Source of the DNA: Mytilus galloprovincialis
Taxonomy: Eukaryota; Mollusca; Bivalvia; Mytilida; Mytilidae
DNA length: 64,000 nt
NCBI RefSeq assembly: GCF_965363235.1
Contig: NC_134846.1
Span: 63,291,121-63,355,120 of the forward strand
Direction of reading: 5' to 3'
The position numbers were made by a program, and so were the translations under genes. Of the stretch, positions 1 through 64,000 are shown piece after piece. Numbering within the stretch: position 1 is the stretch's first letter; each line of letters begins with the position of its first letter. Under the pieces are notes generated by a model. It saw only the letters and a list, made by a program, of their open reading frames with translations, searched no databases and had not been told where the DNA came from.

Positions 1-670
1 ATACTATAGTCTGTCTATAAAGATCCCAATTTAAAAGTTTTGACCATAAATAACCGAGCTTTTTATTTCCATTTTCACATTTTTCTCCACAAATCGCATT
101 TTACAAACGAATAACTATTTGGTTAAATACTACTAACTATGTGAATTCTTAAAATAAACATCAGATAGTATTTTATATTTTATATTTAGATCCCAATTCA
201 AAAGTTTTAACCATCAATAACCGAGATTTTTTTCATTTCCAGTTATTGGATTTTCTGTCTTAAAACATATATTCAACCAAAATTATTACCCAAATATTAA
301 TATTGATTCATACAGGACTTCACAAAATAAACATAAAATAGTATGTTCTTTTTTCTATATAGATCATGTTTTAAAAATTTTAACAATTAACAACGGAGAT
401 TTTCTACGTTTCCAGTTTTGACGTTTTATCACTAAAACAATCACTTAATTCGCCTCAAATCTACTTCAATATGAAAAAAATAAGTAGAGGACATCATAAT
501 AGTCTATTAAGATACCATTTCCTGTCTTCAACAAGCTTTAGGTAAAAAGAATGTAACATTAAATAACAATTATTCTTTTTTTCCAGTTTTCGTCAACTTT
601 TCTCTAAAAACCACATGTTTTACCCCAAAAATAACCTTTACCGCAATTTATATCAATGTATAGTTTAAGT
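1..670. repeat. Degenerate satellite, about four ~165-base units
   Basis: A unit starting near AGATCCCAATT followed by AAAAGTTTTNACCAT and ATAACCGAG recurs at about 22, 188, 360 and 510. Each is followed by a TTTCCAGTTTT box, an AT-rich stretch and a block ending in AAAATAAACAT or similar. Copies are clearly related but diverged, the last two most. It may extend left of the window. No coding potential is visible. Confidence 0.6.
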
Positions 671-1197
671 ATGTTGTTAGTATACGTCTATATTATAATT
701 TGCACCAAAAAAAACTTGTGTCATTATCAGTTGAATGTTGAGTGATTTTAGAGCTAAATTGACTAGGCTATCGACCAAAACACAATATTTGATGTCAAAA
801 GAGTTATAAAGACAGGGTTTGCCTAACAAATGATTATAGAAAGTATTACTAAATTCATCGTAGATCAACCTTGAGTAATGAAGTTGGACCTAAGTTTAAT
901 AATAGTTTTTCAATTAATCGATAGATAGTTTAGGAAAGGTATGTCATAACAATGTAAGTACTGAAGCGCTGACGACTGGTCTAATAATGTAATCGGTGAC
1001 GTATAGTTCACAAGCACTATAGAGGAGACTGGTATTTTACATTTAAAGGAGAACTTATAAATATGGTGCATCCGATTTTGATTTACCTTTCCCAATAGTA
1101 ATCACAAAAAAATTGAAAACCAAGAATGATCATGATTCTTGAATACGTAAGGTTATATAACAAATACGACAAATAATAATAATAAGATAAACCTCAC
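671..1197. other. AT-rich intronic sequence, no feature recognised
   Basis: This stretch lies downstream of the last visible exon of the left WSC gene, so it should be part of its next intron. No exon matching exon 6 of the central paralog was found. The short open frames here lack splice signals or recognisable motifs. Confidence 0.4.
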
Positions 1198-4100
1198 ATG
1201 AAGTGTTGTTACATCCATATAAATAGTTTGTATTGCAGTCACTGACAACAAACTTGCTTTTGTCTTTGGTTGTTGTAAGACACTCTCTTTCTATGTACTT
1301 TTTTGTTGGGTTCGTGTTTAAATCTGCAAATAAAATAAAACAACACTATATTATTTTCAAAGGTGTTGTAGATTTTGAGTATCGAGTAAAATTGATAAAA
1401 ATTAAAAAGAGTAAAACTGTAATCAAATAGAAGTGATTATTATGCAACTTCAATCATATTGATGTTTACCTTCAACAAATGTAAACACCAGGGCTGACCG
1501 ACCGGAACTACAAGGAGTGTGGCTGGCATTGGTACATTGCCTCCTGCAGTCATTTATATCACCGTTGATTTCAGGTTGATAAGTAAGGCAGTAGCAGGTA
1601 GTGTCCTAAAAAACAATGTTTGAATTTACAAACTCAAATGCAATACAATCGTTTGTGAAAAAAGAAAATAATGACTTTGGAGAGTAATAAAAAATGGATA
1701 AACGATCGATACTACTCTTAAAAAGTAAACAGTAACTAGTAACAAATTACGTTTAGCCTACAGATTGGGCGTTTTATCCAAAATTAATCTGCAAAGCGTT
1801 TGATATATGTTAAACAGTGACCAATTGTAATTTTAAATGTTGTTCTTCAAGAGCTATTCATATTTTTAATATATATATATATATATCTTTTAATCTAAGC
1901 ATTGAAACGGCACATAACATGCAGTTGATTACATGTGATTCTAATATTCACTAGATAGAATAAATAAAGGCAACAGTAGTTCGAAACACATAAATCGAGA
2001 GAAAATAACAAATCCGGGTTACAAACTAAAACTGAAGGAAACGCATTAAATATAAGAGGAGAACAACGACACAACATTAAAATGTAACACACATAGAAAC
2101 GAAGTAAGCATTAGACAAAATTCGATGAGAATAACAAATATAATATCAGAACTAAATACATGAATAACTGTATTTAGAAATGGTCACTTATTATTCCAGA
2201 TGGGGTTTTAAATATACTATAAACAGCAGCAGTTGCCCTTTTCTAGATTTAGACACTTTAATTTCTAAAGGGAAACTCCATACTAAATTGTACGACAAAA
2301 GAGACGATTTTTCATTCCCTATTGTTAATTTTCCTTTTTTAGACAGCGATGTGCCTTTAGCTCCATCATACGGTGTTTATATATCCAAACTCGTTCGGTA
2401 TGCCCGTGTGTGTAGTGATGTCATAGATTTTAACTCCATGCTAAAACTGGTACATTATCCAGTCAGGGATTTCGTAACCATAAATTATAATTACTTAAAA
2501 CTTTTATTAAATTCTTTCATAGATACAAAGAGTATGTAAGTTTGGCTGCACCTGTAGAAAACTCATAAAAAATGGTATTTCACATCCCAAATTTTACGGT
2601 TATAATATACTTAAAGCGCGGAAATCACTATGTGATCCGTGTAAACTCATTGAACCTTTAAACAAACTTGTTAGTAAGGGTTATCGTATCAATATTGTAA
2701 TTAGATCTCTAGATATAGTTTACATTGCCACAAATATCGATTTTGTCATTAGTAAATTAAAACATAACTAAATTGTATTTTCTTTTCAAACGGGATGTAT
2801 AGAGACACACACACGTTCATACGTGTTTCTCGTTTTTATATAGATTAGACCGTTGGTTTTCCCGTTTGAATGGGTCCTTTATAGCTTGCTGTTCGGTGTT
2901 AGCCAAGGCTCCGTGTATAAAGCCGTACCTGGACCTATAATGAGTCACTTTTATAAATTGTTATTTGGATTGAGAGTTGTCTCATTGGCACTATTACCAC
3001 ATCTTCCTATGTCTATATAATTTTCAATCATACATAAAAAGTACTGTGTAGCATAAAAAAAAACACATCAACGTTTCTTCCCTTTTTTTGCATTTACTTA
3101 TAACGAACCTTTATGAAAAAGTGTGTAGCAGTTATATAGTCGGAACAATGTCGTAAGCAATCGTCAGCCGTTTTTACACTTATCCCCAAATCCATATGCG
3201 AAAGACTTCTGCCACATCCTGTCAATTAAAGAAATAAAGTAATTCACCTAGTTTCTACTATGTTTTGTCTCTAATTGGCATTACAAACCAATATACAGCG
3301 CAACCTGCCTAATCCGCCACCTGAGTATTCCGACACCCTTCTTAATCCGATATTTTTTTTCTGGTCCCTAGGTATGTCGGATAACACTGGTTACACTGTA
3401 CTCGGAAGGGAACAATAAAATCAGTTAGAAAAAAGTAAAAACACAAAAATACTGAACGCCGAGGAAAATTAAAAAAGGAAAGTCCCAAATCAAATAGCAA
3501 ATTCAAAAGTTCAAACACATCAAACGAATGGATAACAACTGTCATATTCCTGATTTGGTACAGGCATTTTCTTATGTAGAAAATGGTGGATTTAACCTGG
3601 TTTTAAAGTCACAAGATTGAGAGGATAGATAAAAAGTGGGGAAAATCTTTTCGGAAGCTATTTTTGATTTGCATTAAGCCCCGGTCACAACAGATCGTAC
3701 GATTTTTTTGTCGTGGAAGATCTATAAAATAGTTGTCGTGGCACTGTCGTGCAAAATGGTCAAATCAGCTACGACATGTCACTAATAACGGTAAACGTTT
3801 AACGGCTATCGTACTGTTCAAGATTGGTAACACTGATTTTCCCGGAACTTATTTGGACCGATTGTTTACTATTGAATTCATAAAAAGTGTCATTTATATG
3901 AATTGGTTGTTGAAATTTAAAATGTTTACAATTCTTGGTTCCACATTTTTTTTTAAATCCATGACTGCTACAATTCTGACACGAGACATACCTATAAATG
4001 CAGCCCATCTTGTATGTTTAACCCCTGTTCCTGTCCAAGCCTTTTCTACTCCCTTATAAACCATATAGTCTGATGATTTATTAAACACGTCATCAGTGTT

Positions 4101-4751
4101 TATCATTTCTATCCCTGGAAGTGAGCACACCTGGGAATTCGTTGTCCAACTGCTTTCTGGGAGTCCGATGAAGAATGAACATCCTGCCAATAAACATGAT
4201 GATATACAACGTAATGAATACCATACATTGATAGAAATGCATTTAAATAATCAAAAGTAACTGATTTAATAGTTTGTTTAGATTAAATAGGATTACATTT
4301 CTATTTCAAAATAAATGAGATACCTTTACTAATTGATCACTTTTGTGGTGCAGAATTTGAGCAGAAATTGAGCAGCATCTATATTTTGCTGATTTGCAAC
4401 AATTTTACTTCCGTCGTTGTTAAGAATTCGAAGGGTACAGTGTAAAAAACATGGAACTGCTACTCTTTTGGAGAAACAAGCTGCTTGGTGGGATTCCTGA
4501 TGTTTTATAATTTATATACTATTTTGTGTTATGTGGACATTTCTTATTTGTTTTTTTGGTCAATCTGTGCTCTGTTGTTGGTGTTTTTATCGGAAAAAAA
4601 GCCCACAACCACTAACAGCAATATTATCCAAAAAAAAAATTGTAAATGTCAATAATATTGTGTCTTTTTACATACAAAGTAATTTAATAAATAACTTACC
4701 AGAAAATGAGATTAAAATGAACAAAATATACAACTGCATTATATCAATCAT
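1198..4751 (-). CDS. WSC-domain type I membrane protein, left paralog (exons 1-5 only)
   Basis: Five exons on the minus strand: 4700-4751, 3992-4183, 3109-3218, 1470-1605 and 1198-1323. Exon 1 encodes a signal peptide (MQLYILFILISFS; an in-frame ATG four codons upstream is possible). Exon 2 is a lectin-like module with the WTG pattern, ending in AFIG. Exons 3 and 4 make one WSC domain with eight cysteines, a fold known for carbohydrate binding in cell-surface sensors. Exon 5 carries a further cysteine-rich segment. Acceptors and donors are canonical (for example CAG before exon 2, GTAAGT after exon 1). Exons 2, 3 and 4 have exactly the lengths of the central gene; exon 5 is one codon shorter. 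The rest of the gene, including the membrane segment, lies beyond the left edge. A role as a cell-surface recognition receptor is inferred; no ligand can be named. Confidence 0.8.
1869..1886. repeat. (TA)n microsatellite
   Basis: A short TA dinucleotide run in the intron between exons 3 and 4 of the left WSC gene. Confidence 0.8.
1895..2170 (-). mobile_element. Penelope-like element 3' UTR fragment
   Basis: The sequence matches, in the same orientation, the stretch downstream of the reverse transcriptase at 24205-24520 and the copy at 15806-16196 (shared words GGAAACGCATTA, GAGGAGAACAACGACACAAC and CTAAATACATGAAT). It is therefore read as the 3' UTR of a minus-strand Penelope-like copy. It abuts a plus-strand copy at 2180. 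Confidence 0.6.
2180..2771 (+). pseudogene. Penelope-like reverse transcriptase, C-terminal fragment
   Basis: The frame carries the block KLYDKRDDFSFPIVNFPF followed by SYGVYISKLVRYAR, the same block as in the element at 24701-25294 and the fragment at 38230-38395. After a frameshift near 2530 the reading continues with ISHPKFYG and the terminal block LNKLVSKGYRIDIVIRSL, ending at TAA 2769-2771. The palm motifs are missing, so only the thumb and C-terminal part remains. It is non-functional and lies in an intron of the left WSC gene, antisense to it. Confidence 0.75.
2772..3010 (+). mobile_element. Penelope-like 3' UTR, plus strand
   Basis: This continues directly from the RT fragment. It contains GTTGGTTTTCCCGTTT, TAGCTTGCTGTTCGGTGT, CCAAGGCTCCGTGT and GAGAGTTGTCTCATTGGCAC. 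The same words recur in the same order at 34990-35215 and in part at 39711-39825, so this is a repeat family 3' end. Confidence 0.65.
3470..3610. repeat. Dispersed repeat (CATCAAACGAATG family)
   Basis: The words CAAAAGTTCAAACACATC, CAAACGAATGGATAACAACT and GGTACAGGCATTTTCTTATG recur at 31840-31985 and 34685-34790, and in the opposite orientation at 33380-33545 and 42300-42480. Five diverged copies in one window show a high-copy family. It has no coding frame of its own. Confidence 0.6.
3675..3782. repeat. Short fragment of the TCGTGG/CACGAC fold-back family
   Basis: It begins CCCCGGTCACAACAGATCG and carries repeated TCGTCGTGG-like and CTACGACATG words. The composition and the CCCCGGTC-type terminus resemble the ends of the large fold-back element at 15133-17182. 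Confidence 0.4.
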
Positions 4752-5221
4752 TTCTATTTCATAAATATCTATATAATGATTAAATGTATTTTAATTATGT
4801 CCTTATATGACTTATATGACTTCATAAATGACCTCATTGTGCCAGAAAAAATGTAATTTCAACTAAATTTGGTCATGCTAAAGAGTGACAAAGAAGGGGG
4901 TTTGATTTTATTCATTTTTTTTTGTACAATCCGTAATGTATATGGTTTCTTTTAGTCATTAATTTCTGAATTAGTCCTTTGTGGTTAAGATATTTTATCA
5001 TTTAGATATTGTGTCAAACATAATTAACTACGTGTTGATCGGTGTTGCCTGTGGTGGACTGTTATCAATATTGAATAGTCTTCAAGTAGTCAATGGCACT
5101 GCTGGTGGAGATTTATCACAAGCCCAGTAGTCAACACTTTTTGTGCTGACATGAATTATCATTGATATGGTTATATTTATAGATTAACTGTTTACAAAAT
5201 TTAATAGAATTTTTGAAATAC
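4752..5221. other. 5' flank of the left WSC gene
   Basis: The first ~100 bases upstream of exon 1 (minus strand) resemble the 5' flank of the central gene, including the TATA-like box noted separately. The remainder is AT-rich without a recognised element. Confidence 0.5.
4801..4809 (-). promoter_or_regulatory. TATA-like box of the left WSC gene
   Basis: On the minus strand the box reads CATATAAGG and lies about 60 bases upstream of the conserved initiation codon at 4739. The same box, TATATAAGGACAT, sits 58 bases upstream of the central gene's ATG, in a homologous flank. Position and conservation support a core promoter; the transcription start is not known. Confidence 0.45.
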
Positions 5222-5425
5222 TAAGGCTTTTCTACCTAAGGAATAGATTACCTTAGCTGTATTTGGCAAAACTTTTAGGAATTTTGGTCCTTAATTCTCT
5301 TCAACTTCGTACTTTATTTGGCCTTTTTTCACTTTTTTGGATTCGAGAGTCTTTTGTAGACGAACCGCACGTCTGGCGGATATACAAAATTTAGTCCTGA
5401 TATCTATGATGAGTTTATTTACATG
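5222..5425 (+). repeat. Retrozyme-like repeat, hammerhead core deleted
   Basis: The copy shares TATTTGGCAAAACTTTTAG, GAATTTTGG and CTCTTCAACTT with the repeat at 41640-41795. It keeps GTCTTTTGTAGACGAACCG, the stem II region, but the CACTGATGA segment of the hammerhead core is absent and GAAAC has become GAACC. It cannot be an active ribozyme. Confidence 0.6.
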
Positions 5426-5702
5426 ATTCAAGTAATAAATCGTAATTGTTCAACCTTCAGTTTCCTACTGATAGATATTAAGTGAGACGAGTCTCTGTAG
5501 GATAGGTTAACCAAAATATTGAGATGATGTTAGGATTCCTCCTAAAGGACAACTACTTCCTAATAATAATGTCACTAGATAACCCATTGTTTAGTAAGTG
5601 CTCTTATCACAATTATTCGTGATTTGCCATTGATTTTTAGTTTTCAATGTAGGTTTGCTTTAACTTTCGATTGTATAAATATAGATTCCTACACTGCAAC
5701 AA

Positions 5703-5822
5703 GTGTATTACGATATTTCTCCACTCGAGACAGTTAAATTTTATTATTTAAAGCGCGAGGCTTGCCGAGCTCTTTAAATAACTAAAATTTAACTGTCGAG
5801 AGTGGAGAAATATCGTAATACA
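5703..5822. repeat. Near-perfect palindrome (fold-back element)
   Basis: Arms of about 50 bases, 5703-5752 and 5772-5822, are inverted copies (GTGTATTACGATATTTCTCC and its complement) around a short loop with GCGCGAGGCTTGCCGAGC. The loop is itself partly self-complementary. This looks like a non-autonomous fold-back or MITE-type insertion. Confidence 0.8.
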
Positions 5823-6239
5823 CAAGTTATAGTGTCGGAATCTGTTTCTCTAATGATTTTTATCCTTCTTTTTCAAAGATTTTCAGAAACTTGTGTTCTT
5901 TATATGCGACGTCACCAGGCATGGTCGCCTTTTTTCATGACGTCACAATATGAGAATTCTGAAGAAAACAAAACATTTAGACGTCATAATCAAATTTCGA
6001 CTAATCATTTGCCGAGAACAGATTTTTCACTAGTGAGGAGAAATATTTTTCTCACACCGGTCAGGAAATGTGAAAATAGCGCAAAAATTAGAGAAAAAAA
6101 CCTTATTAAGTAAATGTTAAAGACTTCATCAACGTGTATGTACCATTAACATATTTTAAAAAGAATTCCATAATGGGTAACACTTGTAAATCGGAAATAG
6201 TTCACATAAACATCTTACTTTTTGCAAAGATGGTTTTTT

Positions 6240-7110
6240 ATTCCTCCGCCGTAGCGGAGGGGGCATTACGTTTTACCTTTGTCCGTCTGTACGTACGTCG
6301 GTTTCCGTTCTCTAACTTAAGTTTGCCTTAACCAAATGTTATGAAATATTTATGAAAGGTACCAGGATTATGATTTAATACGCCAGAAGCGCGTTTCGTC
6401 TACATCAGACTCATCTTATACACAATGATTATCACCACTAAACACATATAAGGTTTGAATTTTGATTGTGTCTCTTTAACCGTTATAGAGTTATGCCCCT
6501 TTACAAATGGAAAAATGCTAAATTTTTCGTTTCCGTTCTCTAACTTAAGTTTGCCATAACCAAATCGTATGAAACTTATACACAATGCTTATTACTACAA
6601 TATACAGATCCAGTTTGATTTTTGGTGCCGTCACTTTTACAGTACTAGAGTTATGCCCTTTAAAAATGGAAAAATTGCTGAAAATTTTCAAAAATGTCAA
6701 TCAATAAAAATAAATTAATTGGAACTATCTTCCTTTGCCCATGATTATAATTGAATCAATTTCAATCAATGCTTTTTAAAATCTTCTTTGAAAATTGGAG
6801 TTATCTTTCTTTGTTCAGAATGGTATTTGAATCAACTAAAACCAATGCGTTATACAATGCAATATTCCTTTACTACCGATAAATAAAAGCAATCTTTACC
6901 ATTCTGTGCTTACAAGCACTTAGATTACCATTCTAGGGTTAGGCCCTTTACAAATGGAAAAATTGCTTATTTTTTTTCATTTCTGTTCATGTAACTTAAG
7001 TTTGTCTCGACTTAATTCAATGATGCTTATTACCACTAAACTCGGTTCAAGTTCAAATTTTGGCAGCTTCACTTTTACAGTTCTTTAACTATGTCCCTTT
7101 GTAACATTAT
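6240..7110. repeat. CCGCCGTAGCGGAGG repeat with ~225-base internal repeats
   Basis: The left end is a short hairpin (CTCCGCCGTAGCGGAG). The block CGTTCTCTAACTTAAGTTTGC occurs at about 6305 and 6535 and a diverged form near 6975-7005, each followed by text containing TATGAAA, TGCTTATTAC and GTTATGCCC. This is a tandemly organised interspersed repeat. A piece of the retrozyme repeat in minus orientation (about 6358-6412) interrupts the first unit. Confidence 0.55.
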
Positions 7111-7595
7111 ATGCTAGCGGGGGCATCATTTGTGTCGCTATCAACACATTCCCCATTTATTTTTTCTAACCTCTGTTAAAGTTATTGTGATATGTTTGTA
7201 GCTGCTTACATGTACACATGTAGATTTAAAGGTACAAAACAACACTTTAAGATAGACGACCATTGATATGTCCAAACTAAAACAAACAAAATGTTCAGCA
7301 ACAAGTCCTTCAATCACTTCTATGAAAACTTCATTTGAAACAAAATATATTATTGGTGTTTAAATTAAAATATTCAGGTTAAACGAAAATTAAGAACATA
7401 TCAATCATTCAATTAATCGTTTTTAGTCCAGACTATTTCAATATAAGTAAAGAATGAATGCATACATTTAACTAAATAACTGGTGGCTAGTAAGTCCTCA
7501 CACAGTCGGCTTTAATTTTGATGTAAATGTATCTGCTTTATACACACTTGGCTAATCCGCGTTTGAAGAAATAATAAAGTAAAATAAGATTAAAA
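7111..7595. other. Intergenic AT-rich DNA, nothing recognised
   Basis: No splice-bounded exon, conserved motif or repeat family was recognised here. Confidence 0.4.
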
Positions 7596-7635
7596 AGGAA
7601 AATAAGATTAAAATTATCAACATATATAATTGCAT
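7596..7635 (-). pseudogene. Orphan signal-peptide exon of the WSC family
   Basis: On the minus strand from ATG at 7633-7635 the reading is MQLYMLIILILFS, very close to the exon 1 peptides of the left (MQLYILFILISFS) and central (MQLCVLFIWISFT) genes. The GT donor expected next is absent; instead the sequence enters an AT-rich duplication (AAGATTAAAA twice). No exon 2-like sequence follows. It is read as the remnant of a fourth paralog. Confidence 0.45.
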
Positions 7636-8222
7636 TGAAACATACATTTTTGATAAATGATTGATATATAAAATCTTATTCTGATATATATCAAGTATTT
7701 TCTCGTATGAACTCGGCACTTAGGAAATGTTATCTCCGCTAAATGCTGGTTATTTCTGAATTTTTATTGTGACTACGGCTTTTGAATTACTTGGGTTACT
7801 GATAGTTTTCTCGATATGTTTATCCATGTTGTCTCCTAAATGCTGTTTTACTTATAAAATACACAAGGAATAGAATAAAAATAATCGTGATATTGTCTGA
7901 AATTGTTTTTTTTTTTAATTTTATATATGACTAGATTGAAATCGAAGTTTTGAATTGCAACAGGCCACTTTGGACCACCTTTGTCAATATGGGTAAAGCA
8001 AAATGATATTAAGACATTTTAACGGAGTGAGAGCAAGGCGAATCTTTTGACATCAATGCAGAACCTCACCGAATACATGTCTTTGATATAAAAAGGGCAC
8101 AAGCTACGAAATATATATAAAAAATTTAATCATTAATGAAAGTGAAATAGTGAACTAATATTTCGTTTTTATAAGCCAGTATGGTTCATTTTTTCAAAAT
8201 AGGCCCAGAAACATTGATGATG

Positions 8223-8248
8223 AATTATTCACTTGCAAGTGAATAATT
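8223..8248. repeat. 26-base perfect palindrome
   Basis: AATTATTCACTTG is followed immediately by its exact reverse complement. No loop separates the arms. It could be a protein-binding dyad or a chance or repeat-derived inversion. Confidence 0.7.
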
Positions 8249-8464
8249 TGACCTCATTGAATCCGTATCCATGTGACCCCTAAGTCGGAGATTGATTACA
8301 CATGAATTATACGTGTTCAGTTATTAAAAGGACAAGAACTAAAACATTGAAAGTGAAACAAAGGTAAATCATTTGAAAGACTGATCCGATCCACAAACAC
8401 TCGTTCTTGTACAGGTAAAAACGATGATTTACATATACATGTATTTCTACCTATAATATGAAAT

Positions 8465-8650
8465 TAGACAGCCATGGAAAAATTCCATTGCACGAGTTCG
8501 CATTCTATTTATATATATATATTTATGTTTATATTGTTTATATGACCGTCGGCAGTCTTCGGACGAAAACTCGATAGTTAATTAATAGATGGTGTCTAGA
8601 ATAAAATAATACGAAACGTTAATAAATATTATCGAGCCCATGTCTTGTTA
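8465..8650. repeat. Dispersed repeat shared with 19470-19640
   Basis: The words ATTGCACG, TTATGTTTATATT, ACCGTCGGCAGTCTTCGG and CTCGAT occur in the same order as at 19470-19640. The two copies are diverged. No coding frame is seen. Confidence 0.45.
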
Positions 8651-10654
8651 GTTGTTTTTTATTTGAATAAACGTTAAGTATTTTATAAATCAAAGATGAT
8701 CGGTGACATAAATTTGACAGCCAATGCTTTTTTAAAACTACTAAAATAAAATAGCGCCTTACTGAACCTACTGCTTTATTTTATGTAAGAGAATGATTAT
8801 TCCTTTCATCGTGATTAAGTACAAGGGTTAGGGAGTACTTCTAAAAGAGTAAGGAATGATAATTATTCTATTTATTCCTAGAATTTCTTTATTATCATTA
8901 GGAGATTTCCTGGTATATCTCATTTTGCATATAAAACGTAGATGAAATTGTCTGTTGGAGGAATACAATTAATTGATTTTTTCTTCAAGTTTAATTTAAG
9001 CATTTGGAAAGAACAAAACAAAATACCTTATAACAACAATTCCTTTGGATTCAAGCAACTAGGAAATCAAAGATCTTAGATAAGACACTTTTTGATTGTA
9101 AAATAAGAAATTTTCAAATTGTAACTGATTAAATGATATTATGTTTCTTGCTTTTCCTTACAGAAAATTCAGACAGTGTGTGAATGTGCCAAATGATGAT
9201 TGTCAGATAGAACCTCAACAAGTTTTGTCTTTGTTTTAAGGAATCTTTTGTTTTATAGCTACATGAATAGGCTATTTGCTAATTCCCGTAATTGACCCTG
9301 TCATTAGAGATCCCTTTGTGAGTTGTCTCCTTTATGAGAGACATTACTTCTTATTTACAATGGAGAGCTACCAAAAAGAGCAGATTTACCTGTGCGTGAT
9401 GTGAGTAGTCTTTAAGGTTTTCAAATATTTTGATAACATTAATTTGTTGTTAATCTAAAAACTTCTGATATCAGAAAATATTTTGTATGAAAAATTGATT
9501 AAACCGTCGATACATCACTTTCAATTCATCATGCTTTGCATTTCTGACGCCAATTTTGTCCGATATGGAACCAGTCTTAAGATTGCCAAAGTAAGTAATT
9601 TGTTTAAAAAGTGTGTAATAAAAAAAATCAAATCGGTAATTTGCAAATTGACTATTGATACATGATATTTCGCTGTTAGAGAAAAATCCCTAAAGTTACG
9701 CAACTAACACAGATACGTTTTGGTGGCGTCAATTATTATTTTTTATAGGAAAGATAAATGTGTGTACGTCTACCAGATAACTCATCGGGTTAGACGACCT
9801 GTTGCGTCCACTAGTAGTATTCTTAGCATTGCTTTCCCCACGTTATTTTTCCATAGCGATACAGACTATTTGGTTGCCTATAATTGCTTACATCTACTTC
9901 ATTCAAATTTCAAGTTTGGTAGGCAGCTGTCCCATATAGGTCATACCACATCTCTATTTTTATGCCAGTCACGATGAAATGCTGCATTTCATACATGTCT
10001 TATTTTATGCGTATAGACTGCTTAGTTGTTTAGTTGTTTTTAGTTATCGAATTCAATCGAAATAAATATGACTCCGGTATATATTGTTTGCTATAGTCGA
10101 TCGTTTAGTTCTGTTATTTATGTGAACTATCCACTTTTTAATCTTACTTGGAGTGCATAATTTTTGTTATTACATTTTGTATTGATACATCATATTCTTT
10201 CTTATGTTTTTACAACTAAAATTTAAATCTGAATCTGCTTTCCATGATATACAATCACCTAAAATCAATCTTCAACGCATTTGAACAGGAATAGCTCGGT
10301 AATGTCACTAGTAGTGCAGATACTGCTGACCCCTGAATCATCAGATTGTACCCCTTCATTCCTTTGGATAGTGTTGCTAAATCTTTAGTATGCTTTATAG
10401 TGTTTAATAGTCTTGTAGAAATGTAATAATAATGGCAGCTTGGACATTTTGAAATATTAAAGAATATCATATATTTTATAAACATTAGAACTTACCATTA
10501 AGAGACGTAGAATGTATCAAAACAGCAAGTTGTACAGCAAGGTTCATTTCTCAAAGTCAACTTAGATGTTATGATGTAGAATTCTTTTTGCAATAAAAGT
10601 GTTAACTTTTGAAATTTGAAACACTTATTTTCTTTTTCTCTTGAATCATTCCAG
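8651..10654. other. Intergenic DNA, no gene recognised
   Basis: AT-rich sequence between the left and central WSC genes. A somewhat less AT-rich part (about 9720-9990) is open on the plus strand for 85 codons but shows no domain, splice context or start context, so it is not called a gene. Confidence 0.35.
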
Positions 10655-10925
10655 CCTTTTATTATTGAAACTATTCTATGACTATATTTGGTTAGTATTG
10701 TATGAATTTGCTATTTTCTATGGCCACATTTGTTAATCGTTGGCGGATCAAAGTGCGAAAAAGCTTCAACAATCTGACAATTTAACGAGTGTTTCCTGAA
10801 CAAAGATTAATAATGTCAAGTTTAACTGTTGGAAAGTCCTTTTTGTCTTTTTTATGTCAATAATTTATCGCGTTCACTATTTTTTTCTGGATGATATAAT
10901 ATCAGCCAGAAATATCGTATCAAAA
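10655..10925. repeat. Duplicated 3' flank, paired with 35935-36210
   Basis: The order of words (GACTATATTTGGTNA, ATTGTAT, CAATCTGACAATTTAA, GAGTGTTTCC, CAGCNAGNAATATCGT) matches 35935-36210. The blocks lie about 3 and 2.5 kb downstream of the central and right WSC gene tails in the same orientation. They are best read as the far edge of the segmental duplication that copied the gene 3' ends. Confidence 0.5.
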
Positions 10926-11438
10926 ATTTGTAATATAAATGTAATAAGATGTAATATGATTTCCAGTGATAAAAATTCCATTATACACCAAACGAAGAAG
11001 AAATTACACAGCTAAAAATTAAGAAAGGGTCCGATACTTCTATTTATAAAGGAACAATAAGTAACAAATGTTACTGAAAAACTTAAGTTTTACTAAGATA
11101 ATATAGAAAATAGTCTCAACAAATTTCGTGCAAAAATAGTCCACAAAAGAAAAGAGAAGATAGCATTCAAAAATTAAACTCGAAATAAATCAGCATGTAA
11201 AATAAATAAGGAAACTTTCATTTATTTCATTTGTTTCATTTTAATTTTATTGTTTATTTTGGTCGTGTGAGGTAGATTCATTTTTCAATTTTTAAAGTCT
11301 CCAATTTGACCCGTCATAATATGTAATTTCAGGGAAATCAAAATTTGAAAAAATAGCATTCTCCCAAAATATGAATAGTCAGCGCTATATATAATTATTG
11401 CTCTATTCCTATTGTTTTTTGACGATTAACAAACAAGG
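10926..11438. other. Intergenic AT-rich DNA
   Basis: Nothing beyond AT-rich unique-looking sequence was recognised. Confidence 0.35.
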
Positions 11439-12943
11439 TAAAATTGAGAATGAAAATGGGGAATGTGCCAATGAGACAACAACCCGACCATAGAGCAGAC
11501 AACAGCAGAAGGTCACCAACAGGTCTTCAATGCAACGAGAAATTCTCGCACCCGGAGGCATCCTTCAGCTGGCCCCTAAACAAATATATACTAGTTCAGT
11601 GATAATGAACGCCATATTAATATCCAAATTGTCACAAGAAACTAAAAGTTAAAATAATACAAGACTAACAAAGGCCAGAGGCTCCTGACTTGGGACAGGC
11701 GCAAAAATGCGGCGGGGTTAAACATGTTTGTGAGATCTCAACCCTCCCCCTATACCTCTAGCCAATGCAGAAAAGTAAACGCATAACAATACGCACATTA
11801 AAATTCAGTTCAAGAGAAGTCCGAGTCTGATGTCAGAAGATGTAACCAAAGAAAATAAACAAAATGACAATAATACATAAATAACATCAGATTACTAGCA
11901 GTTAACTGACATGCCAGCTCCGGACTTCAATTAAACTGATTGAAAAATTATGTCTTCATCATATGAATATAAGGCACAATCCTCCCATGAGGGGTTTAGT
12001 ATCATACCATCATAACAAATATGAGAAGAACATAACCCGTGTCGTGCCAACAACTGGTTTTTAATAATAAATGTGTTTAGTTCCGATGCAAAGACCCTAT
12101 AAGTGAATCAATACTAACGCCAAAATATGCAATTTTTAATGACCTGACAACAATATCGTAACTATATCCCTTCTTAATAAGTCTATTTAAAGGTTTTGTT
12201 AGCTTCTGATGTGTATACTGACATTTTGACAACTTGGATGCAGTTGATACCAGTGGTCGATGCCTTGAGAATATAAGAGAACAATTGAACAAAATATAAA
12301 TTTAAATATATAAAAAAAATATTATTAAGTTGGCTAGCATGTTTGTGATATTCATATTTATTTCTAAGATGTCCATTTGAATGTACATACACACATATAT
12401 TTCAATTAAATATTCTACACTAAGGAAGGTGTTTGTATATAAATTTTCATATAATTATAAGTTAATGAACATTTTCTAACCAAATAACCCGATGATTTTG
12501 TTTTTACTGTTCATATGATTGAAATAAGAATTACATCTAGCAATACTAGCTTACATACAAATAAAACAATTATAAATTTTATAACGCAAAGTATTTCACA
12601 TGAAATTCATATAAGACACCTGATATATTGATATAAAGAGATACAGGTTGTTATATGCTAAGAATAAATAAAAAGTTTTTTAAGAGCTGCTACTCCATCA
12701 GTAGATGTGACAAAAGTTCCCTCACTTGATATTATTTGCAGTTGATTTCATTCTTTTTTTTTATATTTTCGCTTGACATTAAAAACAATATGATTGATTG
12801 AGTAGCTGCAAAAGGTACCAAGGGACTGTTCTTACATTGGGCGCTTAAGATCTGCAGTAATAGGTATAGACCTTCTACTGTTGTCTGTTCTATGGCCGGG
12901 TTGTTGTCTCTTTGACACATTCCCCATTTCCATTCTCAATTTT
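11439..12943 (-). mobile_element. Penelope-like 3' copy bounded by inverted ends
   Basis: The 3' UTR of a minus-strand Penelope-like copy. It contains CCGCACCC-like, CTTCAGCTGGCCCCTAAA, GGCCAGAGGCTCCTGACTTG and CCTCCCCCTATACCTCTAG words, all repeated at 55530-55800. The coding end lies at 12077-12235. The outer 75 bases (11439-11514) reappear inverted at 12869-12943 with only a few differences, so the insertion is bounded by inverted repeats. Such inverted arrangements are known for Penelope-like elements. Confidence 0.65.
12077..12235 (-). pseudogene. Penelope-like ORF, C-terminal end
   Basis: The minus strand reads KLTKPLNRLIKKGYSYD followed by VVRSLKIAYF and SLIGSLHRN before the stop. It is nearly identical to the terminal block at 56116-56260 and homologous to the end of the fragment at 2180-2771. 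Nothing upstream of this block is retained. Confidence 0.65.
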
Positions 12944-13770
12944 AATTGTGAATATTGTAGGCTTTTCTTCTGTAACAGAAGCTATGTTATTTACAGAGTT
13001 CTTTTCTTGAATAAGATAAATGTTTTCATTCAGTGGCAGTCTTTGTAAGAATCAGGCAATTTTGAAAAAAAATCAAAACATGGCTGAAAAAAAACCCACC
13101 TACCCAGCCATCCTATTTTGAAGTAACACTCATACTGAGTTAGAAATGGTAGGTCTTTAGTGTCTGCGTGTCTGGTAACTTGAGAAATCTTTAGATAAAC
13201 TTTGGTTAGAATGATAGCAAATTACAGAGTTAGCTCCCCTTAATTGTTAATTTCTACTGCATTGTAACCAAATTTTATCTCCAATTACCAGAACAGGACA
13301 AGGAAACGAATGGTATATTTTTGCATCATTATACATTTTGAACATAAATTAATGCCAACCTGAGTGGGGTTTTGTTTGTCATGTTTTCACCACTGCCTGA
13401 TTCTTAGGTACACTAGCACTTAATTAGCAGCATGTGATACTAATGTTAGTATATCTGATCTTAAATATGTTGAATATCAGGCTACTATCTGCTTAGAAAT
13501 CGAAAATGATTATCATTCTTCTTATCTCCATAGTAACAACGAGTACAAATACTGTCATTTAGAAGAGTATCCGGATTCTTTCGGACTAAATTCTTAAATG
13601 GTGTGATGAAATTTGTGATGATAAAGCTATGGGATTAATTTCTCGAATCATTTCACGAAATGACTTTAAAGAACCATATCAAGTTGTTTTTTGTATACAA
13701 ATATAATGTAATGTTACATAAGAATATTTAAGAAGAGAAATCTGGAATCAAGCCAATGCATAGTGTACGT
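12944..13770. other. 3' flank of the central WSC gene
   Basis: AT-rich sequence downstream of the gene's stop on the minus strand. No repeat family or exon was recognised, and no polyadenylation signal could be assigned with confidence. Confidence 0.35.
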
Positions 13771-13845
13771 TCACTCCGGAATTGTATGGTAGTGCTGTTC
13801 ATGTACCAGATAACCTTGGAAATCTAACGTTTCATCTGATGTTTC
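13771..13845 (-). pseudogene. Vestigial cytoplasmic-tail codons after the stop
   Basis: Immediately after the TAA at 13846-13848, in the same frame, the sequence reads on with ETSDETL, QGYLVHEQHYHTIPE and then TGA at 13771-13773. The right paralog encodes the matching block QGYLILEQHYHTIPE inside its tail. The central gene therefore carries the remains of a longer tail cut off by an in-frame stop. Confidence 0.7.
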
Positions 13846-16800
13846 TTATATCTTTTTGTGATGTTTTATAGTAAGTTGTGGGGATATGTCAGACAATTCA
13901 TTATACGCTGAGCCATCTATCTCTTCATTTGTTTTATCTATTCCTGTGTAATTCGAAAATTCTGTACCAGGTAACCTTTCATTAACTCGCTTTAGGTTTT
14001 CTTCATACATACGCATTCTGTAACATTAAAAATTATATTTCTTTACGGTTGAGCATTGTACTTAAAACAAATAAAAACAACAACAAAATATACTGATTTG
14101 AATACATATATACAAGTAAAAATATCTAGGAGTAGCCTCTCATCAGCTCTAAAGACTGTTTTGTACGTAATATATTTTATTTTGTCAGAAGAGGAGAAAG
14201 TGGTTTTCATTTTTAAGTCGTTACAAATTAGACGTGTTCTTTGGTCTCAGTCTTGTGTTTATAGTTATGTTAACGATTTATTCGACTAAAGATTTTCGGT
14301 AAAATCTCAAAAAAGTAATATTATATTAGATAAATAAAAAATGAAGGATTATTCTCTAACTGTACTAATAGTATAACTGAGATACCTGAAATACTTCAAT
14401 TACTTGTAAATTATTCCCTAAAGTTTACTTAACTGCAAATTATACAAGGAAAACGTTTATGGCCATCTTTCCCGCATATAGTATCAAAGACTTGACAAAC
14501 TTCATATTTTTCTGGGCAAACTCACCCTCTAGAAGATTTAATACAGATGATAACAATCAAGATAAGCAGGATAAGAATAACCACGAGGTCTGCTACAACG
14601 ACTATAATAAAAGAATATTTTAAGCAAATATATATGTTGATTCTTTAGTTTTCTATTATGTGTCATGTGTACTATCGTTTGTCTGTTTGTCTTTTTTTCA
14701 TTTTTAGCCATGGCGTTGTCAGTTTATTTTATTTTATAAGTTTGACTGTCCCTTTGGTATCTTTCGTCCATCTTTTAATGACGAAAACACATACTTACTG
14801 TAAGTTGTATATTTCTTTGTTGGTAATTGAGGTAAAACAAAGATAAAGTAAATCTCCATGAGTCAATTTCACAAAAATAAACTAACGACTAAGATTGGTC
14901 TTAAGCCATGAACAAATCAGTATACTTACGATCAATCTTAGTCGTAAGTTTTTTTGTAAAATCGACTCCAGGAAACTTCGAATAGTTTTAATGCAATTTT
15001 GCAGTTATGCCGAAATTTTAGAGTGTTTTTTTTTCAGTTGTCTGTGATTTTGATAGTTATATCCAAACTCACTTCAAAGAGTGTCTTGAGAACATTAAAA
15101 CTGATGACAAACTGTATCTATTAAATAACATCTACCGCAGTCCCACTACGCTACGATTGCACTACGATCTGTGAAAAAAAAATGAAAATTTTGACGATCG
15201 TAGTGCGATCTTGCAGATCTACTGTTGCCTTTATTTACAACGACCTTACTGCGCTGTCACTACGCTTTTACTACGACTTGATTTCAACACGACCGCACCA
15301 CGATTGTTTTGAATATGTTCATAGTTGGTCACGCTCATCACGATCATGGAGACCTCACCACGACCGTAATAGACCTTACTGCGATCTTGCAGATCGCAGT
15401 AAGGTCTATTACGGTCCACCACGATTGTTCTGAATATGTTCATAGTTGGTCACGCTCATCACGATCATGAAGACCTCACCACGACCGTAATAGACCTTAC
15501 TGCAAGATCCACCACGATTGTTTTGAATATGTTCATAGTTGGTCACGCTCATCACGATCATGAAGACCTCACCACGACCGTAATAGACCTTACTGCAAGA
15601 TCGATTGTTTTGAATATGTTCATAGTTGGTCACGCTCATCACGATCATGAAGACCTCACCACGACCGTTATAGACCTTACTGGTGAGGTCTTCATGATCG
15701 TGATGAGCGTGACCAACTATGAACATATTCAAAACAATCGTGGTGCGGTCGTGTTGAAATCAAGTCGTAGTAAAAGCGTAGTGACAGCGCAGTAAGGTCG
15801 TTGTAAATAAAGGCAACAGTAGCATACCGCTGTTCAAAACTCATAAATCTATGGACAAAAAACAAACTAAAACTGAGGGAAACGCATTAGATATTAGAGG
15901 AGAACAACGACACAACATTAAAATGTAACCCACACAGCAACGGACTAAGCATTAGACAAAATCCGATGAGAATAACCAATATAACATCAAAACCAAATAC
16001 ATGAATTTGGGATAGAAAAGTACCGTGACACGTCTTATAGTAATGTGTATTCACACTCAAATATAGGAGAAAACAAACGACAAAACGGAAACAAAACGTA
16101 AAAATGTTACACACACAGAAACGAACTATGATATAACAATGGCCATTTTCCTGACTTGGTACAGGACATTTTTAAAGAAAAAAAAATGGTGGGTGTAAGA
16201 TCGCAAAGGTCGCTGTACCATCGAAGCGACAGCGCGATTCGAGTCGGGGGGACTGAGCTACGATCTCACAGCCACTTTACTACGACCTCACTACGACCAT
16301 CACAGTCTTATCGCGACTTAAACCCTCTTCAACTACGACTATACCACGTTTATACCATGCTGTTCAAGACCATAGAACGATTTAAGCACGACATGCCGTC
16401 CTCATCACGCTGTTCTTACGACCCTTCTACGTTCATACTACGATCATCATGCTCATTGATATTGTCATATAAAAAATTGAAAAGCTCTGTAGCTTTTGTT
16501 TGTCTGTATGTAATTTGGACCTCTTGTCCTTTATCTCCAACAGCTCAATCATTCTTGACACATCTGTGTATTCCCTTCTATCGTTCACTAAAACATCGTT
16601 ATCAGATCTTGATGGACCAGCAGTAAGTTGTGATTCAGATTGGATTTGTCAGTCCGGCATATATCTTCTGGATCATTATTCGTTACTATCAGATCTTCCT
16701 CTGCCTCTACCTCTACCCTTAGCCTTATGTAGATTTTGGTTGCATGACTGCGTTGTTTTTGAGAAATTCTACTTATTAATGAGAAATAGAACGAATGACA

Positions 16801-19800
16801 TATGGAACACGATGTTTACGTTATTGATGGGAGTGCATACATATCGTCAGATCGTAGTATAGTCGTGGTAAGAGCGTGATATAATCGCACTAGAAGCGTG
16901 GAAAGATCGTGTTGCAATCGGATAAATCGTGATGTGGTCGTGGTGGGGACGTGATGAGCGTAAATAATCGTGATAATCGTAGTGAGGCGTCAGAATAAAC
17001 GTGGTGAGAACGTGGTATAATCGTAGCGGGATCGTTGAAGAAGCATAATTAGGGCGTAGTAGCATCGTGAAAGCAACGAAAATGAACTTTTCATGCCGCT
17101 CATACCGCGACCTCACCACGATCTGAATTTATTTTAGATCGCGGTGAGCGTGGTGCGATCGTGGTTTAGTGGGACTGGGGCTAAATACACGTATAAACAC
17201 ACTGATATTCTACTTTGAGTTAATCCCATATACACGTCATCGATTATCTATTGTTTTTCATACGGTGTGAAAGCTCTACAGATTTGACAGACCAATAATA
17301 TTACCAGTTTTATGAGAATCTCAAATATTGATGGAGAAATTGTTAATGCCCTGAGGATACTGGCATATTTTCAACACATTGCGCTACAACCCTGATATAA
17401 AATAAGGAGATATTTTATGATTTTAATGACAAAACTATCTACCAAAATAATAAATATGTATACAAATACAGGCGAGTGTTTAATAAACACTTGACTTGTG
17501 TGTGTGTCGTCTCTTTTAGTGAATGTCGACTCGTATGGCTATTGATGCATGCATAGCAGTGGATTAGAGTTCATCCTATTTGCTAGGTTTTTGGGGTTTT
17601 TTTTAATATATTTGAATTTTCTTATACGTTTATTTGAACCTATGTTATGTAAAAGAAATATATTTATTTTCTTTCTTGAAATCGTTTTTGTGTTGCCACA
17701 TATTTTCGTATTTTGATATACTTTACAATTTCAACAATTTACCACCCAGAGACTTACGCTCTGCTCAAGTATTGTATAAATATAGTCTAGGCAAGAATAT
17801 CAAAATGTTTGATTGTTAATTTACACTTAAATTTTTCACCACTTTATTTCAGGGACGAAATATGTGTCTGTTTGTTACATGCGATTAAATTTTAATAGTT
17901 TTGTTAAAAATCAGATTAAATAAAGAGCTGCGCTATAAGCGCTTGGTACGCCAGTTGCCCTTTTAGTTTGTTTTTATCCTTAAATGATTTTTCAACGAAT
18001 AAATTTCCTTGGCCGTTTCCGACATTTTTTGCAAGAAGAAAAATCCACAACTGTACAACATCAAATCAGAAATTATTTAAGGAATGAATGTAATATTTTT
18101 TCTGTCTATCAAGAAATAACATAAAAAAAAGTTTATGTTATTTCTTCATAGACAGAAAAAATATTACAGTCATTTCTTATAATTTAATTCTAAAATTCAT
18201 TTTAAACAGTAGAAAACCATGAAAAAACGTTGATGACGTCACGGTCACATGACTTAATTATGTCTATGGTCTGATAACAAAATAACGTCAGCCAATCAGA
18301 AGACGCGTTACATCCAAAATTAAATTATATAAAAACAAAAGGGAACTTAGTTCAATAGATATAAACAAGTCACCATAGTTTCATCATAAATTGCTGAAAG
18401 CATTTTTGATTTATTATCCAAAAATTCTAAAAAGCCTCATTTGTTTAAGAATAAGACTGCATAAAACAAAAATGTAAAATCTGAAATTTATACAAATCAA
18501 AAGGGATCTTACATCAATAGATATAAACAATTCAACAAAGTTTCATAAAAGTTGGTGAAAGTGTTTTTGAGTAATTGTCCGAAAACTGGAAAAATCTTAC
18601 CTTTTTTAAGCATAAAAATTCATTACACGGAAACGTAAATTCTGAAATTTATAAAAATCGAAGTGAGCATACGTCCATATATATAAACAATTTACCAAAG
18701 TTTCATTAAAGTTCATGGAAGCATTTTTGAGTTATTGTCCGAAAACTGGAAAATCCCTCTTTTTAAGGATAAAACTTCATAACATGGAAACAAAAATCTG
18801 AAATTTATAAAAATCGAAAGGGAGCTTACGTCAATAGATATAAACACTTCAACACAGTTTCATAAAAGTTGGTGGAAGCGTTTTTTAGTAATTGTCCGAA
18901 GTGTGGACGACCGACAGACGGGCGGACGAACGGATGGACGGTCCGAAGTGTAGACGACGGACGAACGGACAACGGTATACCATAATACGTCTTGTCTGAG
19001 ACGGGCGTATAAAAAGTGATACAAAAGCGAAATAGGAAGTTGAATGGGACAATTTACTCTCACATCAGTTTTACTTGTTGCTAATGCTGCACTTGGCAAC
19101 ATTGTTGTTTTAGTTTAAAAAATAGAATCATAACTTACCAGATGTAGGAAGAGTTATAACCTGTGGAAAATGTACGTTTGGTGTAATGTCGTCGATTGTT
19201 TTCTTCTTTCCTAAAGTCGTAATGATATAAGAATCATATTGTATCTACACTATATTTTAAAATGCTTATATTGTACGTTTTCCTGAAAATTGTTTAAAGG
19301 TGCATTAGCTACGAGTTTGACTTAAAATGTAAAATAATATTTCGCTATAAGTAGTTTTTTGGTTCAATTTCGTCTAAATAAGCTGATTCGGCACACACAT
19401 CTCATTTTTTACAGATAAAACGATAATAATTATACATTAAATACTAGAACATTAAATAAAACTGACCAAGAAAATACAATTGCACGTGCCACTAACACAT
19501 TCATTTCGATATTTTATGTTTATATTTTTTGATATGGCCGTCAGCAATCTTCGGGGGTCATCTCGATTGATAATCAGATTGTTTCTTGTCTAAAATACGT
19601 ACCAGGTGTTGATACAATAATAATAAAGTTGTGTTTCGAACGTCCATTTTTTGGAAATTATACAGATTTATTGCTATACAGGTCAATACCATCGTACATA
19701 CTAAGAGTGTTGCTTCAAAGACATCTTCTCATTTAAGAGCCAGATTATATGTCAAATATTCTAGAAATTGCTAATGTAATTTTCGATTAATATTGTTTTC

Positions 19801-22800
19801 AGAGTGACGCTCATCTATCATTATCCTTAAAATAAGACTTTTACAAAAATAGAGACCAAAAAGTGTACGTTATCATTATTGATTTTGTGTCTTTTTCTCT
19901 GTTATTTATGAGGTCATTTAAAACTTGGTTTATTTTATGTTATTCTTTAATTTAATTGAATATGATACATCGAAGCAGAATATATACAATATGTATGCAT
20001 TGTCAAAAGAAATGGAGAAGAAAATTGCACACTTACTTGACTCGGAACACAGGAATGGAAACTTTGTTGAACATTCTTCAACGGTAAATGTATTTGTATC
20101 TGCTTTCTGTATTGCAACACACAAATATTTCCCTGAATATTTTCCTTTCAACAAATAAGGGCATCTTTTATTTTGAAATCATTCATAAGATGAAATAATG
20201 TAACGTCAATGAGACATCCCCCAACAAAACACACAAAATACTGTGGACGTTATTTTACATTTATCGTTTATGGTTGTATCGGCTGTTAACATTTTGTATT
20301 AGGTTTTTGTTTTCGTCTCATATTTTGGCCTCGACTATCACTTAAAACTTTTAATATCCAGAAATGGGTATGGTGTAGTAATATTGGTACGGATGGTGTA
20401 ATTACTACTGCTAGGTCGATATATTTACTTGGATACTAATATATTAGGTTATCACCAGCCTTATGCTGGTTTTACACTATTACATTTAGATGTATATATC
20501 CATGTAGCTATGACGTCAATTTTTACAAAACTCATAACAGAGGAGCATTAAGTGTTATAACTCCTAAAAACTATACCGAATCCCCTTTAAATTGAACTAT
20601 AAAACAAGAACTTGCACGACTGCAACTATATTCAAGCATTTAAACAAAATTTTATGTATGCAGCGGATTTCTCCGGAAACAGTATTAATAGTTAATGAAT
20701 ATTTGGTAACAACAGAAATTAGTCTTTTAAAGAAGAATATTCAGAATAGTTTAAACAGTAGTAGTAAGAAGGTAATAAGTTGTTCATATACCATAAAAGT
20801 AATAATCGATCGATTTCAGGTGCGTTTAGCACTCAAAGCTGTAGACATAAACTCATTATCAAACATGCGTTATTAAAAAATAAAAGTACAGTGAAAGTGT
20901 ATCTACCAATGACATGGAAAAAGTAAAACAATTTTTTACATTTACCTGAAACAACTGTATGGGATCTGAAAATCAGAGTCCAGAAAACTTCCTTTTCTTT
21001 AGCGTCTTTTCCTGCAGTATTTCTGTAATATAATACAAAACTTCCATCCTTTAAACATCGTTCTTGGTTGTCGTACCATGATATTCTTGAAAACACAGCT
21101 ACAAAAATCAATATCAGGATAACTATATATATACCGGTTTAATAAATTTTTGAATAATCTGTGTATTTTCAAACCTTTTGGACTCGAGAGCATCAATGAC
21201 AATTCCCTAATTGTCGAAATGTCTATATGTTGCAGTAAAATTTGTTCCGATTAAAAGAGGGACGAAAAATACCAGACGGACAGTCAAACTGATAAATTGA
21301 AAATAAACTGACAACGCCATGGCTAAAAATAAAAAGTCCAACAGACAAATAATATAGTACAGAAGAAACAACATAGTAAAACTAAAGACTAAGCAACACG
21401 ACCCCCCCCCCCCCACCCCCCCACCCCCAAACCAACCAAAAACTGGGGTGATAAGAGACGATCCGGAAGGGTAAGAAAATCCTGCTTCAGAATTAAATCT
21501 AGTACAAAATTGAAAAATAACAAATCATTTATCGAAAGGTTGTTTTTTGAAATTATCACACTACCAATAGAAGCATGACATTTCTTGATGTATATAATGA
21601 AAACCTTACATGATGATGTGTTTTTACATCCGTATAAATATATTGCATTGCAGTCTCTGATAGTAAACATGTTTTTGTCTTTGTTGGTTGTTACACATTC
21701 TTGTTCTATATACGTATTTTCTGTTGTTATGCTGATATCTGTAAAAAAAAAAAAACTAAAACATAGGACTGCTAGAAATGAACAGGATAAATTTAGATAG
21801 CATGTGTTGTTCAGCACAGATTGAAAATAAGACTGACAGCAAACCGGATATTACTGCATAGAGATACTATTTGCAAAAGGACACACAAACAAGATATAGC
21901 CAAAAAAAGAGATTTTTGTCGGATTCAGAAATGGTAATACCAAAATCAATCTTAGTATCATGTTTCGTTACTTAAAGGTCTAACTCAACAACGATAATAG
22001 CAAAATTCGGTTGAATTAAATATGACCTTTAGTAATAGGAATTAAGATATCTTAGAATCGAGTTTTCAAGATATTGACAACGCTCTAAGTACCATGTTTC
22101 ACTACTTCAAGATCTACTCGACAATTATAAAAGCCAAAATCATGAAAAAATCTAATTGACTTTTCTTCAGTCAGAGATAAAGCATATCTAAATTAGAATC
22201 GACTTCGTCAAAGCGTTTTCAATTTATTGTACGATCACTTTTTGGGAATCATCCTTACAGCCGCGGGCGTCAGCCGTACATAATCAAATCAATAACCAAT
22301 ATTTTCCTTTGGAAATTCAGGTAACATAATAAAGTTTTTTAAAATCAGTTAAATTGCAGAATGTATCCTACTAACAAAATATCTATACCTTCAACAAAAG
22401 AAAACACTAGAGCTGACCGACCGGAACCACAGGGAGTGTCGATAGTGTTGGTACATTCTGTCCTGCAGTCATTTATATCATCACTGATATCAGGTACATC
22501 AGAAAGACAGTAGCACCTTAAACTCTTGAATATGCAAAAGCATATCATTACAAGTAATTAAAATAGGAAAACAAAATGTTCGAAACTCATATGACAATGA
22601 AATATAGAACATATAAAAAACAACGTGTGAACTGATATAAATAAATAAAATCATACAATTAGACGGAAGTAACAGCTCTAAAAACAGAAGAAGGAAACTC
22701 AAAATTGAAACACAAAAGAATGCATGATATAGTTTATTCAAATATCAAACGGTATTGGAAAGACAATTTCATTTGTATTTCAAATTTGCAGATCTTGCTG

Positions 22801-25800
22801 ATCATTTTTGCAATTTGAAGTTTCTCTTCATCGGTTATAAAAATTATCAACAAAATAAGCCAAAACGGAGTCAATTTGATAAAACATGTTTGTGGGTTGC
22901 ATCCAAGATTTCTGATAGAGAACAAAATTTAAACATGGTACCAATGATAAGTGTATTCCCTCTTACGTCTTCATTTGACAAAACTTACTTTCATGACGAA
23001 ATAGGAAGCAGACGAATAATATGAACAATGTCGTAAACAATCCTTAACGGATTTTACATTTCTTCCAGAATCAATAGGTGAATACTTTCTTCCACAACCT
23101 GTAAAATAAGGCATTAAATCATCATTTCTACAGTATGGTTTGACACAAGCATGACATTTAAAAATCTACAAAAACGAACCAGAGGCGTTAATGATTCTAT
23201 GTCGCTCACCGTGATCCACGATCATTTTCAACGATGGCCACTATCCAAAATCGTTGACTAAAATATACTTCTCGACGCAATTATTTTTGAACTTATCTTG
23301 ATGATCATTTTAGCTGCTTACATGTTTTCTTTATTTGCAATTGTTTCGGCTGAATGTGCAAACATTTAATAATAAAATTACCATTAAAACGACAGTAACT
23401 CATAAAATGAGTCAATTGACGATTTCTGTCATTGTGATATATATATAACTCGTCTAAACATCAACCCAAAAATGTTAGATCTGTAAATTTGCTTTCGCAA
23501 ATTTTTGTTCTTCCCTCGCTGGGATTCGAACCCATGCTACTGAGATATCATGTGATACCTTATCGCCTGCACTGCAGCCGTCCCGCTAGACCATACGACC
23601 ATCTGGGCTTCACATAATAATCAAGCTTTCGGTGGCCGTGTGTTACCTTTCCTCGTTAATTTTAATCTAGCGTCGTACTTCAGTACATGATATAATTTGC
23701 TGGTGATCCGATGGATAAATCTGTTGTAGAGTTGTCACTGACTCAGACGTACTTATAAATATAATTATTTTCTATGACTGTATCTTGCATTAATTTGTAG
23801 GATCCTTTACTATAGATAATTGAGCTGATCTGTAACAATACCATCTCCATGCCTTATATATCATGTACTGTAGTACGCCGCTAGATTAAAACTGACGAGG
23901 AAAGGTAACACACGGCAACCGAAAGCTTTATTATTATGTGAAGCCCCGGTGGTCGTGTGGTCTAGCGGGACGGCTGCAGTGCAGGCGATAAGGTATCACG
24001 ATATCTCAAAAAATGAAAAATGACGTCACATAGATAGATAGATAGATAGATAAATGACATCAAAAAATGAAAAATGACGTCACATTTGAATTAGTAAAAC
24101 AGATCATCAAAAAATGAAAAATGACGTCTCATTTGAATTAGTAAGATTATATTTGAACTAAATACTGATATTACATTTAATAACAATGCACATTTCAATA
24201 CTTATTAATAGCAAACTAAGGTAGCAATTAACTGTATTATATTGTATTGTCCGGTTTGTTTTGAATCTAACTTCAAACGTAAGTAAAACATTGTACAGAT
24301 TACGTTGAACAAAATCAAATCTAATAAATGAAGGCGGTGATTAATTTTCTTTACCATAACACATGAATATAATAGAAAAGACTTCAACACATTTGACAAA
24401 ATTACGATGAGAATTACAAAAATAACATTAAACATTTAAACTAAATACATGAATTTGGGATAGATAAGTACCGTAACACGTCTTATGGTAATGCGAATTC
24501 ACACTCAGCAAAACAGTCACAATCGGTAATAAGTCACGTTTGGTAATTACAGATTAGACGACGTAATGACAAACCACAATCTTCCATGTAATAAAAATGT
24601 CCTTAGCTAAGTATGGATCCACCAATTGGTGATGGTGTCCATAAAATTTACGGAGTGTCTATTTTAATCTGTCCTCCTCATAACTTTGTTGGAGCAGTTT
24701 CTACGTAAGGAGCACACTCCTGTATATAAAGTCCGTATAGTGTGAACAAGCACGAGAATAACGTATCAATTGTGATATGTAAACACCATACGAAGGGGCA
24801 GAGGGTATGTTTCTGCTGAGAAATGGGAAATTGATAATTGGGAAGTTGAAATCGTCCCGTTTATAATAGATTTTCGTGTGAAGTCGTCCATCTGCGTCAA
24901 TATTGAGGAAAAGATCAAGATATGAAGCAGTCCTTCTAGTATCGGTAGTATCCTTAATTTCAAGTTCACTGGGATATATGAGATGTAAGTATTGGCTGAA
25001 ATATGTGTTATTCAATGATAGAACATCATCAATATATCGGAAAGTAAAATTAAAGAATTTCGCAAGGTGCTTTTTCTTTTTGTCTTTTAGAAGGTTCTGA
25101 ATGAATTCTGCTTCATACGAGTACAAAAACAAATCGGCCAGCAGGGGTGCACAATAAGTACCCATTGGAATACCGACTGTCTGTTGAAATATAAATCCTC
25201 CAAACTCAACAAATATATTGTCGATCAAAAAGTCCAGCATTTTGATAATATCATCTTCAGTATACCTTCTGGAAAATTCAGTGTGATTCTTCACAAAATA
25301 TTATTATTGTAAACCAAAACAAGAAATTTGTATCTACGGTTCCCATTTTTATAGAAAAAAAGATCTGTTTTATGAGATGGTGAAGTCGATCTTTCAGCTG
25401 AGCATGGGGAATAGTAGTATATAGCGTAGAAAAATCAAAAGTTTTTATGTTGCTGCAAAATTGCAAAGATTGTGATCGAAGATTAAGCAGTAGATCTTTC
25501 GAATTTTTGAGAATCCACATCTGGTTAACACCACTGGAAGAATATATCTCATCACAATATTTTTGAAGCCCATCTTTAACTGTAGAAAGAATAGTAGTCA
25601 GTACTTTAGAAAGATGATTAGTCGAACATTTTGAAGACCCAGTTATGTATCATTCTTTATATGGAGTTTTGTGTAATTTACAACTTACAACTTACAACTC
25701 CCGTTAGCGCCATGTGTCGCATAGGGCGCGAATGGAAGCCTTCCATCTGAGTCTGTCTGCTGCTGCTTGTTGTGCTTCTCCCCATGTTCTCCATCCAAAC

Positions 25801-28800
25801 TCTGTTCTTTCCTTATCTACCATTCGTCTCCAAGTTTCTTTTGGTCTTCCTACATTTCTCTTTCCTGGTGGTGTCCATGTCAAGGCGATTCTACAATCAT
25901 TCCATGGGTCCATCCTCAGGATGTGACCTATCCAACTCCATCTCCTGATCTTAATGGTGTTGGTTATGCTGCACATGTTGGCTTTTTGTAGCAGTTCTGT
26001 GTTGGATATCGTAGTTGGCCAAAATATCTTAAAGATTCTACGCAAGTTCCTGGTGTTGAAGGTGTTAAGTCTATCTCCATCTCTCTTGCTTATCTTCCAA
26101 CATTCTGCCCCATATAGCAACACTGATATAACATTGCTTTTATAAATTTTCATTTTGGTGTTTCTACTGTATTGGTTTGATGTCCATATTTTTCTTAGCT
26201 TATAGTATGCTGCTCTTGCTTTTTTAATTCTATTCCTTATGTCGGCTGTTGCATTGTCGTTGGTATCTATGACCGATCCAAGGTATGTGAAGCTGTCTAC
26301 TATCTCTATTTCTTCGTTGTTCAATGTAATAGGCTGGATGTTGTTTGCCTTTACACACATTATTTTACTCTTTTTCTTGTTTATTTCTAAGCCAGTTGTT
26401 TTAGCTATCTTTTGTATATCATCTGTTTTAGCTTGCAGCTGTGTTCTTGTTGCTGATAGGAGAGCAATATCATCTGCAAAATCAAGATCTTCTAATACCT
26501 GTAGTCTTCCCCAGTTGATACCACGCTTTTTCTGTGTTGTTTGCTTCATTGTCCAATCTATAACCAGTAAGAAAAGGAATCCAGACATTACACAACCTTG
26601 TCTGACTCCTGATTTAATGTGGAACCATTCCGAATGTTTACCCTCATGTTCTACTACACAACTGAAGTTATCATAAAATGCTTGTACCATCCTGATTATT
26701 TTACCTGGGATTCCATAGTTTGCCATGATCTTTTTTAAGGTTTCTCGATGGATAGTGTCAAATGCTCTTCTGAAGTCGATGAAGTTGATAAATAGGGGGC
26801 TGTTCCATTCAATGCATTGTTCTATAATATTTCTAAGGATGAATATTTGGTTGATACAGCCTCGACCTCTTCGGAACCCAGCTTGTTCTTTACGTAGTAT
26901 GTTGTCAATAGCATCTTTAATTCTGTTGATGATGATTCTGCAGAGGACCTTCCCAGGTACAGATAGTAAGGTTATTCCTCTCCAGTTTTCACACTCTTCT
27001 AAATTTCCTTTTTTTGAGAGTTTGATTATAATTCCTTTTTGCCAGTCTGTTGGTATTTCTTCCCTGTTCCAAATTTTGGTAAATAAATGGCAAAAGACTT
27101 TTGCTATTGTGCCTACATCAGTTTTCAATAGTTCAGCTTGTATGTTGTCAATACCTGGAGCCTTACCATTACTGAGTGCCTTTATGCTCTTTATTATCTC
27201 TTCTATGGTTGGTGGTTCAATATTCATATCGACAACATCTGAAGGATGAATATCGGCTAGTACTGGTGGATCTTTCGCATTTAAAATCTCTTCAAAGTGT
27301 TCTTTCCATCTCTCTAACTGTTCCTTCTCGCTGGTTATAACATGTCCCTCTTTTGACTTTACAGGTCTGTTCCCTCTCATGCTGCTGTTGGAAATTTTCT
27401 TACTCAGCATATATAGCTTGTTCTGCTCTCCTCTATTTGCTGCCTCTTCTGCACTTTTTGCAATATTATCAATATATTTTCTCTTATCATCTCTGGTACT
27501 AAACTTTACCTCCTTGTTCTTATCCTTATAATCTTTCTCAAGCTTTTCTTTCTGTCTTTGTGATCTTGTAGCATTAATTTTTTGTTTTATCTGTTTACGT
27601 TCTTGTATTTTGTGGATACTGTTGGTAGTAATCCATTCTGGTTGTTTTCTGTCTTTAAATCCCAATGTTTGCTCACCAACCTCACATATTGCTTGTTTAA
27701 TATCTATCCACTGTTCTTCTATGCCTTCTGTTTCTCCCAATACCTGGAATCTGTTCCTTAACTCAAGTTTGAACTCTTGTGCAACTTTTGGTATCTTTAG
27801 CTTATCTGTGTCATATCTTTTCTTCTGTCCCTGATTTACTCTCTGTCTACAAAGTTTAAGCTTAACTCTGGATATAAGTAGTTCATGGTCACTACCAACA
27901 TCAGCACCTCTATATGACCGTACATCTTCCATAGATCCTCTAAACCTTTTGTCAATCGTGATGTGATCAATCTGATTCTTGATGTTTCCGTCTGGTGACG
28001 TCCATGTATATTTATGAATATCTTTATGTTGGAATATGCTGGAGCAAATTACAATGTTGTTAGTCTGACAATAATCCCGAAATAGTTCTCCGTTCTCATT
28101 GATAACACCATACCCATTCTTCCCCATTACATCTTCATATCCAACATTATCTGATCCTATCTTTGCATTCATGTCACCCATTACAATTATCATATCATGT
28201 TTATGAACTTTTGCTGTTACATCGTTCAAGGTTTGGTAGAATTCCTCTTTTACTTCATCAGAAGCGTCATTCGTTGGTGCATAACACTGTATTATGGTCA
28301 ACTTTATATGTCTAGAAAAAAATCGAGCTGTTATTATTCTTTCATTAATAGGTTGCCATTCCATGAGTGTTTTTCTGTTTGCTTTTGATATAATAAGTGC
28401 TACTCCATACTCATGTCTTTCTGTTTGTCCTGAGTATAGCATAGTCTCACCACCTCTGAGGTTGATCTTTCCTGTTCCGGTCCAGCGACATTCACTAATA
28501 CCCAATACATCAATTCCATAGTTGTTCATTTCATTTACTACCTGGTATGTCTTTCCAGGTGCATACATTGTTCTAACATTCCAGCATCCGACCTTGATCT
28601 GTTTTCTAGGGTGAACCAAAGGTTCTCTCCTGATGTTTGCTTCCAATTGATTCTGGGTTTGGCCAACATCATTCATTAAACCTTCTAACTGATTTCTGTT
28701 TTCTGGTCTCACCTCGGTATTTCCCATCAGAAAAGTCGTTCTTCCATTTCGCGTTTCTGTAACTTTAAAGTTTTTTACAAGGATAGGTTGTTGGCCTAAC

Positions 28801-31800
28801 GCTCAATCCCCAACCTGGAGAACCAGAGAATCTTTACTCAAGGTTTCTTTCCTATAGATCCATTGCCGACCAAGGCTGACGAGTCAAATCTACCCGGTAT
28901 TTTATATCAGAGTTTTCTTCTCCTATATGAATTGCCTTTCAAGGCTGACGACTTTCATCTAGCCGGCTATTAACCCATAACTGGGGCAAGGTTGATGAGT
29001 GCTAGGGCGTATCCACACGCCGGTGGGCCTACACACTTCATCTCTAGGGTCCTTGCTACTCCGAGATCCTCTACAGTAAGGCCTAGGACACAAGGTCCTA
29101 GTTACCGTGTGCTGTCGCGGGGAGGCACTGTAGAAGTCTTGTTAGTGTAGAGGCTATGTACTGGCAGGAAAGACTTACGCACTCGGCTTTCTTTTCACCT
29201 ATGAATATAAGCTATCCAGCGGCAGTTTAAGAGTCTATGACTCCCAACTGCACTAGGCGCATACACAAAATCAAAAAAAGAATAGTAGTCAGTACTTTAG
29301 AAAGATGATTAGTCGAACATTTTGAAGACCCAGTTATGTATCATTCTTTATATGGAGTTTTGTGTAATTTAGGTATCCAGTATAATGAAGGTAAGTTTTC
29401 TTCGTTTTCTTTGATGTTGATACCAAACGAAAGAAGGACAGATCTATGATTTTGTCAAATTTCGTCCTTGGTAAATGATGTTAAAGAATATGCAGGGTTA
29501 CCAGTAGTTTTATTTATTCCAAGCTCTGTTGTGAGACATTGCAAATAATGTTTTTCACATATGGAGACAATATTATTGGAGGCTTTATCTGCAGGAACAA
29601 CGACATATTTGTCATGCAAAGAGGATAAAGCATCCACAACATCCGGATTCTTGAAAGGGTTAGTAACTCTTGTACTCGCAGTCTTTGTATGCGCAATAGC
29701 TTTTATCCATTCAGACAAAGTGTCAAGTTCTGGTTTGTCTGGTTTACCCATTTTTTGCATAGTCCTTAACTGCATCCAACAGTAACTTGAAATTCTTTTT
29801 CCAGTTGATGGGCTGGGGATTCTTTATTTTGGTCCCTTGGCTAACAACTCTCTTAGTTGTTCATTGGTAACGATGCCAAGGTCACAAGTAATAACATGAC
29901 CAGCTGGACTATAATTGTATTGTGACGATGCACATGAGCAATCCGGAGGCTTGGATTTCGTATTTTTGAGGTTAAAAGCTTCTAAAACTCTCTTGTGGTT
30001 GAAAATTTTGGATGCAATAGACTTGGTATAAGTATAAGAAATAACAGGTGTAGCTTTATTTTTGAAGTAATCAGGTATAGTTTTTTGTACAGATTTTTGA
30101 TAAAATATATTGCTAATATTTACAGCATCTAAACCTTTATTGGCGAATTCTACCTTAAAAAAATAACGTTTTTCCTCACTATTGGATGTAGTCGATACGG
30201 GTTTGAATAGTTTATGGTTAGCAATGTCCATGATTATTGCAACTAATCTATACAAAACAGAACGAGAATCAGTAACGGAAATATTTTGGGCTTCTTGAAA
30301 TATTAAAGAAAGTTTTGACAGTGGAATTGAGTATAATTTAGTTCTAATATGATGAATTCTTAAAGGTTTTTGAACAGACGTTAATAGACTATCAATTGTC
30401 ACGGTGTGTACAGCAGGTGGTATATATTTTCTGTGACCATGACTTCTATTTCGTCGAGCAGAAGTATTAAATAATTGTAATGTATTGACGGTATTACACC
30501 TGGGACTAGACAAAATACCTACATCATCAATTTTGTCATTGCATCCATAGGGAATGGCTGTTCCCAACTCTCTTATCCAACAGTCTTCTCTTTGTAAACG
30601 ATATGGTGTACTCAATATGGAGTCATTTGTTGGATGATATATTTTCTCTATAATCCGGACTTTCATTGAAACAACAGAATGGCCAGGCTGATTGAAATGT
30701 TTATAGAGAAATTTGTTGTTATTATGATCATTTACATTAGACCGATGATCTTTCATTCTAAAATTGAGTTTTGTCGAGTTTCCCCGACATAGATCAATCT
30801 ACAAAGAGTACATTCAATACCGTATACAATATTGGAAGCGGTGCAATTCAAATTCTCATGACTATGTGTAATGTAATTTTTGGTGGTTAAATTACTATGA
30901 AAGTGGGTATCAGTTATTAGTATATCACAGGTTTTACAATTTTTACGGTTACATTTGAAAAAAAAGAGCAATATTCATGGTTGTCATTGAAATATAAAAT
31001 ATCTGAAAGTTGAACAGTACAGGACTGAATATATTCAAACTTGTCTGAATTTTTATAGTACAATGAGGATTCAGAAAACTGCACATGTGTCATATTCATA
31101 ACATCATTTAAGCTGGTCCTGGGGACACTTGATAAAATCGGTGTTGTTGTGTCCTTCACAACAGCCGATTGACACCTTTTTATCCTGGGCGTCGTATCAT
31201 CCAGTATAATATTTTTTGTTTTACTAGTTTTCATGCTGTTAGGCTACCGGACTGGTAGAATCCTACCAAAATAGATATTCTAACTTGGACTGGTATAGAA
31301 TTTAGGGATAATTACGTCCGGAGCTTGTGTACTAGTTTTCTTTCTACCAAATTTAACGGCGTCATGTGCATGCAATTCTGCTGACAACGATTATTTTCTA
31401 GCTTGTTTTCGTTTGATTAAGATGTTGTTGGTATCTATTCCCCTTGTAACGTCAAGAAATTGATAATCGATTGATAATGTTGTAAATACTTTCAATTGAT
31501 GATTTTATAAAAAAAAAAAATTAAATTACTGAATTTCAATTCAATTAAATTTTAATAGTCATTTAGAATTTCTATATATAAAAGGAAAGGAATCAAGGTA
31601 AGTTTGTTCTTTGCGTTAATAAAACAGCAAACCAACAACTTCAAGTAAAACAAAACAGAATATCACATTGGATGAAGAAACGCAGAATGAAAAGCGTTTG
31701 GGTAACATTACTTTCCAGAAACCACTAAGAATGTTTAACAATTTTATGGGAAAATAGTAAAACCAATATAGCGGTGAGGATATTTATCAGAATGATCTAA

Positions 31801-34267
31801 AGATATTATGGGGGAAAAATATCACAAAAATAACGAAATCTGAGGAAGATTCAAAACGGAAATTCCCTAGTCAAGTGGCAAAATCAAAAGTTCGAAAACA
31901 TCAAACACATCAAACGAATGAATAATAACTTATATTCTTGACTCGGTTCAAGCATTTATGTAATAGCTTTATAAACCTCTCACTTGTATGGCAGTTGCAT
32001 AAATCATATTATATTGACAACGATGTGTTAACAAAACAAACAGGTAAAAATGTCAAAATAGGGGTACAAAAAAATCAACATTGTGTTATAATCTTAATCA
32101 CTATAAAAGCAAACAAATAAGTAATGCGTAGTACTGAAAAAAATGTCTTCATTATTTTAAGTACATTGTCCTTTTTCGGCAGTGACAGTATAGCTACCAA
32201 CCTTCCAAAATGTAATATGAATTATACCAATAGGATTTCCCCCACTCCCCTGACCACACTGTTAGAAGCCATATATAGACATATATTAATACAATTCGTC
32301 TTTCTTCAGCCCAACAATGTTAGATTAGTAAATTTGCGGTAGATTCATTTTTGTTCTTCCCTCGCCGGAATTCAAACTAATGCATGCTACTGAGATATTG
32401 TTGTCCATATCGCCTTGTACTATTCCCGACGCCTTGTTCTATTCAAGACGCGCTAGATCACTCGACTACCTAGGTTCTACAATAATAAAGCTTTTTGTGG
32501 TCGGTGTTACCTTTCCTCGTCAGTTTTTTCTTCTAGTGTCGTAACACAGTACAACATATATATGGAATGAATATGGAATTTTTATCTTAATGTGTGTATT
32601 TTATAGATGCTTAACTACTTTCTTAATTACTGTACTTTTTATCAGGTAAAATTACACAAAAGTAACTTTCAAATATTTGTAAGAGTATTAGCCCATACCC
32701 GACACATTCCTCTTACTGTCTAACATGTCATAATATGAACGTATGACCAATAATATTGAAACACGTGACAAACCTATAAAAGCTGCAAACTTTGTGTATC
32801 TAAGTACTGTTCCAGTCCAAGCTTTTCCATTATGCTTAAATAGAAGATTCTCTGATGACCGAAAGGATATGTCAGTGGTGTTGATGTTTTCTATCTCTGG
32901 TAATAAGCATACCTTGGAACTCGTTGTCCAGTTACTTTCTGGAAGTCCGATAAAGATAGTACACCCTAGAAACAATTTCAATTTGGAATTATATTAACCG
33001 AGCAGAACAGAAACATATATACCATAGCATCATATATTCGTTACCCTACAAATAACAAGAGACACATACATCTGCCAAAATAAACAAACTGTACTCCTAT
33101 TATAACTGAATAACTGAATATCATCGAATTTAAATTACTGCATAATACAGGTCTATCCACTGACGTTTTTTTAAAGAAAAATAAAAAAAAATTTTTATAT
33201 AGATCTTTATGTTTTTCAATAAACAAGGTAGATTTCTTCTGCTTTCCCAAAATCTATCCTTTCAAAATATCCTTCCTTTACACTTTAACCTATTATGTCT
33301 GTTTAATTTGGTCACACATCGTTGTCAATATAATGGAATTTGATGATAATGTCATACAAGTGATAGGTTTAGCTAGCTATAAAATCAGGTTTAAGCCAAG
33401 ATTTTCGGCATAAGAAAGTACCTGTACCAAGTCAGGAATATGACAGTTGTTATCCATTTGTTTGATGTGTTTGAACTCCGGATTTGGCTTATTGATTAGT
33501 GACTTTCCGTTTTGAATTTCCCTTAGAGTTCAGTATTTTTGTGATTTACCTTTTACAAAAACTGTATTCTTTAACAATAAGAAAGTGTTTGTTATATGTA
33601 ATAAAATGCTTGCATGAAATCAGGGTAGCTATTGTATTAATGTATACAATTTAATTTAAGTAGATCACTTGCTCTCATACGCATTTTTTTTGCATTTTAG
33701 TTTTACAAATAAGACGCAACAGTAGTCTATCGATATTCAAATCTTAAAAACCACAAGAAGAAAACGTTCACAAAGGTTAAAAAAAATAATCAAGGAAATC
33801 GAATGAAATCCAAAAGGATCGAGACCATCGTCGACATGACAAACATATAAAAGAATATACATAAATTTGATTATTTATATGCAAGACGCATTGATCCTAC
33901 ATATTACCTTTTGACAATTACTTATTTTGTTGCAGTTTGAATTCAACCCTTCAGAATGATTAATATATGTTGATTGCATCCCAATATTAGAGAGAGGTAG
34001 CTAGCTAGCTTTGGGTTAGTTCAGTATTGTGGCAAATTATTATCATAATCTTAAATACACAATTCAACGTTTTTATACTTTAGAAATATTGTATTCTAAT
34101 AGGCAAACACTTAAAACAGCTATATAGTTAGTTTTTCGAAATACGTTTACATTATTTTGATAAAAACTGCGATCCACTGACCAAATGAATGATTAAATCC
34201 AGTACAAATAATTATAAGATTACTTACCAGTAAAAGAAATCCAAATAAACAAAACACATAATTGCAT
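13846..34267 (-). CDS. WSC-domain type I membrane protein with lectin-like modules (complete, 9 exons)
   Basis: Minus-strand exons: 34228-34267, 32774-32965, 22989-23098, 22389-22524, 21610-21738, 20946-21098, 19139-19210, 14526-14601, 13846-14017. Total 1080 bases, 359 residues. Signal peptide about 1-14 (MQLCVLFIWISFT). Residues 15-78 form a lectin-like module with NWTT, AWTGT and AAFIG. WSC domain 79-159 has Cys 79, 98, 102, 118, 120, 134, 138 and 146. Residues 160-253 hold a second lectin-like module (SWYDNQERC). Exon 8 encodes one transmembrane helix (about 279-298). The 56-residue tail contains SNYTGI, an ITIM-like SxYxxI pattern, and YNEL. All junctions are GT-AG with matching phases. 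Intron 2 (9.7 kb) holds the nested Penelope-like element and LINE. A cell-surface recognition role is inferred from domains; the ligand is unknown. The tail is shorter than in the right paralog. Confidence 0.85.
14655..14800 (+). mobile_element. Penelope-like 3' UTR fragment (plus)
   Basis: GTTTGTCTGTTTGTCTTTTT, AGCCATGGCGTTGTCAG and AGTTTGACTGTCCCTTTGG are the reverse complement of the 3' UTR words at 21222-21400 and 37790-37870. It is a short copy within the intron between exons 7 and 8 of the central gene, just upstream of exon 8. Confidence 0.55.
14860..14968. repeat. MITE-like element with ~40-base inverted ends
   Basis: The left end (GAGTCAATTTCACAAAAA then ACGACTAAGATTG) and right end (CAATCTTAGTCGTAAG then TTTGTAAAATCGACTC) are inverted copies with few differences. 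The whole element is 109 bases. No target duplication was established. Confidence 0.65.
15219..15822. repeat. 604-base palindrome with tandem copies in the centre
   Basis: The arm from 15219 (CTACTGTTGCCTTTATTTAC) reappears inverted, ending at 15822. Each arm is about 135 bases and near identical. Between them a ~93-base unit (CACGATTGTTTTGAATATG, TCACGCTCATCACGATCATG, GACCTTACTGCAAGAT) is repeated directly at 15416-15508 and 15509-15601, with variants at 15293-15415 and 15602-15681. The variant at 15293 carries its own small palindrome (TCTTGCAGATCGCAG). Confidence 0.85.
15806..16196 (-). mobile_element. Penelope-like 3' UTR copy
   Basis: Starts TAAATAAAGGCAACAGTAG and continues with GGAAACGCATTAG, CATGAATTTGGGATAG, AAGTACCGTGACACGTCTTA and GGTACAGGACATTTTT. 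It matches 1895-2170 and the 3' flank of the RT at 24205-24500. Its first bases form the outer tip of the palindrome's right arm, so insertion and palindrome share a boundary. Confidence 0.6.
16431..16663 (-). other. Open, protein-like stretch in the loop of the fold-back element
   Basis: On the minus strand about 77 codons are open, reading QLTAGPSRSDNDVLVNDRRE, then YTDVSRMIELLEIKDKRSKL, then HTDKQKLQSF. A GRGRGRGRS run lies just upstream in another frame. The composition is charged and helix-like, unlike the flanking repeats. There is no start codon and I do not recognise the family. It may be a captured or decayed exon. Confidence 0.3.
17183..18080. other. Intronic AT-rich DNA
   Basis: Part of the intron between exons 7 and 8 of the central gene. 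No element was recognised apart from a short GT run near 17500. Confidence 0.35.
18081..18176. repeat. Long hairpin, ~45-base arms with a 6-base loop
   Basis: TGTAATATTTTTTCTGTCTA and AAGAAATAACATAAA are followed, after AAAAAG, by TTTATGTTATTTCTTC and TAGACAGAAAAAATATTACA. Only about three mismatches are seen. The short loop and long stem would form a stable hairpin in RNA. It sits in an intron of the central WSC gene. Confidence 0.8.
18317..18955. repeat. Four ~158-base tandem repeats ending in a CGGACGGA tail
   Basis: Units begin near 18317, 18481, 18641 and 18798. Each has AAAANAAAAGGGANCTTA, TCAATAGATATAAACA, AGTTTCATAAAAGTTG and TTGTCCGAAAACTGGAAAA. The last unit runs into GACGGGCGGACGAACGGATGGACGG-type sequence (18901-18960). 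Similar GGACGGACGGAC and GACGGGCGTATAAAA words occur at 54340-54380. Confidence 0.7.
19470..19640. repeat. Second copy of the 8465 repeat family
   Basis: Contains TTGCACGTGCC, TTTATGTTTATATT, ATGGCCGTCAGCAATCTTCGG and TCTCGATTGATAATCA in the same order as 8465-8650. It is intronic. Confidence 0.45.
19641..20945. other. Intron 6 of the central gene, nothing else recognised
   Basis: AT-rich. Short open frames on both strands near 19925-20160 and 20592-20876 have no recognisable domain or splice context. Confidence 0.35.
21222..21500 (-). mobile_element. Penelope-like 3' UTR fragment with poly-C expansion
   Basis: Carries GACGGACAGTCAAACT, AAACTGACAACGCCATGGC, GACTAAGCAACACGA and GGAAGGGTAAGAAAATCCTG. 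The same words lie downstream of an RT fragment at 37779-38000. A run of C (about 21402-21430) sits between the two halves, where other copies have a short non-repetitive segment. Confidence 0.6.
23462..23705 (-). mobile_element. tRNA-promoter SINE, minus copy
   Basis: On the minus strand there is an A-box TGGTCTAGCGGGA (around 23584-23594) and a B-box GGTTCGAATCCC (around 23522-23533), 50-60 bases apart, as in a tRNA-derived SINE head with a long variable arm. A leader with GGAAAGGTAACACACGGC precedes the head and a tail with GCAAATTTACAGATCTAACA follows. It lies between exon 3 and the Penelope-like element. Confidence 0.75.
23862..24008 (+). mobile_element. tRNA-promoter SINE, truncated plus copy
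   Basis: The same leader (GACGAGGAAAGGTAACACAC, GAAAGCTTTATTATTATG) and A-box (TGGTCTAGCGGGACGG), in the opposite orientation to the copy at 23462-23705. It stops at GATATCTCA, before the B-box, and is replaced by the AAAAAATGAAAAATGACG repeat. Head-to-head with the first copy it forms an inverted pair. Confidence 0.7.
24007..24150. repeat. AAAATGACGTCA tandem repeat with (GATA)n
   Basis: The unit CATCAAAAAATGAAAAATGA plus CGTCACATTTG occurs three times. The first is followed by a GATA run at 24032-24053. Each unit carries TGACGTCA or TGACGTCT, the core of a CREB/ATF site; whether this has any function is unknown. Confidence 0.65.
24530..25680 (-). pseudogene. Penelope-like reverse transcriptase, palm to C terminus
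   Basis: Motif A is in KTFDFSTLYTTIPH (near 25430). The block QTVGIPMGTYCAPLLADLF is followed by FRYIDDVLS with the catalytic YIDD, then YLDLFLNID, KRDDFNFPIINFPF and SYGVYISQLIRYSRAC. A frameshift separates 25278-25520 from 24701-25294. After TAG at 24701 the frame reads on with KLLQQSYEED and, past a second TAG, LRKFYGHHHQLVDPY. The catalytic residues survive; the frame does not. Confidence 0.85.
25586..25680. repeat. 95-base target duplication, left copy
   Basis: Identical to 29277-29371 base for base. The preceding bases differ (G at 25585, A at 29276). It is a piece of the Penelope-like RT that was duplicated when the LINE inserted. Its exact edges are blurred by an A run on one side and a TAAATT overlap on the other. 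Confidence 0.9.
25681..29276 (-). mobile_element. Full-length LINE inserted in the Penelope-like element
   Basis: A 3.6-kb non-LTR retrotransposon: 5' UTR about 550 bases (29276-28728), one long open frame, and a 3' end made of TTGTAAG-type tandem repeats (25681-25700). It is bounded by perfect 95-base duplications. The C-rich, structured 5' UTR differs in composition from the AT-rich host. Intact frame and identical duplications indicate a recent insertion. The clade was not assigned: the protein has an APE-type endonuclease and no RNase H. Confidence 0.9.
25704..28727 (-). CDS. LINE endonuclease/reverse transcriptase, 1007 residues, intact
   Basis: The N-terminal APE-type endonuclease begins near residue 45 (KVGCWNVRTM) and shows ISECRW with the catalytic Glu, MGDMNAKIG and GSDHELL. 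The reverse transcriptase has GKAPGIDNIQAELLK, NWRGITLLSVPGK, QAGFRRGRGCINQI, motif A FIDFRRAFD (about 648-656), motif B GVRQGCVMSG, motif C FADDIALLS (about 750-758) and TYLGSVID. The C terminus has RRWSWIGHILRM and GKRNVGRPKETWRR, common in this type of LINE. No stop or frameshift interrupts it. It nicks target DNA and primes reverse transcription there. The start ATG at 28725-28727 opens the only long frame. Confidence 0.92.
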   Translation of the reverse strand: MGNTEVRPENRNQLEGLMNDVGQTQNQLEANIRREPLVHPRKQIKVGCWNVRTMYAPGKTYQVVNEMNNYGIDVLGISECRWTGTGKINLRGGETMLYSGQTERHEYGVALIISKANRKTLMEWQPINERIITARFFSRHIKLTIIQCYAPTNDASDEVKEEFYQTLNDVTAKVHKHDMIIVMGDMNAKIGSDNVGYEDVMGKNGYGVINENGELFRDYCQTNNIVICSSIFQHKDIHKYTWTSPDGNIKNQIDHITIDKRFRGSMEDVRSYRGADVGSDHELLISRVKLKLCRQRVNQGQKKRYDTDKLKIPKVAQEFKLELRNRFQVLGETEGIEEQWIDIKQAICEVGEQTLGFKDRKQPEWITTNSIHKIQERKQIKQKINATRSQRQKEKLEKDYKDKNKEVKFSTRDDKRKYIDNIAKSAEEAANRGEQNKLYMLSKKISNSSMRGNRPVKSKEGHVITSEKEQLERWKEHFEEILNAKDPPVLADIHPSDVVDMNIEPPTIEEIIKSIKALSNGKAPGIDNIQAELLKTDVGTIAKVFCHLFTKIWNREEIPTDWQKGIIIKLSKKGNLEECENWRGITLLSVPGKVLCRIIINRIKDAIDNILRKEQAGFRRGRGCINQIFILRNIIEQCIEWNSPLFINFIDFRRAFDTIHRETLKKIMANYGIPGKIIRMVQAFYDNFSCVVEHEGKHSEWFHIKSGVRQGCVMSGFLFLLVIDWTMKQTTQKKRGINWGRLQVLEDLDFADDIALLSATRTQLQAKTDDIQKIAKTTGLEINKKKSKIMCVKANNIQPITLNNEEIEIVDSFTYLGSVIDTNDNATADIRNRIKKARAAYYKLRKIWTSNQYSRNTKMKIYKSNVISVLLYGAECWKISKRDGDRLNTFNTRNLRRIFKIFWPTTISNTELLQKANMCSITNTIKIRRWSWIGHILRMDPWNDCRIALTWTPPGKRNVGRPKETWRRMVDKERTEFGWRTWGEAQQAAADRLRWKASIRALCDTWR
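29277..29371. repeat. 95-base target duplication, right copy
   Basis: Exact copy of 25586-25680, at the 5' end of the minus-strand LINE. Confidence 0.9.
29372..29826 (-). pseudogene. Penelope-like reverse transcriptase, N-terminal part
   Basis: Reads ELDTLSEWIKAIAHTKTAS and then LHDKYVVVPADKASNNIV, the fingers region typical of Penelope-like RTs. It is joined to the endonuclease frame through a one-base shift near 29826 (the upstream frame ends GPK-stop, and the shifted frame reads PQPINWKKNFKLLLDAVKDY). The reading continues into the LINE's target duplication. Confidence 0.75.
29824..30971 (-). pseudogene. GIY-YIG endonuclease plus CxC linker of the Penelope-like element
   Basis: 30971-30753 carries CNRKNCKTC and a following HFH (the CCHH zinc motif), then IVYGIECTLC and LIYVGET, the GIY-YIG core. 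After a one-base shift near 30756 the second part reads MKDHRSNV, FNQPGHS and QREDCWIRELGTAIPYGCND, with the catalytic Glu region. Near its C terminus PPDCSCASSQYN and HVITCDLG provide the CxC motif linking to the RT. The 310-residue second part is uninterrupted. Confidence 0.85.
30917..31234 (-). pseudogene. N-terminal region of the Penelope-like ORF
   Basis: A 105-codon frame starting MKTSKTKNIILDD runs into the zinc-motif region and overlaps it in another frame. A shift near 30965 (in an FFF/FFS run) would join the two. No domain of its own is recognised; the position corresponds to the variable N terminus of the element. Confidence 0.55.
31251..32300. other. Intron 2, with a dispersed repeat at 31840-31985
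   Basis: Upstream flank of the Penelope-like element, followed by AT-rich sequence. At 31840-31985 a copy of the CAAACGAATG family is recognisable. Nothing else was identified. Confidence 0.4.
32300..32560 (-). mobile_element. Degenerate tRNA-promoter SINE copy
   Basis: Shares GTTCTTCCCTCGC, GCTACTGAGATATTG, AATAATAAAGCTTT, TGTTACCTTTCCTCGTCAG and CTAGTGTCGTA with the copy at 23462-23705, in the same orientation. A- and B-box equivalents are mutated (GGAATTCAAACTA in place of GGATTCGAACCC), so it is an old copy. Confidence 0.65.
33000..34227. other. Intron 1 of the central gene
   Basis: AT-rich. It holds one inverted copy of the CAAACGAATG dispersed family at 33380-33545 (GTACCAAGTCAGGAATATGA, CATTTGTTTGATGTG). 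Nothing else was recognised. Confidence 0.45.
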
Positions 34268-34324
34268 TATACCATTAATTATGTTTAATAACTATATTTT
34301 GAAAAAAGTGTATCGAAATCATGT

Positions 34325-34333
34325 CCTTATATA
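34325..34333 (-). promoter_or_regulatory. TATA-like box of the central WSC gene
   Basis: TATATAAGGACAT on the minus strand, 58 bases upstream of the ATG, in a flank that is homologous to that of the left gene (shared GTCCTTATAT, and CATT followed by CCGG or CCAG). Core promoter by position; not tested. Confidence 0.45.
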
Positions 34334-34659
34334 AACTCATTACACCGGAAGAAAAAAATAATTAATTTAATTTGGCATTTCATATTTGTTCATATTTGAT
34401 ACTCGGTGTATAGTAAAAAGGAGTTAATAATAATAGAAGTTCTACGAACAGATTCAAAATGACAACTGTTATGGGACAAACTATAAATCATTTAAAGATC
34501 TAAACTTTTTCTGAATCTTTTTATTTGTTTAATATTTTCCCGAATAAGGCTTAAATAAAGAGTCATATATCCACCAAGAACAAAACTAATTCTTAAAGAA
34601 TCGCATAAACCGCAAAAGCCCCTTAAATGGTTGAGACTTTCAAAGTAAAATAACAAAAA

Positions 34660-35220
34660 AAAAAGAATCCCGAGGAAAAAGCCTAAGCTTACCAAACGAA
34701 TGAATAACAACTGTCATAATTCTGACATTTTACAGATATTTTTTTATTTAGAAAATATTGGATTTAACCTGGTTTTATAGCTAGCTTAACTTGTCACTTA
34801 TATGTCAGTCACATAATATCGCATTATATTAACAACGATGTTTGAACAAAACAAACAGCTACGTTGTGATTTTACACCATTGATCCAGGTAAGGGTGGAT
34901 GTTGGTATCGTTTAAACCTGTTGCATTTGTTTGCACCTGACCTAAGTCAAAAACCTGATGGTCAGTGGTTGTTGTTAGTTGTCGTTAATCATAAGTGTTT
35001 CTCGTTTATCGTTTTATATAGATAAGACTGTTGGTTTTCCCGTTTTAATGGTTTTACACTAGTCATATTTTGGGGGGCCCTTTGTAGCTTGCTGTTCGGT
35101 GTGAGCCAAGGCTACGTGTTCAAGACCGCATTTCACCTATAATGGTTTATTTTAACATATTGTGACTTGGATGGAAAGTTGTCTCATTTTCATTCATACC
35201 ACATCTTCTTATATCTATAG
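34660..35220 (+). repeat. Dispersed repeat plus Penelope-like 3' UTR copy
   Basis: 34685-34790 is a CAAACGAATG-family copy. From 34865 on, GATTTTACACCATTGATCC, AAACCTGTTGCATTTG, GTTGGTTTTCCCGTTT, TAGCTTGCTGTTCGGTGT and GAAAGTTGTCTCATTTTC follow in the order seen at 2790-3010. It is intergenic, upstream of the central gene. Confidence 0.55.
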
Positions 35221-35934
35221 ACATGATTTTAGGTAAAATTGTCAAAAATATTGGTCCAGCAGTCAACCTTGTGTTATAATCCCTACCCCTATAAAACACA
35301 CAGAGATGTATTTTTCTAAATAAAACAGTGCATACATTCATTTACATTTAAAGATAATTAAATAAATCATTTCAATTTCTTATTTAATACATTTTCTGTT
35401 AGCTGTTTAATGTGTTCCTATAAAGTGGTAGTAAAGGCCTCTATTAAATGCAGAGGGTCTGATATACTATCACAAATCTATCTTGTCTAAAGTTCCTGTG
35501 CTGTCAAAAGAGATGTTTACACTATGATCATTAGTAGAGCAGGGAACTACTGATCCATTTGACGAACCTATGTTTACTCCCTGTTTTGCTGAGGTTATTG
35601 GTGGTTAATCTTTAGTTTCAATGGTATGTCGTTTTGTTTATTATAGTAATCTTATACTTTACTGCAGCTTATGCCGGATTTAGTTGGGATTCGTATATAC
35701 GGCGCAGTCTCTAGTTTGATATATAATGTTTTTCCACATTTGATATAACATATTTAAAATAGCAGACTTTTACAAAAAGTATGACTCAAAAGAAAAAAAC
35801 GTACAATGTCTCGAAATAGCAAGATGTATTGCAAGAATCATTTGTCGAAGGAACATTTGTTGTATTTTTTATTTTTCAAATATTTTTTTGAAAGTCTAAC
35901 TTTGAAATATAGAACATTTATTTCCTTTTCTCCA
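35221..35934. other. Intergenic AT-rich DNA
   Basis: No recognised gene or repeat family. Confidence 0.35.
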
Positions 35935-36210
35935 TAATTTATTTTAGTCGTTGCATTATCAAACTTTATTTCGTGACTATATTTGGTAATTATTGTATTA
36001 TTTTTTTATGACCTTATACAGAGAGTTTTCAAAATCCATGAAACATTGGCAATCTGACAATTTAAAGAGTGTTTCCGAAACAATGTTGAATTGTGTCAAT
36101 GTGATCTATGGGATGTCCTTATTATTATTTTGTATGTAAATGTACTATTATGTTCATAATTTTATGTTACGGCAAGTCTTTATATTCAGCAAGGAATATC
36201 GTTTTTAGAA
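35935..36210. repeat. Duplicated 3' flank, paired with 10655-10925
   Basis: See 10655-10925. The block lies about 2.5 kb downstream of the right gene's stop, in the same relative orientation as its partner. Confidence 0.5.
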
Positions 36211-36227
36211 TAATATATAAACCATCT

Positions 36228-36970
36228 TTGAAAATGAGACGAAAGATACTAAAGGAAACATTGAGTAAATAAAAAAACAACAGACAATGCCATGGCATAA
36301 ACAAAATGACCTCAAGCCAAGCATAAGTATTGACATTTCTTTCTTACAAGGTGATATTGTACACTGCCAACTTGACATTTGTAAATCACAGTTTGACATT
36401 CCAAATGAGCAAGGGCTAAAGCGCAACTCATAATTGAACTGATTCATCAGAAAGTCTACAAACAAAAGCTCGATAGCTGGATGCACAACTACTGGTTCAC
36501 ATCAGTTATCATACGACCAAAATGAACATGGTAGTACAAAATAGGAAGAAACTGTTAAGTAGATAATGTGGTACACAATTTTGACACCTAGAAACTATAA
36601 CTAAGAACTACCATGTAATATTTGTGAAGAAGACATTGAGCATTTATCAATAATTATTTCTTGGTACTTATAAGCGGACTTTCATAGAAAAAAGACGAAG
36701 TTTCTTTAACAAAACCCTGAGTAATCAATATTTTTCCCAAACACCGATGCCGTTTTACGTTTTACAAACTTTGATAAGAAGCTACAACCTCTTGTATATC
36801 GTACGAGTGGAAAAATATATATTCCATACACGTGTGAAGATTGAATATTGCTACTTATGTGAGGAAAACTGATTATTTCAAAATTAACATCGTCTGTTAT
36901 GAAAAAAGAAAAAAATGGGAAGAAGAGGCGCACAGTTGGTTTCAACAAGTATGCTGACAACCGGTTCAAA
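36228..36970 (-). mobile_element. Decayed Penelope-like 3' copy
   Basis: The minus strand reads DDVNFEIISFPHISSNI and HVYGIYIFPLVRYTRGC (about 36900-36765), a diverged form of the RT block at 24701-25294. Further downstream on the same strand 36300-36228 holds TTATGCCATGGCATTGTC and TTTCCTTTAGTATCTTTCG, 3' UTR words shared with 37790-37870. The two parts fit one decayed copy. Confidence 0.5.
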
Positions 36971-37778
36971 AAGCTACTTCAAAGTTAAATTATTATGTTG
37001 CTTATGACAGAATCAAACGCACTGATAATTTGTTCTTCGGTGTAGCCTGTTTTATTCTTGTGTTCATATAAAAATAAAAAAGCCGAATTATATCACCAAA
37101 ACAATACTTTTGTAGCATATGGTACTTGTTTTATGTATGATTTTTAGAAGACTGTATCATTTTTTTCATGTGTTATGGTAGTTAAACGATAGAAAAATTA
37201 AAGGTTTTGATAAAAGTTGTATCAGAGAATGACAGAAAATTCAAGCCGTTGGGACATATTTTAACAATACTAATTTGGATGCACGTAAAAAGAGTACATA
37301 TCAAAGCGTGTATCAGTACTGTAGAACTCAACATTAAATGTTCATTAAATTAGGGTTCTTACACGAAATCTTAACATTATGAACTCTTATGTTCAGCAAC
37401 ATTTTACCTCAATTTTTTCAATACACTTTTTCTGTTACATGTCTGAGCAAACTTTTACTTCATCAAAATATACAAATTTTATTCGTGCGATGAACTTTAT
37501 TACGTTGTTCTTTATGTATTTCATCTACATATAAAAAAAAATGCTTTGAAAATAATTACATTGCATGTTTGTTTCATTATGATTCGTTATTTTGATTGGC
37601 TAACAGCAATCTCGCATACTCCTGACATTGACATACATTACAAATTGAAATGTAACATTCATGTTTACACAAGGTCCCATAATAAAGTGCACAGGTAAAT
37701 AAAAGTTAAAACTTAATAGAAATCGGGTTTTCATGATCCTAGCTAAAACATTTAATTATAAGTATTTGAAAGAGTGGC

Positions 37779-38400
37779 GAAAGATATTAGAGAAACAGTC
37801 AAAATCGTAAAACGAAAATAAACTGACAACACCATGGCTAAAAATTAAAAAGACAAAAAGACAAAAAAAAGTATGCAAGAAACAACATAGCAAACAAAAG
37901 ACTGAGCAACACGAACCGTACGATTAACTGGAGGGATCTCATGTGCTCTAGAAGGGTAGGCAGATCCTGCTCCACATGTGGCACCTGTCGTTTTGCTCAT
38001 ATTTTATAACAAATCTGGTTAATTGTCTTATTCGGTAGGTTACATTCATGAAAAGGGAAGCGGATTGTAGTTTCGACATAGGAAATTTACATATCCGATA
38101 TCATTTGTGAAACAGTTATTCCATAACAGTCAACCAACTCGTGATGGCGTCCGTAAAATTTAAGAAGGGTTGATTTCAACTTCCCCATTTGGAACTCTTG
38201 GTTTATTAGCTTTCTTGTGGGCAGCAACCCTAGATCAAGGAAATCATGATAGGAAATACATACGCGGGAATATCGTATTAGGAGTTATATTCTGTATGCA
38301 GGTGCTGCTGGAATGTTGCTATATAGAAATGGAAAGTTCACAATTGGGAAGCTAAAATCATCTCGTTTGTCGTGAAGTTTTGTTTTCAACTGACCCTCTG
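37779..38400 (-). mobile_element. Penelope-like element, RT C terminus and 3' UTR
   Basis: The minus strand (38395-38110) reads KLHDKRDDFSFPIVNFPF, NIPAAPAY, then LIRYSRVC and LLKFYGRHHELVDCYG with a frameshift. The 3' UTR follows down to 37779 with GTTGTTTCTTGCATAC and GTCAGTTTATTTTCG. It matches 21222-21500 and 14655-14800. It is a 5'-truncated, inactive copy. Confidence 0.7.
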
Positions 38401-38670
38401 ACCGTGCTCACATTTAAGAATGAAGCATTTCGCGCTTCATACAAAATGTAATTCTGTCAACGCTTTTAAGAAAAAGAAGCATTTAATTCTTTACTGAAAG
38501 AAAAGGTTTTTTATTTTAATTAATTATGTTAGCATCAGCTTACGTTTGTACTTGCTAGCTTGTTTCATTTTAAGTTCAAAATTAAATGATAATGAATTCT
38601 GTATTTTTTCATTTCTTATAATGATATATTATATAGTGCGTATTATGATTCACGGTTCACACCAACAATG

Positions 38671-40261
38671 TCATATAACAGGTTCTAGATAGTCATCATT
38701 ATGGGAATTTTTTTTGTTGGAATTTCTTTCTTCGTCTGCTGTAGCATAATGTACTTCTACTTCTGGGATTGTGTGGTAATGCTGTTCTAGTATCAAATAA
38801 CCTTGTTCATCTACAGTGTCCTCTTGTTTGTTTATTTCTCTGTCATGATGGCTTGTTCTTAATTGTAACACGTTGTCAGACATTTCATTATATCCAAAAT
38901 CATTTTCCTCTTCGTTAGATACTTCTATTCCAGTATAATTTGAAAATTCTGTACCAGGCAACCTTTCGTTTACTCTCTTTAGCTTTTCTTGATACATGCG
39001 AATTCTGTAATATTAAATTGTTTGAAGTAATCAATGGACACTTAATGTAGGTCAATTTCTCCAGTTAGACGGTAGATTAAAAGAAATATGCCGTGTTTGG
39101 CAAAGCTGCCTCTCAATAACAGTAACACTTTTGAACAAGACATCATTACAAATAAATAATCCAACCGCATCAATAGCTAAATGTGTCAAAACAGAACTTT
39201 ATAAGCATTTTGTTCAAATATGAAATCAAATCAACAACGTAAAAAATATGTTTGATAAACTTACCGTCTGTATGATTTTATACTGATAATAACAATCAGG
39301 AATATCAGGAAAATAACAAACAGTATAACTGCTATTGTAGCTAAAAGTGAAAAAAGAAACATTCTACATTTGACACAACAATAGTTGTTTTAATGGGAAA
39401 ACTTTTAAGCAAAAGCAAGGTTTGACTCTAGCTTCGCCTCATTTTTTATCTGACTGTCCCAAATCCGGAGTCTGTAGTACAGAGGTTGTAGTTGGTTTCA
39501 TATCATATGTTTGGTAAATTGTTTTGTTATGAAGGCTGTTAGTTTCCTCTTTTGAATTGTTTCACATCTCTCGTGCCGGGCCTTTTTGTGGCTATACCTA
39601 AACTGTATGGTTTTTTCTCAATGTTAAATGCCGTACGATGGCAAATAATGGCTTTCTACTGCTTTATATTAGATCTTGTGGAAAGTTGTCTCATTGACAA
39701 TCATATCATATCCCAAGGCTCCGTGTTGAAGGTCTTACTTTGACCTATAATGATTTATTTTTATAAATCGTGACTTGGATGGAGAGTTGTCTCATTGGCA
39801 CTCATACCTTATCTTCTTATATCTACTTAAGTGAAAAAATTCGCTTCGCATTATTCATTTATTGAGTAGCAAATATATTGATGTCTACATAACTTCAATG
39901 TAAGATCATTTATTTTTCCCTTGATGTTAGGCCAAACAACATTCATGTGATCATGCATTTTCGTTTGATCAACAACAATATTGGTACAGGATTTTGTTCT
40001 TAAAAAAGTTGCTTTTGAAATTCATTAAATAGATAAATTGATATTGGTCCGTTTTAAGTTTTGTCGTAATTGTTAGTAAAGTTATGCGCGTCTTCTCTTT
40101 TTCTATTTTGATCCTTTTGAGGTATACAATTTTCAATTGCCTAATAGGTACATAATACACTCTATACCTCTTAATAGAAAACCACTTACCAGAATCAGGA
40201 AAATTACTATTACGTGGATGATCTGTCTTCGTTATACTTATATCGCAATTGTTCCTCCTTT
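38671..40261 (-). CDS. WSC-family membrane protein, right paralog (last three exons)
   Basis: Exons 40190-40261 (juxtamembrane), 39265-39340 (transmembrane helix AVILFVIFLIFLIVIISI) and 38671-39004 (tail). The first two equal the central gene's exons 7 and 8 in length and phase (72 and 76 bases). The tail has 110 residues: RMYQEKLKRVNERLPGTEFS is nearly the same as in the central gene, then SNYTGI (ITIM-like), GYNEM (YxxM), GYLIL, HYHTIPE, HYATADEE and DDYLEPV. The tyrosine motifs suggest phosphorylation-dependent signalling; this is inference. No extracellular exons were found to the right within the window. Either a very long intron or a partial duplication explains this. Confidence 0.75.
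39440..39825 (+). mobile_element. Penelope-like-type 3' UTR repeats inside intron 8 to 7 of the right gene
   Basis: Two adjacent pieces: 39440-39705 (GACTGTCCCAAATCCGGAG, GTTAGTTTCCTCTTTTGAAT, GGAAAGTTGTCTCATTGAC) and 39711-39825 (CCAAGGCTCCGTGTTGAAGG, GAGAGTTGTCTCATTGGCAC). The second matches 2880-3010. They lie between exons 7 and 8 of the right paralog, antisense to it. Confidence 0.5.
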
Positions 40262-41639
40262 CTAAAAGTATAAGTTATATTTCATCATTCTTTATCAACG
40301 TTAACTTTGAGAATAAAGATAATACACGTGCTTTGCAGATACAAAAAGAAAGTAAATAAATGCTGATGATAATCATATTTTCATACTATTTTGTTACATT
40401 AATAACAGTTCCTAAACATTTATAGCAAAGTTTATTTAAAAATAAGGTAAATTGATTGTTTTGGCCTACATGTATCTTATTTTTTGTAAATCTGAAACTC
40501 GACTGCTTTGTTTTATACTTCTCAAAAATATAAGCAACACCAAACTACTGAAAAATAAATATAGTGCAATCTCAATTAATCTTAAAGTTGTTTTTACTGC
40601 AATCCTTTGTGAATTCAAAATAGCTAAACAATTAGCAAACTTTAAGAAAAGGGGTCAAAATTGAAAGTCACAATTTGAACAATGTTTTGCACATGGCCTT
40701 GTTGACATAAACACAGCGGCTAAGTGGTGATTATGATGGCATAATTGATCACATATGTACAGAAATCAACATTTTCCTACAAAATCAAACAAATTGAAAG
40801 TGGCACTTTATAAAATCATCTGAGCATTCAAAGTTTGATTACCAGTTATCAAGAAGAGTTTTAAGACTTTCCTTTCGGTCAAAATTTGTTTTTATATCAT
40901 AATTTCAATATTTTTCAACCGTATCGAAAATCTAATACTAAATGAAGACAAAACGTGTTTCAAGTGCACACATTTCAAAAGAGATATCTAGTTGAGTATC
41001 TATTCCCTTAACCACTCCAACATAAACCCCAAAATAACAAAAAATAAATTTTGGTAATGCATCATTCAAACATATAAAATATTTCGATTTTATTTTAACC
41101 GTTAAGAAATTAAAATACAAATTATGTTTGAATACTCCCCCCAAATGGAAAATTTCAGAACTTTCAAAAGAAAAGAGAAATCCCTGGGTTTCTTTTTTTT
41201 CTTTGAAATTAGTTTATAGGTTTGAAAAATTTCAAAAAAGTTTCCAGCTTTAAGGTGAATTATGATAAAATTGTTGTAGAACTTGCAAATACTGGTGGAC
41301 GGATTTCTATGACAGCTTCCAAAGAAAAATACATGCAGTAATACCTATTTTTTTATATTGAAATTATACGTGTGACACATGCTTGAGTTATTTACCATTT
41401 GATGCAGTGTAAACAACAATAAACTAAAGAAATAAATGATTTACTCGTACATCTGAAATATTTTTGTTTTTGATGATTGTTGAAAAAAACAAACAACCAT
41501 TTGTCATATCAAGATGTGAAATCTTCAGTATCAACTTAATCCTTCCCATATTCAAAATTCTATTCATAACAAATTCCTCTCTTACTATTTGTGGTTAAAA
41601 TAAATTTATCTCCATGCCTCGACTAAATTTTTAGATTTT
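40262..41639. other. AT-rich DNA upstream of the visible right-gene exons
   Basis: No exon resembling exons 1-6 of the paralogs was found. No repeat family was recognised. Confidence 0.4.
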
Positions 41640-41795
41640 CAATAGATTTTGTTCCTCAGATAACAATTTCTATTTGGCACAACTTTTTAGAATTTTGGAT
41701 CCTCATTGCTCTTCAACTTCACTGATGAGTCTTATGTAGACGAAACGCGCGTCTGGCGTACTAAAATATAATCCTGGTACCTTTGATAACTATTC
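41640..41795 (+). repeat. Retrozyme-like repeat carrying a hammerhead core
   Basis: The repeat has TTTGGCACAACTTTTTAG, TTTTGGATCCTCATTGCTC and TCCTGGTACCTTTGATAAC around the ribozyme. Diverged relatives are at 5222-5425 (plus) and about 6358-6412 (minus). Small ribozyme-bearing repeats (metazoan retrozymes) are known from molluscs including mussels. Confidence 0.65.
41722..41753 (+). ncRNA. Hammerhead ribozyme (type I-like)
   Basis: The conserved core CTGATGA is at 41722-41728. A stem II hairpin GTC-TTATGTA-GAC follows (41729-41741), then GAAA (41742-41745), the self-complementary ACGCGCGT (stem III) and the cleavage triplet GTC ending at 41753. All core positions of a hammerhead are present. 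Stem I (CTTCA with TGGCG) pairs only partly. The tiny stem III suggests cleavage works best in a dimer, as reported for metazoan retrozymes. Activity is not shown here. Confidence 0.75.
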
Positions 41796-42299
41796 TTATA
41801 TAGTAATACGCTTAACACTATCAGATTTGCCTAAGCTAAGGTTGTAACTGCCTCTAGTACAGTTGTGTCAATATGAACATTTTTGGCCTAAATTGTATTT
41901 GTGCGTAACTACTTTATCATACTTTCCCAATTATTATGACCTCAAGCGTACTTAACGGATACTATTTATGAAATGATAGTTCTGTTTTACTGGAGTAAAG
42001 TTTCTCGGGTATTTCACTAAGAATTCTTCTTTTAAAATGTAAAGCAGTCTTTTGAAAAAATCGTTTAGTTTAGTTCATATTTATTTCTAAACTGTCCATC
42101 TCCATTGACATTTTTTATTTATATTTATTTTTCAATTCTATATGGAACTCGTTTGATATTAATTAAAAGTTACTAGACAATTTAATACATTAATCTATTG
42201 AAAAAATATTTTGCCAATTATGGTTTATAATGCCATCTTGTCACGTAATGTTATCATTTTAGCGGTATTCTGAACATTGCCATATAAGCGGGATGTTGG

Positions 42300-42560
42300 T
42301 TATCCATAAAAACAGGTTCAAACCAACTGTTTTTTTCTTTAAATGTCCTTTTCTAAGTCAAGAATATGGCAGTTGTTATCCAATAGTTGGTTTTTTATGT
42401 ATGTTGGCGTTTGTTTTTTTTTTGAATAAGTTAAGTGTTTCTATTTTTCTGTTGTTTTCCTCTTACAGTTGATGTGTTTCCCTCGGTTTTGGTTTTTTGA
42501 CCAGGACTTGTTTCGCTTAATCGTTTTATGCTTTATTGAAAAGCAATATACTACTGTTGC
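42300..42560. repeat. Old dispersed and Penelope-like 3' UTR fragments, inverted
   Basis: 42360-42480 holds GAATATGGCAGTTGTTATCC, an inverted CAAACGAATG-family copy. 42420-42560 has TTGATGTGTTTCCCTCGG and TATACTACTGTTGCC, the reverse complement of the 15806-15905 words. Both are diverged. Confidence 0.45.
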
Positions 42561-42934
42561 CCTTATTCATACAAGCAATATTTCCGTCAGCAGACATCAT
42601 AATACAAATACGTTATTTTCGTAGTTTTTTCGTCTTGAGAAATATTTAAAATTTGTATATTCATAATACTCCTAAGTGATTTTGTCTGAATGCTTAATTG
42701 ATTTGTCACAAAAATACACTTGATACATCAGATGTACAATCCATAGAAATGAATAATATATAACTATTTACGTTTTACAATTACGTTAGATTTCCATTGT
42801 TATATGAGAAGCATACCTATGACGTCACCTAGTGTAGGGACCAAAGAACATCTTTTCGCGGAATTTTCTTTAATTAAGATTTTACACTACAATAATGATA
42901 GATAATTAATTATGCACTTGTTTTGCATTAGAAT

Positions 42935-43103
42935 AGAGATAACTGTATTGTATTTGAAGCTTTTGCGGACGTCCATCGGTAGTTTTACTGTCGCAAATAC
43001 CCGTTTACCTGTCTCCGCTCCGCGTCGCTAGGTAAACTAAATTTGCGACAGTAAAACTACCAATGAACGTCCTTAAAGCTTCAAATACAATACAGTTATC
43101 TCT
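42935..43103. repeat. 169-base fold-back element with ~67-base arms
   Basis: AGAGATAACTGTATTGTATT, GAAGCTTT, GACGTCCAT and GGTAGTTTTACTGTCGCAAA on the left are inverted on the right with few changes, around a loop of about 35 bases with CCTGTCTCCGCTCCGCGTCG. The loop GC content is much higher than in the flanks. It is a non-autonomous fold-back insertion. Confidence 0.8.
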
Positions 43104-43139
43104 TAATTGTGTCAAATGTAGAATTACAATTTTATTTAC

Positions 43140-43480
43140 AAAAATGTATTCCTGTAATAGCTCGTAAGTGGATAACGAGAATTCATTCGCCTGTCCTCAC
43201 ATAATCTATGCATTGAAACTGGTCGTTTTTATGGAATAAGTAGAAATAGTAGAATGTGTATTATGTGTGATAAAAATGTAGTAGAGGGTGAATTTCATTT
43301 TATTTTACAATGTACAAATTATGATGATATACGTAAGAAGTTTATCAAGAAATATTATTGGCTTATGAATTGGTACAATTGCTTTCTGTTGAAAACATTA
43401 AGGAAATCTGTAATTTAGGAAAGTACTTACTCTATGACGTTACGCACGGTATTCTGTCTATGTTTCATTTGACCATTTCT
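43140..43480 (+). pseudogene. LINE ORF2 C-terminal zinc-motif fragment
   Basis: The plus strand reads HNLCIETGRFYGISR, then RMCIMCDKN and GEFHFILQCTNYDDIRKK, the CxxC...H...C motif found at the C terminus of many APE-type LINEs. After one frameshift it continues LVQLLSVENIKEICNLGKYL. No reverse transcriptase core remains. Confidence 0.6.
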
Positions 43481-44021
43481 TAATGCATAAGTATGACAAT
43501 AACAAATCAAATCTACGCATTATTGAATAGTAACTTGTCTTGATTTTTCATTTGAATCGAAATTAAATAAAAACCTGATTTTAATAAATTTAATGTTATG
43601 TCTCATTATATGATTAAACAATGATTTTGTGTTCATAATTTGCCGTATTTACCGTGTAAGACGTAACAACAAGCGCCAACCATCCAAATATAAACGAAGA
43701 AAAAATACTAACTACTGAATGGATTTCGATAAAATTTGTACAGATGGTATATGATATGATCATATTTATTATGTTAAACGGTCACGATAAATATCATGTC
43801 AGTTCGCAATCTAGCAGCCATTTTCGAAATTCCATATAGCTGTAAGATTTGAAAATTCGAGTACACAAAAATGAAAGCTAACACTTCAATATAATAATAT
43901 TTTTATATAAATAATAGGAAAGGTTCGCCACCTCTACATAAAAATGTGATTTTATTGAATTTTACAAAAATATTTTTATTTTTAACATAGCTTCTTCCAT
44001 TTTATTTTTTTTTCAGTGTTT

Positions 44022-44248
44022 TCCGTGTCTCCCGTAAATGTTACCATAGAGCCATTGTTCAAGATTTTTGAGTACGAGGATAATTTAGGGTATTTTAGAT
44101 TTGTGACAGACAAATGAACTATGCAAACAAATGTTATTACTGAAATGTGATTTTTTTTAAAGATTTGGTTAAGCCTTCAAGGTTAAGGACACGCCAAATT
44201 TTTCATCAATTTCCATCAAGTTGTCCGTGTCTCCCGTAAATGTTACCA
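44022..44248. repeat. Direct repeat of a 25-base box
   Basis: TCCGTGTCTCCCGTAAATGT followed by TACCA occurs at 44022-44046 and 44224-44248, 202 bases apart, with little similarity between. On the minus strand it reads through as VVTFTGDT. Significance unknown. Confidence 0.5.
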
Positions 44249-44654
44249 CGTCCAAATTGAACGATTTTTGCACGGAACGTGAATGTAACGTTATAATATA
44301 TAATTGTATTTCCCATTTACTGAAAGTGTAGCATGTTGTGTCTTTAGCATTTGACACGTTCTGTGTGATATTATTTTGGGAGATATTTTTTTTTGAATAA
44401 TTAAAATATTTAAATCAACAAGAAAATTTGACTTCCGTCAAAGTTTTTAAGCCATTTGCTGATCGTAAAAGCGTCGGATAAATAAAAGTATCATGCAAAA
44501 GATTAGGTATTTTTAATGCAAAAGAATTGCATTTTAAACCAAGTGACACAAAAATAAACAACTGTAGATCACCGTACGGCCTTCAACAATGAGCAAAGCC
44601 CATACCGCATAGACAGCTCTAAAAGCATGATTCAATCATGATTTTCTTGATACA

Positions 44655-44905
44655 GACCTTCTAAAATTCAAACTGACCTTTATTCCGTGCGTTCATCGTG
44701 TATCGTGCGTGTTGCGTGCGTGCGTGCATCGTGCGTGTATCGTGCGTGTACCAATCGTGCGTTCATCATTCATCGTTCCGTGTATTTTCCGTGTAACGTG
44801 CGTGCATCGTGTATTCTTAATCGTGTAGCGTGCGTTCATCAATCTTTCATTCTTAACCGTGTATCGTGCGTTCGTCAATCGTGTATAATTGTGTATATCA
44901 GGGGT
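44655..44905. repeat. CGTGCGT-rich minisatellite
   Basis: Repeated words CGTGCGT, TCATCGTGTAT and TCGTGCGTGTA run from 44690 to 44895. The left flank CTTCTAAAATTCAAACTGAC reappears, inverted, at the right end of a similar array at 59636-59842. Short open frames within it are repeat artefacts. Confidence 0.7.
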
Positions 44906-45069
44906 TGAAGTCATAAAACTTTGATCAGTGCTCGGAGCATAAAAATCATGCTCGAAACATGAAATCCAGCATTTTGATTGGTTGATTTTCGAGTACGAGT
45001 ACAAAAAACTGACTCGAAAGTTTTATGACCGCAAGGCCAGATAACGTGCATTTGTCAAACTTTCATCTC

Positions 45070-45246
45070 TAATGGAATTTAAGTTAATAGACTTAAATTC
45101 AGTTATCGCTGGGGCCTCTGTCAGATAGTGTTTCCTTTTTTAGCTTTACCAATATGAGTGACGTAATATTCTGTGACGTAATTAAGTCTTTTACAGAAAT
45201 TCCAAGGAAGCAAGCTGTAAATTTGTATTGTTAGCGGAAAATTTGT
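45070..45246 (+). repeat. Ngaro split repeat A1
   Basis: Identical to A2. Just inside its outer edge lies a dyad, GAATTTAAGT - TAATAG - ACTTAAATTC (45075-45100), with 10-base perfect arms and a 6-base spacer, the form expected for a tyrosine-recombinase core site. Two TGACGTAA motifs (45159-45166, 45174-45181) resemble CREB/ATF sites and could act as promoter elements. Confidence 0.9.
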
Positions 45247-46427
45247 TAAAAACTATCTTTAATTCTAAAGTAGGGTTTGTATGGTATTGTTGATGTGTTT
45301 CACTGCATCTAATATCGTTTAGCATTGAATTTCATTATAAAGTTTGGTTTCTTTTACCAATTTTGGATATTCCAAATTATCGCCACGTGGCGAACACATG
45401 CGACTAAGGCATGATATAAATCTATTCTTCGTCTTACATTGTTATTTTATTTTAGCAATATAACTTACGAATTATGATATTGTTCAAAGTTTTTCAAATG
45501 AATAATATTGATATCGTCCTTTATGTCTTATTTATTTAAATTATAATTCATTCACGTATTTAAATTAGAATTCACGTAGTTAGACTGGCATGGTACCGTG
45601 TGAACGTGTTACACATGTTTGACGATGAGTTAAAACAATTGTTTTTATATTAGGTTTAGCTCGTAAAGAACGGCTGTGTGATTTAATACGCTGTTACAGA
45701 TAAGTAACGTTATAGTTTTCGCAACTAGATCATTGAAACATATCATTATATAGCAGGAGACATGCGTTTTTGATGGGCCCCTGCATGTTCATTAAGTTTT
45801 CATTAAAAGGTAGCCATCGTTATATGTATTCAGATCTTATATATATATATATATAGAAAAAGTAATAATATCACTACAAAAGATATTTACGGACCACGTG
45901 CGTAGGGACGTACACGGCTATGGGGCGAAAGGACGTTCCCAATTTGGGGCGAATGGACCTTTTTAAACCGGAAGTGAAACTCTCGATACAAACAAACTTA
46001 GTTTGAAACTTGGAATCTTACACAGAGACAGATAGATAGCAGTAACTCAAATCGTTACGTAAAATGATCATAGAATGGGTTTAGAGTATACCAATTATAG
46101 TTAAGTACCCTACTGTTTTCGCGTGTTTCTACACCAGAACATCATTCAGATCACTTGATCGGAAAACTGATTGATTCAATGATTGATTGTTGGTTGTTTA
46201 CGCCGCTCTTGTCCGAGGGTCGGTATACATATAAGAGTACAATGTATGGTTGAGATAAATCACAAAACATACTAAAATGTCAACAAGTTACCGGTCACAG
46301 CTAAAATATTTTGTAATTGTGATTATTATTTTGCTTTAACATTAAATTGTGAATTGATTTTGTTAAGCTATTACTAAAATGTGATAATGAAACACTTGTT
46401 AAGATTTACTCTTTGAGTTGTAGCACA
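45247..46427 (+). promoter_or_regulatory. Ngaro leader with a palindromic E-box
   Basis: Untranslated leader between A1 and the gag ATG. TCGCCACGTGGCGA (45380-45393) is a perfect 14-base palindrome centred on the E-box CACGTG. GGGGCGAAAGGAC and GGGGCGAATGGAC form a short direct repeat near 45920-45960. There is a (TA)n run near 45840. Confidence 0.5.
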
Positions 46428-47582
46428 ATGTTGAGAAGAACAGCAAGGAAACGTAAAGCAAAGGGACAGGAAATTACTCTCCCGAGGAACGCCACTACAA
46501 GGGCCGAAATACTTGCAACAGGACACCAGACACAGACATCCATGACAAGGCCACCAACATTTTCGACAGCTATGTCTACATCTGGACCTATCCCTTACAC
46601 AACCAACGTAGGATCTGTCACATCACTACATTTAGGTGCCAATGATGCAACTGCTAGCCAACAGAGCTCCACATCAGCAGATACACACACTGTGTCAAGC
46701 CACACACACCTCACAGACAATAACGTACCCATGCAAAATGCAGGTAATCAGTTTATTAACTTGACACCTACATGTTCATCCAATACTAGTATACCACAAA
46801 TGTATATCCCACAGCAAATATACGGGGTAAATACTGATATTGCAATAAATGTACCACAAAATATAAAAGACAAAATTTATAAAAGTGAATATATAGATTT
46901 GGCTGTTTTATTAGCACAAAACATGACATCAGATTCAAACACGCAAAAGTTAGTGGTACAAAATGGGCAATTTGTCATGCAGTCTGCTCCAAACCTGTCA
47001 AAAATCTTTGGTATTGAGGTATGGACATCCGCCTTTATAATATTTACAAGCATTTATTGCAATCTTCATCCTGGAAGATTTCAGGAGTTGCTCAAATACA
47101 TGAGTACAATACGTTTAGGTGCCAAGCGTTGTAATAATTTAGGTTGGAAGCATTATGATGAACAATTTCGTTTGCGTAAAGCCTTCGACCCTACTGGTTC
47201 CTGGGCTACAGTTGATTCTGAATTATGGTTGATATACATTAATGGTAGTACGGAGAACAAAAATGGTAGTACTTCAGTTAACTTGAACACAGTGTCTAAC
47301 TTGAAATGTTATACTTTTAATTATGAGGGTAGTTGTTTTAAACAATCTTGTTTTTATAAGCATGTTTGCATGCGTTGTGGTGCAGGTCATCCTGTTATAA
47401 CCTGCCCAAATGGGCAGACATTGGCTTTGCATAATCAAAGACCTACTTATGCTAATCCAAGATTCAGGTCACCTAGACCTCAAAGCAGATATAATTTTTC
47501 ATTTAGGCAACCTGGTTCAAACCCACGACAGAGACCTGCTAACGCTTTTATGGGACATGGGGCATACCCCCATAAGAATTAA
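46428..47582 (+). CDS. Ngaro Gag-like protein
   Basis: 384 residues from ATG 46428. The N terminus is basic (RRTARKRKAKG), followed by a Thr/Ser-rich low-complexity part, then a capsid-like region (ILATGHQT, IFGIEVWTSAFIIF, GRFQELLKYM) and, near the C terminus, CYTFNYEGSCFKQSCFYKH (CX8CX4CX3H) plus CMRCGAGHPVITC (CX2CX3HX4C), zinc motifs typical of DIRS/Ngaro Gag. The tail is Arg/Pro-rich. The pol frame overlaps it by 170 bases in the +1 frame. It would coat the element RNA. Confidence 0.85.
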   Translation: MLRRTARKRKAKGQEITLPRNATTRAEILATGHQTQTSMTRPPTFSTAMSTSGPIPYTTNVGSVTSLHLGANDATASQQSSTSADTHTVSSHTHLTDNNVPMQNAGNQFINLTPTCSSNTSIPQMYIPQQIYGVNTDIAINVPQNIKDKIYKSEYIDLAVLLAQNMTSDSNTQKLVVQNGQFVMQSAPNLSKIFGIEVWTSAFIIFTSIYCNLHPGRFQELLKYMSTIRLGAKRCNNLGWKHYDEQFRLRKAFDPTGSWATVDSELWLIYINGSTENKNGSTSVNLNTVSNLKCYTFNYEGSCFKQSCFYKHVCMRCGAGHPVITCPNGQTLALHNQRPTYANPRFRSPRPQSRYNFSFRQPGSNPRQRPANAFMGHGAYPHKN

Positions 47583-49164
47583 ATGTTTAGAAGCTTGTTT
47601 GGTAAGTTACCCTGACAAAGTGGTTGCTGCTGAAATTTTATTTGGTTTTTCTCATGGTTTCAGACTCCAGTATACAGGCCCTCGCATTCATTCTTTTTCA
47701 AAAAATTTAATTTCAGCTGTACAAAATAGTGATGCAGTTTTACACAAGTTGCAAGATGAGGTGAAGCGTGGTAGAATGTTAGGGCCTTTCAAAGTTATGC
47801 CCATTTCAACCCTCCGTATAAATCCTATAGGTCTTGTGCCTAAATCAGACAGTAGTTGGAGACTTATAACAAATTTATCGTTCCCGCCAGGTGAAAGTGT
47901 AAATTCATATATTGATCAAGTATATTGCAAGGTGAATTACACTTCTTTAGACACTATTTTAGAAAAAATTTATGAATGCGGTTTGTCATCAGAACTGGCT
48001 AGAATTGATGTTAAGTCAGCTTTTCGGAATTTGATAGTAAATCCTGCTGATTTTGATTTGCTTGGAATTAAATTCAATGACCACTTTTACATCGACAAAT
48101 CTCTTCCTTTTGGATGTTCTATATCGTGTAATTTATTTGAAAAGTTTGCAACGTTCCTTCAGTGGCTTGTTGAAGAACGTAGTAAGTTACATTCAGTTGA
48201 TCATTACTTAGATGACTTTATTTTTATTGGTGCCAAATCAACTGGCCATTGTGGTATTTTAATGGAAGCTTTTAGCAAGGTTTGTAATGAATTGGGGGTT
48301 CCTATTGCAGAAAACAAAACAATTGGACCTGATACAGTCATCCCCTTTTTGGGTTTTGTAATTGATACTGTTCGTATGATGGTTATTATTCCCCAAGAGA
48401 AATTGGAAAAACTGCAGTCTGAGTTGAGTTCTTTATTGCAGAAGAAAAAGATAATGTTGAGAGAGCTGGAATCTATCACAGGTTTAATGTCTTTTTGTTC
48501 AAGGGCAATTCCTTCTTCCCGTGCTTTTATACGTAGGTTTTATGATCTCATTGCATCAGTCAAGTGTAAAAAGCATCACTATAAGGTTAGATTAAATAAA
48601 GAGGTTAAAGCTGACGCTATGCTTTGGTTACAATTTTTAAACATTTTTAATGGTCAGTGTTTTTTCCCTGAAAGAGTTTGGTCATCAAATGATATTCTAC
48701 AGCTTTTCACAGATAGTTCTGGCAATCAATATTTAGGTTGTGGAGCTTTCTTTAATGGTAAGTGGTCTCAGTTTAAGTGGCCTCAAATTTGGTGTTCATC
48801 ACCCATATTGAAAAATTTGGCTTTGCTTGAGTTGATTCCTGTTATTCTTGCTTTGTATTTATGGGGGAAATTGTTGCGTAATAAGAAAATTCGCTTCAAT
48901 ATAGACAACTTAGCTCTAGTGAGTATAGTTAACAAGAGAACTTCTAAGGACAAGCAAATAATGAATCTTATTCGTCCCCTGGTGTTGTTAACCATGCTTA
49001 ATAACTCTCAGTTTACTGCTGTGCATATAAAGGGTTCTGAGAATAAAATAGCCGATGCCATTTCTCGTTTTCAGATGGATCGTTTCAGATGTTTGGCCCC
49101 AACAGCAGATATTTACCCTGCTCCAATTCCACTGGAATTTATGAATGTTATTTTAGACCTTTAG
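47410..49164 (+). CDS. Ngaro reverse transcriptase-RNase H
   Basis: Open from 47410, though roughly the first 50 codons overlap gag and the conserved part starts near PIRIKCLEACLVSYPD, so expression probably needs a frameshift in the overlap. RT motifs: WRLITNLSFPPG, ARIDVKSAFRNL (motif A Asp), SLPFGCSISCNLFEKF, HYLDDFIFIG (YLDD catalytic pair, about residue 265) and LGFVID. RNase H follows with LFTDSSGNQYLGCGAFF, ELIPVILAL, FNIDNLALVSIVN and GSENKIADAISRF, keeping the acidic residues. Residue order fits DIRS-order RT-RH. It overlaps the recombinase frame by 76 bases. Confidence 0.9.
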   Translation: MGRHWLCIIKDLLMLIQDSGHLDLKADIIFHLGNLVQTHDRDLLTLLWDMGHTPIRIKCLEACLVSYPDKVVAAEILFGFSHGFRLQYTGPRIHSFSKNLISAVQNSDAVLHKLQDEVKRGRMLGPFKVMPISTLRINPIGLVPKSDSSWRLITNLSFPPGESVNSYIDQVYCKVNYTSLDTILEKIYECGLSSELARIDVKSAFRNLIVNPADFDLLGIKFNDHFYIDKSLPFGCSISCNLFEKFATFLQWLVEERSKLHSVDHYLDDFIFIGAKSTGHCGILMEAFSKVCNELGVPIAENKTIGPDTVIPFLGFVIDTVRMMVIIPQEKLEKLQSELSSLLQKKKIMLRELESITGLMSFCSRAIPSSRAFIRRFYDLIASVKCKKHHYKVRLNKEVKADAMLWLQFLNIFNGQCFFPERVWSSNDILQLFTDSSGNQYLGCGAFFNGKWSQFKWPQIWCSSPILKNLALLELIPVILALYLWGKLLRNKKIRFNIDNLALVSIVNKRTSKDKQIMNLIRPLVLLTMLNNSQFTAVHIKGSENKIADAISRFQMDRFRCLAPTADIYPAPIPLEFMNVILDL

Positions 49165-50042
49165 TAAGCAGTTTGATTGAAAGTTCCATAGCACCCAGTA
49201 CATTGCAGATATACCAAAGAGGGCAAGCACTTTTTTATGAGTTTAGATCTCTCTATGGTTTAATGAATATGTGGCCTATTCCTCTTTGTGAGTTGTTAAG
49301 TTTTATTGCTTACTTGTTCAAGAAAAAATTAGCGCATTCAACTATTAATTGTTACGTTACTGGACTGGGATTTTTTAGTAAGGCAAACAATTATGAGGAC
49401 ATTACACAAAAATTTGTAGTTCGGAAGCTGTTAGAAGGTATAAAACGCTCAAGGCCTAAGAAAAATGATTTACGTTTACCAATAACCAGAGATATGCTGA
49501 AATCTATTATTTTTTCTTTAGATTGTGTTTGTAAAAGTCGCTTTGAATTAAGTTTATTTAAAGCTGCCTTTTCACTAGCTTTTCATGGTTTATTTAGGGT
49601 AGGAGAATTGGTTGTTACTAATAGTTTACAGAGCCATACATTACAGTTATCAGACATACATATTTTAAGTGGTTTGCTTCAGGTGTGCATTCCTTCTTCC
49701 AAAACAGACCAGTTGGGTAAAGGTTCAAACATTTGGATTTATCCTCAGTCAGATTTGAACATTTGTCCTGTTAATTTGGTTAGCGAGTTTATTAAGTTGA
49801 GACCCCCAGTTTTAGGTCCTCTTTTTTGTCATTTTGATGGTAGTCCTTTATCTAGGTATCAGTTTGTGAGTTTATTAAAAAAGGCTATTGATTTGTCTGG
49901 TATTGATCAAACTAGATATAGTTCCCATTCTTTTCGTATTGGTGCAGCAACCACCTTGTCAATGGATGGGGTATCAGATAGTGAAATAATGCGGTTGGGT
50001 CGCTGGAGTTCCAATGCTTACAAGGGTTACATAAGAATTTAG
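49089..50042 (+). CDS. Ngaro tyrosine recombinase
   Basis: 317 residues if started at 49089; the first ~25 overlap RT-RH. The conserved part starts near LVSSLIESSIAPSTLQIYQR (core-binding domain). The catalytic domain has FHGLFRVGEL (Arg I), SSKTDQLGKG (Lys), HSFRIGAAT (His-x-x-Arg), LGRWSSNAYK (Trp) and GYIRI with the nucleophilic Tyr close to the C terminus. The set of catalytic residues is complete. It inserts circular DNA without a target duplication. The stop is TAG at 50040-50042. Confidence 0.9.
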   Translation: MFGPNSRYLPCSNSTGIYECYFRPLVSSLIESSIAPSTLQIYQRGQALFYEFRSLYGLMNMWPIPLCELLSFIAYLFKKKLAHSTINCYVTGLGFFSKANNYEDITQKFVVRKLLEGIKRSRPKKNDLRLPITRDMLKSIIFSLDCVCKSRFELSLFKAAFSLAFHGLFRVGELVVTNSLQSHTLQLSDIHILSGLLQVCIPSSKTDQLGKGSNIWIYPQSDLNICPVNLVSEFIKLRPPVLGPLFCHFDGSPLSRYQFVSLLKKAIDLSGIDQTRYSSHSFRIGAATTLSMDGVSDSEIMRLGRWSSNAYKGYIRI

Positions 50043-50065
50043 TATCATTTATTTGCCTTAAGTAG

Positions 50066-50698
50066 TTGATTGTATTTGTATTATATATAGGTATTGTAGG
50101 TGATCCTGTAAATGTCTGGATAGTAGGATCATCTATAGTCAAGCACGCTTTTGTGACAGCTCGTGATCGGCCTGGTGGGGTAAACTTAGGTCTAGGTCGA
50201 TTGAATGCCTCATTTTGGTGGCAAGGCAAGGGTGGCATGATAGTGAGGCATGTTAAAGCTCAGCTAAGAACAATGAAAAAATATGAGGATCCACCACAAT
50301 TTTTATTATTACATGTAGGGGGTAATGACTTGGGTAATTCCAAAGTGGGGTTTTTGCGTAACGAAATAAAGAACATGATTCGATGGATAATGAAGGAGTT
50401 TCCCACCTCTAAGTTGGTATGGTCTCAAATTTTGACCAGGTTGAAATGGCGTTATTCTAATGACCACAAAGCAATGGACTTGTGTCGCTATAGGATAAAC
50501 AACTCTATTGCCGCCTTTATAGTTAGCTGTGGGGGTTACTACGTTAAACATCCAGATATTCATGCAGATCAAAAATTTTTTCAATCGGATGGTGTCCACT
50601 TGTCATCCTTAGGAAATGAATTGTGGCTGAACGTATTACAGGGTGCAATGGAACATTTTATTCAAAACAAGGACTGTGCTTCCACTTTTCCTTGTTAG
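50066..50698 (+). CDS. SGNH-hydrolase-like protein of the Ngaro element
   Basis: The frame opens at 50066 just after a stop, and the first in-frame ATG comes only after the nucleophile block, so it is not a free-standing gene. Blocks: VNVWIVGSSIVK (Ser in GSS, residues 21-23 counted from the opening), WWQGKGGM (block II Gly), LLLHVGGNDLG (GxND, 85-88) and QSDGVHLSSLG (Asp175/His178). The Ser-Asp-His triad is complete. Such hydrolase frames are known in some Ngaro elements and in some LINE ORF1 proteins; their role is not settled. A 65-base GT-AG intron (50026-50090) would fuse it in frame to the recombinase. Confidence 0.85.
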   Translation: MIVFVLYIGIVGDPVNVWIVGSSIVKHAFVTARDRPGGVNLGLGRLNASFWWQGKGGMIVRHVKAQLRTMKKYEDPPQFLLLHVGGNDLGNSKVGFLRNEIKNMIRWIMKEFPTSKLVWSQILTRLKWRYSNDHKAMDLCRYRINNSIAAFIVSCGGYYVKHPDIHADQKFFQSDGVHLSSLGNELWLNVLQGAMEHFIQNKDCASTFPC

Positions 50699-50699
50699 T

Positions 50700-50935
50700 T
50701 ATATATTATAGGATATACAAATAAAGTTACAATCATTACATGTATATGATATACAATTATAGTTACAATCAATATATGATATGCAAATATAGTACATCAA
50801 TATATGATATACAATTACAGATACTATTAATTTAGAATATACTTATACAGATACTATCATATATGTTATACACATACGTTACAACCTATATATGATATAA
50901 TAATACAGATACAATCATCTATATGTATATAGGAC
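50700..50935. repeat. Degenerate ATATGATATACAAT tandem repeat
   Basis: About seven imperfect units of 30-36 bases containing ATATGATATACAA and TTACAATCA or GATACTAT lie directly after the hydrolase stop. They belong to the Ngaro 3' untranslated part. Confidence 0.65.
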
Positions 50936-51060
50936 TTGTTGTTGTTTTGGTTAATTTTGTATGTTTCTTTTACTTGTGTTTGTAAATATTTTTCCATACA
51001 ATTGTTCGATAAAATCAAGAGATTATCTATCATAATTATCTGGTTCACAGCTTTGCAGCG

Positions 51061-51082
51061 AACCGCCCTTTTTATGGCGGTT
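51061..51082. repeat. Hairpin before Ngaro B1
   Basis: AACCGCC and GGCGGTT enclose CTTTTTAT. A 7-base GC-rich stem in otherwise AT-rich DNA, 30 bases before B1. It may serve as an RNA signal. Confidence 0.5.
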
Positions 51083-51111
51083 GACAGAGTCTCTGTTTTC
51101 CTCCGTCAATG

Positions 51112-51444
51112 TGGCAGAATTCGCTGCATAGAATCTTAATTTTAACTATGACATTTTAGGTTTTTGGATAATACAGACTACACTTGTGTATCCCACGGTG
51201 TTTTCTAAATTTGAAGCACCCGTGTATCCCACGGTGCACCTTTACATTTTAATATATCTATCTATCTATCTATCTACAAGGTTGCCATATTATCTTCGGG
51301 TAACCAATCATTTATCTATCTACATATACATCTATCTATCTACATATATATATATTATATGAATCTATATTATGAATAAAAGCTGTGGCCAGATATCGCC
51401 AATCCATATATGCATTTTGTTTTAATGGCACCATCTGAGATAAT
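51112..51444 (+). repeat. Ngaro split repeat B1
   Basis: 333 bases containing CCCACGGTG twice, a (TCTA)n tract and GTGGCCAGATATCGCC. It joins A2 at TAAT (51441-51444), which both repeats share. Confidence 0.9.
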
Positions 51445-51617
51445 GGAATTTAAGTTAATAGACTTAAATTCAGTTATCGCTGGGGCCTCTGTCAGATAGT
51501 GTTTCCTTTTTTAGCTTTACCAATATGAGTGACGTAATATTCTGTGACGTAATTAAGTCTTTTACAGAAATTCCAAGGAAGCAAGCTGTAAATTTGTATT
51601 GTTAGCGGAAAATTTGT
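51441..51617 (+). repeat. Ngaro split repeat A2
   Basis: Identical to A1 (45070-45246), including the dyad (51446-51471) and both TGACGTAA motifs. It is followed by 172 bases unique to the junction (51618-51789) before B2. Confidence 0.92.
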
Positions 51618-51789
51618 AACCCGCCCTCCCACTCCTTTTTGTGTGAGATACTGCTCTTTTGCATTTATTTTTCAGGTTTCTGTCCGTGGCAGTGGTAATC
51701 CAGTTTAGACAAGGATGATCTTGACTCGTTTGCTGTTCAGACTAAAGACTTTATTTGAACTTTAAGCCTCATAAATAGATTCCCGTAAA

Positions 51790-52118
51790 TGGCAGAATTC
51801 GCTGCATAGAATCTTAATTTTAACTATGACATTTTAGGTTTTTGGATAATACAGACTACACTTGTGTATCCCACGGTGTTTTCTAAATTTGAAGCACCCG
51901 TGTATCCCACGGTGCACCTTTACATTTTAATATATCTATCTATCTATCTACAAGGTTGCCATATTATCTTCGGGTAACCAATCATTTATCTATCTACATA
52001 TACATCTATCTATCTACATATATATATATTATATGAATCTATATTATGAATAAAAGCAGTGGCCAGATATCGCCAATCCATATATGCATTTTGTTTTAAT
52101 GGCACCATCTGAGATAAT
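51790..52118 (+). repeat. Ngaro split repeat B2
   Basis: 329 bases; one TCTA unit shorter than B1 and CAGTGG in place of CTGTGG. It ends GAGATAAT, the outer right edge of the element. Confidence 0.9.
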
Positions 52119-52459
52119 TGTGTAACGTTCATACATTGCGGTTTTTACATGATAGTGGGTTAAAGCAGTCATACTTACTTTCTTGTGAACACTTAATTAA
52201 CTTCATCGTATATAACGTTCATACAGATTTATGACTTTTTGTGTAAATATTTTATCATCTGTAAATATTTCTTGGTTATTCAGTGAATCTTGGCTGGGAA
52301 TGACACATTTTGATATAATGATACATGTTGTACGTACAAACAATAACATGATATTGACATTTCTACGACAGAAGAGTTAAAATTGGAATTTCTATTCAAC
52401 TGAGCGAAAATGGACTTAAAAATATACTGTTGGCCAACTGTTATTTGTTAAAAATATTC

Positions 52460-52720
52460 TGTCAATTAAAAACAAATGTGCTTTTGCAAAATTTAAATGT
52501 GGGGTAGCTCCACTAAAAAAATAGAAACTGGAAAGTATGAAAGAAAAGAAATCCACGAGATGACATGTGTTGTAGCTCTACTATTGAAGATGAACTTCAT
52601 GTCATTCTAAAATGCCCATTATATGTAGTTTTAAGACAAATATTATACATTTTAATGAACATTTTAACCTATAATTATCAGATAGCGAAAATTTTATATT
52701 TCTATTTAATAACGGCAATG
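52460..52720 (+). pseudogene. LINE C-terminal fragment with zinc motif
   Basis: The plus strand reads FAKFKCGVAPL and then, after stops and shifts, RDDMCCSSTIEDELHVILKC followed by PLYVVLRQILY. The C...H...C pattern with a following CPLY is the C-terminal motif of several LINE clades. No other part is visible. Confidence 0.5.
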
Positions 52721-54299
52721 TTGCTGCTATAGTCGCCAAAAACACCAACAATATTTTATTGAAAAGAAACTATACAAATCCTTGGTTGTAAATCCTAGGC
52801 TGGATTATAATTCTCCGCTTTTTTGGCAAATTCATATGCTACTAAGATATTTTCAAATATTTAAGTTTTGATAAATACCATTATAAATATCATTGTTGTC
52901 TTAGTTTCTGATGGTCACATGCACGTTATGTTATTCCATTGAGAAAATACAATATACAAGATTGTCGGGTAAATGTGGATTGCGGATAAAAATGTTAAAT
53001 GTCAAACTTGAATTAACAAATTAAACTGAGGCGAATTAACACGAATATGTATATTCTCTTCAACAGTGTTTGAATTCTCTGTTCTGAATTTCATTTAAAC
53101 TAAGCTTAAATGTTTTGTGGAGCATTGAATAAAAATAAACATTATATATATTTGAAGGCATTATTTTAATTAAACAAATATAAGATCACGCAAATATATC
53201 ATGTATTATTTTAAATTGAGGAACTTTTAAAACTTGAAATTGGATTTACAAGTTTAAGATATAATCTTGTTTTTTTTTTTTTTTTCCTTTTTTTTTTTTT
53301 TTTTTATAAAATAGTTATATATATGGTATTATCATAACAAGTCTTTATTTTAATGGAATAAACATGGAACACTTTCACGGATTCATTTCATGGTTGCCTA
53401 TCAATGACACCGTTTTTAATGTATGTCTAAAAGATTATTATCCGAAAAAATAATTCACAATAATACGTTGTTACTGAATAGGTTGGTCCCCTCCTTAAAA
53501 CTGAGATTATTATTTTTAACATCAAACTATATCGTATGGTGGAAAGACCTTCAATTGTTCTAGTTACATTTGTCATGTTTTCCCTTTCCTGTTGACGGAA
53601 ATTTAATCATAAAAATCTTAATTCTTTACTTCAAAACACTTGTTTCCAAAGTCATGATATTTATCAGTTTCCTTATACAATCGTTTTTTGTGTATATATA
53701 CAATGCCACTAAGGACTAGAAGGAGTGCTGTTATATGTATTATTTTTATATATCATGTTAGAGATTGATATTTAATGCATAAATTTCAAATTTTACAGAA
53801 AAATAATCATAAATAAACGAGATATTCAACATTATTTAGACACGTGCTGGTTTTTCTTTGATATGCCGAAAATCAATGAACCGATTGGCACGTGCCAAAT
53901 AACATAGCAACTGATTAAACAATGACGATCTTTTTTATTCTAAGTAATTTAAAACAATTGTATCGAAAAGATTTATGCTTCAAATATTTATAATTAAATG
54001 TGTTGTTCTTATTAAAAATGATGAAAAGGACAAATAGTTTTGTTGTTGTTTTATTTCTTTCCCAACAAAATTGTTTGCCATAGGAGCACGACTTTGATGT
54101 GTGCTAACTTATAAGTAAGAGTGTGGTCAGCTTGTTAAAATGTTTATGTAAGATATACGACGACAAAAGGAATATATATATTTATAAGTGTTTTGTTTTT
54201 ATTTTAACTCCGACAAAGATGCTTGTATATATACAAATGGTTTCACTAAAAATGTGAGTAAATTCTGAAATCCATCATAAGAAACAACTATGTTAAGTT
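52721..54299. other. AT-rich intergenic DNA with a poly-T tract
   Basis: Poly-T runs at about 53267-53305. A weak pair of GACACGTG and GGCACGTGCC words near 53835-53900 recurs at 57840-57910 and 58915-58990 and may mark another repeat. No gene was recognised. Confidence 0.4.
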
Positions 54300-54380
54300 T
54301 CATGAAATGGAGAAGCGGTTCTCAAGTTTCAGTGGGACATGCGGACGGACGGACATTTTTGACGGGCGTATAAAAAAAGC
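54300..54380. repeat. GGACGGACGGAC repeat end
   Basis: AAGTTTCATGAAATGGAGA, GCGGACGGACGGAC and GACGGGCGTATAAAA resemble the tail of the 18317-18955 tandem repeat. It is a short fragment. Confidence 0.5.
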
Positions 54381-55474
54381 GTAGTGCGCCCGTATGTCAG
54401 AAGGAAATCTGATTTGTATGGGTTTTTTTTCGAGTATACATACCACCCGTTGTCACTTTCACCTGACGTACAAATCACACATTGTTATTACGGCCGTTAT
54501 TTCCACCTGGACACAGGACTTATATAATATATATATTACGTAATAATAACGGATATAGTAAAGTCGAAAAAGCGAGACTAAGCGATCCTACATTCCGTCG
54601 GCGTCGGCGGCGTCTACAAATATTCACTCTGTGGTTAAAGTTTTTGATATTTTAATGACCGTTTCTTAAACTATCCTGGAACTCTATTAAACTTGGACAA
54701 AAGCTTTATTATTCTTGCTTCTACATGTAGCGTTACTTAATTTGTTCCTTTAATGAGATCATCATTTACCATTATACAATGATATGAATAGTTTGTGGAC
54801 CCGTATGTATTAAGGGAATGATACTCAATCGTACGTATAAAAACAAATCTTTCGTGTATTTCCCATTTCACAGTCCTACATGTATATTGAATTTTACTCA
54901 CAACTCAGTAAGTTGATACCAGCGCGGGGTACATGTATGCTTAAACCTCTTATTCTAGATGTCAGGTAACTTTCTTGTGTTTATGTTCATATGTTGGATT
55001 GCTGTCTGATTGACGAATACCCGTCATTTTATATATTTAGATTTTTTTAAATTTGTTTTTTAGGGATGCACCCAGTTGCACCTTTTCATTTAAGATATAT
55101 TTCCGTGACGTAACCTCGAAAGATTAGTCACATCACTAAAACAATAAGGGAAATGAAACTTCTTCTCGCATGTTGCACTTTCGGTAATAATTCTCTTCGA
55201 CAAAATACTGCCTTGAACTCAATTTTGGTATAAATATAAAGAAGCCACAATTTGGTTCTGAAATGGATATTTTTGTAAACACTAAAAGCTAGGTATCCCT
55301 TAATTGATATAGGCTCTTAAATTCGGCAATGTTTAGAGACAGTGCTAGGGCTGTAAGCAAGTCAAGGTCGCTAAACTCTCATTATCCGTTTAGAGATTTT
55401 CTGAAAATACAATGGCTTTTGCCTTATTCGAAACTAAAACATTAGCAAATATAACTGGTAGCCTTCGGTTGTCA

Positions 55475-56396
55475 ATTAAAATTGAGAAAGGAAATGGTGA
55501 ATATGTCAAAGCGACAACCACCCGACCATAGAGCAAACAACAGCCGAAGGCAACCAATGGGTCTTCAATGTAGCGAGAATTCCCGCACCCGTAGGTGTCC
55601 TTCAGCTGGCCCCTAAAATATGCATAATAGTACAGTGATAATGGACGTCATACTAAACTCCGAATTATACACAAGAAACTAAAATTTAAAATCATACAAG
55701 ACTAACAAAGGCCAGAGGCTCCTGACTTGGGACAGGCGCAAAATTGCGGCGGGGTTAAACATGTTTATGAGATCTCAACCCTCCCCCTATACCTCTAGCC
55801 AATGTAGAAAAGTAAAAGAATAACAATACGCACATTAAAATTCAGTTCAAGAGAAGTCCGAGTCTGATGTCAAAAGATGTAACAAAAGAAAATAAATAAA
55901 ATGACAATAATACATAAATAACAACAGACTACTAGCAGTTAACTGACATGCCAGCTCCAGACCTCAATTAAACTGATTGAAAGATTATGTCTTCATCATA
56001 TGAATATCAGGTACAATCCCTCCCGTTAGGGGTTTAGTATCATACTATCATAAAATATATGAGAAGAACATAACCCGTGTCATGCCAACAACTGTTTTTT
56101 TATAAATAAATGTGTTTAGTTCCGATGCAAAGACCCTATCAGTGAATCAATGTTAAAGCCAAAATATGCAATCTTTAATGACCTGACAACAGTATCGTAA
56201 CTATATCCCCTTTTAATAAGTCTATTTAAAGGTTTTGTTAGTTTCTGAGGAGAATACTGACATTTTTGTGCTTTATAAAGAATATTTCCATAAAATTTTG
56301 GATGTGAAATACCTGAACGTATAAGATGTCTGAATTGTTCTTTTCGGGTTGTTGCCTCTTTGACATATTGCCGATTTTCATTCTTAGTTTTAAAAT
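55475..56396 (-). mobile_element. Penelope-like 3' copy with inverted ends
   Basis: The same 3' UTR as 11439-12240 (CTTCAGCTGGCCCCTAAA, GGCCAGAGGCTCCTGACTTG, CCCCCTATACCTCTAGCC, AAGTCCGAGTCTGATGTC). Its outer end (55475-55530) reappears inverted at 56343-56396, as in the copy at 11439-12943. Nested inside the 54433-56607 element. Confidence 0.7.
56116..56335 (-). pseudogene. Penelope-like ORF, C-terminal end
   Basis: The minus strand reads FRHLIRSGISHPKFYGN, ILYKAQKCQYSPQ, KLTKPLNRLIKRGYSYD and SLIGSLHRN before the stop at 56116. It is a longer version of the block at 12077-12235. Upstream it runs straight into the inverted end. Confidence 0.7.
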
Positions 56397-56607
56397 AACT
56401 AAAAATACTATTTACAATTGTCAGTTCAAAATACATTTAAGAAGTCAGTGCGTTGCTACATGTTATATTCTACTGAATTTACTATATCCGTTATTATTAC
56501 GTAATATATATATTATATAAGTCTTGTGTCCAGGTGGAAATAACGGCCGTAATAACAATGTGTGATTTGTACGTCAGGTGAAAGTGACAACGGGAGGTAT
56601 GTATACT

Positions 56608-57465
56608 AAAATGTTTATCGTCTTCCATTATACACGAGGGTGTGAATGGGGGTTTATAGAAGGAAATTATAGACAAAAAAAATACAAAAAATAACCAGAC
56701 AAATAGAAAAGAAAATTATGAGGTACTAGAATATATGGAATAAAGAATGATCGGCAAAAGGTAAAACGAATTATAAAACAAATTACCTAAAATTATAAAG
56801 TAAGTTATAATGAATCCCAATTCAGACCCTCATGATCTGACATTTAAAGCTTTAAGACATTTATGGGCATGCGATACAGTTTTAGACCGATAGTGATTTT
56901 TTTTACAAAATCAATTTGTACATGTGTATATGTGCTAAAAATTATATCTTCATGTGCTAAATTTAAAAGACAAATGGGTTTGAATTATTCGACATTTACT
57001 TAATATTTCGGTTTCTTGGACATTTCTGTCCTTTGAGCAGACACCCTTAACATTTTATGTTTCAAAATATTAAGATATGCAGATTTCGGTAAAGAGATAA
57101 GGAATATCTTCGTTACAAAATTGGGTTCTTACTACATTTGTGTAGCAATTCTTTGTTAAAATTGATTTTTGTTAAAAGAAATTGATTTAAGAAAAAAACG
57201 GTATTTTTTGTTGAATATTTATCTAGTTAAACAAAGTCGTTAATTTCTTCATAATAGTTGGAACAAAAATCTCCATACGGTATCAAGCCAAATTTCTAAA
57301 AAGAAGGGACATATGCTCTTAAGCTAATGGTTAAATCTCGAAAAAATGTTAAAATGCTAAAAGTTTTTTGAAGAAAGAGTTTAATGTCTGCTATTTTAGA
57401 TTAATTCTGCGAAATGTTTTTGTCTGCAAAAACATAAAACAGAGAGATAAAGAGAATCACAACTA
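56608..57465. other. AT-rich intergenic DNA
   Basis: No element or gene recognised. Confidence 0.35.
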
Positions 57466-57540
57466 ATTGAATAAAATGCATTGAAATGGAGAATGTGTCA
57501 AAGAGACAACAATCCAACCAAAGAGCAGAAAATGGTGCGT
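57466..57540 (-). repeat. Short end fragment of the Penelope-like 3' UTR family
   Basis: GAAATGGAGAATGTGTCAAA, GAGACAACAATCCAACC and AAAGAGCAGA match the outer end at 11441-11500. Confidence 0.55.
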
Positions 57541-59635
57541 CTAAACACGGCTAAGGACTCCTAAGTGAACTAATATGTTATAATATGCTACTAAGGACTA
57601 AAAGAGCGATGTGCAATGTAAACAAATTTCTTATCTAGATAGAGATTGATATTTAATGCATTCAAGATTCAAGATTCAAAGTTTTATTTAGAGTCGATAT
57701 TCAATAAACTACATAACACAAGCTCTAGTGAGCTTTTCAAATCGACTTAATAACAAAATACAATACACACACACAATACAATACACACATACAAAAGTAT
57801 ATATTCATATTTAATCAATAAAAGATCACAAATAATAATTAAACAATGCCTGTGCCGGTTTTCGTTAATTTTTTCCGAAAATCATTGAACTATAAGACAC
57901 GTGTCAAATTACATTACTGATAACACTATTACCTTAAAAAATGAAGAAAAAAAATAATTATTTATAGAGGAAAATTACCCAGACATTTAGATATATTTAC
58001 CATAAAATATGTTTTTAATTTTTTTAAAAATCATTTAATATGCATCGGTTTATGATTTAATGTTAAGCTGTTTTTTTGGTTTTTTTTTCAGGAAGGAAAA
58101 TAATGTTTGCATCGAGAAAAATAGCCCCTCCCCTATAAATAATCATTAATTTACCTAAGTGGGGGCTTAAATTTGGACACCGATTGCGAGGCCTGACTGC
58201 CATAAACAACAGATTACGAACAGCAAACAGTGGATACACCAATTGATATGTATGAAAGACAACGACGGACACAAAATGATTGCACTGAATAATTTCAACT
58301 ACCATTGAGATAGATTTTTTCAAATCTCCTTATCAAATTAGACAAGCATTTAAAAAAAAACCTTGGGATATCTATTACCGTTTGGTTTCAAATTGGAATT
58401 AAAAATTGCATTTTCCCAAAGAGTTTTAGATAAAACCCAGTGAATCTCACCTCCTAGAAATTTGAGTGTCAGGATGTTTGAAAATATGTATAAATTTTCT
58501 TACATACTTGAAATTGTATAAGGAATATAAACACATTCAGTATGATTACTGTACAAACAAACAACAGACACCAATTGTGTCTTATATTGTTTAAGTCATT
58601 TTTACTGAGAGAAAAATTTGATTAATTGATTATACAGTGGTTGTTTAAACGTCCAGTGGCAAAAATTTCATGCATATTCAGGACGAAAAGTCGTTTCAGA
58701 AGTATATTATGAAGTATTTGGTATTACAAATGTTTAAATTTTCTAATTATTTGGTAAATGTCATTTTCTTAGGTAGTTCTAATTAATTTGTACGAATCAA
58801 ATTTTTCTGACAAAATAATATCTTTTGCTCTAAATTAACACATACGATTCTGATAACAATGGATAATATAAGGAACTTTGTAACATAAAAAAAAAGAGAT
58901 TATGATTGTTTAATCAGTTGTTATGTCAGTTCGCTCGTGTCAGTCGGATCACTGATTTTCGGCAATATCAAGGAAAAACCGACACGTTCTAAATATTGTC
59001 AACTACTCATTTATTAATTATAACCTAATATGTCCTGTTGATAAGTATATAGGTACAGAACTACAAAAATTTGCAGTGCATGTTAACATAAAAGAATCAA
59101 ATAATTTCTGCTATGCTTGTAGTGAATACGAAAACAGCTTACAATATTTTTTAGATATAATCGTTTATAAAATTTAACCGTCAAAGTGAAAAAATATATA
59201 ACATGAAAATAAAAATACATAGATCATTCATTTATTTGCAATCAATTATATCAAACATGTAGTTGAAATAATTTCTAGAACCAGTCACTCTGTGTAGATA
59301 TAATGCGTCGGACATTGTATGCATAAAAATAAAATTTAGATTTTTAACTGTATGAAATAAAATTAGTAAGGGTTTCGCGGAACACAATGTCTCGCCTTCG
59401 TTTGCCGTAGACACTATATTTTGATTGTTATGGGCTTCTGTCCAAGTTCACAAATATTTCCGGTGCCTATAAAATAGCCGATTTTAATTAAGTTATTTGA
59501 ATCTGAGCTGGCAAAATAGCATATTATCTATTATGCTGGTATCGGCAAAACAGCTACAAGTATTGCCTTTAATGAAAATGCATATCAATTTTAAATACTA
59601 TTCTAAATAAAATAGCTTTGAGAATCGTGTAAAAA
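57541..59635. other. AT-rich intergenic DNA with small simple repeats
   Basis: ATTCAAG is tandemly repeated at about 57661-57680 and CA-rich ATACACAC runs lie at 57755-57795. The GACACG words near 57900 and 58980 recall those at 53840. No gene was recognised. Confidence 0.35.
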
Positions 59636-59842
59636 GCGTTCGTTGTTCAGTCGTCAATGAATCATTCAACGTGTGTATCGTGTATTTATCATTCATCGTG
59701 CATCGTGCGTGTATCGTGCGTTCATCATTCATCATTCATTTTGCGTTAATCCTCCGTGTATCGCTCATCGCTCATCGTGCGTGTATCGTGTATCGTGCGT
59801 GTATCGTGCATTCACCGTGCGTGTATCGTGCGTGTTGTCAGT
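59636..59842. repeat. CGTGCGT-rich minisatellite, second array
   Basis: CATCGTGCGTGTATCGTGCG and CATTCATCATTCAT words run from 59660 to 59840. The array ends in GTCAGTTTGAATTTTAGAAG, the inverse of the 44655 array's left flank. Confidence 0.7.
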
Positions 59843-60486
59843 TTGAATTTTAGAAGGTCTGTATGATCCAGCGATTTTCATGTATTGATTTACATGTAAA
59901 TTAATCAAAATATTTCTCTAAATTTTCGGATGAATATATATGTAGCACAAGCTTTAAACATGCCGAAGCTTTCGTTTTTGGATTCTAGTAACATAGATGC
60001 GTCTGCTAGTACGATTGTATATGTTGTATACACTAAAAGTCATTTCCACGCATCCGACAAACAGACGCATTTGAAATTACTCATTATATTTCAAGGACTG
60101 TAGATGACTTTTTAATTCTAAATAAAATCAACAATTCTAAACTGCCGTTTTCATTTTAAAATCTGAGGATGAAACTAGAACATATGCAACTATTCCAGTC
60201 ATAATTACGTTCTTCTTCTTCTGTTTGTATTGCCTTCCTTTAAGGAACACCAAGAATATCTTGTCATGAATGTTATTTACACTATCTACATATCTCCAAT
60301 TCTCCTTACAGAATGTTTTATATATACACAAGCATACACGACCCACTTTTCCACTTTTATCAATTAATTTTTAAAATCAAAAAAAATTATTTAAATTGTC
60401 TTTAGTGGAATTTTATATAGTTAACTTTAAATTTTAAAAGACTACATTGCCAATATCTCCAGCAATCAGATTTATAAGGTCACTGT
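59843..60486. other. AT-rich intergenic DNA
   Basis: No gene or repeat family recognised. Confidence 0.35.
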
Positions 60487-63400
60487 TCATTTACATGTAT
60501 CACTACCACATTGTTTATTGGGCACTTTTGCTGTCTTTTCTAGCAGTTTCAGTCTCATTAAATATAGTTGATGACATAACACACTTGATAACTTTGTAAT
60601 AGCATTTTGTTGATCCACACTAAAATATTTGCTAAAATTTGTACAGTCTAAAATTAGCAGAAGAATCGCATCTTTGTTTCATAGCTCGGACCACTTGCTT
60701 TCACCAATCACATTGATAACCTCTATTTTGAGACGGTTATAATATATTTGTCTAGTTGAAAATAAGGCGGGACAATCAAGAATGATGTGCATTAGATCTT
60801 CGGAATATATTGTGCACAGTTTACAAATCTGATCTGAATGTTCTACTAGTATGTTGTACTTGTGTTTGATAACTTGTGTCATAAATGTTCCAGTAAGCAT
60901 TCTTGCTTTTGTAATGCCCATTTTAACCTCAGATACCATAGAACGCAACGATTTCCATATTATATGGGGCTTTCCAACAGCCAAATCTTTTGTATTGATA
61001 TATTTCAGAGTTGATTTTTTGACAGACTCAGCCACTAATATATTAGTCCATGTTTTCTGGATTGCACTTTTACATTGATGTTTGAACGCTAATTTTGAAG
61101 GTTGTTCTGCCATTAGAGTATAAATTTTCGGCAACTTGTACTGTTCAAGAATATCCTGTATTCGACCAAAAAAGCTTTCTTGATTTTCACCGTTTACAGC
61201 CAATTGTCTCATCATGAGGTTCTTCAGAGTAGAGTTATTACAGGAGATAATGTTATATAGAAGGCTTAAAAACCACTGCTTTGGTCTTTTTGGGGTGAAT
61301 TGAAACTCTGTTTTGCACAGCATGTCTATGTAAGGTTTATAACATACATTGTAGTTCGTTTGGATTTGAGGACAAGAGAGCGATATCGTCCGCACATGTA
61401 GGACATCCAAGATAAACATTGCCCATCCTGAAACCTAGTCTTGTTTCCTGTAATTCCATCAGTAAATTGTTGTTATAAATTTTATACAGTAATGGAGACA
61501 AAATTCCACCTTGTCTCACTCCCTGTAGTATATTAAATTTCGGACTTATTGCACCGGCCCATCTGACTTTTGAGGTCATACCATCATATAGATCTCTAAC
61601 GATTGTCCAAATTTTAGGGTGGACACCTATTTAATACAACTTATCCAAAACAATTACATGGCTGACAACATCAAACGCTTTCATACTATCAACAGTGATG
61701 AGACATAATGGAATTAATGGTGTAAGTTTGCTTTCGCATTTTGCTTCGGAGACTATTAGTGCTGCTAAGATCATGGAAACTCCTTTCGTGAAACCAAATT
61801 GAAGTGGACTCTGTTTGTTATCAAAATGTTTTTCAATTTTTGGTAATAACACACATTCAAAAAGTTTGGTAAAGACCGGCGATACAGTTATACCTCTATA
61901 ATTATCCAGAATCGACGGATCTTTCAGTTTTTTCAAAATTGGTGTAAGTATTCCAGACTTTAATATTTCTGGAAAGCTACCGAAGCTTAAAATAGAATTA
62001 AATGTTGTTGTGATACTTGGTAACAAAATGTCCCCAGAGGCTTTCAATTGTTCTGAACATATCTCAAATTCATCAGTAGCTTTACCAGTATGTAAATGTT
62101 TTATGCCATTTTGAATTTCCATTTCTGTAAATGGTTCCAGCGGGTCATCAGCGCTATTACAAAATTCAGTTATGAGTTTATGACGGATAGTGCAGAGCTC
62201 AAGATATTTTTCATCATACCCATTGTCCTTTGGGATTCCTAAATCTTCAAAATATTTCAGAAAACATTCTCTCTGTTCGTCTGGGTCATTCACTTCAGTG
62301 TTGCCCTCTTGTAAATAAGGTGTTTTAACGACTGACTTTCCTCTGTTCCTTCGAATTAAGCGGTGGAACAATTCAGTGGTAGGATTTTCCATAATTTGAT
62401 TATAGAGATCTTGCCTGTCTGTATACTTTTCCAAACGGAATTGACGACGAAGCTCTCTTTGAGCAGTAATTTTTTGTTGTTTAAGTGGGCCCTCTGGCTT
62501 TCCTTTTTCGCACCACTCTCTGTACAATTTGTGACAGTTAGTTATCAACATTCTCGCTGCTGGTGAGGCCTTCCACTTTGGGCCTTTAAGATAGATAATC
62601 TTCCTTGGCGTTGATGCTTTTGTGGCTTTTTGCAAGATTGACATTAATATTTCAATAGTTGGATCTGAGCTTATTTTGCTACAACTGTTTTCAAGTTCAA
62701 GACGAAGAGTGTTCTGAAAAGTATGAATATCCATTTTCTTCCATTGATAATTCCAAATTGCTGAAGACTGTTGGCTTGGTCTTTGAATTGAGGCAAAGCT
62801 TATGTTAATGACAGCAGACACAATGGTATGGCTAGAGAGATTTGTGGCATGCTTTTCATGAATAATGTAGTCCTGTATCAGATCTTTGTGTGAAGACAAG
62901 ATGTAATCAATTTGTGAAGATCCAGCCCCGGAGTGTTGCATAAATGTGTGTTTTGTTGCTGCTGACACAATAAGTTTGTGGTCTCTAACAAACGAATGGA
63001 TGCACACGTCATGTTTACTACCAGCCCTAGGCTTTAGAAGTGTTCCGTTCAGGTCACCGGCTATTACAATTCTATGGGTATCACTATAGTTGTTTATTAT
63101 AAAATCTAAAATATCGAGACATTCTCCGTATTCCACAACAGAGTTGACCGACGCATTGTTCGTTGGGAGGTATACGCAAATAAGACATATCTTTGGATCT
63201 GAGTTGATTAAAATGCCAATGATTCTTTCATTTCCTTCATCAATTTTAGTGACTTTACCAGAAATTGAAGACGACCATACAATTCCTACACCCCCTTTCC
63301 CTCTTGGCAAGTTGAATCCAGAAATCTGTTCATAGGTGTCTGAACAACGAACAAAAGATACTTTATCTTGGAAGAATTTGTCGAAATTATGCACTTGAAA

Positions 63401-63507
63401 GTCATAGAGCCAATGCTCTTGAATACATATGATATCATAATTTGAGCCCAAAAAGTCTGAGAAGGCAGAATTTGATGAGATGCCTTCGATGTTACATGTT
63501 GCTAATT
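60487..63507 (-). pseudogene. LINE ORF2 relic (endonuclease-reverse transcriptase)
   Basis: The minus strand is open from 63451 upstream of IICIQEHWLYDF (endonuclease Glu), with NERIIGILI, VIAGDLNGTLL (GDxN), SSQIDYILS and LSSHTIVSA. RT: ATDEFEICSEQLKASG, LDNYRGITVSPVFTKLFE, QFGFTKGVSM and VDSMKAFDVVSH (motif A). A TAA at about 61630 interrupts DKLY/IGVHPKIW in frame. Then GVRQGGILSPLLY and CADDIALLS (motif C). A TAA near 61337 follows, and the region after motif C appears shortened: the frame jumps near 61265 to the C-terminal part (LMMRQLAVNGENQESFFGRI, CKLCTIYSEDLMHIILDC). A TGA at 60679 and the last stop near 60487 end it. It is inactive. Confidence 0.85.
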
Positions 63508-63813
63508 TTAATCCCGATTTGAGATCACTTCCTCTATAAGTAGGAGTTCTGGCGGTTTCTTGCGAGACAGGGTTGTTTCTAAAAAATGGTTGGAAGCATT
63601 AGTTTGGTCTTTTCCTGAGTTGCAAGTGTTTGTGTGCACATTGGCTTCAACAATAATTACCTCCCTTTGATTATTATCATGAATTGAGAATGAGTTGTGT
63701 ATATCAGCTTCAACAGTAATTACCTCCCTTTGATTATTATCATGAATTGAGAATGAGTTGAGTATATCAGGCTTGTGAGTTTCATCCTGCATGTTTTCTT
63801 GCAGTGTTAACAA
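63508..63813 (-). pseudogene. Upstream frame of the LINE relic with a 21-residue repeat
   Basis: A 101-codon frame ends just before, and in a different frame from, the endonuclease start (the ORF2 frame reads LKSGLKLATCNIEG across its stop). It contains SFSIHDNNQREV twice. It is probably the end of ORF1 or the N-terminal extension of ORF2; the family's ORF1 was not recognised. Confidence 0.5.
63644..63769. repeat. In-frame 63-base tandem duplication
   Basis: GCTTCAACAATAATTACCTC through to GAGTTG and TATATCA (63644-63706) is repeated at 63707-63769 with few changes. The period is 21 codons, so the frame is kept. Confidence 0.8.
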
Positions 63814-64000
63814 CTTTTATTATTATTATTATTATTACATAGCTTTTATATAGCGCCTATCTAATAAACATAATACTCTAAGCGCTTAACATATAAAATT
63901 GAAGGAAAATATATATCACAATGCATACAATAATAGCAATTATATATATATGAACATAAGAATAAAACAGAAATTAAATAGAATAATGATGGAAATTAAG
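63814..64000. repeat. (TTA)n microsatellite and repeat end
   Basis: ATTATTATTATTATTATT at about 63817-63838 is followed by ATAGCGCCTATCT and CTCTAAGCGCTTA, words I associate with interspersed repeats in molluscs. The window ends in AT-rich DNA. Confidence 0.55.

Follow-up and report, generated by a model that had tools for sequence, protein, structure and literature searches.

Structure of the element and its repeats

At positions 45070-52118, the 64,000-nucleotide stretch of Mytilus galloprovincialis DNA analyzed here (the window) holds an element of 7,049 bp, for which a repeat finder recovered the order A1-[ORFs]-B1-A2-B2 and whose interior is occupied by a Gag-like frame, a frame combining reverse transcriptase (RT) and RNase H (RH), a tyrosine recombinase (YR), and an SGNH (GDSL-type) hydrolase frame (Table 1). 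An earlier note on this DNA had described an apparently intact Ngaro element, a description that both the structure and the domains uphold. The coordinates and the complete identity that it gave for A1 and A2 were reproduced exactly, and B1 and B2 are nearly equal, as it had also stated: they differ by one substitution and by one 4-bp unit of a TATC microsatellite, which is extra in B1. Its label of "textbook" split repeats needs qualifying as to the spacing, since A2 and B2 are separated by unique sequence.

Table 1. Features of the element, with positions in the window
Feature	Position	Strand	Remarks
A1 repeat, left end	45070-45246	+	Starts with TAAT; 177/177 identity to A2
TAAT, left end	45070-45073		Also at the B1/A2 junction (51441-51444) and at the right end (52115-52118)
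10-6-10 perfect inverted repeat in A1 (thus in A2)	45075-45100		Spacer TAATAG; candidate binding site of the recombinase or an accessory factor
Gag-like frame	46413-47582	+	389 aa from first TTG; 384 aa from ATG 46428; 409 codons between stops, counted from 46353
Zinc-finger region, Gag-like frame	47307-47405	+	Motif
RT + RNase H frame	47410-49164	+	Pfam, chain alignment, motifs
Tyrosine recombinase	49089-50042	+	317 aa; Pfam Phage_integrase, Cre alignment, motifs
SGNH (GDSL-type) hydrolase frame	50066-50698	+	210 codons; Pfam, PDB match, motifs
B1 repeat	51112-51444	+	333 nt; AATAAA at 51375
A2 repeat	51441-51617	+	Overlap with B1 is TAAT at 51441-51444
Unique stretch, A2-B2 interval	51618-51789		172 nt
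B2 repeat, right end	51790-52118	+	329 nt; AATAAA at 52049; last bases TAAT

The left junction reads ...TTTCATCTC-TAAT-GGAATTT, the internal B1/A2 junction ...CATCTGAGA-TAAT-GGAATTT, and the right junction ...CATCTGAGA-TAAT-TGTGTAACG. That TAAT is common to all three repeat junctions would fit crossover within a short stretch of identity, and the empty site is predicted to read TCAAACTTTCATCTC-TAAT-TGTGTAACGTTCATA. With 575 copies of TAAT in the window, the tetranucleotide does not make a strong target signal. We also considered and rejected a resemblance of the target flanks to the element ends beyond TAAT: among 552 other TAAT sites, 66 scored at least as high as the left flank and 280 at least as high as the right, in a comparison that excluded sites close to the left end or to the window ends and those in or close to the 3' repeats. 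A search with the end motifs of the element found no exact match outside the known repeats, and neither blastn with the element nor tblastn with its four proteins detected a second copy elsewhere in the window. In the window as a whole, no Rfam match reached the gathering thresholds.

The perfect inverted repeat in A begins one base past the shared TAAT (A starts TAATG), and its spacer, too, starts with TAAT. Among 500 A sequences simulated with a first-order Markov model, 3 contained a perfect inverted repeat whose arms measured at least 10 bp and whose loop was no longer than 12. In B, perfect inverted repeats of at least 8 bp are absent, and the whole window holds 23 with arms of at least 9 and loops no longer than 12 when nested versions are counted separately. 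Sites of tyrosine recombinases are described as typically having arms of 11 to 13 bp and spacers of 6 to 8 bp (PMC3212892); as a putative recombinase-binding site, the A palindrome is for us a lead only. Each A repeat further carries two copies of the motif TGACGTAA. The AATAAA of B2 starts 69 nt upstream of the final base of that repeat; since five further AATAAA sites lie in the element besides those of B1 and B2, this is a weak signal by itself.

Coding capacity

The four stop-free frames follow one another on the plus strand with 409, 587, 331, and 210 codons. When 200 sequences simulated from the element with a second-order Markov model were read in six frames, their longest stop-free runs had a median of 106 and a maximum of 176 codons. 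The earlier claim of four open frames with catalytic residues is borne out by motifs in their places and partly also by alignments with Cre and with RT/RNase H chains. The Gag-like and RT frames overlap by 173 nt, and the RT and YR frames by 76 nt. No methyltransferase (MT) family was found by Pfam in any of the four frames at E-values up to 0.1. The Gag-like frame had no Pfam match; its zinc-finger patterns are C-x8-C-x4-C-x3-H and C-x2-C-x3-H-x4-C.

The RT domain matched Pfam RVT_1 above the cut-off (2.4e-9) and has its YLDD motif at 48205. RNase H was weak in Pfam (RVT_3, 0.016, below the cut-off), but the D-E-D-D motifs are present, and the RT/RNase H chain 4ol8 aligned with residues 71-496 of the 527-residue query (1.7e-4); the Ty3-G Gag-Pol chain 7q5b matched this frame as well (4.8e-4). 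Coding likely starts near ATG 47557, which lies 23 nt ahead of the stop of the Gag-like frame (47580-47582), a position that would suit reinitiation after that frame. Just 31 residues remain after the last RNase H motif, too few for an MT there.

Downstream of RT/RH and on the same strand, the recombinase frame contains R, HxxR, and Tyr. It matched Pfam Phage_integrase above the cut-off (5.7e-9), and the alignment with Cre covers its residues 265-316 of 317 (0.0036). We take the Cre-aligned H, R, W, and Y to play the roles that they have in Cre, and the FRVGEL Arg and the SKTDQ Lys presumably do likewise. The frame stops three residues past the catalytic Tyr (codon 50028-50030), whereas the matched Cre chains continue.

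The SGNH frame opens after the stop at 50063-50065 and does not overlap the recombinase frame. Its catalytic blocks are GSS (Ser block, 50120), GGND (50318), and DGVH (50588). Lipase_GDSL_2 matched with an E-value of 1.4e-5, but with 26.1 bits against a curated cut-off of 32.9, and the sole PDB match at E-values up to 1 was 4c1b, "ORF1-encoded protein" (7.7e-5), which we take to be the ORF1 esterase domain of an L2-type LINE from zebrafish. The first ATG sits beyond the catalytic Ser block, a second detail that qualifies the label "textbook". A splice fusion of recombinase and SGNH as a route to an active recombinase was rejected: with donors between 49980 and 50065, acceptors up to about 50135, and a minimum intron length of about 40 nt, 16 GT-AG pairs leave the frame open, and all of them delete the catalytic Tyr. 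A spliced RNA that produces SGNH alone is possible. Single-sequence structure predictions were too poor for use, with a mean pLDDT of 35.8 for the recombinase and 38.6 for SGNH.

Neighboring features in the window

Other repeats and sequences resembling mobile elements lie around the element. A LINE-like element with one stop-free frame of 1,032 codons (25704-28802, minus strand), encoding endonuclease and RT, and an ACAACTT-type simple repeat at its end is flanked by a perfect 95-bp direct repeat (25586-25680 and 29277-29371). This looks like a recent insertion with a long target-site duplication; 95 bp is unusually long for a LINE. The minus-strand frames on its two sides (24701-25649 and 29455-30798) resemble a single retroelement gene that was interrupted, by eye a Penelope-like one, and four pieces scanned from the frames flanking the LINE gave no Pfam match at E-values up to 0.001. 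Near the right window edge, another LINE frame of the endonuclease type spans 655 codons, also on the minus strand (61631-63598). The region 15219-15822 holds four close copies of a 93-nt unit, three of them 87-99% identical to the reference copy, and the 142-nt arms at 15219-15360 and 15681-15822 are 99% complementary. Inverted repeats of 133 nt at 54433-54565 and 56475-56607 (98% complementary, 1.9 kb apart) are possible DNA transposon ends. Finally, a 27-nt imperfect inverted repeat pair (81%) at 44896-45043, on the left side of the element and 26 bp from the insertion, may represent a small MITE-like element, a second copy of which was not found in the window.

Age of the insertion

The repeats differ by one substitution in 502 compared positions, a divergence of 0.2% (Poisson 95% interval, 0.005-1.1%; 4-bp indel excluded). 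The published model, as described in PMC6681497, implies that the repeats are near-identical at insertion. If so, a divergence of this size means that the insertion is recent, and on this basis the insertion is probably young. Part of the repeat identity could be an effect of assembly or conversion. Given open frames and near-identical repeats, activity of the element, which the earlier note had suggested, is plausible.

Interpretation of the element

We are highly confident that the tyrosine-recombinase retrotransposon at this locus is Ngaro-like, structurally complete, and recently inserted. The Ngaro-like class is assigned by structure and by domains predicted from the DNA: a split repeat plan, RT and RNase H in one frame, a downstream YR, and no MT, all as in Ngaro-like elements, as well as an SGNH frame after YR, which some Ngaro-like lineages have and which is not required. 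DIRS1-like membership was rejected, with none of the four inverted pairs of at least 25 nt joining both ends and no MT, and so was PAT-like membership, where the split direct repeats agree but an MT was not found. A PAT-like element might nevertheless have lost its methyltransferase and converged on the Ngaro plan. Split direct repeats are common to PAT-like elements, an MT loss has been proposed for a C. briggsae Pat1 lineage (PMC4157794), and the overlapping frames seen here are said to be unusual in Ngaro (PMC3266345). We nonetheless regard such an origin as highly improbable: an SGNH frame after the recombinase has been described for amphibian Ngaro (PMC9210276), and the 31 residues behind the last RNase H motif leave no space for an MT there.

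Whether a Ngaro-like copy of this kind still moves is a separate matter. The copy may look intact and yet be immobile, either because expression of its recombinase or SGNH is defective or because it is silenced, and we hold this to be a real possibility, though one we lean against. The recombinase that ends three residues past its Tyr where the matched Cre chains run on, the SGNH frame without an ATG before the Ser block, and the loss of Tyr in every open-frame fusion pair all point that way. On the other hand, the core catalytic motifs are retained, the near-identical repeats argue for recent mobility of the lineage, and SGNH may come from splicing elsewhere or from a non-ATG start, or may be dispensable. 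The repeats might instead owe their identity to gene conversion or assembly, the insertion being older than it appears. This reading, which gains from the fact that one assembly underlies the analysis, strikes us as quite unlikely, because the two differences between B1 and B2 speak against a plain assembler duplication and the four frames are still open.

For a young Ngaro-like retrotransposon, the circle model known for Ngaro from the literature can be fitted to the present sequence. Transcription from a promoter used inside A1 would end near the poly(A) signal of B2 and yield an RNA without the outermost ends. RT/RNase H would copy this RNA and, by template switching, the internal B1-TAAT-A2 would template the missing B-A junction, giving rise to a closed circle. 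The recombinase would then join the TAAT junction of the circle to a target TAAT, placing A1 on the left and B2 on the right with no net target duplication. In a more specific version, which we consider unlikely, the A palindrome may be where the recombinase binds, crossover being shifted to the adjoining TAAT, and SGNH may be made only from spliced or non-ATG-started RNA. If this were true, the locus would offer a young element allowing biochemical tests of Ngaro integration.

Comparison with known elements

The element belongs to a known superfamily, of which it is a well-preserved example, and the find leaves the known range of element kinds unchanged. Its value is that a young copy with every expected part makes a useful reference for the host and could reasonably serve to test the circle-and-recombine model of Ngaro transposition, which is still inferred. 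Ngaro has been reported in molluscs among other animals (PMC4157794, PMC10294476, PMC8905726). The statement of the earlier note that complete copies are uncommon survives in part. Tyrosine-recombinase elements are described as rare relative to other transposable elements (PMC4157794), and mollusc Ngaro as present "in low copy number" (PMC10294476), but X. tropicalis is listed with 7 potentially active copies and X. laevis with 13 (PMC9210276), and four Cafeteria strains have 80 annotated elements (PMC8547959). For Lottia, 53 instances are given (PMC4157794), and a hard clam table lists 1,741 and 1,801 Ngaro annotations (PMC8905726), neither passage stating the share of complete ones.

Searches of collections of viruses and prokaryotes, which say little about animals, brought no confirmed relative, be it with the RT, YR, SGNH, and Gag queries against viral contigs or with the RT query against genome contigs; tblastn of RT/RH against phages, of equally little bearing on animals, gave no match. 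The PHROGs matches were confined to RT and integrase families of a general kind, a family of unknown function that the recombinase matched, and a weak one for SGNH.

With DIRS1-like elements, the present element shares RT plus YR, and its TAAT may correspond to the short junction sequence proposed for them as the crossover without target duplication (PMC3266345). The integration model for DIRS1-like elements has a 3-bp circular junction and no target duplication, and their termini are often NTT, with ATT the most frequent (PMC3266345). They differ in their inverted terminal repeats, internal complementary regions, and MT (PMC3266345), in place of which split direct repeats and SGNH are found here. 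Published Ngaro elements are organized as A1-[ORFs]-B1A2B2, their frames being Gag-like, RT/RH, and YR (PMC8547959), and those described in three sources are without MT (PMC4157794, PMC9210276, PMC8547959). The Ngaro of Cafeteria burkhardae has this same plan and the same three frames, its YR with HxxR and Tyr, but its host is a protist and the word "hydrolase" is absent from the main text of the paper (PMC8547959).

In the Xenopus Ngaro-like elements DIRS-53_XT / DIRS-54_XT, the repeats have other sizes (A 236 and B 152 bp [PMC9210276], versus A 177 and B 329-333 here), and whereas all frames of Xenopus Ngaro reportedly overlap (PMC9210276), the YR and SGNH frames described here do not. Ngaro frames are elsewhere said usually not to overlap (PMC3266345); the two overlaps of the present element agree with Xenopus Ngaro (PMC9210276) and not with that statement. 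Compared by description, DIRS-53_XT and DIRS-54_XT from Xenopus carry Gag-like, RT/RH, YR, and SGNH frames as this element does, and DIRS-53_XT also has split direct repeats, both pairs of which are 100% identical (PMC9210276).
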